Assembly: GCF_019649055.1 (NCBI RefSeq)
Contig: NW_026570269.1
Span: 979,521 to 1,043,520 of the forward strand
DNA length: 64,000 nucleotides
From: Paramacrobiotus metropolitanus
Taxonomy: Eukaryota; Tardigrada; Eutardigrada; Parachela; Macrobiotidae
Direction: 5' to 3'
Shown here: positions 1 through 64,000 of the stretch, piece after piece
Layout: the number at the start of each line of letters is the position of its first letter
How positions within the stretch are numbered: position 1 is the first letter of the stretch
Position numbers and translations under genes: made by a program
Notes under the pieces: generated by a model
The model's input: only the letters and a program-made list of their open reading frames with translations
The model's database searches: none
What the model was told of the DNA's origin: nothing

Positions 1-388
1 ATACCTAATACGGCTTATTATTGTGTAGCAACACCGCATATTTCTCGTGGTCATACGTAATTACGTGAGTGGTCGATGAAAACTTCTTCAAAAAATTTTT
101 TGACACTGGCGCCAGTGTCTGTGTAAACAAAGAAAACGAGTGCCACATGTTTGACATAGTTATAATTTGTCATGATGCTGATAGTGAATTCGAAGGTACT
201 GCTGCGGTTTGATGTCCGTCACGTTGACATGACGTTCCCGTACAAAATCTGTAGAATCAAGTTTTTTTTACAGCAAAAGCTGCTCCGCTAATATTAAATT
301 TCACTTTGAGAGGCAACGTAGCTCTTTTATTTTGCGCTTTTTATATGAGTGGTGAGTACTTCTTCCTTATTGAAAACCAATCGTTAGA

Positions 389-1029
389 ATGAGTACTTCT
401 ATCGTAAAGAATTTTATCGTTCCCTCAATGGTAATTCTGACTATGACAAAATCTACGATGGTTAATGCGGTGCCACTGCCCGCAAACAGTGCGACTCCTG
501 TACTGGGTAAGAAATATTTGAAAATATTAATTTTTATGTTGGGAAAGTTTTTAAAGCTTTCTGTATGTTACACTTTCTTTACTTAATCAATCTTGAGTTC
601 TGTAAGTTACGCTGATAGGTACCTAAACGCAACTCGTAGATATGAGTACGTACTGTTCATGCAAGGGCTTATTGTGCTACCGGTACATTTGATTCCCACG
701 TACTGGACCAGACAATATACCCTACAATGTTGGAAACCGTATAATTATAATCGTTTGGGTTTTAGTTGCAAATCCAGTCCCTTCTATCGGTGCTAATCCA
801 TCAGGTAGTACCAGTGCAGGCACCGGAAATGCTGCCTCTCGCGTCGATCCGATGGTTGGTGGTAGCGGTGTGCCTTCCAACTGCCAAACTTCCATCTGTG
901 GTCAGTATCCGGCACTGCACTGCATAGCTACTGTAAACGTTTTACATTTTTCATACAGAGAAGGCCCATATTTGCTCCAAAAATAATTTTTATGATTTAC
1001 CCTGGGTTTACGTATCGCTTTACCATTAA
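389..1029 (+). CDS. Possible small secreted protein, three exons
   Basis: Inferred exons 389-506, 766-900 and 959-1029 join in phase to about 107 residues. Exon 1 begins with ATG and a hydrophobic leader that ends near Val-Asn-Ala, a plausible signal peptide, and is followed by a GTAAG donor. Exon 2 is rich in Gly, Ser, Asn and Thr, starts after a TTTAG acceptor, and has two cysteines at its end (Cys-Gln-Thr-Ser-Ile-Cys). Exon 3 is short and ends in TAA. Reading through the second intron is also open for about 20 codons, so the C-terminus is uncertain. No family was recognised. The call rests only on splice signals and the leader. Confidence 0.33.
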
Positions 1030-2749
1030 TCCAAATCAAACTGATGATCATTACGTAGTGCTCCGCCTAGCAGTACGCTCTAGTGCGTTTCTCGTCAAAA
1101 TAATTCAACGGCAAAGATATTTAGTTCCTATGCTTTCATTCGCTAAGCCGAAACTATATATCTATATAATTCATAACATTTTACATATTTTCCATTGTAA
1201 TTAATGCCTTGTGACGTAAATTTTGTCTGTTTGTAGCACAATGTTCACTAACCCAGGAACTCGAGAAAGTCGTCGGCATATCGGTGTATTGCATACAAAA
1301 CTGCGGAATCTGCCTCCCCGGCAGGTGAATTGAGCAAATTTGGTGAATACATCTGGTTCTACCACGTTAAAGCATCGTTGATGGCTCACATAGGTGTTAA
1401 ACAAATTACTGACTGTTGTGGAAAATACCGCAGCGCTCACAGTCGTTGTTGTACTATGTTTATTTATAATACAAAAGGTGCAAGGCACTTGTAATTTGCA
1501 GCTTTCATTTCGTTAGTCCCTTGGCGTTTACTCTGCTTTAAAAGTTACACTTGCATACGTACCAAAATTTTAGGCTACTCGTAAGAACTTGTAACTGTTG
1601 TGCTTGCTATAAGGAAACTATAACTTAGTACGTGAAGTGTTGAGAGAAAGCCTCAAGTGAACTTAGCAATTAAAAATTTGGCAGACATTTCAAAGTACTG
1701 TAAGCGCATGTTTCTCGTAATTTTAAAACAATAATAACCGCGACTACTACATACACGAAGAGGTTTTAGTCCTTTTTTCCTTGCATGTTTTCTTGTAGCG
1801 CTTAACGTAGTCTTATCTACCTAACAATTGTAGGTCCTAGTATGACATGCCTATACGGTTTTATTATTTCGTCTGATTTAAGGCGCTCGTATGTTCTCAG
1901 CATTGAAAACGTAGATACTGTGTATGTACATCGTGATTCGTGACACGTATCGCTTAGGGACTATCAGTATCCGCTAATACTGCGTAAGCTCATAAATTTT
2001 CGCTGATAACAATATTTTCAAAGAGTTGCTGGTGGATTTTGGACTGTTGAGTAAATCAATATGTGCAACCAAACTTATTCAAAATCTATAATGTATGCAG
2101 AAAACAGCTAAAAGCTGTCAAAGGTCACTTTGTCCGCGACAGCTTCCGGGGTCAAGATTACAGCCAGTGCAAAATAATACTGAGACTGTTTGCAATTTAA
2201 TACAGCATTAAAATTAATTACAGCAAAGTTAGGGCAATATAACTACGTAGTTATAATGCTCCAACTTTGCTGTAATTAATTTCTGATCTGAAAGCTAATG
2301 AACGATTTTACTTGAAAAAAACGGTTTGTGTATGAATGTCTTGTATTTGGAGTTGTAAGCACTATTTATATTCTGCATTTACGTACCACAAATATCTATA
2401 TATTGAAGAGAACGGTGCAGTATTCAAACAAACTATTGTTGTTCGAACGCAGTAAAAACGAATAATTAATACGTATACCATAATCAAAACATTGAAATAC
2501 TTTATTGCTTCGGAATATGAGAGTCAAAATATCGGAACAAACGGAATAAAATCCATATTACCAAAATACTATCCTCATTCACCAATATAAATCTGGACAG
2601 TGTCCAGCTGTACCATGAGATCATAATGAATACGGCATCCTTCCACAATGGATCGTGACGCATTCAGGACTAGGTAATGCACATTCTCAGAGCGCCTTAT
2701 CATTGCTGTACATTCCGCTGCTAATTGGACAACATTCTCCACCGATCAA
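1030..2749. other. Intergenic, no gene seen
   Basis: AT-rich stretch with only short, unconvincing ORFs. The one clear structure is a 72-bp palindrome at 2211-2282, listed separately. Confidence 0.5.
2211..2282. repeat. 72-bp near-perfect palindrome
   Basis: Positions 2211-2230 are the exact reverse complement of 2263-2282 (20 bp). The inner 32 bases continue the pairing with a few mismatches around a central ACTACGTAGT. There is almost no loop, so this is a cruciform or hairpin. It may be a tiny MITE or the stem of a non-coding hairpin. No flanking gene claims it. Confidence 0.7.
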
Positions 2750-3838
2750 TTAAAGGAAATGGTGTATGCCATAAACAATAAAGGTCATAACCGTTGGAAC
2801 GAACATTTGAACCGCTGCTGACCTAACCGCCTGTGCGATAACGACAATCTCGCCATTCTCGTTCTGAATGTGATAGTCGTGCTCCTGAACCGGAAGGTGT
2901 GTCAGTTCCAGGATCTCAGGGGTAATGCTTTCCGTGGTGGTTTTGGTGCAGCGTTCCTTCCAGCGAAAATCATGAAAAGGAATTATTTTTGTCGGGTTGT
3001 CCGAATCCGTTAGATCGGTGACCTTACACTTGATCTTGACTTCACAAAGAAAAAAGTCACCGTTGGACGTTGTGCGATCGGAGTACGAAACAAAGCCACG
3101 CCCAGCAGAGCCCCATAACTCTTGATGATGATGTAGCCATGTGTGTAGCCAGTGACCGGGATCATTGTTATCGCACGAACAGGGAATGGTGGAACCGAGC
3201 AGCCCGACACATTGCAGTGACTCCGTGCGCATGACGTGGTCGAATAATCCCTGCTCGAGCACTGTGCCCGAGGGAAAGTGTTCAAACAAAACAGCTTCCA
3301 ATCCATTTAAGCCGTCTAAAAATTCCTTAGGGATTTTTGGGAAACTGGCCAAGTAGTCAAAGGCTATGTCCAGTAACTTGAGGTTGTTCATGTTTATAAA
3401 CGGACTTCCCAGATCCAGTTTTGCCGGTCTGGTCCCGTTAGCTTCCGGAAACGGGTTCCAGTGTTTAATGATCAGCGTATGGATGTATTCCGCCACATCT
3501 TCAAACAAGTACTGGTCGATGAGGAAATTCAACCGCGGAATGTACAGTTTGACCGGCAATTTACATGGGCGATCTTTGTACAATCTGAAGGAATTCTTCA
3601 GGTCATCGTAGGACAGGTTGTTGCAAAATATACTATGGTACGGAGCGTTGTCCACTTCCCTTATTTGATCGAATAAAATACAAGCGTCGCTTAACATTTC
3701 CGCCAAATACGTTCCTTCTTGGTTCGTATTCGTACACGGGTCAACCGGTACTGAAGTCACCATACGAAAACGCGAGATCATGATTACTGAAACCGTAAGA
3801 ATAAACACTAAAATACGAAATTTACAAGACGAATCCAT
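2750..3838 (-). CDS. Secreted LRR-like protein, probable GPI or membrane tail
   Basis: Intronless ORF of 362 codons. I start at the ATG at 3838, which is followed at once by a hydrophobic leader (about residues 6-22); the frame upstream has only a GTG. The body has leucine-rich segments (LKLLDIAFDYLASFP; GLNGLEAVLFEHFP), then a Cys-Ser-Cys-Asp motif resembling an LRR C-terminal cap, several more cysteines, and a hydrophobic C-terminus (last about 20 residues) like a GPI-attachment signal or a single membrane anchor. It is clearly paralogous to the minus-strand gene at 10016-11182: both have YH-x-I-x-C-x-N-x-SYD-x-L, a-x-x-FEH-[FL]P and CSCD in the same order. Function is unknown; cell-surface recognition is an inference from the architecture. 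Confidence 0.75.
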   Translation of the reverse strand: MDSSCKFRILVFILTVSVIMISRFRMVTSVPVDPCTNTNQEGTYLAEMLSDACILFDQIREVDNAPYHSIFCNNLSYDDLKNSFRLYKDRPCKLPVKLYIPRLNFLIDQYLFEDVAEYIHTLIIKHWNPFPEANGTRPAKLDLGSPFINMNNLKLLDIAFDYLASFPKIPKEFLDGLNGLEAVLFEHFPSGTVLEQGLFDHVMRTESLQCVGLLGSTIPCSCDNNDPGHWLHTWLHHHQELWGSAGRGFVSYSDRTTSNGDFFLCEVKIKCKVTDLTDSDNPTKIIPFHDFRWKERCTKTTTESITPEILELTHLPVQEHDYHIQNENGEIVVIAQAVRSAAVQMFVPTVMTFIVYGIHHFL

Positions 3839-4360
3839 GGTTAAGACTAAACCTTGTGTGTACGTTAGAGCCAACACATTGTTAAAAGCAACTGCGAACT
3901 CTAGTATTATTGGTAACGATCAACAGTGTTGAGCTACGGTACAAATGTGTACTGGAATCGTTAGATTAATTTTTGCGAAAGCAGCCTCCATCCGTTGAAT
4001 GCATGACCTGCTAGTTGTGCGAAATTTAAACTTTATTGTTTGCGGTTGGGAATTATAATCTCAAAAGCTTAGATAAGTACCGTTAGATAAATAATCCAGG
4101 TACCTGAACATGCGCCAACCGGAGCCGAACCTGATATAATTCGAGTTAAATAAGTGATACATACTGTATTCTGTAACAACACGACTTACTTGCTAAAACA
4201 GTGGCGTACTCTGTACGAATCTGTAGAGGCTTGCATGTACCGTGTAATTACAGTACCTCAAAAAAATTTTACCACTTACCAGGTAACTGTTATGATGTTA
4301 AAAATGTGAAAAGGTAATTTTTTTAAACATTACCTGCAGGCTGCAGCTAGCATTAAGGCT
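3839..4360. other. Intergenic, nothing recognised
   Basis: Promoter side of the LRR-like gene. AT-rich, with no ORF or repeat of note. Confidence 0.4.
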
Positions 4361-4612
4361 TTAAGCATAAAATGAATAAAACTTCCTTCTTTTGAATACG
4401 AGTGTGCACGCAATTTGAGTGTAACCATTGAGAAAACTATTATTCACCGCTTCACTCTGCACAGGAAGATGCAGCGAATTGATTGTTCGTTCGCTCTGTA
4501 GTCCTCTGTACAACGGAACTGCCAGAAAAATATTTAATTTGTCAAAACAGTTAATCAGATCTTGGAGTTCGACAGTTTGTAGCGCTTTGCCACAGTGCAA
4601 AATGAACTCGTA
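4361..4612 (-). CDS. Possible 3' coding exon, unknown gene
   Basis: An 84-codon open frame starting just after an AAAATACAG acceptor and ending in TAA. The composition is protein-like (Tyr-Glu-Phe-Ile-Leu-His-Cys-Gly at the start; a basic Lys-Arg-Arg-Lys near the end), without low complexity. No upstream exon with a matching phase-0 donor could be fixed in 4.6-5.9 kb, though a hydrophobic open stretch lies near 5.0-5.1 kb on the same strand. It may instead be chance coding. Confidence 0.28.
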   Translation of the reverse strand, partial: YEFILHCGKALQTVELQDLINCFDKLNIFLAVPLYRGLQSERTINSLHLPVQSEAVNNSFLNGYTQIACTLVFKRRKFYSFYA

Positions 4613-5880
4613 CTGTATTTTAGTATTTGTAATTAATTACGTTTGGATGCAGAATCACTTATAACAAAAGTATTCAAGGAGTGAGTTTACATTTAGTAGA
4701 CTGAATGCTTCACGGCTTGCCTGCAGTTAGCAACAAAGCAGCGCGTAACAACTGGTGCCAGGTTTTACTTTATACTGTTAATCCGTTTTGGAGTATGACT
4801 TATAACTAGTACTACATATCTGTATTGCAAACCATATAACGCGTTAATTTTGTTTGCAAATTTGAAAGATGGTATGGACATTTAATTAGCAAATTTTGTA
4901 ATAAACCAGTCAAGCACCAGTGAAGTGAATGTGACCTTAATACTCGCGCAATGGTATTATTTTTTATAGGGGTTTTTAAATTGTTTTTTAAATTGGCATC
5001 GATCTCGTTATGCTCGTATTAGGAAGTAATAATTTCGGCTGCTCCATGGTAATTGCAAAACATATTGATAAACCGATATGCATAGCGAAAGGTAAAGTAT
5101 TATCTGAAATCAAATTTTCCATGGTTGACCTTTCCGATATCATGTTTCACGTTCTACTCTGTATATTACGTACGCGGTATCAAAATCGAAAAGGTATCGG
5201 CTCATCGTGACAGATTTAGGGCTTTGTGCAGGCCACTTGATAAGCTTGTTCGAATTTATGCTTGTTGACATACATAGTGGAATTCAATGTTTTGTGAAAT
5301 ATTATTATGCATCCATACTGTAGTTATTTGCCAAGTGCACGAGTTGTCCTGTAGATACGACTTGCACAAAGATGGGCAGTGAATGGCGTATGACTTTACA
5401 CAACTGCTGAAAACTAGCTATCGTAATAATGACTACAGCAGTTTATGAAAAACACCTTTCATTATTTTTCATGCCAACAAAAAAAAATAATTCCAGTACC
5501 CTCGTATTTGTTTTAAATGCCGGATCCATTTAAGTTATTATCCAACTTGTTGGAAAACTTTGGTGCCGCGTTATGGCAGTATGTAAAAATAAGGATGTGA
5601 ACAAGCCATATTGGTCGCCAAATTTGGCGACCAATCAAATCAAAAAATTAAATCAAAACCAAAACTTGATTTAAATCCATTTGATTTAAATCAAAACTTG
5701 CAAGGTATTTAGGCAGTTTACTGGCCTTCAGAGCCTTAAATTTCATCGGCAACAGCATACCTGAAGAGTTGGAGGTGACCTTAGTTAAACTGCTTCTAGG
5801 TCCTCAAACAGCGATAGTGAAAAATGCTTAAACAGAGTAGTGACCTTTGGTATTATGGCGCAATTGATGTCAAACTAGCA
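4613..5880. other. Intergenic; palindrome and GATTTAAATC repeats
   Basis: No convincing gene. At 5611-5634 there is a perfect 24-bp palindrome (TTGGTCGCCAAA and its complement), followed to about 5705 by repeats of TTTGATTTAAATC and related units, which look like the remains of a terminal-inverted-repeat element. Confidence 0.5.
5611..5705. repeat. 24-bp palindrome plus TTTGATTTAAATC repeats
   Basis: Perfect self-complementary 24-mer at 5611-5634. Immediately downstream are several overlapping copies of GATTTAAATC(A/C), itself self-complementary at its core. Probably a decayed mobile-element end; no target duplication identified. Confidence 0.6.
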
Positions 5881-7273
5881 GACCTTGTTCTTAAATCGAC
5901 GTATACGCCGCGGCGTAGTCATCTATGTGGATCCCGAAAACGGCTTTGTGGTTAATTTTGGTTGCCTTCACTGCCGCTCAGAAAGTGTTCCCTTTGGCAC
6001 ATGTGTCGATTCAGTATTCAGAAAGGGTCGCTTCCGGGCAAATGTCGGCGAGACAGTGCAGGCGCTGTGGCAGGACAGCCCGCCTCGGCCATGGTGTTAG
6101 TATCCTCCTAAAGTTCTTGCGATGGGCTCTGACGTATGTGGGGCGAAGATCAAGGCCGGCAAAAAATGGACTTTGGATGTCAGAAAGTGGGAGCAGGTGT
6201 TACCGGCGGCTGCCTGGACGACATTGCAGTGGCGGCATCAGTTCCGAAAGCACACTGTAGAGCTTCCAACGAACAAGGACTTGCTGGTTGTGGTAACGAG
6301 AAAGAATTTTCGCTCGTTATGGTATCGAGCAACAAAGACCATCAGTGTGGGAAAAAACGAAGGACACTGGACTTACATCTCGTCCTCTGCAAAAATGTTG
6401 ACGAAACTGGAATTGCATGGGTAAGAGGGGGTTTGCTGGTTTTATTGCATAATTTTTGGTATTTTTACGTTTAAAATCTGATTTACGTACTTATTACTAC
6501 TGTATGGTTTCCATAAATTTTACTGATGGTTTAAAGACTCGTAATTACGGTACGTTCAAGTAAATAAATTCAGTCACAAGTGTATTGTTATTGTGTTAGG
6601 AAAATCTACTGTCCGAAATGATGACGACGAGCTTATTCCCAGGAACGTGCCAACTCGGCCGTATAATTTGGTAAAACGATTAAAATAATATACATATTAT
6701 TAATTTCGAATTATTTCAAAGAACCATAGGATTACGAGTATTATACGCAGCCTCTATAACTACAACTAAAATTTACAGCAGTCACCTCATACAATGTATA
6801 ACAGTCAAGTTTGGCAGTTTTAACCATACTATCACCAATGCAATATATGGCTATGAGTATGGCTGGAAGTGAGCCTGGAACATTAATTTAATCGTAGGCA
6901 CAACACTTCTATGGCGATTGTTTCTGCCACAGCTGACTGCTACGACCGCAGCTTTTCCGGCTAAACCTTCTATTGTCCAATACCTAAATGATTGAAATTT
7001 TAGGGTTACGTCGATTTTTTGGAATATTCTGTTGACTTTCTGCCGCTGGACCTAAAATATCGGAAGTTGTGTCATTTCTCCATGCGCTAAACCATAGACC
7101 AGCTGAAGGTATCGCGTGTGAGTCGCTTTTGGAACTGCACCGTCGAACCGATTAAGCGCCGACCTGAGCAGGCAGTTGACCTTACGGCTGTGGAGACTAC
7201 AACTGAATCACCGGGAGTGATCCCGAAGACACCACGAGCCATCAGCCTCATCTTGTCATATCGTCCATTTTAA
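5881..7273 (+). pseudogene. Decayed multi-exon gene of unknown family
   Basis: Three exon-like blocks read as protein but are interrupted. Block 1 (about 5881-6420, after a CTAGCAG acceptor) reads RRGVVIYVDPENGFVV, then GETVQALWQDSPPRPWC, and hits an in-frame TAG at 6098-6100. It continues in the same frame to a strong GTAAGA donor at 6421. Block 2 (6600-6670) reads NDDDELIPRNVPTRPYN and joins in phase to block 3 (7004-7273), which reads GYVDFLEYSVDFLPLDL, meets an in-frame TAA at 7088-7090, and continues to TAA at 7271. Blocks 1 and 2 do not join in phase. Two internal stops plus a phase break argue for a pseudogene. The fold looks like a small beta-rich (Tudor-like) domain, a guess only. 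Confidence 0.5.
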
Positions 7274-7358
7274 AAGCAGAAAAATCCGAATTCCGACGGT
7301 TATGATTGCACACCGTGCCGTGCTGTATGGGCTGCTGACCTTTTTGAATGCTCCGGCA

Positions 7359-7854
7359 CCCGATCCCAAGGCTTGATTTCGTACGCGCGCCTAGCGAGCA
7401 CAAGCGGATACAGATTTCGAGCACCCAGCGGATCGCTTGGCGAATACACAAAACTGTTTGATTCAAAATGGCTATAACTTTATTCTGCCGTCATACACGA
7501 CAACTTCTCAGGTATCAAAAATCTTCCCAAATGTTTCTTCGTCTTTTGACGCTTTGGTTGACAGATTTCATGAATCAGATCCTGTTATAACAAAAGATTT
7601 CATCCAGAACCAGATCCCGTTAAAACAGGATCTAGTTCTGGATGAAGTCTGCGAACCAATGCGTCAAAAGATGAGGAAAATTGTGGGAAGATTTTTGATA
7701 CCAAAGAAGTTGTCTTGCATGATGGCAGAATAAAGTTATAGCCATTTTGAATCAAACAGTTTTGCGTATTCGCCAAGCGATCCGCTGAGTGCTCGAAATC
7801 TGTATCCGTTTGTGCTCGCTAGGCGAGCCTACGAAATCATGCCTTGGGATCGGG
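7359..7854. mobile_element. About 496-bp foldback element
   Basis: The left arm from 7359 (CCCGATCCCAAGGC) is repeated inverted to 7854, with long, nearly perfect arms meeting near 7607 around an inverted GATCCTGTTATAACA / TGTTTTAACGGGATC-like centre. The GCTTGGGATCGGGGCAGAT end is duplicated once more just to the right (about 7845-7883). The arms are close to 250 bp, so this is a snap-back or MITE-type element with no coding capacity. ORFs predicted here are mirror images of each other. Confidence 0.75.
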
Positions 7855-7973
7855 GCAGATTCGCTTGGGATCGGGGCAGATATAATTGTGTGGATAAAAA
7901 ATACAAATATATTACATTGCATAATATTATTATTGCGTACATGTGATAGAACTACAGACGTGAGTAGTAAGTA

Positions 7974-8591
7974 CAGTGGAACCTCCTACTTTGAACAACC
8001 CCGAACGCTGAACACCTCTGAATCTTGAACAACTTTTTTCGTACCGGCGCTTCTCGTAATGTATAGCATTAGGGGGGACCTCTGAACCCTGAACACTCGG
8101 CTATGTACCGCAGTATGCTTACATAGTAAATTAGACCTCCAGACATGAACAGAGCAGTTAAGCAAAACATCCGGGAAGATCAAGTGTTCAAGGTGTTCAC
8201 TTAGATCATCGGTAACCATTCGTCTGCCGTTCGGTATTTTTATTTCGTGAACAAATTTTTAGCTTTTAAATGAACATCAAGGCAAGTACGCCCCAGACAA
8301 GTTTACCGCTGCTCATTCTGATAAAAAAAATCTATTCTCGCTAATTTTTCGGCCGACGAATATTAAATTTTAATTTTTTTGAATTGTAATTGACGTCTTA
8401 AGCTTTTATCTTCCCCAACACGACACAAATCATACATTAAGCTTATTAGCTAGCTACATATATATTATACGAATTCAGGGGCCCCCTAAGAAAGTCTCTG
8501 CCCCGGGGCAGTACCTCCGAACCATGAACACCTCTGAACCCTGAACAAGAAACTGCGTACCGAGGGTGTTCAGGGTCGGGAGGTTCCACTG
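7974..8591. mobile_element. Pogo/Tigger-like non-autonomous DNA transposon
   Basis: Terminal inverted repeats begin CAGTGGAACCTCC at 7974 and end GGAGGTTCCACTG at 8591, flanked by TA on both sides (7972-7973 and 8592-8593). That is the target duplication and end sequence style of the pogo/Tigger branch of Tc1/mariner. Subterminal direct repeats of CCTCTGAACCCTGAACA lie near both ends. No transposase ORF remains in its 618 bp. Confidence 0.75.
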
Positions 8592-8816
8592 TAACTACAT
8601 GTACATACACCTCTGGGCAGTAGCAGTACTAGTACTAACGTACACTTAACAGTCTGTACAATATATATTGTATTTAATTTACAATTATATATACAACACA
8701 ATAATGTTGCATGCAAGCGAAAGACGATTAATTATTATCGACCTGAGCACAGCGAAGGTCCTCTAATAATTAAATTCATTGTAAATTGTAAACTAATTAC
8801 AAAAAATTGTACGTAC

Positions 8817-8908
8817 GTACGCCAAGCAATGTTTCAAAAAATGTATTAAAGGAATAGAAATATATTTCTACTCCTTTAATACATTTTTTGAAACATTGCT
8901 TGGCGTAC
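8817..8908. repeat. 92-base near-perfect hairpin
   Basis: The 46 bases from 8817 are the reverse complement of the following 46, with about one mismatch near the centre (GGAATAG versus CTACTCC) and effectively no loop. The stem begins GTACGCCAAGCAATG. It could be a recent palindromic insertion, or a transcript-forming hairpin RNA. There is no protein evidence here. Confidence 0.8.
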
Positions 8909-10015
8909 GCGCAGGTATTGCGGAAATGGTAGACTAGTGATTCACAAGTTCCTCCAGACATCGCACTTCCTCCAAGTTTTCCGTTGGGATTTAATTTTTT
9001 AACCCTTCGTAACATCACCCTCCATGCTCTTCTTTCACTGCAAGCAGCATATGGCAGAAGGCCTCAGCGACTCCGATTTTGCAGCCATATTGAACAACTT
9101 AAATTTATAAGCCGGCATTTCAGATAATATTATTACTCGCAGGTTGCATTGGTATACATCCTACTCATTGTCAGTAGCGCGTGGGCTGCATGGAAACCAA
9201 CGACTCGCGACTACTGCTCCGCTTTTGCACTTGCAAAATTCATTTTTTTGAATTGCTACGTACAGAAATTTGTTACATTTTGTAAATTTGCTATATGGTT
9301 AATGAACAGTAATATGCGACGAGTTTGCTGAATGCTGAAGTATACTTTTTGTTTAAAGCCTGTGCCGGCAAATTTGTATTTTTGAATGTAGGCTAATATA
9401 ATGGGATCGTCTGAAATGCGGGCTAGTAATCAAATAATGGTTTAAAATGCGGGCAACATCGTTAAGTATCTAAAAAACCGAATTAATTTTTCCCGCACAT
9501 CTGTTTTACGCAGACTTAAAATATTGATGATATTAACACGTTTGTCTCGAGTCGATTTGAAATTAATAACGTTCAGAACTTCAGATCATCTTAAATTGCT
9601 AGCCGCATAGATCCAGTTCCCAGTTGCACATCTAACTGGGTTTCATATGGTTAGTATTTTTTTACGTACTACAATATAATATTATGCTTTTAATACTGAC
9701 TATAAAATTTGGATTGGTGTATATATCTATACCGAACTTACTAAATTATTCAACTTTATACTGTCCTTGAAATAATCACAGCAATACGGCTGGTGTCATT
9801 CATTCCGCGAATGTTATTTCCGGACTAGCTATTAATTTTTTTATAAACAGTTTGCAGGTATTATAGCACATGTACAAAAGTAACAAAACCGATTACGGCT
9901 GTGGCATGTGGAAATACCAATAAATGTAAAGGATCCAGCTACAGCGTGAAACAAGTAGATACGAGGTATAACACGATTGAGTGCGGCTGAGCTTTCCGAA
10001 CATTAAGATTTTTAA
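8909..10015. other. Intergenic, nothing recognised
   Basis: AT-rich; only short ORFs without splice support. A minus-strand ORF just left of 9018 runs into the hairpin and is probably not a gene. Confidence 0.4.
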
Positions 10016-11182
10016 TTAAACCAAGATCATCGTGATCAGAAATAAATAAATGCTCAACCTGCTGACCGCTTTGTTTATTCTGGAGGCAAAACTGGAGCTT
10101 CCACGGTCGGTTGAAGAAACGGTTGGTTCTGGTAGTTGCACCCGCTGTTTCACTGGGCTGGTCATGTTTTCCTGACCCGCCGAATCAACCGGCACAGCCG
10201 ACGAAAGTGGCACTCTACTGTTTACAGTCAGCTGTTTGGATGTCTGTGCAAAGGTCACGGTTGTCGTTGTGCTGTCGGTGGTTGTGCTCGGTGGCACATA
10301 GGGACACAAGTCCATTAACAATCTTTCGTCCAAATTTTTCTGCACTGCCGATCCGAGAACATTCAAATGGCAGATCGCATCGACTCGACAAAAGTAAACC
10401 GTTCCGGACATTTGATCTATGTAGTTTATCCCCTCTCCGGCCCATACTCTCCGGTGGCCGTTGCGCAACCACTCGCTCAACATCCGAAATCCGCCGGCAT
10501 CGCACGAACAGTTGAGTGCCGACTGAAAAATCCCAAAGCATTCCAAGTTGGTAAGAGAAAAGAACAGATTGGGGTCAAACACGGCCGTAACTGGTAAGTG
10601 CTCGAACTGCAATGCCCGTAGATAATGTAAGCCATAAAAACAACCAGCATCCATTGGCATTAATACACTGTCATAACCATTACGCAAGAATGATACATCC
10701 AGAATTTCTAAACTGCCCAAATCGGCAAACGGACTATCTTGCTCGTATGCGCACAAGTTTTCCGGAGATATATCCTTTATGGTTAAAGCAATTAGGCGGG
10801 AAGCAATAGGCGAAAGTAAATGGCGGTGCAATGGGAAAAATACTTGATTTATATACAAGGAGATATTTTTTTGGCAGTCATGCTGCAAATAAAATGCTAG
10901 ACTTTGTTGCAAAGCGTCGTACGATGGATTCGTACAAGTAATGGCATGATAATCCCGGAGAGTATTGGCCGAAAACATTGTTTGCAAGATGCACTCTGGC
11001 TGCGAAACACTGCCTGGTAGTAGTGCAGCATACTGAGAAGAGCAGAGTAACCTTTCTTCCGGTCTGTGTGTATTATTAGTAAGAATCAGGTGATAATCTT
11101 CAATATGATCGCTGTACACATATAAACCGGCATTTCCGCAATACAACCCGATGCAAAATACTAACAGCCGGCATAATTCCAT
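10016..11182 (-). CDS. Secreted LRR-like protein with Thr/Ser-rich stalk
   Basis: Intronless 388-codon ORF from ATG at 11182. The signal peptide is about residues 1-19. An N-terminal domain with cysteines is followed by leucine-rich segments (LGSLEILDVSFL; LHYLRALQFEHLP; LTNLECFGIF) and the CSCD cap motif (about residues 225-228). Then come a Trp-containing segment with paired cysteines, a stalk rich in Thr, Ser and Pro (about 290-370; likely O-glycosylated), and a hydrophobic tail SIYLFLITMILV compatible with GPI attachment or a membrane anchor. It is a paralogue of the gene at 2750-3838, which lacks such a long stalk. Ligand and role are unknown. The intronless state of both copies, in a region of intron-rich genes, is notable. 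Confidence 0.78.
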   Translation of the reverse strand: MELCRLLVFCIGLYCGNAGLYVYSDHIEDYHLILTNNTHRPEERLLCSSQYAALLPGSVSQPECILQTMFSANTLRDYHAITCTNPSYDALQQSLAFYLQHDCQKNISLYINQVFFPLHRHLLSPIASRLIALTIKDISPENLCAYEQDSPFADLGSLEILDVSFLRNGYDSVLMPMDAGCFYGLHYLRALQFEHLPVTAVFDPNLFFSLTNLECFGIFQSALNCSCDAGGFRMLSEWLRNGHRRVWAGEGINYIDQMSGTVYFCRVDAICHLNVLGSAVQKNLDERLLMDLCPYVPPSTTTDSTTTTVTFAQTSKQLTVNSRVPLSSAVPVDSAGQENMTSPVKQRVQLPEPTVSSTDRGSSSFASRINKAVSRLSIYLFLITMILV

Positions 11183-11407
11183 GACAGAAATTTTGGACGC
11201 TTTATAACAGATACGTATGATAGTTAATAATTTATATGATCTGGATCATTACGCACGGGCATTGGTTAGGTCATAAAATCCTGCGTGTGCGGACCGGATA
11301 AGCGGCATTTGTGGAATACGTTGGCCACGGCTATCTATATACAGCACCATCCAGCTGACATTTTTATTGATGATTTTATGAAGAATGTTATGAAAAACTC
11401 GTTTTTG

Positions 11408-12442
11408 TCAAGCATCATAAAATGTCGAGGGACTCTGTTGGACTAAGAATGATTAGTGTGCACTGTACATTTGACTGTGTAATGTAATTTCTCATCCTAC
11501 CGTTGCTGCCGTCGACAACATTAACACGCCATTGCTTAGAGCGGACGTGAATGTATACATAAGAGATGTATGGGCATATGCTGCGCATGTCATCTGCGTA
11601 GTCGTCACTTTGGTGGAGGAAGGAATTTTTATTCGTACTTGTGCTGTAAACTGACTAAAAATTGTGACGGAGGGATGTCGGAGCAATAAATAAACTATTA
11701 CAAGTGTAATAATAATTGGCTTGTACTAAATGATCCTTGTACTGTACATGTGCTGAATGATGCACTTTGAAGATATGCGAAACGAAAGCGCTAATATTCT
11801 ACATGCGCCACTGAATCGCGATACTTGCATCGCCCTAGTGCAATAGATATCTAAATAAATAAAGCTTCTACAAACTAACCAGTAATTGTTTTCTATTGTG
11901 TAACGTATGAAGTACTGCAAGTACTTAATAATAATGTTTGATATAATTTTTTATATAACCTAATTATGGTTTGCTTGACTGTCATGAGTACGTGATCATT
12001 GTCTAGCAAATTTCCGAAATTTTTTATTATCATTATCATAGAAGAATTCCCATGCGCATTAATTTTTGCTTACTGTTTTTGTCTTATTAGTCATAGTAAT
12101 TATATCAATCACTGTGAAAGGTGCGGTAAATAATGAATTTAACAATTACAGGTGCAAATTACTCACTGAATAAATTATTCCGAGAACGTTTCCGACGTTC
12201 GAAAACACAGTCATTGCCAACCAGTAGAAGTATAACAAATCCCTCCATTGCTGAATGCTATTATCCGTGTACAGAGTACGTATAGCTTGATCCCGATAAC
12301 ATGAACCGATCGCGAAGATAAAAATTGCATTGTGTGTACTGTGTAGTAGCACCAAAGGGGACCATTGAACTACAGTAAACAGTTTCACCGGTTGCTTTTC
12401 ACCAGTAAACAGTCTAGCGCTAATGATCGGCTGATCTAACAT
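11408..12442 (-). CDS. Small membrane protein, three exons, unknown family
   Basis: Exons 12442-12167, 11654-11501 and 11442-11408 join in perfect phase to 154 residues, with GTGAGT and GTAGGA donors and TTTTTAG and TTCTTAG acceptors. An AATAAA lies shortly after the TGA stop. Exon 1 carries two hydrophobic segments (around VQWSPLVLL and NAIFIFAIG; and LLYFYWLAMTVFSNVGNVLGIIYS). Exon 2 is polar (DDYADDM) with one cysteine. The ATG at 12442 lies 224 bp from the ATG of the avidin gene on the other strand, so the two may share a promoter. No family was recognised; 5' exons further upstream are unlikely because the avidin gene occupies that side. Confidence 0.5.
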
Positions 12443-12666
12443 CTTCCGTATTCGCACTATTTAGCTGTACAGTCAAAATTTACCACACAAAATATACAAA
12501 AGATTTGTCACATAAAATAGCGCTTCTGGTTTTGAGGGTACTATGGTTTTTGCAATGCGCAAACCCCGAAATCATATTGATATTTCTCTAATTCTAGCAT
12601 AGAACATCATTATTGTTTTTTTATTGGGTATAGAATTAACAGGGTCCGATTCTCGACTTGTTGGAA
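12443..12666. promoter_or_regulatory. Bidirectional intergenic region
   Basis: 224 bp between two divergent ATGs (small membrane protein at 12442 minus; avidin at 12667 plus). Both promoters and 5' UTRs must lie here or overlap the neighbour. No individual site is claimed. Confidence 0.4.
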
Positions 12667-14205
12667 ATGGATCTTTTTTTACTGTTTATTGCGTTGTCTG
12701 TCAGTCTGACCACAATTACGGCACATCAAGAATCAAATTCCCTCAAAGATTTGTTATCCGTAAGCCTGACCTTTCTACATTATTGTTAACAGGTCTGGGA
12801 TTTACTGTACGTGAAGTAAAATAATTATCTTAATGATAGTTAAATTATACGGAATCTTTAGAGCGGAAAATCGAACCGTGCAACTAACGCCGCTTGTTCA
12901 GATATCTCCGGAAACTGGTACAACCAACATGGATCGGAAATAATTTTTACTCCTGGTGCCAAATCTTCACTTTCTGGAACATTTGCTTCCACTGTTAGCC
13001 TTTACAAGAACAAAAGGCCCACCGCAGGTAGTAACCGAAGTAAAATTGTTAAAGCATCATCAATAGTGTGCAGCGGAAAGAAGTTCAGTGTAATGACTGC
13101 ATTAGCCTACATTTGTTACGGTTAGAGCGAAGACGTTTACAAAGTCAAAGTTTGCCCGTGCATAAGCAGTTTAACTAATTAATTTAATAATTAATTAATT
13201 TATTTACTACGCATACCACTGTACACAGCACCATCAGGAAAGAAGGTTGTAAATTAGAATATACACAGTAAAATTTATTATGACCTTTTATCATAATGCG
13301 AAAAACGCTGGGGTGCATACACGTGGAGGTGGATTAAATGAATGTGCAGTGCGAATTTTGATAAGATATTATTGTGACGTTCGAATTAACTAACTGCAAG
13401 CTTAAGCTCGCTTTATATGCAGATCCGGTGAACGGAAAGCTGGTTGGGTATCTCCAAAGGGACGGTTCATTCGGATTTGCCGTCATTTGGGTACCATAAT
13501 TACGAAATGAGGAGGTAAAAAAAGTTCAGCAAAACCCATATGCACAGTTTTTTATATCGTAGGACAACGCGTCTAACCAGACCACAGCTTATTCCGGAAA
13601 TTGTAAGTACTTTAAAGTTAAATTTTTGCAGTAGATTTGGTTTTTGGATTAACCAACTTAAACCCTAATTACAATTATGCTTCGACGATCGGCAATGTGT
13701 GGTAATTCACCCGGCGATGGCGAAGCAATTGCCCTACAGTAGCCTTAAGCTTACACAAAACTAGGTAGGTATAACATGTACAGTATGCGGCTTTAGATCT
13801 GTACTTAGTTGTACAGTGTGCTTTCGCGTATTCGTGTAAAACAGTTTTGTGCACTGTCGACTTAAAACTGAGTTCAAAACTGATGATTGATTATCATGGC
13901 GTGCACAAAAAAGTCCGCTATTACAGAAATTTTGGGAATAACACTAGGCGTCTCATAGAACGCCCTAATCTTGAAAAAATGTGTAGGTTATCCTGATGAA
14001 AACGGAGAAATCCTTATAGCAGCATGGCATCTTGCTGAAAAACAACATTCCATCGGAGATGCATGGAAAGGTTTTAGGTACACACCACATACAGACGATA
14101 TTCACTATAAACGGAACTGCTTCACTCTTACATTTCGCTTTTGTGATTTTTAGATCGGGGCAAGATATTTTTACAAGGCGCAAGCGGCTCCACCACTTCA
14201 GTTAG
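12667..14205 (+). CDS. Secreted avidin/streptavidin-family biotin-binding protein
   Basis: Six exons (12667-12759, 12862-13027, 13423-13490, 13563-13602, 13987-14077, 14154-14205) join without phase error to 169 residues. Residues 1-19 are a signal peptide (MDLFLLFIALSV...). The rest follows the avidin beta-barrel: CSDISGNWYNQHGS (residues 43-56), LSGTFAST, GFAVIW (to Trp109), TTAYSGNC (to Cys123), ILIAAWHL, GDAWKGFRSGQDIFTR. By alignment from memory to streptavidin, biotin contacts N23, S27, S45, W79, T90, W108, L110, W120 and D128 are kept as N52, S56, S74, W109, T117, W136, L138, W149 and D157; Y43 is Phe72 and L25 is His54. The two cysteines match the disulfide of egg-white avidin (C4-C83). 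N-glycosylation sequons lie at N111 and N114. It should bind biotin, as an extracellular protein. Six exons and a signal peptide argue against contamination or a very recent bacterial transfer. Confidence 0.87.
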
Positions 14206-15102
14206 TCCTTTGGTAAAACTAAGCGCACCACGGCAGCACACCACGCGAAAAAAGCTGAAGTAACATAAAGACTTCGAGTTTTTAGTGTTTCCTTTTGCTG
14301 GTCATTAAGCTATTTTTCAATGGGTGCTGTTCTTATGAAAATCGTAAGCAGCGCCTGCGTTGCAGGTTTGGGCAATGAGTAAAACTCAGTGCAAATCTAC
14401 GTACGTACGTACGCGAAGGACAATTAGTTTGTAGTAAATTAAAATGCTGGCCACATCGATGTAAAGGTATTATGCACAATTCCAATGGATCAGGTTTGTC
14501 TGAAAGGTGCACAATTCTAAGTAGCACTCATTTTGTTGATTTAACGTCAATCGCAACCGCAAGATCGTAAACGAAAATGCCATACAAAAGGTAATGAATC
14601 TAATGATTGTTTTATTCCCTTGTCGTACAAGTGAGTGTACAACTTATGACGCAATAATTTAAAACATCGCAATTTTTTTCAATTGTATTGGTTTTTATGT
14701 TATTAAAGATCAGGATCTTAATTTTCCAACATTTACCAACCACATTACACCGTACACGGTCAGATGACCCTGACATGGTACCAAATTCGTGTGCATATCA
14801 TGTACGAAAACTTTATGTTGCGCGCACAAATGGTTTTCACGCCAATATGTATACTAAACGTCTGGGGAGAAATGTCATAAAACAAGGCAAAAAAGTGTTT
14901 GGGGGTGCACGAAAGTGAAAGTTTTCATGCAGCCTATACACAAATTTGGCACCACGTACCGGGCCAGTTCCCTTAAATTAGTCTTGCTACAGCTTGCTCC
15001 GAATCTTGCTAATTAGTTCTTTAACCGCGCCATTAATTTTGCGCTTTTTATCCCGTGTTTATGCGTTTCTTCCTTGAATTATGCTTTGCCTACTTGCAGT
15101 TG
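14206..15102. other. Intergenic, nothing recognised
   Basis: Holds a short TACG microsatellite near 14400 and no supported gene. Confidence 0.4.
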
Positions 15103-15270
15103 CTAACAACTCTTGCGATGACCTTGCGTCACATTACTTAAAAGCGCAATGTGATAATCGTCCATCCCAGCCGTTATCACCCTGTAAACGTTAGCCAGCT
15201 TCCGGGCAGCATCACCATCGCCCATGCCAGCCTTTACAAAATAACAGCCGACAGACCGTGGTAAGATGGA
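15103..15270 (-). CDS. Possible 3' coding exon, unknown gene
   Basis: After a GTTGGTTAG acceptor the frame from 15270 reads 55 residues to TAG at 15103, including KAGMGDGDAARKLANVY and ITAGMDDYHIALLS, which look protein-like. A candidate first exon (ATG at 16220, MAVKLQINGLFLVST...) lies upstream on the same strand and ends near a GTAAAC donor, but no complete chain could be built. Family not recognised. Confidence 0.3.
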   Translation of the reverse strand, partial: SILPRSVGCYFVKAGMGDGDAARKLANVYRVITAGMDDYHIALLSNVTQGHRKSC

Positions 15271-16400
15271 CTAACCAACTCATCAGAACAGAAGTCATAC
15301 CGGCGGCTGTTATAAAATTCTGTAGTCGGCAGGTTGCGGTGTGTGCTGCTAATAAGCTAAATAATATTTCCTTGCGCATATTTGTGTGTGAACACAAGCA
15401 GGACATCGTTGTGAAGCGAAAAATCTGCTCTATTAACTAGTATTTTTTCAATGAGATAATTGTTACAGTTATACTTTAGTCATGGTTTAAGTTCGTCCTT
15501 GCAGAACAGAACGTCTTGTGACGTGTCGCGTGCCTGTGCGCCCTTAAAAGATGCCGCACATCGCGCGTGCCGTCTTAAGTCTCAGATACCGAATGAGCAG
15601 TCCCCTCTCATGCCAACGGGATTCTGGGACAGATTCTTCATTCATTCATTATTTTCGAGCGATGATTATTAGAGCATTATTAGAGTTACCGAACAAAGTG
15701 GTTTTGCAAATTATTTAAGGCAAATTAATGAGGTGACGGAGTTTCGGTCACAGGGACCTGCGCTTAAAGTAGCAGAAGCAGATGCGTAATAACTGAATAT
15801 GGAAATATTTTATGAAGACTGATAAAAAAAATCCATCAAAATATAAATACTTAGGTTACGAAGTGACGAAAATGCTACTTCTACTGAAACTACAAGAATT
15901 TGAACTAAAAGTAACTTTAATTAGTTTAATACAGTAATTTCACCAACAATGCGGTAACGCTAATGTGCACTGCGCAGCGCAGTTACGTGTACTATTCAGG
16001 CCTTGACACTCCAGTTGGCAATTACGTGAAGAATACGTAACAAGTTGATCCGTATTAAATGAATCATGCATGATCTGGCAACTTTCGTTTCACACACATT
16101 ACGGTTTACTTGGTTTACGGTTTCTTCCAGAAACTCCCAATGATACAGTTTGAAGTTAAAAGCGCCCGCTTGGATAGTAGAGACTAGAAACAGACCATTT
16201 ATTTGAAGTTTAACAGCCACAGAAGGTATGTAAGCTCAACTTGGACAGCGACAGTATTCCACGAATTCTGAGCCTGCGAGTAATCATCAGTGTGCCTTCC
16301 AGTTTCAAATCAGTCCGGGTCTGATCCCGTCGTCAAGGAGTCCTGGCGTACTGGAATCGTAACTGGAAGATCCATCTTCTGCCAGTATTCTTAACAAGAC
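15271..16400. other. Intergenic; possible upstream exons only
   Basis: No supported gene beyond the tentative minus-strand exon noted near 16113-16220. The last about 150 bases are the 5' flank of NPL4. Confidence 0.35.
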
Positions 16401-19400
16401 ATGGCTTATCGGGAACAGAAGATAGTTAGTGTGCCATGTGCTCTGAATTATTTGAGCTGGTTCGTTATTCGCGTTTTTCTGTGTAGCTGTTACGAGTGCA
16501 GTCTCCCGATGGAACCAAACGAATCGAAGTTCCAGAACTGTCCAACTCGGAGTTCCTTCTTCGCTTGGTAAGCCCGCAAAATACTTTCAAAAACGGAGCG
16601 TGTATGTATTACGACTACTTCCAGGTTGGGGAAGCGTTCGGTTTGCCCGGAAGTGGTTCCACATGGCGCCTGTTTCGAGATCGCGCGAAAACTCCTCAGT
16701 CGCAGATCTTCATGGGTCGCCAAATGCTTCAGCAGCTGGGCTTACGGTGAGTCACTTGGTGAACTTGTCAAGAATGTTTCTCGGTACCAGACATCTAGTG
16801 GGATTTTTTACTTGTTTTGGCGAAATGGAATTGGACGCAGATTTTTTGCGAATCTTTTAAGTATAGAGGTATTCATGCTGCACTGCAGTTTTGTTGTTCT
16901 TAATTTGGCACTTAATTTATTTCTTATAAGTGTGTAAGAGTTAAACTGGCTGCTAACATTTCCATTTATTTTAAAAAAATCGCATATAGTTTACTACTTA
17001 CAGATATATAGCTCTATATCCTTTTTTTCGAAGGAAATTGGCTTTTAAATTTTTCAGTGCAGTATTTTTACTGTATTTTTTATCTTACTTTGTAGTATAA
17101 AATTATATTTTTTGAACGAATTGGTGGTTATACTCTGTTTGGTTGGATCTGAAATAGGCAAGGCGACATGCTGTACCTGGATTTTCTTCCCGATGCCAAG
17201 ATGGATGTGAGCAGTGGACTGTCGCCGTTAGAAATTGCCCGTCAGCGAACGGGTTCTAGTTTCTCTTCAGCCTTGGGAGTATCGCCACTGACGAAGGACC
17301 GCCTCATTAGTGAAGCGGGTAGTCCGCGTTCGTCGGAGAGCGCGCCGACAGCGGATATTGTGGAGGACGAAGTGGATCAGTTGCTCTGGCAGCAGAGCGG
17401 TGCCATTGAACGACCAAAAGACGAGCGCATGTGCGTCGGTCGGATTCTTGTTGGTCTTGATGGGATTGCCCAGCTGATTGTTTTCGTTACAGGTGCAAGC
17501 ACGGAGCGAGTGGCAAGTGCATTTATTGTATTCCCATTGAGCCGTTTGATGAGGAGTATCTCCAGAGTCGAAATCCACCCATTAAGCACATGTCTTTCCA
17601 TGCCTATCTAAGGAAATTAACCAGTGGAGCTACCAAGTTGGTTTACAGTGTATATGTTGATGTCCCCAGTTAAAAAATGCAGCAATTTCTAGGGGAAAGT
17701 TTGCGGCTTTGAGTGAAGTCTCCTGTCGAATTAAGCCAGGTTGTCCGAGCCATTTACCTTGGCCAGAAGGAATTTGTACTAAATGCCAGCCCAGTGCTTT
17801 GACGTTGAATCGTCAGGTGCGTATTATTATTTGTTTGTAGCGCAGCGTGGTTTAAGATTGAGATTTGGCTATTGCAGCGATACCGTCATGTCGATAGTAT
17901 TATGTTCGAAAACGCGGAATTAGTGGAGAGATTTTTGGATTATTGGCGGCGAACTGGACTGCAACGTGTTGGAATCCTGTATGGAAAATATGAACAGCAT
18001 AAGGATGTGCCTTTAGGAATTCGAGCCACGGTGGCTGCTGTTTACGAACCACCTCAGGTAAAATTTCTGATTTCCACTAAGCATTTGTAAAAATACCAAA
18101 ATTAATAATTCGATATTGAGACATTGTTCAGCGTTTATCGGCTTAAATGAGCGTAAAATATATCCTCCATACCCTCTGCTGCTGTCTTTCCATTTCCACT
18201 CTTTAACTGCGGAGTCGGATTTGTTGAACTTTGTTCAGATTTTTACAACAATGCACTGCAATCAACTAATCAGTGTATTTCACATAACATTTTTGCCGGC
18301 GTTGATGAATAGTAATTTTTTCAGTTGAATTCGGAAAACAGTTTAGAACTTCAGGAGGATCCCAATGGGGAAGTTATAGATTGCGTGGCTGGAAAGATGG
18401 GGTTGCGCCGTGTTGGCTGGATTTTTACGGATTTGGTGGCGGAAGATGTGCGCGCCGGAACAGTGAAATTCTTGAGAAATAAGGTGCTCTAACTTGAGAA
18501 ATAAGGCGCTCTAAATACCTGAATTGAAGTCGGAATGTAATCTGTCGTATTTAATGCTGTTACACGATAATTATATTGTGCGGCCATTGATGACAGTTTT
18601 ATTGCAGGATACTTATTTCTTAACCGCAGAAGAATGCATTACCGCCGGAACATTACAGTGCCAGAATCCCAACCCCTGTAAGCTGTCTCCAACTGGACAA
18701 TTTGGATCCAAGTTCGTCACAGTTGTCGTAACAGGTGCGCAAGATTTGACAGCGATATGTACCCTACTGTAGATGAATTACGGATGAGCTGAATAAGTGA
18801 TGGCTAAATTCTGGTTATTTCGAATCGGTAAATTAACCATAATACCTGTCCCTGTTTTAAACGTTGTGTTGTGACTCAACGTAGTTCTGTTCGTTTTACA
18901 GTATGTTATGTAATGTTATGCTGTGTTATATTGTAGCTATAATATTATAATTTGTTATGTTATAGTCACGGTATACATGTATGTTATATTACAGGATGTT
19001 ACAGTCGTCTCCTTTTTTACGTATTCGTTTTTTATTGATCTTCGCCAGGTGATAATACGAATCATATCCATTTCGAGGGCTACCAGGTGTCGGAGCAGTG
19101 TATGTCTCTCGTGCGGGATAACTGTCTCGTGCCCACGTATGATGCGCCGGAATTAGCCTATGTGAAAGAATCTACTAGTCAACAGTATGTCCCGGATGTG
19201 TTTTATAAGGAGAAGGACAATTACGGCAATGAGGTGACACGCTTGGCACGCCCGCTGCCTGTTGAGTACCTGATCGTGGATCTACCCGTTTCCATGCCTA
19301 AGGAACCCAAATATACCTTCAAGTTGAATGATGGGAAGACGCCATTTCCCGTCGAAAATCGCCTTGATCAGAAACAGGTGGGTCTAAACAAGACGTAGAC

Positions 19401-20108
19401 GAAAATATCAATGTGTATTTGGGGACTTATTTTAATTATGTTAAATAGGTTTGATGATGTTTAATTTTGTAAGAAACAGCTGAAACAAGTTTGAATAAAT
19501 TATTATGTACATAGGACTTCGCCACGTTGATCAGATATGCATCTCAGTTCCGTTCGTTCTTGGATGTGATTTCCGACTTCCATGTGTTACTTTTTATGGC
19601 TACCACGGAGGACATTACGCTGCAGGTAACTTGTATTAATCTCATAAAGAAGCTGCTTCCAGAGATTTAGGATGTGTTGTAATGTTGCTGTTGTTTTGTG
19701 TGCGCAGGATGATGAATTAGAGATTCTGGCTGCTGCTGTGATAAATAAGGATGCTTCAGTTGCGAATGATTGGGCCGCCGGAAGTGCATATTGGCAGGCG
19801 GTTCAGCGTTTCGTTGTTACTCCAGGTTTGGGCACGAAATACTGCACGAACTTGTAATGACATGAAATTGCAGTTGATTATGGCTGAACTTTTTATGTAT
19901 TGGTATTCTAGTTTTGTTTTTATTAACTATACTGGAAAAAGTGGACGAATAAATTTGCTTTGGCATATTTTGTGTAGGACAAGAAGCTGCTGGACCTTCG
20001 TCGCAGTATAATGGAACGACATCGAATGGTGAATGGATGTGCAGACACTGTACCTTTCTCAACAGCGGAACTGGCGGCACGTGTGAGATGTGTGGACTTC
20101 CGCAGTGA
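16401..20108 (+). CDS. NPL4: NPL4, ubiquitin-binding cofactor of p97/VCP
   Basis: Twelve exons: 16401-16424, 16487-16746, 17158-17430, 17493-17636, 17693-17816, 17878-18057, 18325-18483, 18608-18734, 19049-19377, 19515-19625, 19708-19825, 19978-20108. All phases agree, giving 659 residues (human about 608). The N-terminal UBX-like domain reads [13 protein letters not shown]. The zf-NPL4 domain has [27 protein letters not shown] and [10 protein letters not shown]. The MPN-like domain has [28 protein letters not shown] and [11 protein letters not shown], then [20 protein letters not shown] and [15 protein letters not shown]-terminal NZF finger (CRHCTF...CEMCGLPQ) binds ubiquitin. The protein works with UFD1 to recruit p97 to ubiquitinated substrates, for example in ER-associated degradation. 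The first intron has an unusual GTTAGT donor. Intron lengths are mostly 50-420 bases. Confidence 0.95.
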
Positions 20109-20473
20109 TGATCGGTGCTTAAAATACAGATGCCTTATAATGTGTCTTGTCTTCTATAATAGTATCCTGGAATCTTTATGCTAGTTCTTTGTATTTTGAT
20201 ACTTTCTGAATTAGATTTATCTTTGTAAAATATAACTACCTCCGTGGAGGTTTATGTTCATGGTTTGATTTTGCTTGCGATTTCAAGAAGATAGATGATG
20301 CGTTGAAGAACTGCTTTGCCGTGCAATCATCCGCATCCACTTGGCGTGGTCGTCAGTTTATCAGGTGAAAAGAGCTTTTTGTTACGGTGAAGGTTCAGGT
20401 GGTGCGTGGACTAGGTGAGATGGTCTTGGCCTGTGTCCGGTTGCATCCGTCTCATCCAGTAATGTGATATGTG

Positions 20474-20542
20474 GAACGGCGAACGATGCCAAAGAGCATC
20501 GTCGGCTGTGCTGAGATCATCATGGTGGCGTCTTCGCCGTTC
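20474..20542. ncRNA. Possible structured RNA or stem-loop element
   Basis: GAACGGCGAA at 20474-20483 pairs exactly with TTCGCCGTTC at 20533-20542, and between them CGATGC (20484-20489) pairs with GCATCG (20496-20501) around a short loop. The 20109-20711 gap is otherwise non-coding and unusually GC-rich around this element. The class is unknown: no tRNA, hammerhead or clear snoRNA boxes were found. It could also be the 3' UTR fold of NPL4 or the 5' flank of the next gene. Confidence 0.35.
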
Positions 20543-20711
20543 AAATAGGATCTCTTTTCGATTTAATATCATTTAGTCGCAAAATCTTGCACATTCATTA
20601 GTATATACTAGTGGCCGATAACATAGATCCAGATTTTGTAATATTGTGATCATGCCCCTTTTGGGTGAATGTTTATGAATCTGTAGGTTTCTCAAGATTT
20701 CGCATCTAAAA

Positions 20712-23201
20712 ATGGAAATAGTATGTTGCGCTTTTATATTATTTTCGATATTATCAAATTCTGTGATTGCCGACCATTCCGATACCGCAGACGACGATGA
20801 CCGGCCGTATGACCTTCCGGTACGCACCCCGAAGCCATCGTCGGTCTCCCAGCGCACTAGAAATATGTTCAACACGTTGGGCAATATGCTTGTTGGCAAC
20901 AAAAAGAGCTCGTCTGCTCCCGCTCCCCCTCTGAATTTCAGTGAGAAGCTGGATGACTATCCTCCTTATCCAGGTGATAATACGGACAGCACCTATTCCG
21001 GTGGCAACGGTGCATATTCCAACAGCTACCGACAGTCATTCCAGAAAGTGATATATATTGCTGTACCACTGAATGCTCTAACGGCACTGTTGTCCACTGG
21101 TCAGCTAAGCAGTGTAGGATTCGGCAGTATCTTCCCGGCGCTTCCATCGTTCGGTTCCAGAGGTTTCGGGGGATCATCGGCATACGGTAGTGGCAATAGT
21201 TTTAGTGGCAGCACGGACTACGGTGGCGGTGTGGGAGTCATTGGGACGGTGGGCGGTAGCAGTGGTTACAACGGTAACGGCGCGGCTGTGATATCTGTGC
21301 CGGCAGCCGTACCACCGCCACCTCCACTGGTTGCACCGGTGGGAGGCCTTGGTGGGGGTAACACGTATGCGGGAGGAGGGGGAACTTATGGTGGAGGCGG
21401 TGGATACAATGGTAACGGACTTTCAGTTGGACCGGTGCTGACGTTCGGAGGGAATATAGCCGGGCCAGGGACGTACGGTGGTGGAGGCGATTACAACCGG
21501 GTAGTTGATTTCGACACCGGCAGTTATGGTGCCGGAGCAGGGGGTTACATTGGAACGACAGGTGGCAGTTACGGTGCTGGTGGAAATTCGTTTGCCACGG
21601 GCGGAGGCGCAGGAAACTATGGTGGTGGTGGATTGGCGGTTGTCACGTCGGCAGTGGCACCGCCACCACCCACATTGGTCGCTCCGCCGCCCGTTATTGC
21701 CGGTAAAACTGTCAATGTTTTGACATCGTCGTTAGGAAACTAGTAGTTAGCTCTTTCAGTAATTACGGTATCCGGTTTGTTCATAGTAATTGTACTTTTA
21801 AACGCTTCGTAGCTTCTACATTGAATAATTACGCCTGTGGTAGGGTTTATATATCAAGAATACAGATTGTAAGCCTGTATCGTAAACAGTGATATATGAG
21901 CTTAATTATCTGAAATTAAAGTATATATCTAAAAAATATACCTCTGTATAATATGTCGTACAAAAAGTTATTATTCCCGGCTGCAGTGGTTGGCGATTGA
22001 AGCTGGTTATTATTAATCAATTAATGTTCTCGCAACAATTTTCAATTGTTGTGACCGATTAGGAAAACGTGTACTAGTACATTAGTATACGTGACAACTG
22101 ACAACAGCTTCTCGCGCTTAGGTTCACTTCCTTGTCCTCGCGGTGCTGGCTATTACCGCCATCCAGTAGACTGTAATCGATTCTATCGATGCGTGGACGT
22201 GTCGCAGACATTAACCGGAACTGCCTTCAAAGTGTATGAATTTAACTGTCCCGCAGGTATTGCTTGGTACCACCATGTCCAGTTATGTACTATAAATCCA
22301 ATGATTAATTTTGATGTTTACCACATTGCGTGTTACATGCATGATGCATCTGTACTTTCAACAGGTACCGTATATTCCATTATGGTATGGGTTTGCGTAT
22401 GGCCGTATCAACGAGAAGCCGGCACATGCTACGTCGCAGCACCTCTTCCACTTCCGGTGCCGGCGGTGCCCGTTGCAATCCCCGGTCCAGTGGGCATTGG
22501 TCACGGAGCGGGATATAACGGTGCCAGTTATTCCGGTGGCGCTTATGGTGGCGGTGGTGGTAGTTACGGAGGTGGTGGTGGTAACTACGGTGGGGGTGGT
22601 GGGAATTACGGCGGCACCGGTGGTGGCTACAATGGGGGTGGTGGTGGGAGCTATGGTGGCAGTAGTAGCGGGTACAGTGTGGGCGCGGTCCTTGGGAGCG
22701 GAACTTATGCGTCATCCGCCGGTTCATACGGCTCGTCATACAACGACGACGATCGCAATAAGAATTTGGATATCGATTTCAACGGAGATGAGTTTACCAC
22801 CAGAAAGCCAAGGAAAAAAGTTTTGGCTATCACAGGAGGGGAAGATACAGCCACCTTTAGACCCCGCTGCTTGGGTGTGGTAAGTCGGGAGATAATAATT
22901 CGACGACGTGATTATATATTTTGCGTTGTTGTGGCTTAGGGCTTTTTTGCGCACCCTTTTGACTGCACTCAGTTTGCTCAGTGCTGGAAATCGACCAGCG
23001 GGGATATCACTGGTTACTATTTTAAATGTCCACCAAAAACAGTTTTTAATCCGCGAGTACCGGTGAGCAGGAAAGGTGATCTTTTTACCAGTTACAAGAA
23101 AAAATTCAGGTTCTCTTGCATTTTTTTAGGTTTGCGATGATGCAACCAATATGCCGGATTTGACCACCAGCTGTCTGCAGAAGCTTTTAAAAAGCCAATG
23201 A
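20712..23201 (+). CDS. Secreted Gly-rich protein with two CBM14 chitin-binding domains
   Basis: Five exons (20712-21702, 22122-22256, 22365-22879, 22940-23062, 23130-23201) join in phase to 611 residues. Signal peptide about residues 1-20. A long Gly/Tyr/Ser-rich block (YGGGG, GGSYG repeats, with short Pro-rich PPPPLVAP runs) precedes the first CBM14/peritrophin-A domain (CPRGAGYYRHPVDCNRFYRC, then CPAG joined over an intron to VCVWPYQREAGTC). A second Gly-rich block follows, then a second CBM14 (RCLG, HPFDCTQFAQCW, FKCPPKTVFNP, VCDD). CBM14 binds chitin; Gly/Tyr-rich repeats are typical of cuticle and other extracellular matrices. The joins are fixed by conserved cysteines falling across introns. 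The open frames that continue past 21702 and 22256 are intronic. Confidence 0.85.
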
Positions 23202-23691
23202 TTTTACTTGTTAAATGTATAGTGATACTATTTACTGGCGTGAGCAATGCGCGTGCAATTGTAGAGTTAGTAATTTCCGCCGGATGGAAATTCTCTCTTC
23301 TTTCCTTTTTCTTGGAACTGCACAAATACTGACCGAAAATTGAATGCAGGAAAAAAATGCAGAAACTGTAGCCAGAATCACGCACACAAAACTACTTTTT
23401 ACATCAGCTTTTTTATGTTATTTCTGCATTCAAACAATCTTTTTGTACCAGCATAAGCAAACGAATCTGAATAGACCAATTATTCTATTCGAAATTTCAC
23501 TACTTCTGCATAATTTTCTACAAAATAGCAGGGCTAATTAATTACGCTACGTCTAAACGTGTTTAAAAACTCTGTTTTTTAACAAAGTTGTTTTCTTAAG
23601 AGCCATCTATCAGTTACGTATTCTTTGCCATTCTGCTTAAAGTTACGCGTTTATAAAGCCCTTGCTTGACACTAGTGTCGGGATTGCTTGA
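23202..23691. other. Intergenic, nothing recognised
   Basis: 3' flank of the CBM14 gene; only short ORFs. Confidence 0.4.
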
Positions 23692-23969
23692 TACCGTATT
23701 TATCGAATTAGAAGCCCAGGGTTACAAATATACAAATGACCCACGGGGTGGGCTCCAATTACGGGCATGGGCTTGTATTTAGGGGGGGCTTCAATTTTTC
23801 AAACCAGCTTTTTGGCATTTTTTAATATGGGGTTTACGGTATTTAATTAAGCCCATGGGCCTCTATTTCGGGGGGGGCTTATAACTTTCAAACGGCCTTA
23901 GGGGTGGGCTCTAATTACGGGGGGGGGCTTGTATTTTGGGGGGGGGCTTCAAATTCGATAATTACGGTA
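23692..23969. mobile_element. G-run MITE with about 26-bp inverted ends
   Basis: The left end TACCGTATTTATCGAATTA... is mirrored at the right by ...AATTCGATAATTACGGTA ending at 23969. The interior is made of degenerate repeats of GGGGGGGCTTGTATTT / GGGGTGGGCTCCAATTACGG, with G runs of 7-9. No coding capacity. The G runs could fold as G-quadruplexes on the plus strand. Confidence 0.65.
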
Positions 23970-24375
23970 ACTTATAACCATCGGTTACAGCTCCACAGGG
24001 GTTTCCACAGTCTAGTTTAATATGGTCCCTGTTTACCATCGGCAAAGGTAGACCGATTGGAATTGGCACATGAAGCAAACTCGATTATTCTCTATTGAAA
24101 GAGGAGGAAACAGGCAGAGACAGCTTGACGTACCCGTATAATTACTGGTGGACAGATTCCCGGTAAACATAACTAATCTGTGCAAATATTTCTTAGTAAC
24201 AACATTGTAATAATAAAAGGACAGAAATAAGAATTTCGCTTAAATTGACACTAAATGTACACAGAAGACTGTGAAGATATTAGTCCTTAATATCGCTGAC
24301 TTTAGGCAAAGTCAACTGCGCACAATCACCTTTGGAATAAGACAGCAGGTAATCATAATGCCCTTTTTCTGCTTA

Positions 24376-25882
24376 CAGCTTAGGACAAAATGGTCACATA
24401 CCCACCCAAAATTTAATAACAAAACCAAACAGAGTACGACAGAAAAACAACCACTGCGCACAAATAAATCTCCATTGACTCGTATACTAACTCTACCACC
24501 GCAACAGGTGCAAATCACAGTATCACATTTTAGTACTTGCGGCGTGCCCCGCCATTATAGAGACACGCGTTTAGGCGATTTTTCATGGAACGAATCGCAA
24601 TATTCTGGAGTGCACACTTCTTCCCAAGCATCTTTTATCAGAGGTTCTAGTTCTCTTAAATTTTTCGGGAATTTCTGCGCCATAACGTCTTTCATTTGTC
24701 CCCACACATTTTCGATCGGATTCAAGTCAGGCGATCTTGCTGGCCACGGCATCACGTTGATGTCTTCCGTCTCGAAGAACTTTTTCATGGCTGCGGAGGT
24801 GTGACACGGTGCGTTATCCTGCTGATAGGTGAGATCGCGACCGTTTTCGTCCAGGTAAGGAAGGAGTTGATCAAACAACACCTCTTCGTACTTCTCGGAA
24901 TTCATTGTCCCCTGGAATCGCACCAACGCAACTGGGCCTGCAGCGCAGATCGCACCCCACACTGCGATTCCTCCCTTGTTTTGGCGTGACTGTTTGATTT
25001 GGAGGTTTTCGGAGAATCTGCTTTCTTTAGGAAAGAGCCATATCTGTTTAAAAAGCAAAAACTTTGAACGGAATCTTTCAGTGCCTGGAAGTGCTAGTCA
25101 GCCCTACGTACGTATTCGTAAGTGTGAACACCACTTCATACATACCTCGACTCGCCCCCCTGACAACTTGAACGTACATTCGTCCGAGAAGATCACCGAG
25201 TGGAAAAAAGCAGGATTTTCAAGGAGCTGTTCCCGCTTCCACAGGCACCAATAGATTCGGTCTTCTTTATGCTTTGAGGTTAGTTCATCAGCAACTGCTT
25301 GACTTCTCCGTGCACCGTATTCTTGCAGTCTTCGCAGGAGGGTTTTGTGCGGGAGTTGAAGAGTTGCTGCTGCTTTAACTGCACTCAGTGTTCGGTTTTC
25401 TTTCAAAAAATTTATGGCTGCTTGGTCTTCTTCGGCTGTTGTTTTTCTCGGTCTTCCTTTCTTATGTTTCACCTTGCGTTCACCCGTTTCCTTGTCGTAT
25501 TGATGCAGCACCCTGATCACCCAGCTTTGCGATTTTCGGACATATTTGCTGACTTTGGCTGAACTGCCTTCTTTCTCGTACAACGTAAAAACAGTTTTGA
25601 CTAAATCTGCATCAACATATCTGCCGCGAACCATTCTACCGCCATATTTTACGGAACGAGTGAAATAAACAAAAAGAAAACAAAGCAGAAACGGAAGTTA
25701 GAAGTTTAATAAAATCAACATTATTATTATATTTAATTTGCTTGAGCCGACGGTCAGTCGACAGCCGGAAGTAGTTTTGAACAGAGAACGGCCGATTGCG
25801 CACTGCGTACTTTTGAACAGCGAATGGCCGTTTACGCATTGTTTCGGGTTTTGGGCCTATGCGACCATTTTGTCCTAAGCTG
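24376..25882 (-). mobile_element. Tc1-type DNA transposon, apparently complete
   Basis: Inverted ends start CAGCTTAGGACAAAATGGTC at 24376 and finish as its complement at 25882, each flanked by TA (24374-24375; 25883-25884), the Tc1/mariner target duplication. It contains one transposase gene on the minus strand. Length is 1507 bp, normal for Tc1-like elements. Confidence 0.9.
24555..25634 (-). CDS. Tc1-family DD34E transposase, one intron
   Basis: Exon 1 25634-25146 and exon 2 25043-24555 join in phase to 325 residues across a 102-base intron (GTATGT...TTTAAACAG). The N-terminus has paired-type helix-turn-helix DNA-binding domains and a GRPRKT linker. The catalytic triad is visible: Asp in FSDECTF, Asp in QQDNAPCH, and Glu in NPIENVW 34 residues later (DD34E). 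Conserved WPARSPDLNPIENVW is intact. It cuts and pastes the element by DDE chemistry. Unspliced, exon 1 runs into a stop a few codons into the intron, so splicing or a frame disruption must be assumed. Consensus splice sites and perfect family continuity favour a real intron. Confidence 0.88.
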
Positions 25883-26084
25883 TACTTTATTTCCTCCTTT
25901 TATTTATTGTGGTCGGGATATAAAATGAATGTACCGCCAGATACTATAATACCATGTGTTAGTGTCAGTTAGGATTTTGTAGATGGATGTCCTTATGAGA
26001 TTCTAGCTTTTTAAACATTCTATAGAGCAAACGTGATCTGTGAATGCTTTAGCTTTGCTGACCTTTCAGCTTTACAAGTATGCC

Positions 26085-27467
26085 ATGTCTCTACAATTAA
26101 CTGACAACCCCGGACAGCATGCCCTTTACCCTTTTCGAAGGCCGTGGCACAAGATAAATGAATCCTTGAATGTGTCGGACGGACACAGCTATACCAAAGT
26201 ATTCGGGCATAGTAACCTTTCTCAAGCGCCAATAGATACCGGCTGGTTTGCATTGCTAATTTCCTTGAGTTCTTGTGCGATAATTTTGAATACTCTGGTA
26301 CTGCTGTCATTTCTATCAAAGAAAGTTAAGCCATCAGCCTCTGAGGCATTGATTTTCAACTTAGTTTCCGCTGTGCTGATGCAGAGCTCGTCGAAATTGT
26401 TTGTGATTACCCTGTACTCGGGGAAGGTCGTCTACAGTCATTCGGAAATCGTATGCAAAAGTATCATGTTTTTCCACATGTTATCGTACGATGCCATAAC
26501 TTGGTCGGATCTCATTTTGTGCATTAATCGCTTCGTTGCACTATGCGTACCCCAATACTACAGGTAAGCGACGAGAAAACTGAGTATAATTATTATATTC
26601 TATCAAAATTCGGTATATCAGTCTTCATAATCTTTAATTTATCAGAATATTTAAGAAGCGAGCAACAGTGGCCGCATTTCTAACAGTGGCATGGAGTGCC
26701 GCCTTCGCCAGCGCCATTCTCCCCATTTTTGATTTTCGCGGGAGTTACAAACAGATCCCACCGGCCAATATGTGCGCTTTCGCCATTTTTGGCAAAGCCG
26801 CCTTGCTTTCCGGTGTGGTCTCATTACTTGCTCCTGTGTCGATTACGGCCATACTGTACTTAATAGCGGTGGTCCATCTCTTACGGAAAAGATGGAAAGG
26901 TCATCTAATCGATCAGGAGGTGATCAAGACAGTGACAGAGCATGGATCAGAACTGGCTCATTACCATGCATCCAAACTGAAACGGTGCCATCGCATGTTC
27001 ATTACGATTCTTGTGATGTTCTGCTGTTACACCGTTTGTATTTTGCCAATGCCGCTTGTGCAGTCCACAATGGCCGAATATTTCCTCACTCATACTTGGC
27101 TGCAGTTGTTGATGAGAACGTTAACGCAAATGGCTCATATTCTTATTCCGGTAAGTTCGTAACGAGTTGAAAAAATTAAAAGAATCAACACAAATTTTTT
27201 GCTGCAATTGAGTGCGGATGGTTGGTTGAGTTCAGTAACTTTTCCTTGAACATCCTGAAGTGTCGTTGCATGTATCATTGATCAAGTACTGCATCAGAAA
27301 ACTATGTGCAGGTTAGTTTGCATATTGATTGCAAAAGATACATTTTAGTACGAGTAGTAATTTTCATAACTACAAACTGGTTTTATTTTTAGATTATCCT
27401 GTTGTCCATGAATCGCGAATACCGACACAGAATACGGGATTTGCTTTGGACAGTTATCTGCAGATAA
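26085..27467 (+). CDS. Rhodopsin-type G protein-coupled receptor
   Basis: Exons 26085-26563, 26646-27150 and 27393-27467 join to 352 residues. Seven hydrophobic segments are visible. Helix 1 contains ILNTLVLLSF with the usual Asn. A Cys before helix 3 (EIVCKS) and one in the second outer loop (PPANMCAF) can form the conserved disulfide. The DRY position reads INRFVALCVP. Helix 6 has CCYTVCILPMP with the usual Pro. The NPxxY position is reduced to HILIPIILLS, followed by NREYRHRI. N-terminal glycosylation sequons (NES, NVS, NLS) are present. Plasma-membrane receptor, ligand unknown; the loss of DRY and NPxxY suggests a divergent, possibly chemosensory, lineage. I start at the first ATG in frame; a 5' non-coding exon is possible. 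Confidence 0.8.
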
Positions 27468-28115
27468 TATTAATATCGGACGCTCTTCTGTTCTAGATGT
27501 AGTTAGACCTAATTTAATCCATGCTAATATTTAACAAATTCGGCGTACTAATCATGCAAAATAGATCGAAATGTCTTAAAAATCGTTGTTTTTCGACAGC
27601 ACCATACCAACTAAGAGGAATCACTATCTCAAAGTACCAAAAACACACCTGCAGATTCGGCAATATTTACAATGCAGTACAAAGGAAACGAAACTCTAGA
27701 TTAATATTAATTTATTAAGCTGTACAGTAAATTAAAAGCATCTCAAAATGGAGCCCACCTACAATGTACTCACATAAAACATGATAGACCGAGTACCGGT
27801 ACATACGGATAGTGCCATAAGTAATCGTAACGCAACTGCAGACTATAACGTATTATATGAGGACATGTGGGTGGCTGCATTAACAACCTTGTTATCGCGA
27901 GCATAAAACAATTTTACTGGTCAGATAGTGCGAAATCTTTTTGGAAGCAGAAAATGCACGGCTCCCTGAGCTTCTATCCGTAAATACATTAAAATGCGCT
28001 TACCGTACAACAACAATATTTTGGAAGAAAATGCCACACACTGATTGTGTAGAGATGAATTCGAAGCATCACAATATTTTTTTGATTCCATAGCAAAAGC
28101 CATAACTAACTCATA
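27468..28115. other. Intergenic, nothing recognised
   Basis: Flank between the GPCR and the first transporter; no ORF or repeat supported. Confidence 0.4.
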
Positions 28116-29784
28116 ATGACAACTGTAAGCACACCACACCACGGTCACTTAACCGCGCTAGTCATTTCCAGCGTTTCCATTGTTGCATTCTTCTGCTGGT
28201 TCTCGGCCGGTTACGCTGTGGTGCAGATCAACATCCCCCAAGAACTCATCCTGCGATGGATACGCCAAACATACTGTATCCGTTTGTATGGAATCCCAGA
28301 AATTCCTTTTTCCGTCACATCCAATTTTAGTCAGTTTTATGACGATCCCAAAGTCGCGCTGTGGTGCAAATACCTGCCCAGTGTGTCATCTCAGTTTCGC
28401 ACCAATACAGTTTTAAGCATTATATGGGGACTAATTGGAAGCGCTCCGCTTTTGGGTGGAACTCCTGCTGGATTTATAGCCAACGCTCTTATTCCTAAAC
28501 TAGGTTTCCGAAAGATCTTCTTTATCGCCAACGTCTCGTGCACCATCGGAGCGATTCTGTCTGGATTAATTGCAACGATAGTGTCGTATGAAGTGTTTAT
28601 TGTAGGTAAGGTCACATCGCATATAGGTATACTGAGTGCTTATGACTTATGTTTGTAATTGACTCAGTGATTTATGATTAGGGAGACTATTCATTGGCAT
28701 TGGATATGGACTTTCTACCGCTCTAACGGTTTCTTACATCGCTGAGATTTCACCGGCCAATCATCGTGGCGTTTTGGGGGCGTTTCCGTTAGCATTTTTC
28801 AGCGTAGGAACACTGTTGGCGACCATCATGGGCTTTCCACAGGTGTTGGGGACAGCGTCACGTTGGCCGTATATTTCATGGCCGTTACTGGCACCCTGTG
28901 CAGCGTTTTTTCTGTTTTACCCTCTTCTGCCAGAAAGCCCGCGTTGGCAGTACCGCACAACACATAACGTGGACAAAACAACAGCGATTCTCCAGCGACT
29001 GCGGAACAACACAAATGTGCGACCAGATATGGAGTTAATCGAAGCAGAGGACCGACGAGCACAGGAGCAGGGCGCTAAAGTGTCCATAATCGGGTTGTTT
29101 CGCGATCCATTTCTGCGCTACATTACTCTCATCTGCATCGCCGGCGTGATGGCACAACGGTTCACCGGCTTCTCCCCATTGTGTGTTTACTCATATGACA
29201 TATTTCAGCAGTGTGGTTTATCCACCGAAATCGCCATCTACGGGACAACTGCTCTGGTAAGTGTGCAGGCTGTGGCGGCCACTGTGGGAGCGCTTATAAT
29301 CGACAAAGTGGGTCGACGTCCGCTCCTGTTAGTTGGCCTGAGCGGATGCGCGCTGACCTTGACAGCCATTGTTATACTTACCACTCTTTTCACATACGGT
29401 TTATGTGACCGGTGTGCGTACGGTAGTCTGGTGGCGATGTTTATGTTTATGGTGTGCTATGCATGCGGTCCGGCCATTATTCCCATTCTGCTGAGCGCTG
29501 AATTGTTTGGAATGACCTCACGCGAATCAGCCACAACGTTCATCATGGTCATCATACAGGGAAGTACGGCGTTGATTGTGGGCGTGTTCCCCATTATGCG
29601 AGCGCATCTGCTGGAATGGACGTTCGCCATTTTTGCGGGAGGGACCATCGTGTTGACGCTGTTTTTATCGAAAGTCACCATTGAAACCAAAGGGAAAACA
29701 TTCTTGGAAATCCAAGCCAAACTCGAGAAACGATACTACGGGGAATCAGTGGCGAAACCGCAGACTGTGCCAAGTATCTCGTAG
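28116..29784 (+). CDS. GLUT-like sugar transporter family member A (MFS)
   Basis: Exons 28116-28605 and 28682-29784, 530 residues, about 12 membrane segments. Helix 1 FSAGYAVVQINIPQ matches the GLUT YNTGVINAPQ region. The splice junction falls inside the GR-[LF]-F-I-G motif after helix 4. PESPRW ends the first half, then a cytosolic loop, QRFTGFSPLCVYS (position of the GLUT QLSGINAVFYYS motif, strongly altered), DKVGRRPLLLVG, and ETKGKTFLEI at the C-terminus. It is a plasma-membrane facilitator by family; because the QLS motif is rewritten, glucose cannot be assumed as substrate. Only copy on the plus strand, tail-to-tail with member B. Confidence 0.85.
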
Positions 29785-30293
29785 AGTAGGCGATAAGCCT
29801 TCATAAACAATTATTCATCAAAATTTAGACACTGGCAAACCACCGGAAAAGTACTGCGTTGTACTGTGTGCGATTAAAGTTTTGTACGAGTACTTGTACA
29901 GTTGTACGTATTTCTGTCAGCGGCACTCACGTGTACAATTATTATTAATAAAGTTTTTTGCTGGTATACGCCACATACTGTAGTTTTCCTGAAACGGAGA
30001 AATCTCGTAAACAGCTGCAAGGCAGAAATGCACTGCGTTTATTCGTCATAATGGTGACAACAAGTATGAGCATACAATACTGAATAAATGGACAAACTAG
30101 TACACCAAGTACAATTCTAAAAATCGAGTCGCAATCTGTAAGATATAATTATATACATTACTCGTAGGCGATTAACAATCACAGTAAAGAAGGATTTGAA
30201 ATAATGGGGCTAACAAGAAAATACAGCCATTTCGCAGTGGTGCGTTATGTATCATAGTTCAAATGAATTTTTGTGCAATAAAAAAAAAAACAA
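29785..30293. other. Convergent 3' flanks of transporters A and B
   Basis: No gene. Holds an AATAAAG at about 29947 that may be the poly(A) signal of A. Confidence 0.45.
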
Positions 30294-32182
30294 TCAGTAC
30301 AATCTTTTCATTCCAGAATTTGTGCTCATGTTGCTGATGGATCGTGGTAAAGCTTTTAGGTCTGCGATACTGGGTATTGTAATCGGAACTGCAGTGTTAT
30401 TATAACGTTTTCTGTGCCCGCTAAAATAACGTTTCTCCAGCGATGCCTGAATTTCAAGAAAGGTCTTTCCCTTCGTTTCCATCAAGGTCAGGGACAGGAT
30501 TACCGCCAATATCAGAGTGACACCGGCAAAAATTACAAAGGTCCATTGCGATAAGTACACTTGCATAACCGGAAAGACGGCGGATACGACGGCTGTTACG
30601 CCTTGACACAGCATCATGATTAGTGTGGTGGCCGACTGCCTGGTCAGTAGTCCGAACATTTCCGCTGGCAGGATAAAAGGAACACTAGCTGGCCCACAAA
30701 CGTACACCATGATGAAAACGAACAATGCCGCTAAATTTCCATACTCACACCCAACACAAATCCGGTAACTTGTTAAAGCTGCAAAGGTCACCATGGCGAT
30801 CAAGCTCATCGCGCACCCGAATAATCCGATTAGCATCAGCGGTTTCCGTCCGGCTTTATCCATTAACAGCGACCCGATGACTGCAGATGCCGCTTGCAGT
30901 CCAAGTAGACCAATAGTTCCATAAGCGGCAACGTCCTTTGAAAGGCCACACTGACGGAAAATATTGGACGAATACGTGTACACTCCTGGATAGGCGGTGA
31001 GCCGCTGTGCAATGACAGCCGTACAACAAATCAGCACGTTATAGCGGAGAAAGCCGTTACGGAACAACCCGATAATTGATACTTTGGTGCCCTTTTCCTT
31101 AGCTACACGGTTTTCCTCCTCAATCATCTGCAGATCCGCTTGCACATTGAATACGTTGCGCAGCCGCTGGAGAATCTGCGTAGTCTTCTGGACATCGTGG
31201 GACTTTTTAAAAACCCAACGGGGACTTTCCAGAAGGAAGGCGTACGAAGCGAAGAAGCAGACACAGGGGGCAATCAAAATCAGCGTTAAATATGACCAGT
31301 AGTCATCAGTTCCCAGGATTTGGGGTAGACTGAATACTGCCGCCAACAGCATCCCGATGCTAAAGGAAATAATCGGAGCCACGCCCAGTGCGCCACGGAA
31401 ATTGGCCGGAGTAATTTCGGCGATATACGTAAAGGAGATGGCGCTGCCGAATCCAGTACCGAAACCCAAAAGGAAGCGCCCTACAGTGCCTACACCGACA
31501 AAATAAATGATGAATACAAGTAAATCGTCGCGTACTTTCCGGAATACTTAAACAAAGATTTAGGCCAGGAAACCTGATACCATTTCATTCTAGAAAAATA
31601 ATTTTGTATTAACGTTAGCGTGCGTCTTCGCTAAACAAAAATAGTGTGCCGACCATTTAACACATAAATACAAAAAATTAAATCACCTATTATAAATATC
31701 TCGTACGATCCAATGGCTACCACAAGCGAGCTCAGCGCCACTCCGATCGTGAGGAACAAATTGGTGATGAAAAACATTCTACGGAATCCCAACCGGTCAA
31801 TCAGCATATTGGCGGTCCATACGCCAAATGTCCCACCCAGTGTAACAGCTGCACCGATTAGGGCCCATACAGCGTTCAGGTGGCTGTTTTCGCGTAACTG
31901 ACCCGACACTTCATCTTCAGGGATGATAGTACACCACAAGTTCGAGCGATTCGCAAAACCGCTCCCTTCAGCACCATGTTCCGCGCTGCTGATGTTTTCT
32001 ATACGCCCACCTAAACGAGCACACTGTGTTTGCCGGATCCAGCTGAGAATGAGGTTTTGGGGGATGTTGATTTGGACAACACTGTAACCCGCCGGAAACC
32101 ATATGGAGAAGGCGAGAACAATGGTGGAAAACACAACGACGCCAGTTAAATGACCATAATGTTTCGTGCTGATCCCTGTCAT
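30294..32182 (-). CDS. GLUT-like transporter family member B
   Basis: Exons 32182-31687 and 31480-30294, 560 residues. Same layout and same phase-1 intron in the GR motif (GRFLLGFGTGFGSA) as member A. Landmarks: FPAGYSVVQINIPQ, AEITPANFRGALG, LESPRW (first residue changed from Pro-Glu), QRLTAYPGVYTYS, DKAGRKPLMLIG, ETKGKTFLEIQ. It has a longer first extracellular loop with Asn-glycosylation sequons and a longer polar C-terminal tail than A. Substrate unknown. Divergent from nothing nearby; followed on the same strand by member C. Confidence 0.85.
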
Positions 32183-34293
32183 GGTTAATACTCTACAGTG
32201 AACGGCTATGTACTACTACCATCAAAAGTTATAGCCAAATGATATGCAAAATCAACTCTTCCATGCGCGCATTGAAAAAATTTGCTTAAAAAAGTAAATG
32301 ATCTAGAACGTTTGTGCCGATATGCAACAATATCTCGCTGTTTTAGTCGTCAGCTTACTTAAGTAGTGTTAGGTAGCACGGACAAACATGTGCCTTTGTT
32401 GTGGTATCTCTATATTGCACGCATTGGTACGGATACTCGTACCAGTCGCAGTCGTCTGCTTCAATTATAGCGTTTTCAGATTTTCCACTAAACCGTTTGG
32501 CGCTTTTTTTGTCATTCTAGGATATCATGACTTGCGAAATCAGTACGCGCGAGTAGTAAAACTGCTCTAGTGTAGCTGCAGTAGGCTACTGTACTGTAGT
32601 GTAGCGAATCTTGACCCGAATATCGACATTCCGTCGCTTCGTACCGTAGCTTGCCCGTCTAGTTATCGTGCTTAAACTCATTATTAGTGATTAATTGTAA
32701 TAATCAGTCGTACGAGTATTTGTGCAGTGCTAGTACCTGATTGTGCCGTTTTGTAGCATGCGCAAAATCACATTTTTTACGCAGTAGATTCAAGCACGAG
32801 AAAAGAATGATATCATCATGCTAAAGGATGACATCAGTACTCGTGATATCAACTATTCCAATTTTCCATAGCATTACTTCCGATTATCCTCGTAATTATA
32901 TTGTTTACTCTAATTATTGTTAAGTAATCTGCAGATACGGAAAAATGAATGAACATAATGGATTTTTCATTGAGATGATGTCTAGGCAGGCGAGACGCAG
33001 TGTACGGAGAAATGTGAAAAAATGAATAAGTGTCTCATACTGATGTTGCAAAAGGGTTTACTAGGTAGAGAAAACATTTAGAAATTTTTTTGTCATTTTA
33101 AGCTAAGTCTGGATTTTAAGAAAGCGGGATCAGTGCTGTACGCTTGGCCAATCCAGTCCCACTCTTAAATTCTGCAACGGCTGGATTCGGCTATAGTTAA
33201 ATTGCCACCGTGGATCTAATTGTCAGAAACATGAAAAACAATAGCATACATAATCTAGCCACAGCGAGGTACTTTTGGACGCTAGCTCTGGAACACGAAA
33301 CTGGGTAATCTGCAATTGCGCGGCTTGAGACCGGTGAGGCTTTGCCTATGCGGTTCTGCCAGCGGATTAGCACAGAAATCCTACGGGTTCCGTATCCGTT
33401 CTGGGAACATTTAAAAACACCACCGAGGAAAAAAACAGGTAAATTTTCTGTCTCAAGCGGTTATGTGATAGTGCTGTAGTAATGCGTTGATTTTTAATGC
33501 GTCTTTCTCTTGCTTGTTCTAAGTTTTAAAACATCTTCTTTACTTCTTCACGACGACTCGTTGTGAATTACTTCCATTGTTAAACTTAAACACAGCGCTT
33601 ACAGTCAGTTAATATAGTATGATTAATCGACGTACAGTACTGTACTAGTACTGCACAATGCACAAGATCGATGCAACACTCACCAGTCAGCAAAAGCACT
33701 AATGGTAAGTAGAACGAAACCATTAAATTTGTGCTAGACAGATTGCAAATTTATCTCAAATTTAGAAAACTGAGCTCAAATCAATTATAATGATATTCCG
33801 GGCGGGGCCGTGAAGGATTTCTCAACTTCCGGTCTTGACTCGATTTTGTTAACCGTTGCAAAAATTTATAATTTTACGCACAGCATCGGCATAATATATC
33901 TGTATATTATGACATTTTATTTTAAAAATTTATTATTTTGATATCTAAAACAATGAATACAATATAAACGAAGCTCCCGATCGCCTTTGGTGGTAAAAAT
34001 TATTTTATGCTTAGCAGACCCACACCCATCATTAATCACATTTTTACTGGCCGGTTACAGAGCTCGTTTATCATTAACCTGGCGCGCGACTTTGTAATTA
34101 CAATTCGTCAATCGATACTCTGTTCGACACAACGGATTCAGTTGATTGTGACATAAAGTAACTACTGGGCTGCTTATTAAAGGTACTCTTACTCAGATCA
34201 ATGCGAAACAGAACATTACTACGTCAAAAAAATTCACCAGAGCTACTTATGATTAAACTAACTAACTCGAAAAGGGGAAGAGAAATTGGGCAA
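32183..34293. other. 2.1-kb gap, no gene seen
   Basis: Upstream region of transporter B and downstream of C. GTAC-rich and AT-rich; short ORFs only, none with splice support. One stretch at about 33240-33430 has longer GC-rich words but no usable frame. Confidence 0.4.
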
Positions 34294-36476
34294 TTAATTC
34301 TGGTGTGGATGAATTTTAGGTAAATTGTTTCCTGTCAAAGGTGCATCGAAGCCATTTCCTTTATCGCCCTTCATTTTACTGTAGTATCGCTTCTCCAAGA
34401 GCGCCTGTATTTCCAAAAAGGTTTTCCCTTTCGTTTCCACAAGCGCCGTCGCCAGATATGTAGCCAAGGCAAGAATGATTCCAGCAAAGACAGTAAACGT
34501 CCATTCCATGAGATTGACTTGCATCACCGGAAAGACAGCAGCAACTATGGCGGATACGGCTTGGCAAAAGATCATCACCAGTGTAGCTGCGGACTGCCGC
34601 GATGTAAGACTGAACATTTCCGCCACGAGCACAAAGGGCACACTGGCCGGGCCGGTTGTGTAGAACATGATAAACAGGAACAAGGCCACCAAATTTCCGT
34701 ACTGACATCCAATGCAGACTCCATATTTTGTTAAGACAGCAAAGAGTACCATGAATGATAAGGTCACCATGCATCCGAATAGTCCAACCAACAGCAATGT
34801 TCGTCGCCCCGCCTTGTCGACCAGAAACGAACCCAGTATGGCAAACAACATTTGTAGTATCAAAAGTGCAATTGTTCCGTACGCTGCGATTTCCCTGGAT
34901 AAACCACACTGGCGAAAAATATCCGTTGAATAGGAATACACGGCTGCGTAGGCTGTTAGACGCTGCGCACAGATTGCGGCAATGCAGACTATAATGTTCT
35001 GCCGGAGAAAGCCATTCCGGAAAAGTCCACTGATGGACACTTTAACGGACGCTCCATCCTCCTTTGCTGCTTCGTCTTCTTTTTCGATTAATCGCATATC
35101 CGCTTGGACATTCGGATTTCCGCGTAATTTTTGAAGTATTTGGCTTGTTCTGTCTATATCGTGGGTCTTCTTAAAATACCATCTTGGACTTTCGGGGAGG
35201 AACAGGTAGGCGGTAAGAAAGGTCAGGTTTGGCAGTAACATTATCCAAGACAAATGGGTCCAGCGGGCTTCGGTTCCTAGTAGCTGAGGTAAGCCAAAAA
35301 TTGCTGCCGTAAGCATAGCTGTACTAAACAGCACGATATTGATAACACCTAGTGCTCCTCGAAAGTTTGTTGGACTGATTTCCGCCACGTAGACCCCACC
35401 GGCAGCGCTGCCAAAACCACAGGCGAATCCCAAAATTAATCGTCCTAAAACAAAGAATTTTTGCAAGAATGAATAAATTTTACGTCTATTCATAAAAAGC
35501 CTGCGCTTTCCCTACATTCCCTATCTTTTATTAAAAATGATGATAATATGTAAGATGAAACATATAATTATGTATATGTAGAACTGGTTGTATGCATATG
35601 GTGATAAAAATATTCATTTTGTAGGCCGGTCTTTTCAAATGCACGTGGTGTACGAACTACGAAGTACGTGAGAAGTTGTCCCCAGTTTGCCAAAAAGGGC
35701 TGAAAAATCATTATTTTTTGTTAATGTTTAGAAAAATACTGAGTCCCCGATGCTTCCCTCAGACAAAATTAAAGAACGGCGGTCGTAATAAAGCTAAAAA
35801 TGTTTATTGCAAAAGAAGGCAGCGTTGTAATTGAAAAATCGAAAACGTCCAAAAAGTGCAATTGGCCACCTGCAAGTAGTTTTAAACAAATAATCGTTAC
35901 TGTTACGAATTACAGACTAGCACAATGATGTCGTACCAATGCATTATAACATGTTGTATTGTACACTATGAAAATTACTCTGTATGAGTGCATACCAATA
36001 ATGAAAATTTCGTATGATTGTGTTGCAACTGTGATCCCGCTGAGCACAATCCCCACAATCTCCAGCACACTTGTCAACAAAAAGATCTTTCTGAATCCGA
36101 GCCAGTTGACAAAATAGTTGGCAATCCAAACACCGAATGTGGCACCCAAAGTAATCCCGGAACCTATGAGTGCCCATATGGCGTTCAGCCGGCCGTTTTC
36201 ACGCAACTGCACGGATGTTTCGTTTTCGGCAACAATTTTACACCACAAATAAGCCGGATCATGGTCACTTCTGTTGACCGCAGAATACAGACCAACCGTT
36301 GGGCCTAAGCGATTGCATTCGGTTTGACGAATCCAGCGTAAAATTAAACTTTGTGGTATGTTAATTTGGACAACGCTGTATCCGGCTGAGAACCACACTA
36401 AACCGGAAACGATAATGGTAGACATAAATACAACGGGGGTCAACTGACCATGGTGTTGAGTGCTGATGGGTGCCAT
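34294..36476 (-). CDS. GLUT-like transporter family member C
   Basis: Exons 36476-35996 and 35444-34294, 543 residues. Intron at the identical position (…YEIFIIG|RLILGFACGFG). Landmarks: FSAGYSVVQINIPQ, AEISPTNFRGALG, PESPRW, QRLTAYAAVYSYS, DKAGRRTLLLVG, ETKGKTFLEIQ. The intron (551 bases) is longer than in the other copies. The middle cytosolic loop (EKEDEAAKEDGASVKVSISG) is acidic and slightly expanded. Closest in sequence to member B by eye. Role as for A and B: membrane facilitator of an unknown small solute. Confidence 0.85.
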
Positions 36477-37232
36477 GAAAAATGACTTCTTTAATAAAAC
36501 AATGCATATGTTGTAGTCAGCGCATTAATTAAAGTCAAGCGTCTCGCTGATCCTTCCACTGCAGGTAAAGATACTTCATACGATGGCAACAGCGGTGTAA
36601 ATATAAATAAACAGTAATAGAACGTAATCTATCTCCGATATATATGTAGCCAATTTCTTACAACAGCCAACTGTCACAATTACTTAATAAGTACGTGTCG
36701 AAAACTGTCAATAAGAACATTGGCAAACTTTAACTGACGAAAAAAACACCCCAATTGTTGAACGATATTTGCCTCCTGACATTTCTGACACTTATGACAA
36801 TGCCTTTTTTATGCTGTTCACCTGCCTGGCCGGTACGTGACTATGCGGCATACAATGGAAAAATATGTAGATCCAATAATCCAGTGTTTTCTTGAATGCG
36901 CTTCTATTAAATCCAATTATAAGGTTAGATCAATTCGAAGGCGTAGAGCAGAGATAGCCTTCGATGTGCCTGGAAACATCAAGTACACCGCCACGACTTC
37001 CAGCCGGATGTTTGCTATGTTTTTACGCATATCACATTGTTGTTGTTTGCATTTGCACTTTGCAGTCTTACACAGCGGGAAAAAAATTGCAAGGTGATTT
37101 TCTGCAGAGGTATGGCAATTTGGCTCAAGTATCCTCTTGATAACGTTCATCCTGTACGACGTTATCGTTACAATTAGCCTTTCACTTTCATGCATCAGTT
37201 TCAGATATACTGCACAAACTACGTATACCGAG
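36477..37232. other. Intergenic, nothing recognised
   Basis: Promoter side of transporter C; no supported ORF. Confidence 0.4.
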
Positions 37233-37553
37233 TCATCTAGGTAGGTTTGCGGCATTGTCAAGATTACGATAAGTGAATTTTTCGCAATGGATATTAAGTC
37301 CACAAATCCATATCTTTTGTGAAATACAGCGCTTTATCGACCAGAACTGCCTAAAGCCATCTTCCCAAAAAATTTCAACTTTTTTTCGATCAGCTTTTGT
37401 TTGTAACCTTGTCCTTTTATAGGTACCATATTTTGTGCTAACATTAATACAATGTATGTAAGTGCCATTCCAATACATCTCGATCTGAGAACAAAGCGTA
37501 CAGAGCATCTGAGCCATTAACACGCCCTGTTTTGCCACTTCGAACTCGGCCAT
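37233..37553 (-). CDS. Hypothetical 106-residue ORF
   Basis: ATG-started, Cys- and aromatic-rich ORF (seven cysteines). No signal peptide, no recognised family and no splice partner. It may be chance; kept because of its length and ordinary amino acid composition. Confidence 0.22.
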   Translation of the reverse strand: MAEFEVAKQGVLMAQMLCTLCSQIEMYWNGTYIHCINVSTKYGTYKRTRLQTKADRKKVEIFWEDGFRQFWSIKRCISQKIWICGLNIHCEKFTYRNLDNAANLPR

Positions 37554-37768
37554 AATTGCAAAGCGTCACACTTGCAGGAGAGTGATTGTGACCTTTACAG
37601 TAACGTGCAAAGTGCGGACACATTTTAAATATTATGTAGTATGCGACTACGTACTGTACGTACACAGGCAGTTCACAACTTCACGCCAATCAGTCCAATG
37701 GAAAATAAAATAATAGAAGCAACTGGTAATTTTTTTGCAATTTGCCTTAGGGTGCGGCAATGTAGTAC

Positions 37769-38181
37769 ATGTTGTTTATACGCATTTTAACACAATTATT
37801 GGTTGTCTCTGCTCGTGCAGACTTCAAAGGTACAGCATGTACTGAACCCAGGATTGCGCAAGCTATATTTTTAGCTTTACGGTGGAATTTTCTGATATCT
37901 TACGAACGCTTCAAAACGTGGCTTGTGCTTTCAAAAGTTAATTACCTATAATCACAGCAGAAATTAGCTTGATATTTCCGAACGAAAGTTCTGAAATACC
38001 ACAACATAAAGAACGACACTCTCCCAAATTACACTACAGTCTGTACAAAGCCTGGAGGATTTTGATTTCTGGTCGAAGTCTGCTAAACTTACGGCGTGCA
38101 GTTATGTTTCCGATACTAACCATTGCGCTTTTCTTAGCGTTTGCAGTGATGGTTTGTTCCATTGGAAGAGCGTTTTCATGA
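37769..38181 (+). CDS. Possible small single-pass membrane protein, two exons
   Basis: Exon 1 37769-37829 encodes a leader-like MLFIRILTQLLVVSARAD. Exon 2 37958-38181 joins in phase and ends in TGA, giving 94 residues with a glycosylation sequon (NES) and a C-terminal hydrophobic helix (MFPILTIALFLAF). The donor GTACAG is weak. An overlapping alternative 3' exon pair (38138-38216 plus 38298-38315, reading VCSDGLFHWKSVFMITEEYEVW then DHNLP) has good splice sites in another frame. Unknown family. Confidence 0.28.
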
Positions 38182-38788
38182 TAACGGAAGAATACGAAGT
38201 GTGGGATGGCCTGACGGTAAGAAGTTTGGTTGCTAATAAAATGCTAATAAAATGAATTTCAACCGGCAAATCAAACAAATCTTTTACGCGCTCGCAGGAT
38301 CACAATCTTCCGTAAAATGTGCATTTGGATAACGCGATTATGGGAATATTATTATTGCATTTAAATATTCCGAGGCTAATAAGGATGTGCTTGCAATCCC
38401 ACACCACGAAATTCTTCCATTGTTCCAGCCTTCTGTCAAAGCCTTTTTACCATACCAGTCTGGCAAATCTGGACTCTGAACGATGTCGCCGACTCACCGC
38501 TTTGTACTACACTCCAACAAGACCTATTTTTCGTTTTTCTTGCTAAATCGGAAAAAACCACAATTAAGCATTGTGTTTCGTAAAGCACCAGTTTTTTATG
38601 AGATCGACACTTCACGAGTTTGTAATTAAAACGTTTCCCATAAAGAGAAGAAATGACTAGCCAGAAATTTTCGATATCTTCGTTAACCGCACACACCGGA
38701 AAAGAAACTATAAATAGAAAACTTAAAGTGGACAAGATAATGACATAGACGTGTCTGTCACATCTTGTAACAAAATTAAAAAACTCAA
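38182..38788. other. 3' flank of zinc-finger gene, no gene seen
   Basis: Apart from the alternative exons mentioned for the 37769 gene, nothing supported. Confidence 0.35.
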
Positions 38789-40854
38789 TTAACCCTCTGA
38801 GAACTTGGATTTTTCGGGATGTTTAGCTTGATTGTGCTTAAGCAGACCGATTTTGAACATATATCCCATACGGCATTCGGAGCATCCATACGGAAACTCT
38901 TCAAACTTCATGCGGTTTTGCGGTGGGACATATTTAGAGAGGAGGCCCAGACGCTTCTTTTCCTCCTTAACTTTAGCCAGCTTCTGCTTATAATCTCCAT
39001 GGACAGTGCGGATATGGTTGCGCAAAGATCCCGTACCCGACAACAGCCTGCCACACTGATCACACGGCAGTCGCTCCGCCAGAGAAGTGGCAGTGTACGG
39101 CCCTTTCACTCTTATCGAAACTTTAGCTCTGCGGGGCTTAACACCATTCACGCATGTCCTCACATGAACCTCCAGTCTCTGGGCATTGCGACACAAACGA
39201 CCACACAAAAGACATTTCCGGGATGGATCGTTATTGTGCCAGTTGGCGCAGTGCCGGCCGACCTGACGGTACGTTGGGAATGACTCTTCACAGACAGTGC
39301 ACGGATACAAACCATTGACTGCGTGCTGCTTGGTGTGCGACGTAAACCCTTTATCCATGAAAACATTGCAGTAACAGCATCGTTTATGGGCAGCCGACGC
39401 ATGGAGCTTCAAGTGGGAACTACTTAAGAACTTCTCTCCGCATGCATCACACTCATGATGCCAGTCTTCCTGGATGAACTTCAGCTCCTCGGCATGAGAT
39501 TTTTCCATGTGGGTTTTCATTTTCCCCCGGCCTAATTTATCGGCATACTGTCCGCATATCAGACAGGCAACTTCGGCTTTTCTTTGCAAGACATGGGTCG
39601 ACACATGTTCCACTAAGTCTGCGAAGTTCTTTCCCGAGAATTCACATCCCGGACATGCCAGATCCATCTGCTTAGCTTCGTCTTCGAGCAACCCATCGTG
39701 CTTATAAAAATGCAATTCCAATAATGACTGGCTAGGAAACGTTTTCTTGCAAGTTGAACAAAAATATTTGGAAAATCCCGTAGTTTTGATATAATCAATA
39801 GCTGCCGCCCGATCGGATTCGGTAGGAACGAAGGCAAATGTCGGATGCATCTGTACAATAGAAATTTTAAAACCAAAAACAAACGCTGATGCACCATTCA
39901 GTGTTAATGTACCATTGACAAAACATTCAATAATCAATACCCAACGTCTAAAAATAAAACAATAAAAATAAAAACTGTAAAAATAAATAATTAATACCGT
40001 TTATGCTGTATCCACAGAACCATAAGGCCAGAAACACTAAATCGTCTAAATGTAATTTGTAAGTAAAAAAGTAAAGACAAAAACACGTAAGTACATCTCA
40101 CCTGACTGATATGATTTCTTAATCCTTCATCGCCACGGAAAATAGCATTACACTGGCTGCAAACGTGATTCATGGTTTCTTTTGAATATTCTTGATGTTG
40201 CGTTATAAGATGCTTAGTCAATCCAACAGTGGATATCCCACAAACAGGACAGCTTTTTCGCCGTCGGGGATCAGTTTTCTCCTGTCCTTTTGGTAAGCCT
40301 TCTTTTGGCTTTCCTGGTGCATCTGATGTTGCATTGTGTTGATCAGCGCCAGCGGTTACCAAACCAGCAGCAATAACCCCAAATGCAACAGTTTGACTTG
40401 CAGTGGGTTCAGTGATATCTAATAGTGCGTCTGCTTGAGTGGCAGGGGATTCGTTGGTGAACAGTGCAGTCCAAACATCCTTCGCGTCCTGCTCCGAAGA
40501 TGGCAAACCATTATCCGGAACGTCCACGGATTTCACTCGACGCTTTCGCCCTCTTTTCTCCCTCGTACCTCTCTTTTTTCCACTCTTCGATTGTTGTGAC
40601 AAATCCCAGTGTGCATTATTTCTAGATGCACAAGCAGAGAAATGAGATCTATCCGTTTTCCCTTTCTTCTGAGTTCTCTTGCTGCCAGCATCCACAATAT
40701 CTCCCAGATCCCATAAAACGTTCTTTGGTATAATTGGCTGGGAAAGTAAAGATAACAAAATGGACTGCCCACTGGTTACCTCGAAGTCGTCGCTGGACGT
40801 CGGGTGGTTTTGCTGGAGTTTGGATAAGCGCTGACTTCGTCGGACGCCCAACAT
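38789..40854 (-). CDS. C2H2 zinc-finger protein, eleven fingers
   Basis: Exons 40854-40102 and 39850-38789 join in phase to 604 residues. The N-terminal half is polar with basic clusters (KKRGTREKRGRKRRVK, a likely nuclear signal). C2H2 fingers follow: two encoded by exon 1, the second completed only across the intron (CSQCNAIFRGDEGLRNHISQ then MH), and nine by exon 2, such as CSTCKKTFPSQSLLELHFYKH and CDQCGRLLSGTGSLRNHIRTVH. One finger is CCHC (ends HVRTC). Linkers are irregular rather than TGEKP. Probably a nuclear DNA-binding regulator; the target is unknown. The split finger proves the two ORFs are one gene although exon 2 begins with ATG. Confidence 0.87.
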
Positions 40855-41061
40855 GACTGACTACCAGGCAATCAACAAGAAGATGCTGGCCGTTAGGCAG
40901 TATACCACGTTAAGCCCCAATCTTCATTATGGTTGCAAAGATACATTAAAAAATTCATGGAGACAGTTTGAAAAGTTCGCAGTATGTAGAGGAACAAACC
41001 ACTTTTACAAATACCGCAGTCATAATTTTTTAAGTACGTACCCCCCTGAGGCTGACTACTC
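40855..41061. promoter_or_regulatory. 5' flank of the zinc-finger gene
   Basis: About 200 bp between the start codon and the hAT-type element. A plus-strand ORF begins on the same CATG but has no support. Confidence 0.3.
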
Positions 41062-41069
41062 GTAGCTAC

Positions 41070-42184
41070 CAGACCTGGGCAGTTATGAGATTTCGACTCA
41101 TAGTTAGAGTTAAGAGTTAATCGCAGCTCGCGAGTTACGCTACGAGTTAAGTTAGCTGCTAACTAGAGTTAACCTTCTTCATGAATCATCTTCAACATAT
41201 ACCGATAGATTTGAGACTTATCTGACATAAATTCTCCCTCATGTTTGACCCTGGCTTTTAAGAAAGGAATGACCGAGCGCCGGCAACGCTGAACTTTTTA
41301 CTAAGATTTCGCTTCACATGGCTACCGAAGTTAGTGTAGCTGTTTGACAGCGTTGACCGCATTATTACGCTTCCCTAATGGGCAGGTAGCGAACAATTAC
41401 AGGTAGCAGGTAGCGCACAGACGATCAGTTCCCGTGTGATTTTGGTGCGGAACATGATTTGTCCTCTCGTTGACAAAATTTTGCTCCGCAAAAAATTACG
41501 TTCTCTGCACGCTGTTAATTGAGCTCAAATTGAACGATCACACTCACTGTCAGCATGGACTCTCCGATGCATATTCATCGACCGAAGCGTAGCGAAGGTA
41601 GATTAATACATACTTTCGTTGATTTGTGTCCGTTACGAAAGGTCGTTACGAAAGGTTGTCACGTAAGCCATTTCCAACGAGTAACTGGAAGTCTATGCTT
41701 ATGTTCCTAAGTCGTTTTGCAAAATAATATAAAATTTCATTATTCAACATATAAAAATAGTATTAAAATACTTAAACAGTTTGTAATATAAAATGTAGTA
41801 TACTGTACTCAAAGGAAATGCTGCGCTCCGGTCTGTCAAATGCACGCCAACGTGCATTTTTCCTAGTCTAGTCAAAGCCTTGGGCGGTCGTAGTGTACGT
41901 CTGCTCGAGAAATTTTGTACAGATACTTTTGTAATTATGGCAATTTATGCGATCCACGGTTAACATAACATTTTTTCTGATATTTTCTATTTTTTAATTT
42001 CATTTTTGCTTTCAACTGAAACCTCCAGAGTTACGTTAAACTCGAGTTGCGCTATATTATTTTTGAGTTGCGCTAGAGTTAAGTTTTCATCCTGGCGAGT
42101 TAAGCTTCAAAGTTAAGTTATAACTCGTTAACTCGAAAAAAACTCGCGTTAAGTTAAATAGTTAAAATTAACTGCCCAGGTCTG
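41070..42184. mobile_element. Non-autonomous hAT-type transposon with 8-bp target duplication
   Basis: Inverted ends CAGACCTGGGCAGTTA (41070) and TAACTGCCCAGGTCTG (ending 42184) are bounded by GTAGCTAC at 41062-41069 and again at 42185-42192, an exact 8-bp duplication, the hAT hallmark. Subterminal regions contain many short repeats of (A)GAGTTAA / TTAACTCG. The 1115-bp interior has no transposase ORF. Confidence 0.85.
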
Positions 42185-42192
42185 GTAGCTAC

Positions 42193-43061
42193 TGCCTTAT
42201 CACCGGACCAAAAAATTGAGTACGAGTACTTAAACACCGCCGACCGTGGTCAGCGTGGTGGTTGCAACTGCCACACGGTGTTTAAGGACAAAACGCATTG
42301 CTTAAAGTACCGGACTACCGGTACTTGCTTCATTAAGTGAGGAATTGTAAGGACTAAGGACGTAGCGAAAAAAAATGGTCTAGCAGCCTGCATATTGCAG
42401 CAGGTTGGTTCTGCAGTGAATCTGGATTCACCAGCTAGTATTCCTGCGCCTCTGACACGGAACGAATTTGGCCGGTAAATACCATTGATTCCAGTCTCCA
42501 AATTGTCAGGTTACGTACTTACTTGGTTCGATATCGAGCAGCGGAAGATTGCATTACAGTACATAAGTGTGCCACGCTATTTTTCCATATTTTCATAACT
42601 TTTCATTAACGTGACTCTAGCTCGACCGAATTTGTATATGTGCCGGCGCATCGAAAATAAAACAACTGACCACCAAGAATACCACCAGCAAAAATGCATA
42701 TCTATACGTAAACATCTCTAGGCATATGTACGAGTACTGTACATCGTTGCGTTTCGATTAGAAACTTGTCTAAACAAGAATTAACCACCAATCGTACACA
42801 GCAACAAGTAGCGTGTTCACAGAATATACAAAACCCTGTGCAAATTCGCTTAAAGTTCGTAGCGAAGATTTAAAGTTCCAACTCGAAGAGAAAAATCGAA
42901 ATAACTACCATAGGTGGAAGGCGCGTTCACCTAGAGTAAATATCTATGGTAAAAATTATGATGTGTCAATTAAATTATCGTGGGCGGTAAAGCACGAGCG
43001 CCGTGTAGCGTTGGGCATCCTGGTTGCTGTTGTTTGTGTATGTAACTCCAGGATTAACCGG
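42193..43061. other. Intergenic, nothing recognised
   Basis: 3' flank of transporter D; a plus-strand ORF at 42813 is not supported. Confidence 0.4.
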
Positions 43062-45066
43062 TCAAACAGACTGTGCAATAGTACTGTCATTGCTGCTAGG
43101 CGCTAAAGATCCCTTGTTCCCGAAAAAATTGTCCTCGAGTTTTTTCTGTATTTCCAGAAACGATTCCCCTTTCGTTTCGGTCAGTGTAACCGAAAGGAAA
43201 AGTGCCAGCACTAGCGTAATGCCGCTGAAAATCGCGAAGGTCCACTCCATCAAATACACCTGCATAATAGGAAAGACCGCCGTGACAATTGTTGACAAGG
43301 CCAGGCTGACGACCAGCACCAAGGCGGATGCGGATTGTCGCGATGTCAGTCCGAACATCTCAGCCGGCAGCAGATAGGGCACACTGGCCGGTCCAATAAC
43401 GAAGAAAACCATGAAGAACATCAACGCTGCTAGATTTCCATAACGGCACTCAGTGCAGATGTTGGATGCAGATAATGCCGCAAAGATGACCATAGCAACT
43501 GTACAAAGGGCACAACCGAATAGACCGGTTAACAGAACCGGTCGCCGCCCGACTTTATCCAACAATAGTGAACCAAGGATGGCCACCAGAACTTGAAGTC
43601 CCGCCAATGCTACTGATCCATACGACGAGATCTCTTTGGCTAAACCACACGTGCGAAAGATTTCTGTTGAATAGACATAAATTGCGGGATACCCAGTAAG
43701 CCGTTGGGCAGTGATAGCCAGTAAACACACCGCAATATTCCTGCGCAGAAATGGATCGCGAAACAGACCAAGAATCGATACGCGCTTCTGCGATAGTTTT
43801 TTTGCGTGTTGCACTTCGTTTTCGATAATGGCGACTTCAGTGTCCACGTTGTCCGTATGACGCAGACGCTTTAAGAGTTGCTGTCAATTCTGCAGTGCCG
43901 CGTACATTTCGGCCCAGCCAACGCGGACTTTCCGGTAACAGCACGTACAACAAGAAAAATATGATATTGGGTGACAGAAGTATCCAAGTCATGTGCTTCC
44001 AGTAATTGTCATTTCCCAGGAACGCCGGCAGCCCGAGCACGTCGGCCACTAACATCCCGCAACTGAGTGAAGAGGCGATGAGGACGCTCAGCACACCGCG
44101 ATATTTTATTGGGCTGATCTCGGCAGCGTACACCACACAGGCTGAACTTCCGAAACCGGCTCCCACTCCGAAAATTAAACGTCCTACAAAATGTATTGAT
44201 CAACAAACTAGGAAAATATTCTGCTGCAAAAATTTGATTTAAGCAGGTAATAATTTAGCTCTGCTGTTGCTGTTTGAGTTGCACAGAACTATAATGGATA
44301 AAATGCTTCTCCAACCTCCAGTTCGGCTAGACACATTTTTCCCCCTATATATAAAGTGTTTTGTACGATATAATTCGTATAATTCGTTTGCGCATAACTC
44401 GTATAATTCGTATATAACTCGTATAATTCGTTTGCGCACTTACAACGAGTAGTTACTGTAAGTTCTGTAACTGTTAATCACTAGCAGAAACATGAGAAGA
44501 TGTACGAGCAATGAAAAAATATCTATCTGTAAGCATACGATTATACCTATAATGAACATTTCATATGACGGGGCAAATACAATACATGCAGCGGCAGCAC
44601 TTCCAATAACTCCAACTACGTTGCTGATCAAAAAGGTTTTGCGAAATCCGAACCGTTCGACCAAGTTGTTCGTCAATAGTGCTCCAACGGACACTCCTAG
44701 CATCACCGAAGATCCTGTCAGACCCCAAATAGCACTCAGACTACTATTATGACGCAGATGCAAAGATAGTTCATTGTCTGGGACAAAAGAGCACCATAAC
44801 AAGTTTTCGGGATGTGTTAAGTTAGAGGTTAACACCCAGCTTTGTTGCCCAGAAGCAACGGTTGATGTTGAAGTACGCAAACACTGAATCTGTCGAATCC
44901 ATCGTATGATCAGATTCTGCGGGACGTTAATTTGCGCAAAACTGTAGCCAGCATTGAACCATGTGGTCAATGCCGCAATCAGTGTCGAGAGAAAGGTCGT
45001 TGCAGTTAAGGAATTATGTGATTTCAGACAAGAACTGGCGCTGGTGGTGACCTTTAGTGCAGACAT
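43062..45066 (-). pseudogene. GLUT-like transporter family member D, frameshifted
   Basis: Exon 1 45066-44547 (ATG at MSALKVTT; the frame upstream looks 5' UTR-like) and exon 2 44183-43062, with the family intron position kept (YEMFIIG|RLIFGVGAGFG). Landmarks: FNAGYSFAQINVPQ, PESPRW, QRLTGYPAIYVYS, DKVGRRPVLLTG, ETKGESFLEIQ. Between about 43875 and 43890 the frame changes: the first part ends AELTA..., while family-like LLKRLRHTDNVDTEV continues in the next frame. The total length is one base too long for an open frame, so a single inserted base explains it. Everything else is intact, so this is either a very young pseudogene or an assembly error in an active gene. Confidence 0.8.
44357..44440. 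repeat. Short tandem repeat, TATAATTCGT units
   Basis: Several copies of CGTATAATTCGT and two of TATAATTCGTTTGCGCA in about 80 bp inside the intron of transporter D. Confidence 0.6.
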
Positions 45067-45696
45067 CCTGACTGCAGTTTTTAAAGTTCCCCGTGTTATA
45101 CTTTTACAAAACTGGTACACAAACAAACACAAATATGTATACAAACACTCCTGCTTTAATTAGTATAGCTACGTATATAGGCACCATTTTAAAAATACAA
45201 ATACCGCTGTATAATTGTCCATTGTCCCAGTGGACAATAGTTGTAATGATTATTATCCTGTGTACTAGGAATCTGCTACAGGCGGCTCTAGTGGTAATAT
45301 TCACTAGTTATGTAATCCGTGGTAAGACTACCGCATGCAGAAAAGTAAATTACCGTGTCATGGTGCATGACAGTATGTATGTTGTGCTTATGGCTGGATC
45401 AGATTTGCCACTATAATAAGTTCGTCATGTCACCGGCAAAACCGGCAACGATTACGCACCACCCTTCGGATTCAACATATACTTGCTTATAATTGTAGAC
45501 GAAGGTGACTCTGAGTAGGTAACTATAGTAGTAGCATATTAGTGTCGTCATCAGCTTTGTTTTGTTTGGCAAACACTTTCTTGGTCAGATCATACGCGCA
45601 AATGTGCAGGAACTGCATTTTTCTACGTAGAGTTTGTAATTATAGGTATGTACAGCTACTTGAAAATTAGTAGTACTACGCAGTACGCACCTGTAG
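45067..45696. other. Intergenic, nothing recognised
   Basis: 5' side of transporter D; only a small inverted repeat at about 45205-45230 (ATTGTCCA...TGGACAAT). Confidence 0.4.
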
Positions 45697-45915
45697 ATGA
45701 CTGCTCAATCTGTATTTCAATGGACTGTTCTGATTTCGAGTATTATTCTTGCAGCACATCCTGAAGCCACAGCAGAACTTACGTACATGAACTATTTCGC
45801 TGAAACTTATTTTCTTGTTAGCAGCTACTTCCTAATAGATTTAACGGTGCGTTGCTTACTGCCTTTAGCAATTAGCGCCTCAACTGCCATGAAAAAATAT
45901 AAACCCAAAAAATGA
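45697..45915 (+). CDS. Hypothetical 72-residue hydrophobic protein
   Basis: ATG-started ORF with a leader-like N-terminus (FQWTVLISSIILAAHPEATA), a second hydrophobic stretch (TYFLVSSYFLIDLTV...LLPLAI) and a basic tail (KKYKPKK). No family or splice evidence. May be a chance ORF. Confidence 0.25.
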   Translation: MTAQSVFQWTVLISSIILAAHPEATAELTYMNYFAETYFLVSSYFLIDLTVRCLLPLAISASTAMKKYKPKK

Positions 45916-46215
45916 CAGCGGAATATTCAAAGCGGGATTAATTAAATCGGCTTAATATTCAGATTTTGCCATACAAGAATAACTTTCAGACTTTCGGCTG
46001 GTAACACAATTGCTGTTTGGCAAATAACGACAAATTATTTTCAACAAGCGTATCTGTAGTTATGCGCCACGAAATTTTTGTTCGTTGTTGCCGAATCAAG
46101 CGCAATATATACTTTTGAAAATTTATGACAATTAAATTGATGTAGCAGTTACTCTTCAGTAATCTGATACAATATTATACGAGTATTTACTTCAATACCA
46201 CTTGTGTAACAAATT

Positions 46216-46424
46216 TTAACATTTTCTTTTGCCAGTAACGAATTCAAAGTTCTGACAGCAAGCTGTTATAAGTGACGACACATGCTGTAATAATATTAGA
46301 CTTTGCCAGTACTTATCAACATTTGTAAAACAAATCCGTCTGCTACAAGTCTGATAAGTCATATTGTCAGCAGGACCTCCTGTTGCTTCCAGGTACGTCG
46401 TATTTTCCCCCTTGACCACCAACT
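46216..46424 (-). CDS. Possible 3' exon of a Cys-containing secreted protein
   Basis: After a TTATCACAG acceptor the frame (phase 1) reads LVVKGENTTYLEATGGPADN, then five cysteines (YQTCSRRICF, ITACCQNF, KRKC) to TAA. Sequons NTT and NMT. No upstream exon with a matching donor was established. Family unknown. Confidence 0.28.
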
Positions 46425-47725
46425 CTGTGATAACGTGTCAAAGCATAGTACCCTTATAATGGTAAACACAGCATAAATTGACGCGTTATTTTTGATTTAT
46501 CGGCGCTAATTTGAATTGACCTTTGAATTTACCGGTAAATGAGGTGTATGGAATTACTGTAAGTACATTTTATCGTCGGGATATGGATATTACGAAGAAT
46601 GAATTCGATAAGACCGGTTTTATTTCTAGTGTCCGTGACTCCGCCACGCAACGCACAGCTGTACAACGTACATTACGTTTGCTGGATAGAAATCCTTTTA
46701 ACCCTTACATATATAAACTCATAATATTATGGGTTTGTTACATCAAAGATTCAGTAGCAGCAATACTGATAACATTGCGTTGCAGTTTCATCCAGTAATT
46801 TGTATACTCGTTATAATATCTGACATCGCACACTCAGTTTGTAGTGCTTTAGCGTCGCGCTAAACTGTTGTTCAGGTAAGTACTCCAGTATTATACCATT
46901 ATGATGTGTAGAGTTCAATATTTTGACTTTGAAGATATAATATGTCCTCAATATATAATTGAACAGCTACAGCATTTAATAATTTTAATAATTGCATTTG
47001 TCGACAACAATGTGCGCTATCATACATACCTAATTTCAAGCCTTCCGTAATGTACGACGTTTATGGGATCAGGCTTATTGATTTGTGTGAATTCGAATCG
47101 CTTGTTTGGATGATACTTGGGCTTACAATTGAAAAAAACGATGAAAAACCACAGTGATATGATCATGATTATCCGTTGTTGAAGGATGTTGAGTTGACAA
47201 TGCAGCGTTTCTCATAATGTATTCGATTTTTTTCTGGCACAGCGTGATGGGACAAAAAACGACCATGCCTGTGCAAGTATGGTGTTTTTATATGTTATGC
47301 ATCGGATTCTGATTTTCGTTCTTAGCCAGGCAGAAAACCATTCGGTGAAAGTTTTAATATAATATAACCACCGCACTTTTGTACTCGTTTCCTTTAATCC
47401 AGTACTATGGTTAGGACGAACCATAGTGCTGGATTTAATTCTTTCAGCATTTTCTAAAACAGTTCCGCTTTATACTGCTGACCACACGGTGCAGCTGTGC
47501 TGACACAAACTAGACATAAATTTAGTTAAGTGATGCCGTACACTGATAGCACAAACAGACACAAAAATTATGTTCAAAACTTTTTGAATTTCAGCATTTG
47601 CGCGAATATTGTAGTGGGATATTTCGTAATATGGTATTTGGTTACATTGTTCCCTGCGTTTGAGAAATTAGCAATCGACAAAATTTGCCACTTCAGCGCA
47701 CAAAAAACAAAAACACTATGCATAC
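46425..47725. other. Intergenic; small hairpin at 47394-47437
   Basis: TTAATCCAGTACTATGGTT (47394) is mirrored by AACCATAGTGCTGGATTTAA with a 6-base loop. Otherwise no supported feature. Confidence 0.4.
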
Positions 47726-48027
47726 CTCACGTACGCGTTTAACAAAGCACGCTCCCGGCATAAAGTGACAGAGGGGCATAAACGGCTGGATGATCCATAT
47801 AAAAGTCCGAAGCTGCTTGAAACTCCAGACAGGCTGTATCAGTTTGTGCCGTTTCGTGATTCTCCCTTTGCTTCGGCGGCAATACACATTACCATATGCA
47901 AAGAGCGGGCTGCCAGGTTCAACCATAACCGTAGCGCTACTATCCGCATTTTCATCCGCAACCACAGTTTGCCGTTAACGTTGTTCTGGTGTTCGTCGAT
48001 CACATAGAATTCACGGACAAATTTCAT
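47726..48027 (-). CDS. Possible coding exon divergent from calexcitin gene
   Basis: The minus-strand frame VADENADSSATVMVEPG...FVKRVRE runs to a GTATGC donor at 47725 and looks protein-like. The ATG frame just upstream (48027, MKFVREFYVIDEHQNN) is a different frame, so a splice or frame change is needed between them. It starts 12 bp from the calexcitin ATG on the opposite strand, so overlap with that 5' UTR makes it doubtful. Confidence 0.22.
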
Positions 48028-48038
48028 TATAGTTCAAT

Positions 48039-49649
48039 ATGGCCCTGTCCGACTTCCAGACAAAGAAGCTCATCTACTTGTACAGAACTTTTTTCGGTAT
48101 GTATGTATGCACATCGGTTAGGCTGTATATAGCCGTTCTTGATAGTGACCTTTGTGAAATATCCATGTAACTGGCATTACTTATGCAGATACTGACAACA
48201 ATGGTACCATTGAGAAGGACGACTTTGACCTGCTTCTCAGCAAGATCAGCAAACTCCGCGGCTGGTCAGCGGGTAGCAGCCAGTACGCGACCCTACAGCA
48301 GCGCCTAGACGGTATTTGGAATGAACTAAAGAAAGCCGATGTGGATGGTGATGGGCAGATTTCCGAAAAGGAATGGCTGAAGCTGTGGTCAGATGTCATT
48401 TTCAACAAGTCCAACGGCCAGTGGATTCAGTTGTATCAGGATTTCATTTTTGACGCTCAGGATACGAGCGGGGATGGAAATGTTGACGAAGGCGAATTCA
48501 GTGCCTTATTCACGTCGCTAGGTGTACCGGCGGATCAATGCTCCAACGCGTTCAAAACCGTGACTGCTGTGAGTAACTTCTAAAAATTTTTTCCCAAAAA
48601 CCTTTTAATTATTATCTTTGTAAAACAATTTTGAATAAGGCTGGCTACTTTAGTGTGTGCCAAAGCATAAAATTCAGGCTGGCGCAACGTCGGCAAAAAT
48701 GTGCATAAGTATAGATCAGATTCGATCATAACTCGTGTGCAGCTCAGAGCACATATTAAGATAATGCAATTTTACAACCGTTTCATTCGTTATGAAAATG
48801 TTTTATTTCTAAGCTACTTTCTATTATTTCTTAAGTGAGTGAGTAGCATTTAGTGTAGATGTGACATATATGCATATATACGTATGTTCGCTGCTGTTTC
48901 GTATTCAGTCAACTGCAGATACGTATATTATGCGCCCTGTCTGAGCCTTGCAGGCATGCTTGATTGCAGGGGTTAGCACTTAACAGATGGGAGAGTGTTT
49001 TTTATTCTCAAGCTCAAGTGTTGAAATCCGTTTTAGATGTTGTTATTAAATTACAACATCATTGTATTAGGCATTGTTCGCAATCTTTGACAGTACATAC
49101 GTATTTATGATGTCTATTTTCGGCTGCACAGGCACATGATAAATGAATAAGCCGGTAATGATGCTATGCCATCCATGTCCCATCAGTAAAAAATGCACAA
49201 TACTTACTGTGCACCAGGTCTGCGATATCAGAGTTTTGCTGCATTAAAATAATTTAAGGTTGCGTTTGGTTTTATTGAATAGAGTTCACCGTTAGATAAT
49301 TTTGCTGAAATTTAAAGAAACTGAACAACTTGAGGTTTTTTCAAGGTGCATCTTATTCCCATTCCTGACTAAAACATATCACACCAGTGGACATAACTGA
49401 AACTGTTAAAAGTAAAAACATTAAAAAGGCTTCATGCATGATTCATCTTACTAAGAATACGGTATGATGGACGATAGACGCAACTAATCCAACAATTTTT
49501 TTGAATTTAGTAAATCCATTTATGTTTTATTTCAGGGTGGATCGCCGGTTATCACGAAGGACCTCTTCGTTAAGCGCTTCCAGGAGTTTATTTCCTCTAG
49601 CGACGTGAGCGCGCCGGGAAATTCTATTTTTGGTTCGACTAATTTTTAA
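48039..49649 (+). CDS. Calexcitin-like EF-hand calcium-binding protein
   Basis: Exons 48039-48096, 48189-48568 and 49536-49649, 183 residues. N-terminus ALSDFQTKKLIYLYRTFFD, then three canonical EF loops: DTDNNGTIEKDDF (split after the first base by intron 1), DVDGDGQISEKEW and DTSGDGNVDEGEF. KLRGW between loops one and two, the length and the layout fit the calexcitin/sarcoplasmic calcium-binding group. It acts as a cytosolic Ca2+ sensor or buffer, in neurons and muscle in other invertebrates. The second intron is 967 bases, long for this window. AATAAA follows the stop closely. Confidence 0.85.
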
Positions 49650-50550
49650 AGCTAATAAATGCCTGATTAGTTTCTTGACAATTTACTTTACACTGACTAA
49701 ATAAAATTACGTTTGGTTTACCGTGGAAAATGGCCCGAACGAAGTGTTACATGGATGTTCAACGATTTTTTTGTAGCGACAACTCATTATACCATTGTAC
49801 ACGCTTGCGACCGGCACAGATACAGTGCAAGTCGATGATGATTTTGTGACTAACGGTTTCCGATATAAAATCGATCTCCGGCAGTTTATCCGGTTAAAGA
49901 TTTAAAATAGGAATTCATTCTGCTTGGGCAAACGCAGAAGTGTATGTGCGTTCGCCTGTGTTATGTCATACAATATTTCTACCACAACCCCTTGTTGCCG
50001 GGCTAGAAGATGCATATTACACCGTTCTGGTCCCTTCTTGAAGCAATGATCACTTGGAGAATGTTTGAAGAATAGACTTATGTGATTTACTCATTGAGCC
50101 AGCGGACAAGGGAGATTCCAGCGGATGGATCAGAAAACTTAGAAAATCAATCAAAGAAGTCCGATTTCTGAGCAAATAATAAATTTTTTATAACGTCCCC
50201 CGGCGCAGGCGTATCTGAGTCTGAACATAATCCAGCGACTAACGTTGCTTCTACGTGCACGCCAAACAATGCATCGATCACCAGAACCCAGACAATCCAA
50301 AGCAACAAACGATTCACACTTCCACTGCTTAATTTTATTTTACCACTATCCAGCATTTTACGTTTTTCTACATATTCCATTTTTTCGTAATAAAAGCACG
50401 ACCCAAATAGCATTTAGAAAACTACGGTAGGAAAAATTCACATGCAAATACTGTCGCCTGCCTATACTGTACTTCTACAGTTTATGGCAGGTGCTACTGA
50501 ACTCTACCCCCAGAATTCAACTGTTTGCAGTGCATATACATAGATGCCAT
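49650..50550. other. Intergenic; doubtful minus-strand small ORF
   Basis: A minus-strand ORF at 50147-50413 (88 codons, hydrophobic core LLLWIVWVLVIDALFGV) could be a small secreted protein, but has no other support. Nothing else seen between calexcitin and APC4. Confidence 0.3.
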
Positions 50551-53500
50551 TTACACAGTTGGTACCGCATTGAGATCGGGTCGCATTTCTTGAGCAATGA
50601 CATCTGTGTCGTCCATAAGTTCCACATCCGGTACGCCGGAAATACGAAAGATGCGTATTCTGGTATCATTACTGACCTGCAATAGAACACCATTTTTAAA
50701 CATGAACAGCGTTCCCGCGCACTTATCCTTACCAATGCTACCACTGTTCCCAAAGCATTGGTACAGAAGAAATCCATTTTCGATGTTAAGCTGATGCTTT
50801 TCATGGCCGAACTGATTTCCGGAAACATGAGAATCCTGACAATAAAAGATGCATAAAGACATAAAAAATATACATACGCTGACATAACAGACAGCGAATA
50901 ACGAACACGTACAACTGTGGCCTGACCATCAGTTCGCTTTTACAGAACGCCCGACTCGATAATTTAGTCGGCTAATTACAATCCACATTTTTAAAGCCTC
51001 AGTACCTTTCTTCCTTGCTGGCGATAAATGCCTGTTTTTCACAAGGAAGCATACAGATTTCTCCATCAGTTAAACCAGATAGCAGAAGGACGTCGGCGGC
51101 TCGAGTTCTAATAAATCCTAGAAGGTTGATACCCGGGGAGCTGAAAATGCGACATGCCGTTAACTGGCATCCGACAAATAGTTCTCATGCTTTTCTCCGG
51201 GGTTTAAATGCATTTTCAAAAATAACGGCAGTAGACTAAAATATGTTTCGAAACGCAATGTGTTTAGGCTGCTAATTTACTCCACAGCTACTGATTTTCA
51301 TACAACATGACCACCCTGAAACCACTTCTATGCCAATTAAATGAATAGTTATGCTTACGCTTCGTTAGGCTGATTATTCGAAGAATGCACGGTGCCGGCA
51401 TCGACAGTAAGCGAAAGCTCCAGATCTTGCTCTTCATCAGTATTATGTAAATAATGTTGGCGAATAACAATTTTCGCAGGATGTTGGGCGGTAGCGTAGA
51501 TAATTTGTGCAGCGGATTTGTATGGAATGTTTGCCGGAGTCGTCTCGTTGTTGGCTTTATCACAGGCAACAGGATAAATATAGGCGAAATTTATTCTGTC
51601 ATCTGGGCCGTCCGCTTTATAAACGTCATATTTGCGGATCATTACGATTTCCCGCGACACCACAGTGGCAATATTGAAAAAGGCTAACTCCAGCGAACTG
51701 ATGAAAGCCATTAGCTCCTGTTTGGCCGATTTTTCTGGCCGATGGATGTACAGGGCTTTCGGTGGTGGTCGATAGGCAATCTACAATTGAAATTCGACCC
51801 CATAAGGACAACCAACCGACAACCATTGCTGACAAGTTTCATCTAATATAAGATTTTTACCTGTGCGTGCGCCTGCAGAAACGGCCCTCGCATATCCTCG
51901 CAATCTGCCGTGAGCCATTCCTTATAGTAAGGCTGGAAATCACTGCGACTAAGATTTAACGGTTCCGGCAAATCACTATCCAGAAAGTACGCATCGACCC
52001 CAAAGAACTTCATCCGCCACTCGGGCGGCTCGCTTATCTCTATATCATTGGTTGATGGCATGACGAGCGGTCCAAAAAGGTCTTGCAACACAGATACGAC
52101 GTCATCCAGATCCTCTTCGCTCAGTCGACGCACCGTGCTCACCGATTCATGGTTAATATATTCAGACTGCATAATCAACCACTGAATGGCTGTAAAGCAG
52201 CGCTTAGATTCCGTTTCCATCATCTGACGTAAAATAATGCAAGAGCCAGGAAGATACTATCAAATCGCCAAGAAAATGGGCGAATAACTTACGTACTGGA
52301 GCTCAAACATTTTGAGCATGAAAGATGCACAGTTTTGAAGCACTTGATCGAAGTGGCTTTCCACTGCTCCAACCGCGCCAAAGCGTTCACCGTTTGCAAT
52401 CCAGCGGCCCAGCATCACAAGCGATACCATACAGCATTCAAGCGCTCTAAGAATAAAAAAGTTTTCTCCAATGATCACTACCAGTAAAACTAACCATAAG
52501 ACTCGCATCATTACGAACAGAATCAACATATCGTACACATCTAACTACGTACTAGAAGTCATAACCAACTGAATTTATCATCGCTGGGGACTGCATATGC
52601 CGAATGTGAATCTATATTGAATTGTTTATCCTGCTGATTACGAATACGAAAACCCTAAACTCACTTGCGTAATGGAAGCATCACATCGACCCGAAAAGTT
52701 TTTAACGACTGGTCCAGGGCTGCTTCATACTTCAGCAGGTCCTGCGTGGTAGCAATGTGCTCGAAGAAATGTTCCAAGGCCGGATGTAGTGTTCCCAACA
52801 CAAGCTGCTCCATTAGAGCAGCCAGCAGGAAATGTGCTGCGGATTCTTGTGTAGCTAAATCAGGACGTATTTCTTGGGAGCGACTGCATTCTCGTTCAAA
52901 TTCCTTCAACAGACTCCGTACTTTCTCCTCAAGTTCCTGACGATTTTCGTCCTTTACGGAGCTTAAGCGTTTAAAATAATTTTCGATAGCCTAGCACATC
53001 ATACAAACGGTCAAATTAAAACTCGGAGGCAAAAAAAAAACGAAAACCGTACTCACTCGTCTATATGACCACAAGTAATCGCTGTGTTTGGCTAAGATTT
53101 CGATCTCTTCGAAATGGCGATTAATTATAGAGGTATCGTACTGCAATCATTGGCAATCAACGAAACAGAATTACGAGTTAAACAAGTGTTCAAATAGCTT
53201 ACGACGAGCTCCTGATACATGCCGGTTTCATCTCGTATAACAATCACCGCGGCTTCAAAATTTTTATTCAAATGGAAAGCACACATATGGGCAATCTGCA
53301 TAAAGTCGGGGTTAACACTGAAAAAGACAACATACATATTTTTGAAATACCTTGCATGGCAGATATTCTTGGAGATCCACAAATGCCACGGGTAAGAATC
53401 CATAGGCGTACATATGAAGATTGTAGGAAGATGTAACGATTGACAGAATAGACAATCTGAAGTGAACCCTTTTACATTATTAACCACTGTAGCAGTGAGT

Positions 53501-54605
53501 TATCACGTTATAACCTGGACTTCATCACAATCACTACCAGAGCCTACAAAAACACATTTGCTGACTTACGTCTTTTGGCTTTTCATTTGCAACGTCGGAT
53601 TAATTCGTTCCCGGTCTTTGCTACAACGATATCCGTCAAACGCTTTCCCGTGCAGCAAATGCATGCAAGTTACCTAGCTTCGCTTGTTTGGCTTCTGAAA
53701 GAAAAACAACAATTTACCAAAGTGAACAAGGTACTCACAGAACGTTACCTACAATTTCAATTGGGGACAGCCCAAACAACTCAACGAACCTGGGTGCAAA
53801 AAAACTTTCCCTCCAAATTTACTGATGCATAATTAATGTGCTCGACGCAAAATGACATGCAAGTGACAGCAAGTCGCTAATAAACGGTCGACCGGAAATG
53901 TGCGGTCGAAGTAGTGATCCGAAAATCACAACTTTCCACTTACGCTGTTTTCGGGACAAAAACATCCTGGACATAGCGCTCAATGTGATCCTCAAATTGC
54001 CGCTTATCCTGCATTGCCGTCATCTCCTCTGGTGTCCAAAACGGTGGCGACCAATCAATCCATTCGATTTTATCGTCAACATTCAACTCCACGGTCGTCT
54101 CATGTGTTTCCACATTTTTTATTACGATTTTCCCACTGGAATATGCAATGGCTAAGGCTGCAAAGGGGAATGCACTTCAATTATAAATACCGTCAAACTC
54201 ATACTGCAATTACGCAACATGCTCGAGTAACAAAAGCTGCTTTTGTGGAATTAATAAGCAAAAACTCTAAAACTATTAATTCACATACCTCGTCCGTCGG
54301 GACGCCAAGTCATACAAGCCACGGTATCGCCAGAGAGGAAATTTACTGGTTTGTAGTTGGCAACTTTCATCCAGTCGTTATTATAAACGTTGACCTGTAA
54401 CAAACCAAGTGTCAGCCTCCACCACTATAAAAGGTTTTCGCAAAAATAAAGTTTTTACTTCTCCTTTGGCAGTGGCGTACGCGATCAGATCTTGCTGTGT
54501 GGAAAGAGCAACTTTGGTGATGCTTTGGCCAGCATTCCGATCCTGAACGAGCAACAAAACCTCCTTTGGTGGCAGAACAGGTTCAGTTTCTGCCTCCTCC
54601 ATCAT
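50551..54605 (-). CDS. ANAPC4: Anaphase-promoting complex subunit 4
   Basis: About 13 exons, roughly 840 residues (human 808): 54605-54459, 54394-54289, 54157-53944, 53810-53753, 53673-53570, 53317-53203, 53140-53053, 52989-52665, 52446-52293, 52223-51861, 51780-51359, 51140-51006, 50835-50551. The N-terminal WD40-like domain has QQDLIAYATAKGE and DTVACMTWRPDGR, matching the APC4 start (RDLIALANTAGEV; CLAWRPDGK). Then comes the helical domain (ESAAHFLLAALMEQLVLG; ESKRCFTAIQWLIMQSEY), and VSNDTRIRIFRISG near the acidic C-terminus. It is a scaffold subunit of the APC/C ubiquitin ligase that drives mitotic exit. Weak points: the exon-4 acceptor is poor (TTTGGAG), exon 7 needs a GTACGG donor, and exons 12 and 13 do not join in phase as drawn, so a splice site there is wrong or a base is missing. 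Confidence 0.82.
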
Positions 54606-56330
54606 GCGATCAACTGTATTAGGTCAAAGATATAGATGCACAATCCGTGACAATCGCGACTGTCCAAAGTTCCAAACGAATTTAAACAAAGTACGGATAG
54701 GAAATTTAAAACCTAAACAATAAACATCATTACTTTAATATTTTACATTTTTACAGTTTTACTCGTATGATTGATAAATTCTTTACAACATATGTACCGC
54801 GAAAGCTGACCGCCCTCGGGCATCGGCACTCTACAATATGACCGGGGTTTAATACCATTTCCGGGTGGGGCTCGCCTCCGCAGTGACGTCATGTACATAC
54901 ATTTCGGCGACATCGATATGCCGCCGAAATATTGTAGATTTTATACATTGTAGTTTGTAGATTTAAATAGCCAAAACAACTACATACCTTTTACATTTCA
55001 AGTTGTAATAAACCATGTTAGGCTTTGACATTTTGTTGAGCGGACTGACTGCCGGACTGCTTTAATATGGAATATCTCCGAAACTAAAGGACTAATCGAG
55101 TACTAGTAGTAGTACGAGTGTACAAGCAATAAGCATTACTAAAAATAAGTCTTTACTTGCATTTTGCAGGCCTGTTCGTGAAAGATCACAAAATGCCGGA
55201 CGTCATCACGCGGTTTCATGAGAAAGCGGTAAACCTCTATCCTTGGATGCCACCTGCGTAGACACACTCGCGGGCTCATAATTCTGTTTACCGCACCCGT
55301 GTCAAGTTTCAACACTGAAGCCGTCTAGAGCAAGTCCAAGGGAAAGACAGACAAAATACAGCTGGCTCTGTGGTCTTAAAGATGGCATTTCGTCCCGGCG
55401 ACGTTTAAATTTTGCGGCGGAGATTGGGTAGACGGTATCAGAAATCTAGATCTGGTGCTTTACTACCCCCACCCGGTTATGCTAGGTCCATACTTCAGTT
55501 GTAATTCGGAATACAATAGAAATCTTACAACAATCGTAGAAAAAGTATGCACGACAGTCAGCTTTGTTGTAGCATTTTTTGTTGTAATTCTCGAAAGTAT
55601 GGACGCGACAGTTCCAGGAAAAATGTTGTATTTCGGAAAATTTGTTGTAGATTGATGTGGTAGGAGGGAGGGGCTTTTCTTCCTTTCTACAACAATCGTA
55701 GTCTAATGGTAGATCCAGAATGGATCCACAGACGGAGACAGAAACGGAATCTATCCCGTGGAGTGAGCGACACGATCTGGGTCGCGAGCTATGCGGAAAC
55801 ACAAAACGTCGCACCGTAATCGCTGACTTTTAATAATATTGAAAATTCCGACAACAGAAAATCAACACTGATCGGCGCAGCTCGATCGTAAAGCGTGGAG
55901 CCCATTCAACAGCGTGCAACGCTGTGCAGCACGTGCTATGCCGCGCCCACTAACAAAACACAAGCCAATCAGAAGAGAGACACACACAGGCCATAATCCA
56001 AAGGCGTAGCGCCTAGCGCCACTGACGTGAACGCTAGTGATCCCGGTCTCACATGCCTCTGGGGGGATGCCGAGCTCCTGTGAGGCTGGACACACTCCCG
56101 AATCCACGAGAAGACGACGGTCGCCGGTGTCTGTGTGTGCTCAAAAACATCAAATTCTCTTAATCCATTTTTATCACATCAATTACATAAAGGCACAATT
56201 TCATTTTAATACGATGTGAATAAAGAGATCCAATTATAAAAATACTATCAAATCATTAGAACAGATCAACAGTAACAGATCAACAAAAGTATTAATCAAA
56301 TTGTAGACTAGGATCCTCCATTTCTGACTC
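54606..56330. other. Intergenic, one possible short exon
   Basis: After a TTTTGCAG acceptor, 55170-55261 reads LFVKDHKMPDVITRFHEKAV and on to TAG; this may be the last exon of a tiny gene whose first exon was not found (a candidate ATG lies near 55016). From 54830 on, the base composition becomes more GC-rich. Nothing else recognised. Confidence 0.3.
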
Positions 56331-56857
56331 GTAAAGGTCACAGGTCCTGTCCACCGTTCTCCGCACTTTGGCCCATTCCGCTCCGTTGAGCAATCCTGCG
56401 CATCCGTAATGCGACTTCATCACAATCCGCTTGAGAATCAGGTGCGTATCAAGTACGACTTAAGAATACTGCTTCATCTTTGGAATATGGTGCGTATCAA
56501 TTGTACGACTTCAAAATGAGATCCATAAAGGTCATGGAGGGACGTCAATGAAGACAAGCGTAGTTCGCTTCCTCCCTAGTAAAGGTCATCCTTTGTTGAG
56601 ATGATCCGTTGAGATGTGCGACTCATTTTGGGTTAATGGTCCCAAAGGTCATGCGACTTAACTTCCAATACGGTGACTCTGTTGGGCAATTGATGATCCC
56701 AAAGGTCACCCCACTCGTCAAAATTTCCGTTAAAGGTCATGGAGGGACTTAGCCAATTTCCTGCGGCTTTCAAGCACTTCTTCGCTTGCCTCCCTGGTAA
56801 AACTTGCAGTTTGACCTTTCCGTCGCACATCCAACTTCAGTATGCCTCGAGCGGCCA

Positions 56858-57330
56858 GAGTGCCGGCAAGTTTACCGTAGCATCTCTGATGGGGCCGGCT
56901 AGTTACCGCATTGAATTTACCCCATGAAATTTCCACATTTAATCTTTTACTCTTGTTCGCCGCTTGTGGCTTACGTTATTACGAGAAATCCGGCTCGATT
57001 ACCGTAGTTTTTCTCGTTTCACCTTTAACACTGAATCGCTTAAGAAGAGTGCCGGCGCAGTTTACCGTAACAACTCTAATGAGGCCGGCTGATTGCCGCA
57101 TTAAGTTAACCTCATCAATATTCCACCTGTTGTCTTTCTCTTTTTCGCCGCTTGTGGCCCCGTTTCGTATTCAAGAGATCCGGCTTGATTACCGTTGTTT
57201 CTCTTGTGCATTTATAACACTGAGTCGCTTAGAGAGGAGAGCCGGCTAACTGCCGTAACTACTCCCTTGGGGCCGGCTTTATAGACCGAATCAATTTCAA
57301 CCCCAATAGATACTCCACATGATTTCTTTT
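56858..57330. repeat. Two and a half tandem repeats of about 189 bp
   Basis: Units begin GAGTGCCGGC at 56858 and 57047 and GAGAGCCGGC at 57237. Shared blocks in order: GCCGGC..TTACCGTA, GGCCGGCT..CCGCATT, TTCGCCGCTTGTGGC, ATCCGGCT.GATTACCGT, AACACTGA.TCGCTTA. They lie just beyond the 3' end of the 913-codon ORF. The third unit is partial. Divergence between units is moderate, so they are not recent. Confidence 0.8.
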
Positions 57331-57485
57331 AGGCAATTCTGTGCTATAAACGCTGCAAACAACAAATACACAAATACAGTTTATGTTAACATGTCACGTC
57401 CTTTATACAACACCATTTGCATCTTTGTGACGTACCGACAAATGCCGTAGACGTCCTTTTAATAGTGTGATCCTAAAGGTCAACA

Positions 57486-60227
57486 CTATTCCATTTCATT
57501 TGAATCGCCCTCATCATTTCTCGGCGGGCGTTTCTTAGCGCTTTCCGGTTGGTTTCGGTCGGAAGTTCGGTCAACTGGTTCCGTCGAGTCAACTTCCATG
57601 ACCTTTGTCGGGTCAACTTCGCGCTGGCCACGACCTTTACCTTGGCGGCTGCGCCTAACCGCCTCAAGTCGATGGCGTGCGTCATTCTCTTCGAGTCGCA
57701 GTCTGCGGTTATCAGGGTCTTCCGCCAATCGACGCTGCACGTCGGCGAGATTATCCCGCAGCTGTTGGTTTCGGATGCCGCGTCGTCCCATCTGGTTAGG
57801 CGCACGGTCTGGACGACGGTCACTTTTCTTCACTAAGAAATCATCAATGTAAGTTTCGATTCCGTCCACCGGCTCGACGTAGTCGCTTCCCAGGGAATCT
57901 TTAATCTTATTAATCCTTTCTTCTACTTGGGATGCGTGGCGCTGTGTCAAGTTGCCCTTTTCCATTCGTGTCTTGCACTTTTTCAGCGCCTTGCGAGCCG
58001 TATGCGCTATGCTGATATGTTCCATCGGTTGTCCCAATTTAGCGACATGAGCTCGGAAGAACGGTGGAATGTCGTCCTTCATGGTATTAGACACCAATTG
58101 GTTTTGTGTCTTGTAATGTGCCAGTCTCGCAGCAAAGACCTTTTGCCCCATCCTTTTTGCGGCATAGTCCTTAGGATCCACCTGTAGTCCTATCGACGCC
58201 CTTGCTGCAAGCAACTTGAAAGCTGGGTTCACATGTCGTAGAACAAACTGAGCCACGTATTCTTGGCGTTCGGGATAGTCTCTATAATAGAACTGTGTCA
58301 TCCCGATTGGATCAGTTGTGTCCAGCGGTACATCCAATAAACTCAAATCCACCAAACTATGTAGTCCATTCCGTCGAATAGGGAGATAACAGTCCCGTAC
58401 TGAGTCGCGGTGGATGAATAACTGACGGAAAAGTCCTTGTTCCACTCCTTGTTTAATCTCTCTCGCATAACCCGAGTCGAGTAGGAATTGGCTCAACTGT
58501 CTCAGAATTGTGCCAATTTTGTTGGCTTCAACCGAATCCGGCTCAAGTCCAAAGTATCGACAAATTTCGACCGTTTGTTCATCAATATCAGTCGTATTAT
58601 ATTCCATGTCGATGGTATCCGGTTGTCGGTTATCAAATCTGGAGTTCTGTCGCTGATCAGCCCGGCGATGATTATCCGGTTCTCGTTGACCTTCTGGTTC
58701 CCGTCGCTCTCCTGACTCAGGCTGCGACGGTTCGTTACTCGCCGGTTGTTCCGGTTGAAGGTCACTATCCAGAATTACATTTCGTCGATGGGTCACGTTC
58801 TCTTGAGACGTTTCCGCAATCGAGCTAGTCCCTTCCATCGCATCGTCTTCTTGTACGACGCTCACAATTGGATCCACTACATGAACCACTGACTCCACCC
58901 GCTGATACTTTGGGGGTGAATCTTCCCGTTCAGTGCTTGATGACCTTTTATTTGCGCCCGAGTCAAAGGTCGCGTAGAATGCAGCCCTCTGTTGCCATCT
59001 TTTATCGCGTGGGTCGGGCGTTCGATTTCGCGTATGTTCGCGTCTTCTATCCCATGACCTTTCGGGTGTTGACATCCTAACGTTACGATTACGGAAAGCA
59101 ACTTCCGTCGGCACCTGATGTCCTTCCTTTTCAGGTTCTGTACGGAATGTCTCCGCGCGCCGTTTGTCTTCACGTTCTCTGGTCGCTGCCAATAACTTCG
59201 TTGTGTCGATCTTCCTCTGAATGCTCATCTCTGTTACTTCATCGCCGTGGCGTACCCATCCTCTTCCGCCACGGTAATCCCTGTCGCGGGACCGTTCGCG
59301 TGACCTTTCACTGTGGTAGTCACGTGTCCTTTCACGAGAGTGTTCACGTGACCTTTCGCTCCGTCTTTCAGAAATCCGTTCATGTTCACGTGAATGTCCG
59401 CGTGACCTTTCTCTATGCGGAGGGGATCGTGGCCGTATGAAGCCTTCATCCCGTTTGAAGCTTCTGAGTGCTTGCAGCACATCGCTTTCAGTTCGGCGAG
59501 ATTTACGTAGATTATCCATACGTCTTTCGACTTCCTTCTTTATGTATGGCGCCGGCGCGAACCCGTCTTGCAATCGTTTCTTCTCCCGCAACAGCATTTT
59601 GAATATCTCGTCTGACATAGCAGCCGGATCTTTCGTTAAGGTTTCAATCTGAATGATAAGCGACTGTCGTACGAGTTGCATTTCGTCTTCGTTAAGGCTG
59701 GCCATGCCCGGGGGTGCAGCTAGACCCGACGTACTGGGCAACGCCTCCCGTGCGGCCTGTTCGCTTGCCTTCTTATTTTGCGCATTAATTTTCGCGCGGA
59801 GTTCGTCTTCCATTTGCTGAGCTCGCATCTTTTCCTGGTCCTCTGCGAATTTCTTCCGATACGCGTCCGTATGTGGACACTTCAACGGCTCCAAGGTGTC
59901 ATCCCAACCAGGTTCGTTGTTCCGGATCGCTTCCTGGTAGCGATCCTCGAGTAGCATTCGCTCTTCCACTGGGATGCTGCCGTAATTCCTTGCGCTTATC
60001 AGATTGCGGAAGACATCCAGGTTCCCGCGTTTGGCTTCCGAGACTCCAACAAGTGAGACGATATGTGGGTCATCCAGCTTGTGAATGCATGCGTAGCACG
60101 GAAATCTCTTGTCAACCTTTTTGTTATTGCGTAGACAGTCCGGACACTTTGGATTGTAGCCCGTAAACCGATCGATGTCTGCCGCCGTTCCCGTACGTTT
60201 AGGAGTGGCTTGACCTTTCTGTGCCAT
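57486..60227 (-). CDS. Large intronless ORF, unknown charged protein
   Basis: 913 codons from ATG at 60227 to TAG, with no intron. Not recognised. Residues 28-47 hold a CxxC-x12-CxxC zinc-binding-like site. Residues about 120-170 are a charged helix. About 265-330 is an Arg/Ser/Glu repeat (RSREHSRER, SERSRERSRD) resembling SR proteins but without an RNA-recognition motif. About 430-555 is polar and disordered (Pro, Glu, Arg, Gln). About 560-800 is a mostly helical folded domain (EICRYFGLEPDSVEANKIG; QFYYRDYPERQEYVAQFVL; HISIAHTARKALKKC). The C-terminus is very basic (RRSRQGKGRGQRE). It contains seven AAAGGTCA octamers in all frames. It could be a structural protein of an integrated mobile or viral element, but no polymerase, protease or integrase is visible in the window. 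Confidence 0.75.
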   Translation of the reverse strand: MAQKGQATPKRTGTAADIDRFTGYNPKCPDCLRNNKKVDKRFPCYACIHKLDDPHIVSLVGVSEAKRGNLDVFRNLISARNYGSIPVEERMLLEDRYQEAIRNNEPGWDDTLEPLKCPHTDAYRKKFAEDQEKMRAQQMEDELRAKINAQNKKASEQAAREALPSTSGLAAPPGMASLNEDEMQLVRQSLIIQIETLTKDPAAMSDEIFKMLLREKKRLQDGFAPAPYIKKEVERRMDNLRKSRRTESDVLQALRSFKRDEGFIRPRSPPHRERSRGHSREHERISERRSERSREHSRERTRDYHSERSRERSRDRDYRGGRGWVRHGDEVTEMSIQRKIDTTKLLAATREREDKRRAETFRTEPEKEGHQVPTEVAFRNRNVRMSTPERSWDRRREHTRNRTPDPRDKRWQQRAAFYATFDSGANKRSSSTEREDSPPKYQRVESVVHVVDPIVSVVQEDDAMEGTSSIAETSQENVTHRRNVILDSDLQPEQPASNEPSQPESGERREPEGQREPDNHRRADQRQNSRFDNRQPDTIDMEYNTTDIDEQTVEICRYFGLEPDSVEANKIGTILRQLSQFLLDSGYAREIKQGVEQGLFRQLFIHRDSVRDCYLPIRRNGLHSLVDLSLLDVPLDTTDPIGMTQFYYRDYPERQEYVAQFVLRHVNPAFKLLAARASIGLQVDPKDYAAKRMGQKVFAARLAHYKTQNQLVSNTMKDDIPPFFRAHVAKLGQPMEHISIAHTARKALKKCKTRMEKGNLTQRHASQVEERINKIKDSLGSDYVEPVDGIETYIDDFLVKKSDRRPDRAPNQMGRRGIRNQQLRDNLADVQRRLAEDPDNRRLRLEENDARHRLEAVRRSRQGKGRGQREVDPTKVMEVDSTEPVDRTSDRNQPESAKKRPPRNDEGDSNEME

Positions 60228-60576
60228 TTTTCCGCTTCAGTCTGTAATTATAAAACAATCCGTCATATTAACTTTTCCACGTTAATCCTTCCATTTCCTA
60301 TCCATATCAAGGCTTTTCTATCATTTTTACGCCTATTCCGTTTCTGAGCTGAGACTTTCCTAGCTCCTGCTGCCTTTTCTATCACTGTAACGTGGTGACC
60401 TTTCTCACGTTATCAGCACTTTCTGACTACTGTGACCTTTTCTATTAGTCCTAGTACTGTTTTCAGTTGACCTTTCGTAACACTTTTCGCTTTCGTTTTA
60501 AACTGTTTTATGCTTTTTCTGTAATATGCAGGGTTCATTACTCGCTGCATATTACACTATATTTTCGGATTCTGTT
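60228..60576 (-). promoter_or_regulatory. Inter-ORF spacer with three AAAGGTCA copies
   Basis: 349 bases between the histone-like ORF and the 913-codon ORF. Minus-strand AAAGGTCA at 60396, 60433 and 60468 are 37 and 35 bases apart, the tightest spacing in the region, and sit about 170-240 bases upstream of the large ORF. The sequence between them is T-rich on the plus strand. Whether this is a promoter or a leader is unknown. Confidence 0.4.
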
Positions 60577-61086
60577 TTATGATGGTTTATACGGCTTGAA
60601 ATCGATTCGGCCATCTGGCTTAATATGAAGCACTTCGTCCGCGATCAAGGCTTCGACGGCGTTCCTAATCCACTCTTTATCGCTTTCAATATTCAAATCT
60701 CCCAATTCGTAATTGACGGCCATGAAGTTTGAAAGGTCATTCCATGACGCTCCATTGGTACCGCCAATGGCGTCCAGAGCTACATCTGTGATGGCTATCT
60801 TCCAGGCCTCCAGTTCCATTTTCAGTCTGGGCGTTCGTTCCGTGCCCTGTTTCGGAAGGTAGTAGACGACTTTGTTGTCCTTGTTATATTTACATCCCAA
60901 CTTTCCTTCCTTATAAGCTCGTTTCAAGACTCGTTCAGTCATGTTAAGTGACGACCTTCCGTTCGTATTTATCGCCACTTGTCTTTTCAGGTCTGTCCCA
61001 AGCATTTCCTTTTCCCGAATAATCTGGAGTGCAGCTTGGACTTCGTTCCATGTACGATTATTCACGTCCAATGCCGGCCCTAACAT
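60577..61086 (-). CDS. Linker-histone-like winged-helix protein
   Basis: 169 codons, intronless. The C-terminal 80 residues (AWKIAITDVALDAIGG, ASWNDLSNFMAVNY, EWIRNAVEALIADEVLHI, DGRIDFKPYKPS) have the helix-helix-helix-wing pattern of the H1/H5 globular domain by inspection. The N-terminal half (NRTWNEVQAALQIIREKEM, ERVLKRAYKEGKLGCKY, KVVYYLP) may be a second winged helix. It probably binds nucleic acid. The ATG at 61086 overlaps the TAG of the preceding ORF (ATGTTAG), an arrangement seen where two ORFs are coupled on one transcript. Belongs with the AAAGGTCA-rich block; contains one plus-strand copy. Confidence 0.6.
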   Translation of the reverse strand: MLGPALDVNNRTWNEVQAALQIIREKEMLGTDLKRQVAINTNGRSSLNMTERVLKRAYKEGKLGCKYNKDNKVVYYLPKQGTERTPRLKMELEAWKIAITDVALDAIGGTNGASWNDLSNFMAVNYELGDLNIESDKEWIRNAVEALIADEVLHIKPDGRIDFKPYKPS

Positions 61087-61610
61087 GTAATCTGTAGCCT
61101 CCTTTGCCGGTGTACCGCTACTTTCTGGGAGGATGTCGAGTCCGTTGGGTCAGCCGTCGCTGTCTCGTCGATCCTCAGCTTTGCCAGTGATCCTGATGAT
61201 GACCCCGCCGATTTTGGTTCGCTGTCTTCTTTCCTCTTGTGGCAAAGTCTCTTGACCTTTAGATCGCCGACCGACTTCGATCGTTCCTTCTCAAAGACGT
61301 CCTTTAATGGTATGAACAGTGATTTGTGAAACACCTGGCGCGCCGAATCCGCTTCAGCTTCTGCCGCTGCCTTATCCATCGGGAGCATGACCTTTTCTTT
61401 CTCCCGTTTGTCTGAAGCTTCATGACCTTTCGGTTGAACTTCTGCGGTAGTTTCAGATGTCTCTTGACCTTTCGGTTGTTCGCCTTTTTCTGTCGCAGGT
61501 CCAGAAGGAGCCGTTATAGTAGCGTCATCGTCGCCTTCCGATTCCGAATCCATTGGGCCTTTTGTCTTCGATGAAACTGTGACCTTTTCCATGTCCTGAC
61601 TGTCGGACAT
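61080..61610 (-). CDS. Hypothetical charged disordered protein
   Basis: 176 codons from the first ATG (61610, MSDSQDMEK) to TAG at 61080. Rich in Ser, Glu, Lys and Asp, with repeats of (Q)PKGQE / QPKGHEA that correspond to the AAAGGTCA octamer read in frame; EKVT, EKVM and LKVK are the same octamer in another frame. The open frame continues upstream to 61775 without an ATG (RIAKLIKQNVLTTNAHKGHP), so the real start may be further up after a frameshift from the ORF at 61709-61915. No family recognised. Confidence 0.5.
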   Translation of the reverse strand: MSDSQDMEKVTVSSKTKGPMDSESEGDDDATITAPSGPATEKGEQPKGQETSETTAEVQPKGHEASDKREKEKVMLPMDKAAAEAEADSARQVFHKSLFIPLKDVFEKERSKSVGDLKVKRLCHKRKEDSEPKSAGSSSGSLAKLRIDETATADPTDSTSSQKVAVHRQRRLQITC

Positions 61611-64000
61611 ATTACAGTGGATCTGTCTTTCCGGTGGTATTAGACCGACTCTCGTATATCGGATCGGGTGTCCTTTATGTGCATTTGTCGTAAGGACGTT
61701 CTGTTTAATCAACTTTGCAATACGCGCTCGGTTGCCGTGTCGATCTCCTTTATCATTCCATTTCCGTCGTTCCAAACTGCGTTGATATATTGGCTAATCC
61801 GGTGACTCGTTGACCCTAATGGGCTTGTCATTCCTGCGATTGCCCTTTCTACTCGCATTGGGACCGCTTCATTCGGGGTTGTCAGCGCCTTATCCGAACT
61901 GGCTGGTCTGAACAACTTAGCCTCATACGAGAAACTCGCGTTTCTGTATAAGTTTTCCTGCGTTCCGCGCGAATTCCAATACGACGTCGAACTTTTGTTT
62001 AGTGAAGCTACGATGTTGTTTCTTCAAATACGTCTTCAGGCCTGATTTAAATTTGATGTCACCGATGCTGTTCCTATTCGTATGAAATTTTCCGCCCGTT
62101 ATACGCTTTGATTATTTCATCGACCGTGTTCAAATTATCATCATCTGACCATCAAATTCTTCGTCTGAGGTGAAGTCCAATTCACTCTCTCCATCTGGTT
62201 CGGCGTATTGATCATTGCCATTGCATCAACTTTCATGGTTGTTTTGACTCTTCTTCGGTCTTAACGGGCTTCGTTTCTTTGCTTTTTGTCTTTATCCTGC
62301 CTCCAAGCTTCTTGGCTCAGTAGTCCTTGATCGTTGTTTTCGAATCTGTATGTGACCTTGCACTGACCGTCGAAGTGCTTGAAGGCTCACTTCCGATGCC
62401 TGATTCACGCGACGTCTCCTGTTTCGCTTTTTCGCGAATCTGTTTGTCCTTGCGCCTTTGGCGGATGCGGAAATGACATGGGGACAGCTTGTTTCACCGC
62501 TATGACCTTTCCTTTGAGTTTTACGGTTCTGCTGTAGCTGATTGAATAACTTTCTTGACTTCGTAGGTGTCGATGACCTTTCTTCAACTTCGCCAACTGA
62601 CTCGTCCATCTGACATCATGCGACGCTGGTTCATCTTTTCTTCCTGGTGCTTGTGCTATCGCTTTCGTCACCGCTCTTCTTATCTTCTTCCTCCTGTTTT
62701 CTTCTTATCTTCTTCCTCCTGTCGTTTCTTGAGGAAATCGCCTTCTTAACCTTGTCACGGTTCATGGCCTCTTCCAATCTGGGCGCTTTCTCGGTTTGAC
62801 TTTTGAGGGCTTGACCTTTAAGGGCTTTTTATGCTTATCGGCCGTTTCTTCTGTCTGAGCCTTCTTCCTCAGGTGGGTCCTCGTCTTCCGACTCTGGTCT
62901 GTCGTCACCAGGTGGATTACATAATGGGCACAGTTTGTCTATCACACTGAAGGTGCTCATGACTTCCCTGGGCAATCTCTAACACTCTTTGTAGAGAGCG
63001 TCTGGCCCTCGTTTCAGTTACATTTGCCGACGTGCCTTGCGCTCTTCCGTCTCTCCGGCTCCGCCTTCTTGTGCCGGGGGCTGGATTTCCAAATGTAGTG
63101 TCTCTGTCAGCTGTCCCTGTGAGGCGACCTCCCACAAAGGGTTCTTCTTAGCGTCGTAAAATACCGTTTTGTACGATCCGTCTTCCATCTGTCTTGTGAG
63201 TCGGAATGTGCTCCATCGATTTCCGCTCGATGCCGCATCATGCTGATCAGTGTACTCGCTTGAACCACGGCATCTGTCCGGTCACTTTCGTATCAGATCC
63301 CATAACTGCTCAACGGCTGCCTGATTCGCATTTCGGGCGCTCTTCTGATACGTCCCATGGAGCATATGGAACCGGGTCTCCTGTTATTGGATCGACTATC
63401 ACTGCAGTTATGGTTTGCACAGCTTCCATTACCACCGAAAAGTCTGAGGGTGACCTTTCTGCTTGTCGCCTCTGTATCTCAGACCGACTCATAATCATCT
63501 GACGATCGTTTCTTCGGATCTGGATCCGCCGTCGGTTTTGAGCGAGTTCTCTCTTTGATCAACAGTTTGCCGTCCGTTGTGTATGTATATGCCACGTGGT
63601 CATCATCTGTGCCCACTTTGGATACGGATCCATGCGTCTTCTTCGGTTGCAACTTTAGATACCACGTGCTTCATCATCTGAACGATAACTTTGGGTTATG
63701 ACGTTCTTCTGGGGAATAAACTGTAGCGCCTCATTGACTATCGTTTTTGACTCTTTTCCAATGGCATCCTTGACTGACCTATCTCGCGAGGGGATTATAC
63801 GAGTCGATCTCTTTGTTCGTTTTCTTATCGACTATTCGTGCGGTGACCTTTTCGTTCTATATCTTCGCCAGTGTACTTGGCCGTAGCTTCTACACTTGAA
63901 ATCGAATTGACCTTCTGTTCCAGCTGGTGTGGTGGCGCGCTCTTTCACCCACTGACTGGCCTTGTGGCTTTGCCGGCTCAGCTGGTGTTGCTTTACCTGA
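61611..64000 (-). pseudogene. Broken charged ORFs continuing past the window edge
   Basis: On the minus strand several overlapping ORFs in different frames (61915-61709, 62671-62405, 62609-62292, 63135-62917, 63498-63310) share one composition (Lys, Arg, Ser, Glu) and carry TGACCTTT copies at 62503, 62574, 62812, 63451 and 63844. They look like one or more longer frames broken by small indels. There is no family match. The block is cut by the end of the window, so its 5' boundary is unseen. Confidence 0.4.

Follow-up and report, generated by a model that had tools for sequence, protein, structure and literature searches.

Why should one exact eight-base word, AAAGGTCA, occur 29 times between positions 56,333 and 63,851 of the 64,000-nucleotide stretch of the Paramacrobiotus metropolitanus genome analysed here (the window), both inside open reading frames and outside them? 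Our octamer count bears out the dense array reported in a preliminary description, together with its contrast in density to the remainder of the window, although the "about a dozen" copies given there for the other 56 kb are in fact 16; the whole window holds 45 copies, against a mean of 2.94 and a maximum of 7 in 100 dinucleotide shuffles. The strand switch described near 57.5 kb is likewise real and falls at the end of ORF3 (57,486): from this position upward 20 copies lie on the minus strand and one on the plus strand (60,732), and below it seven lie on the plus strand and one on the minus strand (56,812).

A retrotransposon bearing the octamers

Sequence comparison identifies the octamer block as the 3′ portion of a large, Ty3/Gypsy-like LTR retrotransposon of P. 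metropolitanus; 8.3 kb of the element lie in the window, up to the end of the contig. Its parts in the window are as follows:

55702..56053, minus strand: 3′ LTR, without octamer; the end at 55,702 is common to three other copies (homology to L053, L054 and L055 stops there in all three), and the start near 56,053 was placed by eye against the C1 element
56054..57485, minus strand: 3′ non-coding region from ORF3 to the LTR, with seven octamers on the plus strand (antisense) and one sense
56333, 56527, 56581, 56644, 56701, 56732 and 57475, plus strand: antisense octamers of the 3′ non-coding region, the sense copy being at 56812
57486..60227, minus strand: ORF3, 913 aa, with seven sense octamers at 57599, 58941, 59055, 59301, 59349, 59403 and 60211
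60228..60576, minus strand: gap between ORF2 and ORF3, with sense octamers at 60396, 60433 and 60468, present in nine, eight and four of ten copies, respectively
60577..64000, minus strand: 3′ part of ORF2, running into the contig end (64,000) and frame-broken above about 61.8 kb in the window
61253, 61388, 61423, 61465, 61580, 62503, 62574, 62812, 63451 and 63844, minus strand: sense octamers of ORF2, which also holds an antisense one at 60732

The 5′ LTR and the reverse transcriptase (RT) of the window copy lie beyond the contig end. A related element (C1:201,729–220,362; the C1 element), the one copy measured, is 18.6 kb long end to end and is bounded by direct LTRs of 340 bp that are 98% identical. 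Its RT gave an RVT_1 match of 89 bits and best PDB matches to 4ol8 (RT/RNase H, 6.6e-32) and 7q5b (Ty3 Gag-Pol, 5.3e-31); an aspartic protease lies upstream (gag-asp_proteas, 2.4e-10) and an integrase-like part downstream (a weak match at 1.2e-4, with no Pfam match at 0.05), giving the order PR-RT-IN. Comparison of 56 ORF3 matches with 98 RT matches (those scored of 1,505 candidates) linked the block to the RT: at least 18 ORF3 copies have a same-strand RT match 8.4–13.7 kb upstream. Both ORF2 and ORF3 lie downstream of the RT and found relatives only in P. metropolitanus among the 8,000 and 7,999 candidates scored, and none of 37 pattern matches in viral contigs was confirmed as a relative of ORF3. 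In two other copies, the stretches examined contain an uninterrupted ORF2 of 1,298 and 1,309 aa. ORF3 has a zinc-finger-like N-terminus (CxxC-x12-CxxC) and an RS-rich middle, and no Pfam match was found at E 0.01; its structure model has a mean pLDDT of 46.6, with 600 of 913 residues below 50, and all seven of its octamers lie in such residues. The window's positions 56,268–56,801 are 70% identical to the corresponding region of the C1 element.

Octamer density in these two elements is 3.5–5.2 per kb, some 17 times the genome average. Their bodies carry 80 sense and 15 antisense copies, their leader and trailer 3 sense and 16 antisense, with both ends mostly antisense; five of the antisense copies stand immediately upstream of the first long ORF of the C1 element. 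Within the two elements no octamer starts lie closer together than 15 nt, but elsewhere a few pairs lie at 10–11 nt, so that some spacing may be dimer-like.

Excess and constancy of the octamer within the element

Protein sequence could in principle dictate such an array, and the tripeptides ERS, KGH and KVx are indeed over-represented. The octamer nevertheless falls in every codon frame of ORF3, as had been described (KGQ in frame 0, ERS/KRS in frame 1, TKVM in frame 2), and is present in non-coding DNA too, namely the 3′ region and the ORF2–ORF3 gap. Over 13 ORFs we counted 63 sense octamers versus 1.37 expected (46-fold) and 14 antisense octamers versus about 0.06 (about 221-fold; the expected 0.063 is a rough value based on 300 permutations per ORF), so that most element sites are coding and the octamers are not concentrated in regulatory DNA. 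When codons were shuffled synonymously with the protein held fixed, about 8 octamers in all were obtained, versus the 63 observed. This, together with the invariant synonymous positions described below, contradicts an amino-acid or codon explanation. The octamer copies are not those of a single expanded satellite, and the claim that their flanks differ holds for the coding copies, though in the C1 element neighbouring copies at C1:203,490–203,734 lie within a local tandem repeat. Amino-acid repeats, codon bias or satellite expansion as the source of the array are thus scarcely credible.

Both orientations exceed the codon-based expectation, which favours a mark on double-stranded DNA. A strand bias taken as proof of an RNA signal was rejected, since antisense copies are relatively the more enriched given base composition and codons. 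The excess is also sharp: the element has 82 exact sense copies versus 52 one-mismatch neighbours (22.7 expected) and 32 exact antisense copies versus 13 neighbours (4.9 expected). The base adjoining the octamer is C in 51, T in 40, A in 21 and G in 2 cases. Close octamer pairs are direct at 2,652 places (control 56) versus 63 inverted sites (control 23), an excess of same-facing pairs that may arise from tandem duplication and skewed composition.

In ORF3, the octamers of the window are exact in all nine other copies at six sites and in eight of nine at the seventh, and all 62 aligned site-copies of these seven sites are identical (496 of 496 bases versus 79.9% elsewhere); at synonymous third positions 170 of 170 are the same at octamers versus 65.9% elsewhere. 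For 8-base windows of ORF3 overall, 45 of 2,665 are kept in nine of nine copies and 98 of 2,665 in at least eight, and near octamers 23 of 550 are invariant. Octamers at ORF3 columns 1430 (three of ten copies) and 973 (one of ten) vary. For ORF2, the reference copy has nine octamers, of which five persist in every aligned copy, and same-codon counts are higher at octamers than in the rest in each of five copies (e.g. 20/23 vs 495/878); the other four are missing or altered in part of the copies, and one of them in all four aligned. The RT gene has one sense and one antisense octamer, each in the same five of seven copies, and a third in two of seven; of six further copies, four share both octamers with the reference copy, a level of conservation that 46 of 1,277 windows of the reference RT also reach. 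The two copies without either (L059 and L060) differ at the antisense site through synonymous changes only, and hence the RT protein does not need the octamers. All 11 non-coding octamer columns are without the word in at least one copy, the trailer itself being well conserved; over 56,241–57,485, 542 of 567 motif bases in nine other copies are window-like, as are 9,060 of 10,045 other bases. A private-change test, which is weaker, gave 12 of 952 octamer bases versus 535 of 18,965 others, with eight of the twelve in the most distant copy. Judged from these alignments, the octamer is constrained at the nucleotide level in coding DNA, in most copies compared. The earlier proposal of an embedded recognition tag under selection, unexplained by amino acids, thus gains support from the synonymous positions of ORF3 and from a coding excess beyond codon and protein controls.

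The octamer in the rest of the genome

Genome-wide, AAAGGTCA occurs 42,562 times in 169.8 Mb, about 0.25 per kb, versus 19,908 for the words with the other three first bases together; 4,042 of the 42,562 are followed by G. Eight stretches selected blind (L011–L016, L051 and L052) hold 14 octamers in 80 kb, far from the density of the elements: DNA sampled blind from this genome does not resemble the array. The surroundings are not neutral for the octamer either, which corrects the preliminary description: enrichment in other sampled genome DNA is about 4–10 fold. In about 0.2 Mb of host background, partly chosen for octamers, it is the top non-simple 8-mer; its 24 one-mismatch neighbours stand at 1.10 times expectation and words with another first base are raised only about twofold. 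Sampled host long ORFs hold 18 octamers (8 sense, 10 antisense) versus 1.75 for permuted octamers (10.3-fold), and DNA outside long ORFs holds 41 versus 4.72 (8.7-fold), in a comparison of 13 loci besides the window of which L007, L008 and L010 were picked for listed octamers and L003 and L006 are flanks of the C1 block (L003–L010, in a first set of 16 loci, were chosen around the octamer listing). This sample may include ORFs of mobile elements, one ORF being gag-like. The adjoining base in the host is C in 30, T in 16, A in 10 and G in 8 cases, so that a preference for C is common to host and element. Short repeats within a DNA-transposon-like stretch contain the octamer too.

Two accounts of the host copies were tried and rejected. 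Decay of element remnants is, for the sampled loci, at odds with the near-absence of excess neighbours, and blastn there gave no homology to element pieces except to the element's own LTR. A core-promoter or short-leader role is at odds with the spacing to ATG starts, which lie 0–12 nt away for 8,121 of 42,562 octamers, about chance (20%). Within this genome, other lineages of the family's RT carry few or no octamers among the matches listed (the first 100 of 2,652 pair places, with 8/9 RT matches listed on C1). Lineages within one genome thus seem to differ in the presence of the octamer, and this would offer a natural experiment on the effect of a host DNA-binding factor on a mobile element.

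What may read the octamer

Some factor probably reads the octamer as a DNA tag. Our leading proposal, to which we assign a probability of about 0.4, is that the octamers would be sites on double-stranded DNA, gathered along the element, to which a host protein binds; the likeliest candidate would be a monomeric nuclear receptor, either NR4A (HR38/NBRE) or ERR/NR5 in kind. The element would gather and keep about 3.5 to 5 sites per kb, and the host factor would coat its integrated DNA (or cDNA) over the whole length; this coating could keep the long internal region open and transcribed, or aid entry of the cDNA into the nucleus. Sites would be spread along the whole length, we propose, because a few in the LTRs would be insufficient. 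ERR and NR5 receptors bind words with a different first base. DNA-binding domains with putative NR4A-like, ERR-like (two) and NR5-like (FTZ-F1-like) signatures are present in the genome, the presumed NR4A-like exon being at L046. Neither the window nor the C1 element contains any of the 63 genome matches to zf-C4, which removes a nuclear-receptor domain inside the element as a candidate. According to PMC6912296, NR4A proteins bind AAAGGTCA, the NBRE, as monomers or homodimers. Among the tag types listed in the preliminary description, the nuclear-receptor type accordingly matches as an exact word, and the RNA-only types are disfavoured because the octamer is in excess in both orientations.

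Several observations speak against a receptor: no octamer occurs in the two LTRs read, although promoter sites should lie there; sampled host octamers are as enriched within long ORFs as outside them, unlike ordinary regulatory sites; the polarity of the same-facing pairs is more than a simple double-strand mark calls for; first-base variants are raised only about twofold in the host; and not every element site is kept.

The host data also suit a DNA tag spread through the genome, comparable to Chi, uptake sequences or HIP1 and used for host repair, recombination or self-recognition, under which octamer-loaded element cDNA would pass as self or protected. Enrichment in the sample is sharp and indifferent to coding and strand, the word is over-represented genome-wide, it recurs in the DNA-transposon-like repeats and same-facing pairs dominate; yet five of the 13 host loci were octamer-chosen or C1 flanks, some ORFs there may belong to mobile elements, and the element's ends lack opposite orientations, leader and trailer both being mostly antisense. 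We know of no system of this kind in animals, and we regard the explanation as doubtful. Its bolder form, that a desiccation-tolerant animal might read a genome-wide, coding-indifferent tag at break repair or in self/non-self discrimination, much as bacteria do with Chi or uptake sequences, and that the retrotransposon family is loaded to about seventeen times the genomic density so that its linear cDNA would count as self, is rather unlikely. The same indifference to coding and strand could reflect a functionless mutational or repair bias creating or protecting AAAGGTCA everywhere; such a bias leaves unexplained both the roughly 17-fold density in the elements and, among the matches listed, the octamer-poor RT lineages, and is very unlikely.

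Within the element, the mostly sense body copies, the mostly antisense leader and trailer, the good conservation of the trailer and the CxxC pair and RS-rich region of ORF3 would fit a signal at the RNA level, in which Gag, ORF3 or a host protein binds AAAGGUCA of the genomic RNA for packaging, export or splicing control, or AAAGGUCA pairs with UGACCUUU in leader and trailer. Such a signal is unlikely when the coding sense bias is below the level set by composition alone, antisense enrichment exceeds that of sense copies, the antisense RT octamer is kept as widely as its sense partner and host DNA shows an excess in both orientations. The zinc-finger-like N-terminus of ORF3 raises the possibility that this or another element protein binds octamer DNA, host copies being incidental or former element sites. 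We consider this quite unlikely: the octamers sampled in the host do not stem from decayed copies of the element, the element lacks a nuclear-receptor match, and the ORF3 model is of low pLDDT.

Whichever factor is involved, an eight-base word has been kept dozens of times within genes, where amino acids and codons have been adapted to it. If host enrichment proves as strong within ORFs as outside them under full annotation, this would be, to our knowledge, the first animal example of an exact word of this kind across a genome; the lineage concerned is well known for its DNA repair. Literature searches found nothing in print on the octamer array and no paper joining Paramacrobiotus with a retrotransposon, and the genus goes unmentioned in the accessible part of a paper on tardigrade transposons (PMC11071193).

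The element resembles Ty3/Gypsy in its aspartic protease, an RT closest to that of Ty3, a weak integrase match and LTRs, and differs in its very large size and in having ORF2 and ORF3 downstream of the RT. Regulatory arrays of retrotransposons usually consist of a handful of sites within the leader or an LTR; the su(Hw) insulator of Drosophila gypsy is a leader with clustered sites for one host factor. The five antisense octamers before the first long ORF of the C1 element recall that array, but most sites here are coding, extend over the whole length and are absent from the LTRs read. We know of no uptake or repair reader of the octamer. With the response element of NR4A (NGFI-B, Nurr1, HR38) the octamer is identical (AAAGGTCA; PMC6912296), and in the tardigrade genome the first A is nearly obligatory (42,562 versus 19,908). 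Known use of the NBRE, partly from the same source, is at a few promoter or enhancer sites, whereas here many tens lie in mobile-element coding DNA and sampled host copies also lie within coding DNA. As with bacterial DNA uptake sequences, Chi and HIP1, the word sits inside genes where the protein tolerates it and is kept against drift. It is also, like them, short, exact and present in many copies on both strands; unlike them, it belongs to an animal genome and reaches an extreme density in one retroelement family.

The octamer array and the element that carries it

The dense array of AAAGGTCA reported in the preliminary description was reproduced by counting: 45 exact copies are present in the window, compared to 2.94 expected from shuffles, with 29 of these lying within 56,333-63,851, and the change of orientation at 57.5 kb is real. 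As the window ends where contig C49 (1,043,520 bases) ends, the octamer block is cut.

Features of the window
2211-2282, 7359-7854 and 8816-8909: MITE-like inverted repeats, 86-98% alike
28774-45159, both strands: sugar-transporter-like ORFs
56,333-63,851: span of the 29 octamers; the element that carries them runs from the last part of ORF2 through ORF3 and a non-coding trailer into the 3' LTR, whose end is at 55,702
56500-56800 and, on contig C1, 202,480-202,770: trailer segments with an inverted repeat (AGGGAGG...CCCTCC) and TGACCTTT on either side, recognised by eye
56857-57137 and 57046-57329: trailer tandem repeat, 75% identical
57,486-60,227, minus strand: ORF3, encoding P0001 (913 aa)

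The block forms the 3' portion of a large LTR retrotransposon, because a related block on contig C1 (201.7-220.4 kb) exhibits direct LTRs of 340 bp that are 98% identical and encodes an aspartic protease together with a reverse transcriptase (RT), and because at least 18 ORF3 copies have a same-strand RT match 8.4-13.7 kb upstream when the ORF3 and RT match listings are read jointly. The nearest solved structures to the RT of the C1 element are Ty3-type, its integrase match is weak, and one of its ORFs resembles the N-terminus of P0001 in a by-eye comparison. Among 8,000 candidates scored from a collection of 5.77 billion proteins, P0001 has 11 relatives, every one from Paramacrobiotus metropolitanus, whose own genome gives at least 56 match entries. 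The ORF2 part is frame-broken in the window copy, whereas two other copies keep it open throughout the stretches retrieved.

Octamer density in the window and C1 elements is 3.5-5.2 per kb. A total of 25.3 kb of DNA from the two holds 82 sense octamers (relative to the element genes) against 1.2 expected and 32 antisense octamers against 0.2 expected. One-mismatch neighbours are few (sense, 52 vs 22.7 expected; antisense, 13 vs 4.9 expected), and the base that follows the octamer on the motif strand is C in 51 cases, T in 40, A in 21 and G in 2.

Conservation and turnover of the octamers

The earlier idea of a recognition tag kept by selection is supported at the nucleotide level in ORF3, where the window copy was compared with nine further copies of 67-98% amino-acid identity: starting from the window copy's own octamer sites, 496/496 octamer bases are identical vs 19,012/23,804 elsewhere, as are 170/170 synonymous third positions in octamers vs 4,113/6,240 elsewhere. 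Six of the seven octamers in the window ORF3 are kept in all nine other copies and one in eight, whilst among all 2,665 8-base windows of this ORF 45 are kept in nine other copies and 98 in at least eight. Counting octamer columns from any copy gives nine, with six present in 10/10 copies, one in nine, one in three and one in a single copy.

The contrast between octamer and flank is smaller in non-coding parts than in ORF3: 542/567 octamer bases are conserved in the trailer vs 9,060/10,045 other bases, and 165/180 vs 1,653/1,955 on the 5' side, with all 11 non-coding octamer columns lacking the word in at least one copy. Taking element copy L028 as reference, 5/9 ORF2 octamers are intact in every aligned copy, whereas 4/9 are missing or altered in at least some copies, one of these in all four. 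Across seven RT copies, one sense and one antisense octamer each occur in the same five and a third in two; the sense and antisense octamers are kept in 4/6 other copies, and so are 46/1,277 RT windows. The octamers are thus strongly conserved, but on longer time scales they are gained and lost.

The two of these seven RT copies with neither of the widely kept RT octamers (L059 at C46:108,204 and L060 at C35:567,248) represent a separate RT lineage. They are 77-78% identical to the RTs of copies L057 and L058, and the latter share 72% identity with C1; in L059 and L060 the antisense octamer site is changed at synonymous positions only; this lineage provides a natural contrast with its octamer-rich relatives. 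Among the contig C1 RT matches listed, 5/8 have 6-20 listed close octamer pairs no more than 13 kb away, the other 3/8 only 0-1.

Strand, host genome and candidate reader

Thirteen ORFs from three copies hold 63 sense octamers vs 1.37 expected from permuted codons and 14 antisense octamers vs about 0.06; shuffling synonymous codons with the protein fixed gives expectations summing to about 8 sense and 0.5 antisense. Sense frames 0, 1 and 2 hold 8, 31 and 24 octamers, in agreement with the preliminary description that all three codon frames are used. Since both orientations exceed expectation, and the rarer antisense one more strongly, the data point to a double-stranded mark. Counter to this, most octamers of the leader and trailer run antisense (16, compared to 3 in the sense direction), and close pairs across the whole genome nearly all face the same way: direct pairs (2,652; control 56) are about 42 times commoner than inverted ones (63; control 23).

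The octamer is enriched in the host as well, with 42,562 copies in 169.8 Mb compared to 15,522 for its backwards-read pattern and 19,908 for the three first-base variants jointly. It is the strongest 8-mer, TATATATA and ATATATAT aside, in a 198 kb background (69 vs 7.5) that was partly picked from octamer listings and includes a DNA-transposon-like locus, L009, with 10 copies. Six blind-chosen stretches hold 9 octamers in 60 kb, where permuted octamers average 2.4 (9 being reached in 1/200 permutations), and two further stretches hold 5 in 20 kb. With L009 removed from the background, enrichment is equal in long ORFs (18 vs 1.75) and other DNA (41 vs 4.72). Pfam matches of host-like type mark the ORFs around six of the ORF sites: three sites fall in sugar transporters, one in an ORF with a 7tm match below cut-off, and a LIM ORF accounts for two. 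A seventh site is in a gag-like ORF; the other ORFs scanned have no Pfam match.

Within L009 (5240-6280 and 6890-7760; C1:565.2-567.8 kb), the octamer is contained in ~21-bp repeats (AAAGGTGGATGACCTTTGCAG) of DNA-transposon-like character, perhaps a second mobile-element type employing it. Background locus L007 (C1:300,001-310,000), host-like by appearance, has 14 octamers per 10 kb with unrelated flanks, and L008 (6928-7080) has four spaced 37-63 nt in TATATA-rich DNA, with a similar pair at C1:277,452.

The octamer is identical to the NBRE, to which NR4A receptors bind either singly or as homodimers (PMC6912296), and another paper gives 42 C4-type zinc-finger proteins for Paramacrobiotus metropolitanus (PMC12941274). 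The genome has 63 zf-C4 matches, counted exon by exon. By their sequence signatures, exons among these look NR4A-, ERR-, FTZ-F1- and HR39-like. The proposed reader of the octamers is a host sequence-specific DNA-binding factor, with a nuclear receptor of these kinds the likeliest candidate; by keeping many such sites along its length, the element may gain open chromatin or an escort for its DNA. Weak points of reading the octamers as receptor sites are that the two element LTRs examined hold zero octamers and that host octamers occur within coding DNA. Both observations fit at least as well with the octamer being a genome-wide tag of Chi- or uptake-like type, although we consider such a tag improbable compared to a host factor of the nuclear receptor kind.

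Comparison with known arrays

As far as the literature search listings reach, no paper describing such an octamer array was found. Retrotransposons with arrays of host-factor sites are a known kind; here one exact word persists in dozens of places across coding sequence, in every frame, and is enriched host-wide too, which makes the case at least a new variant.
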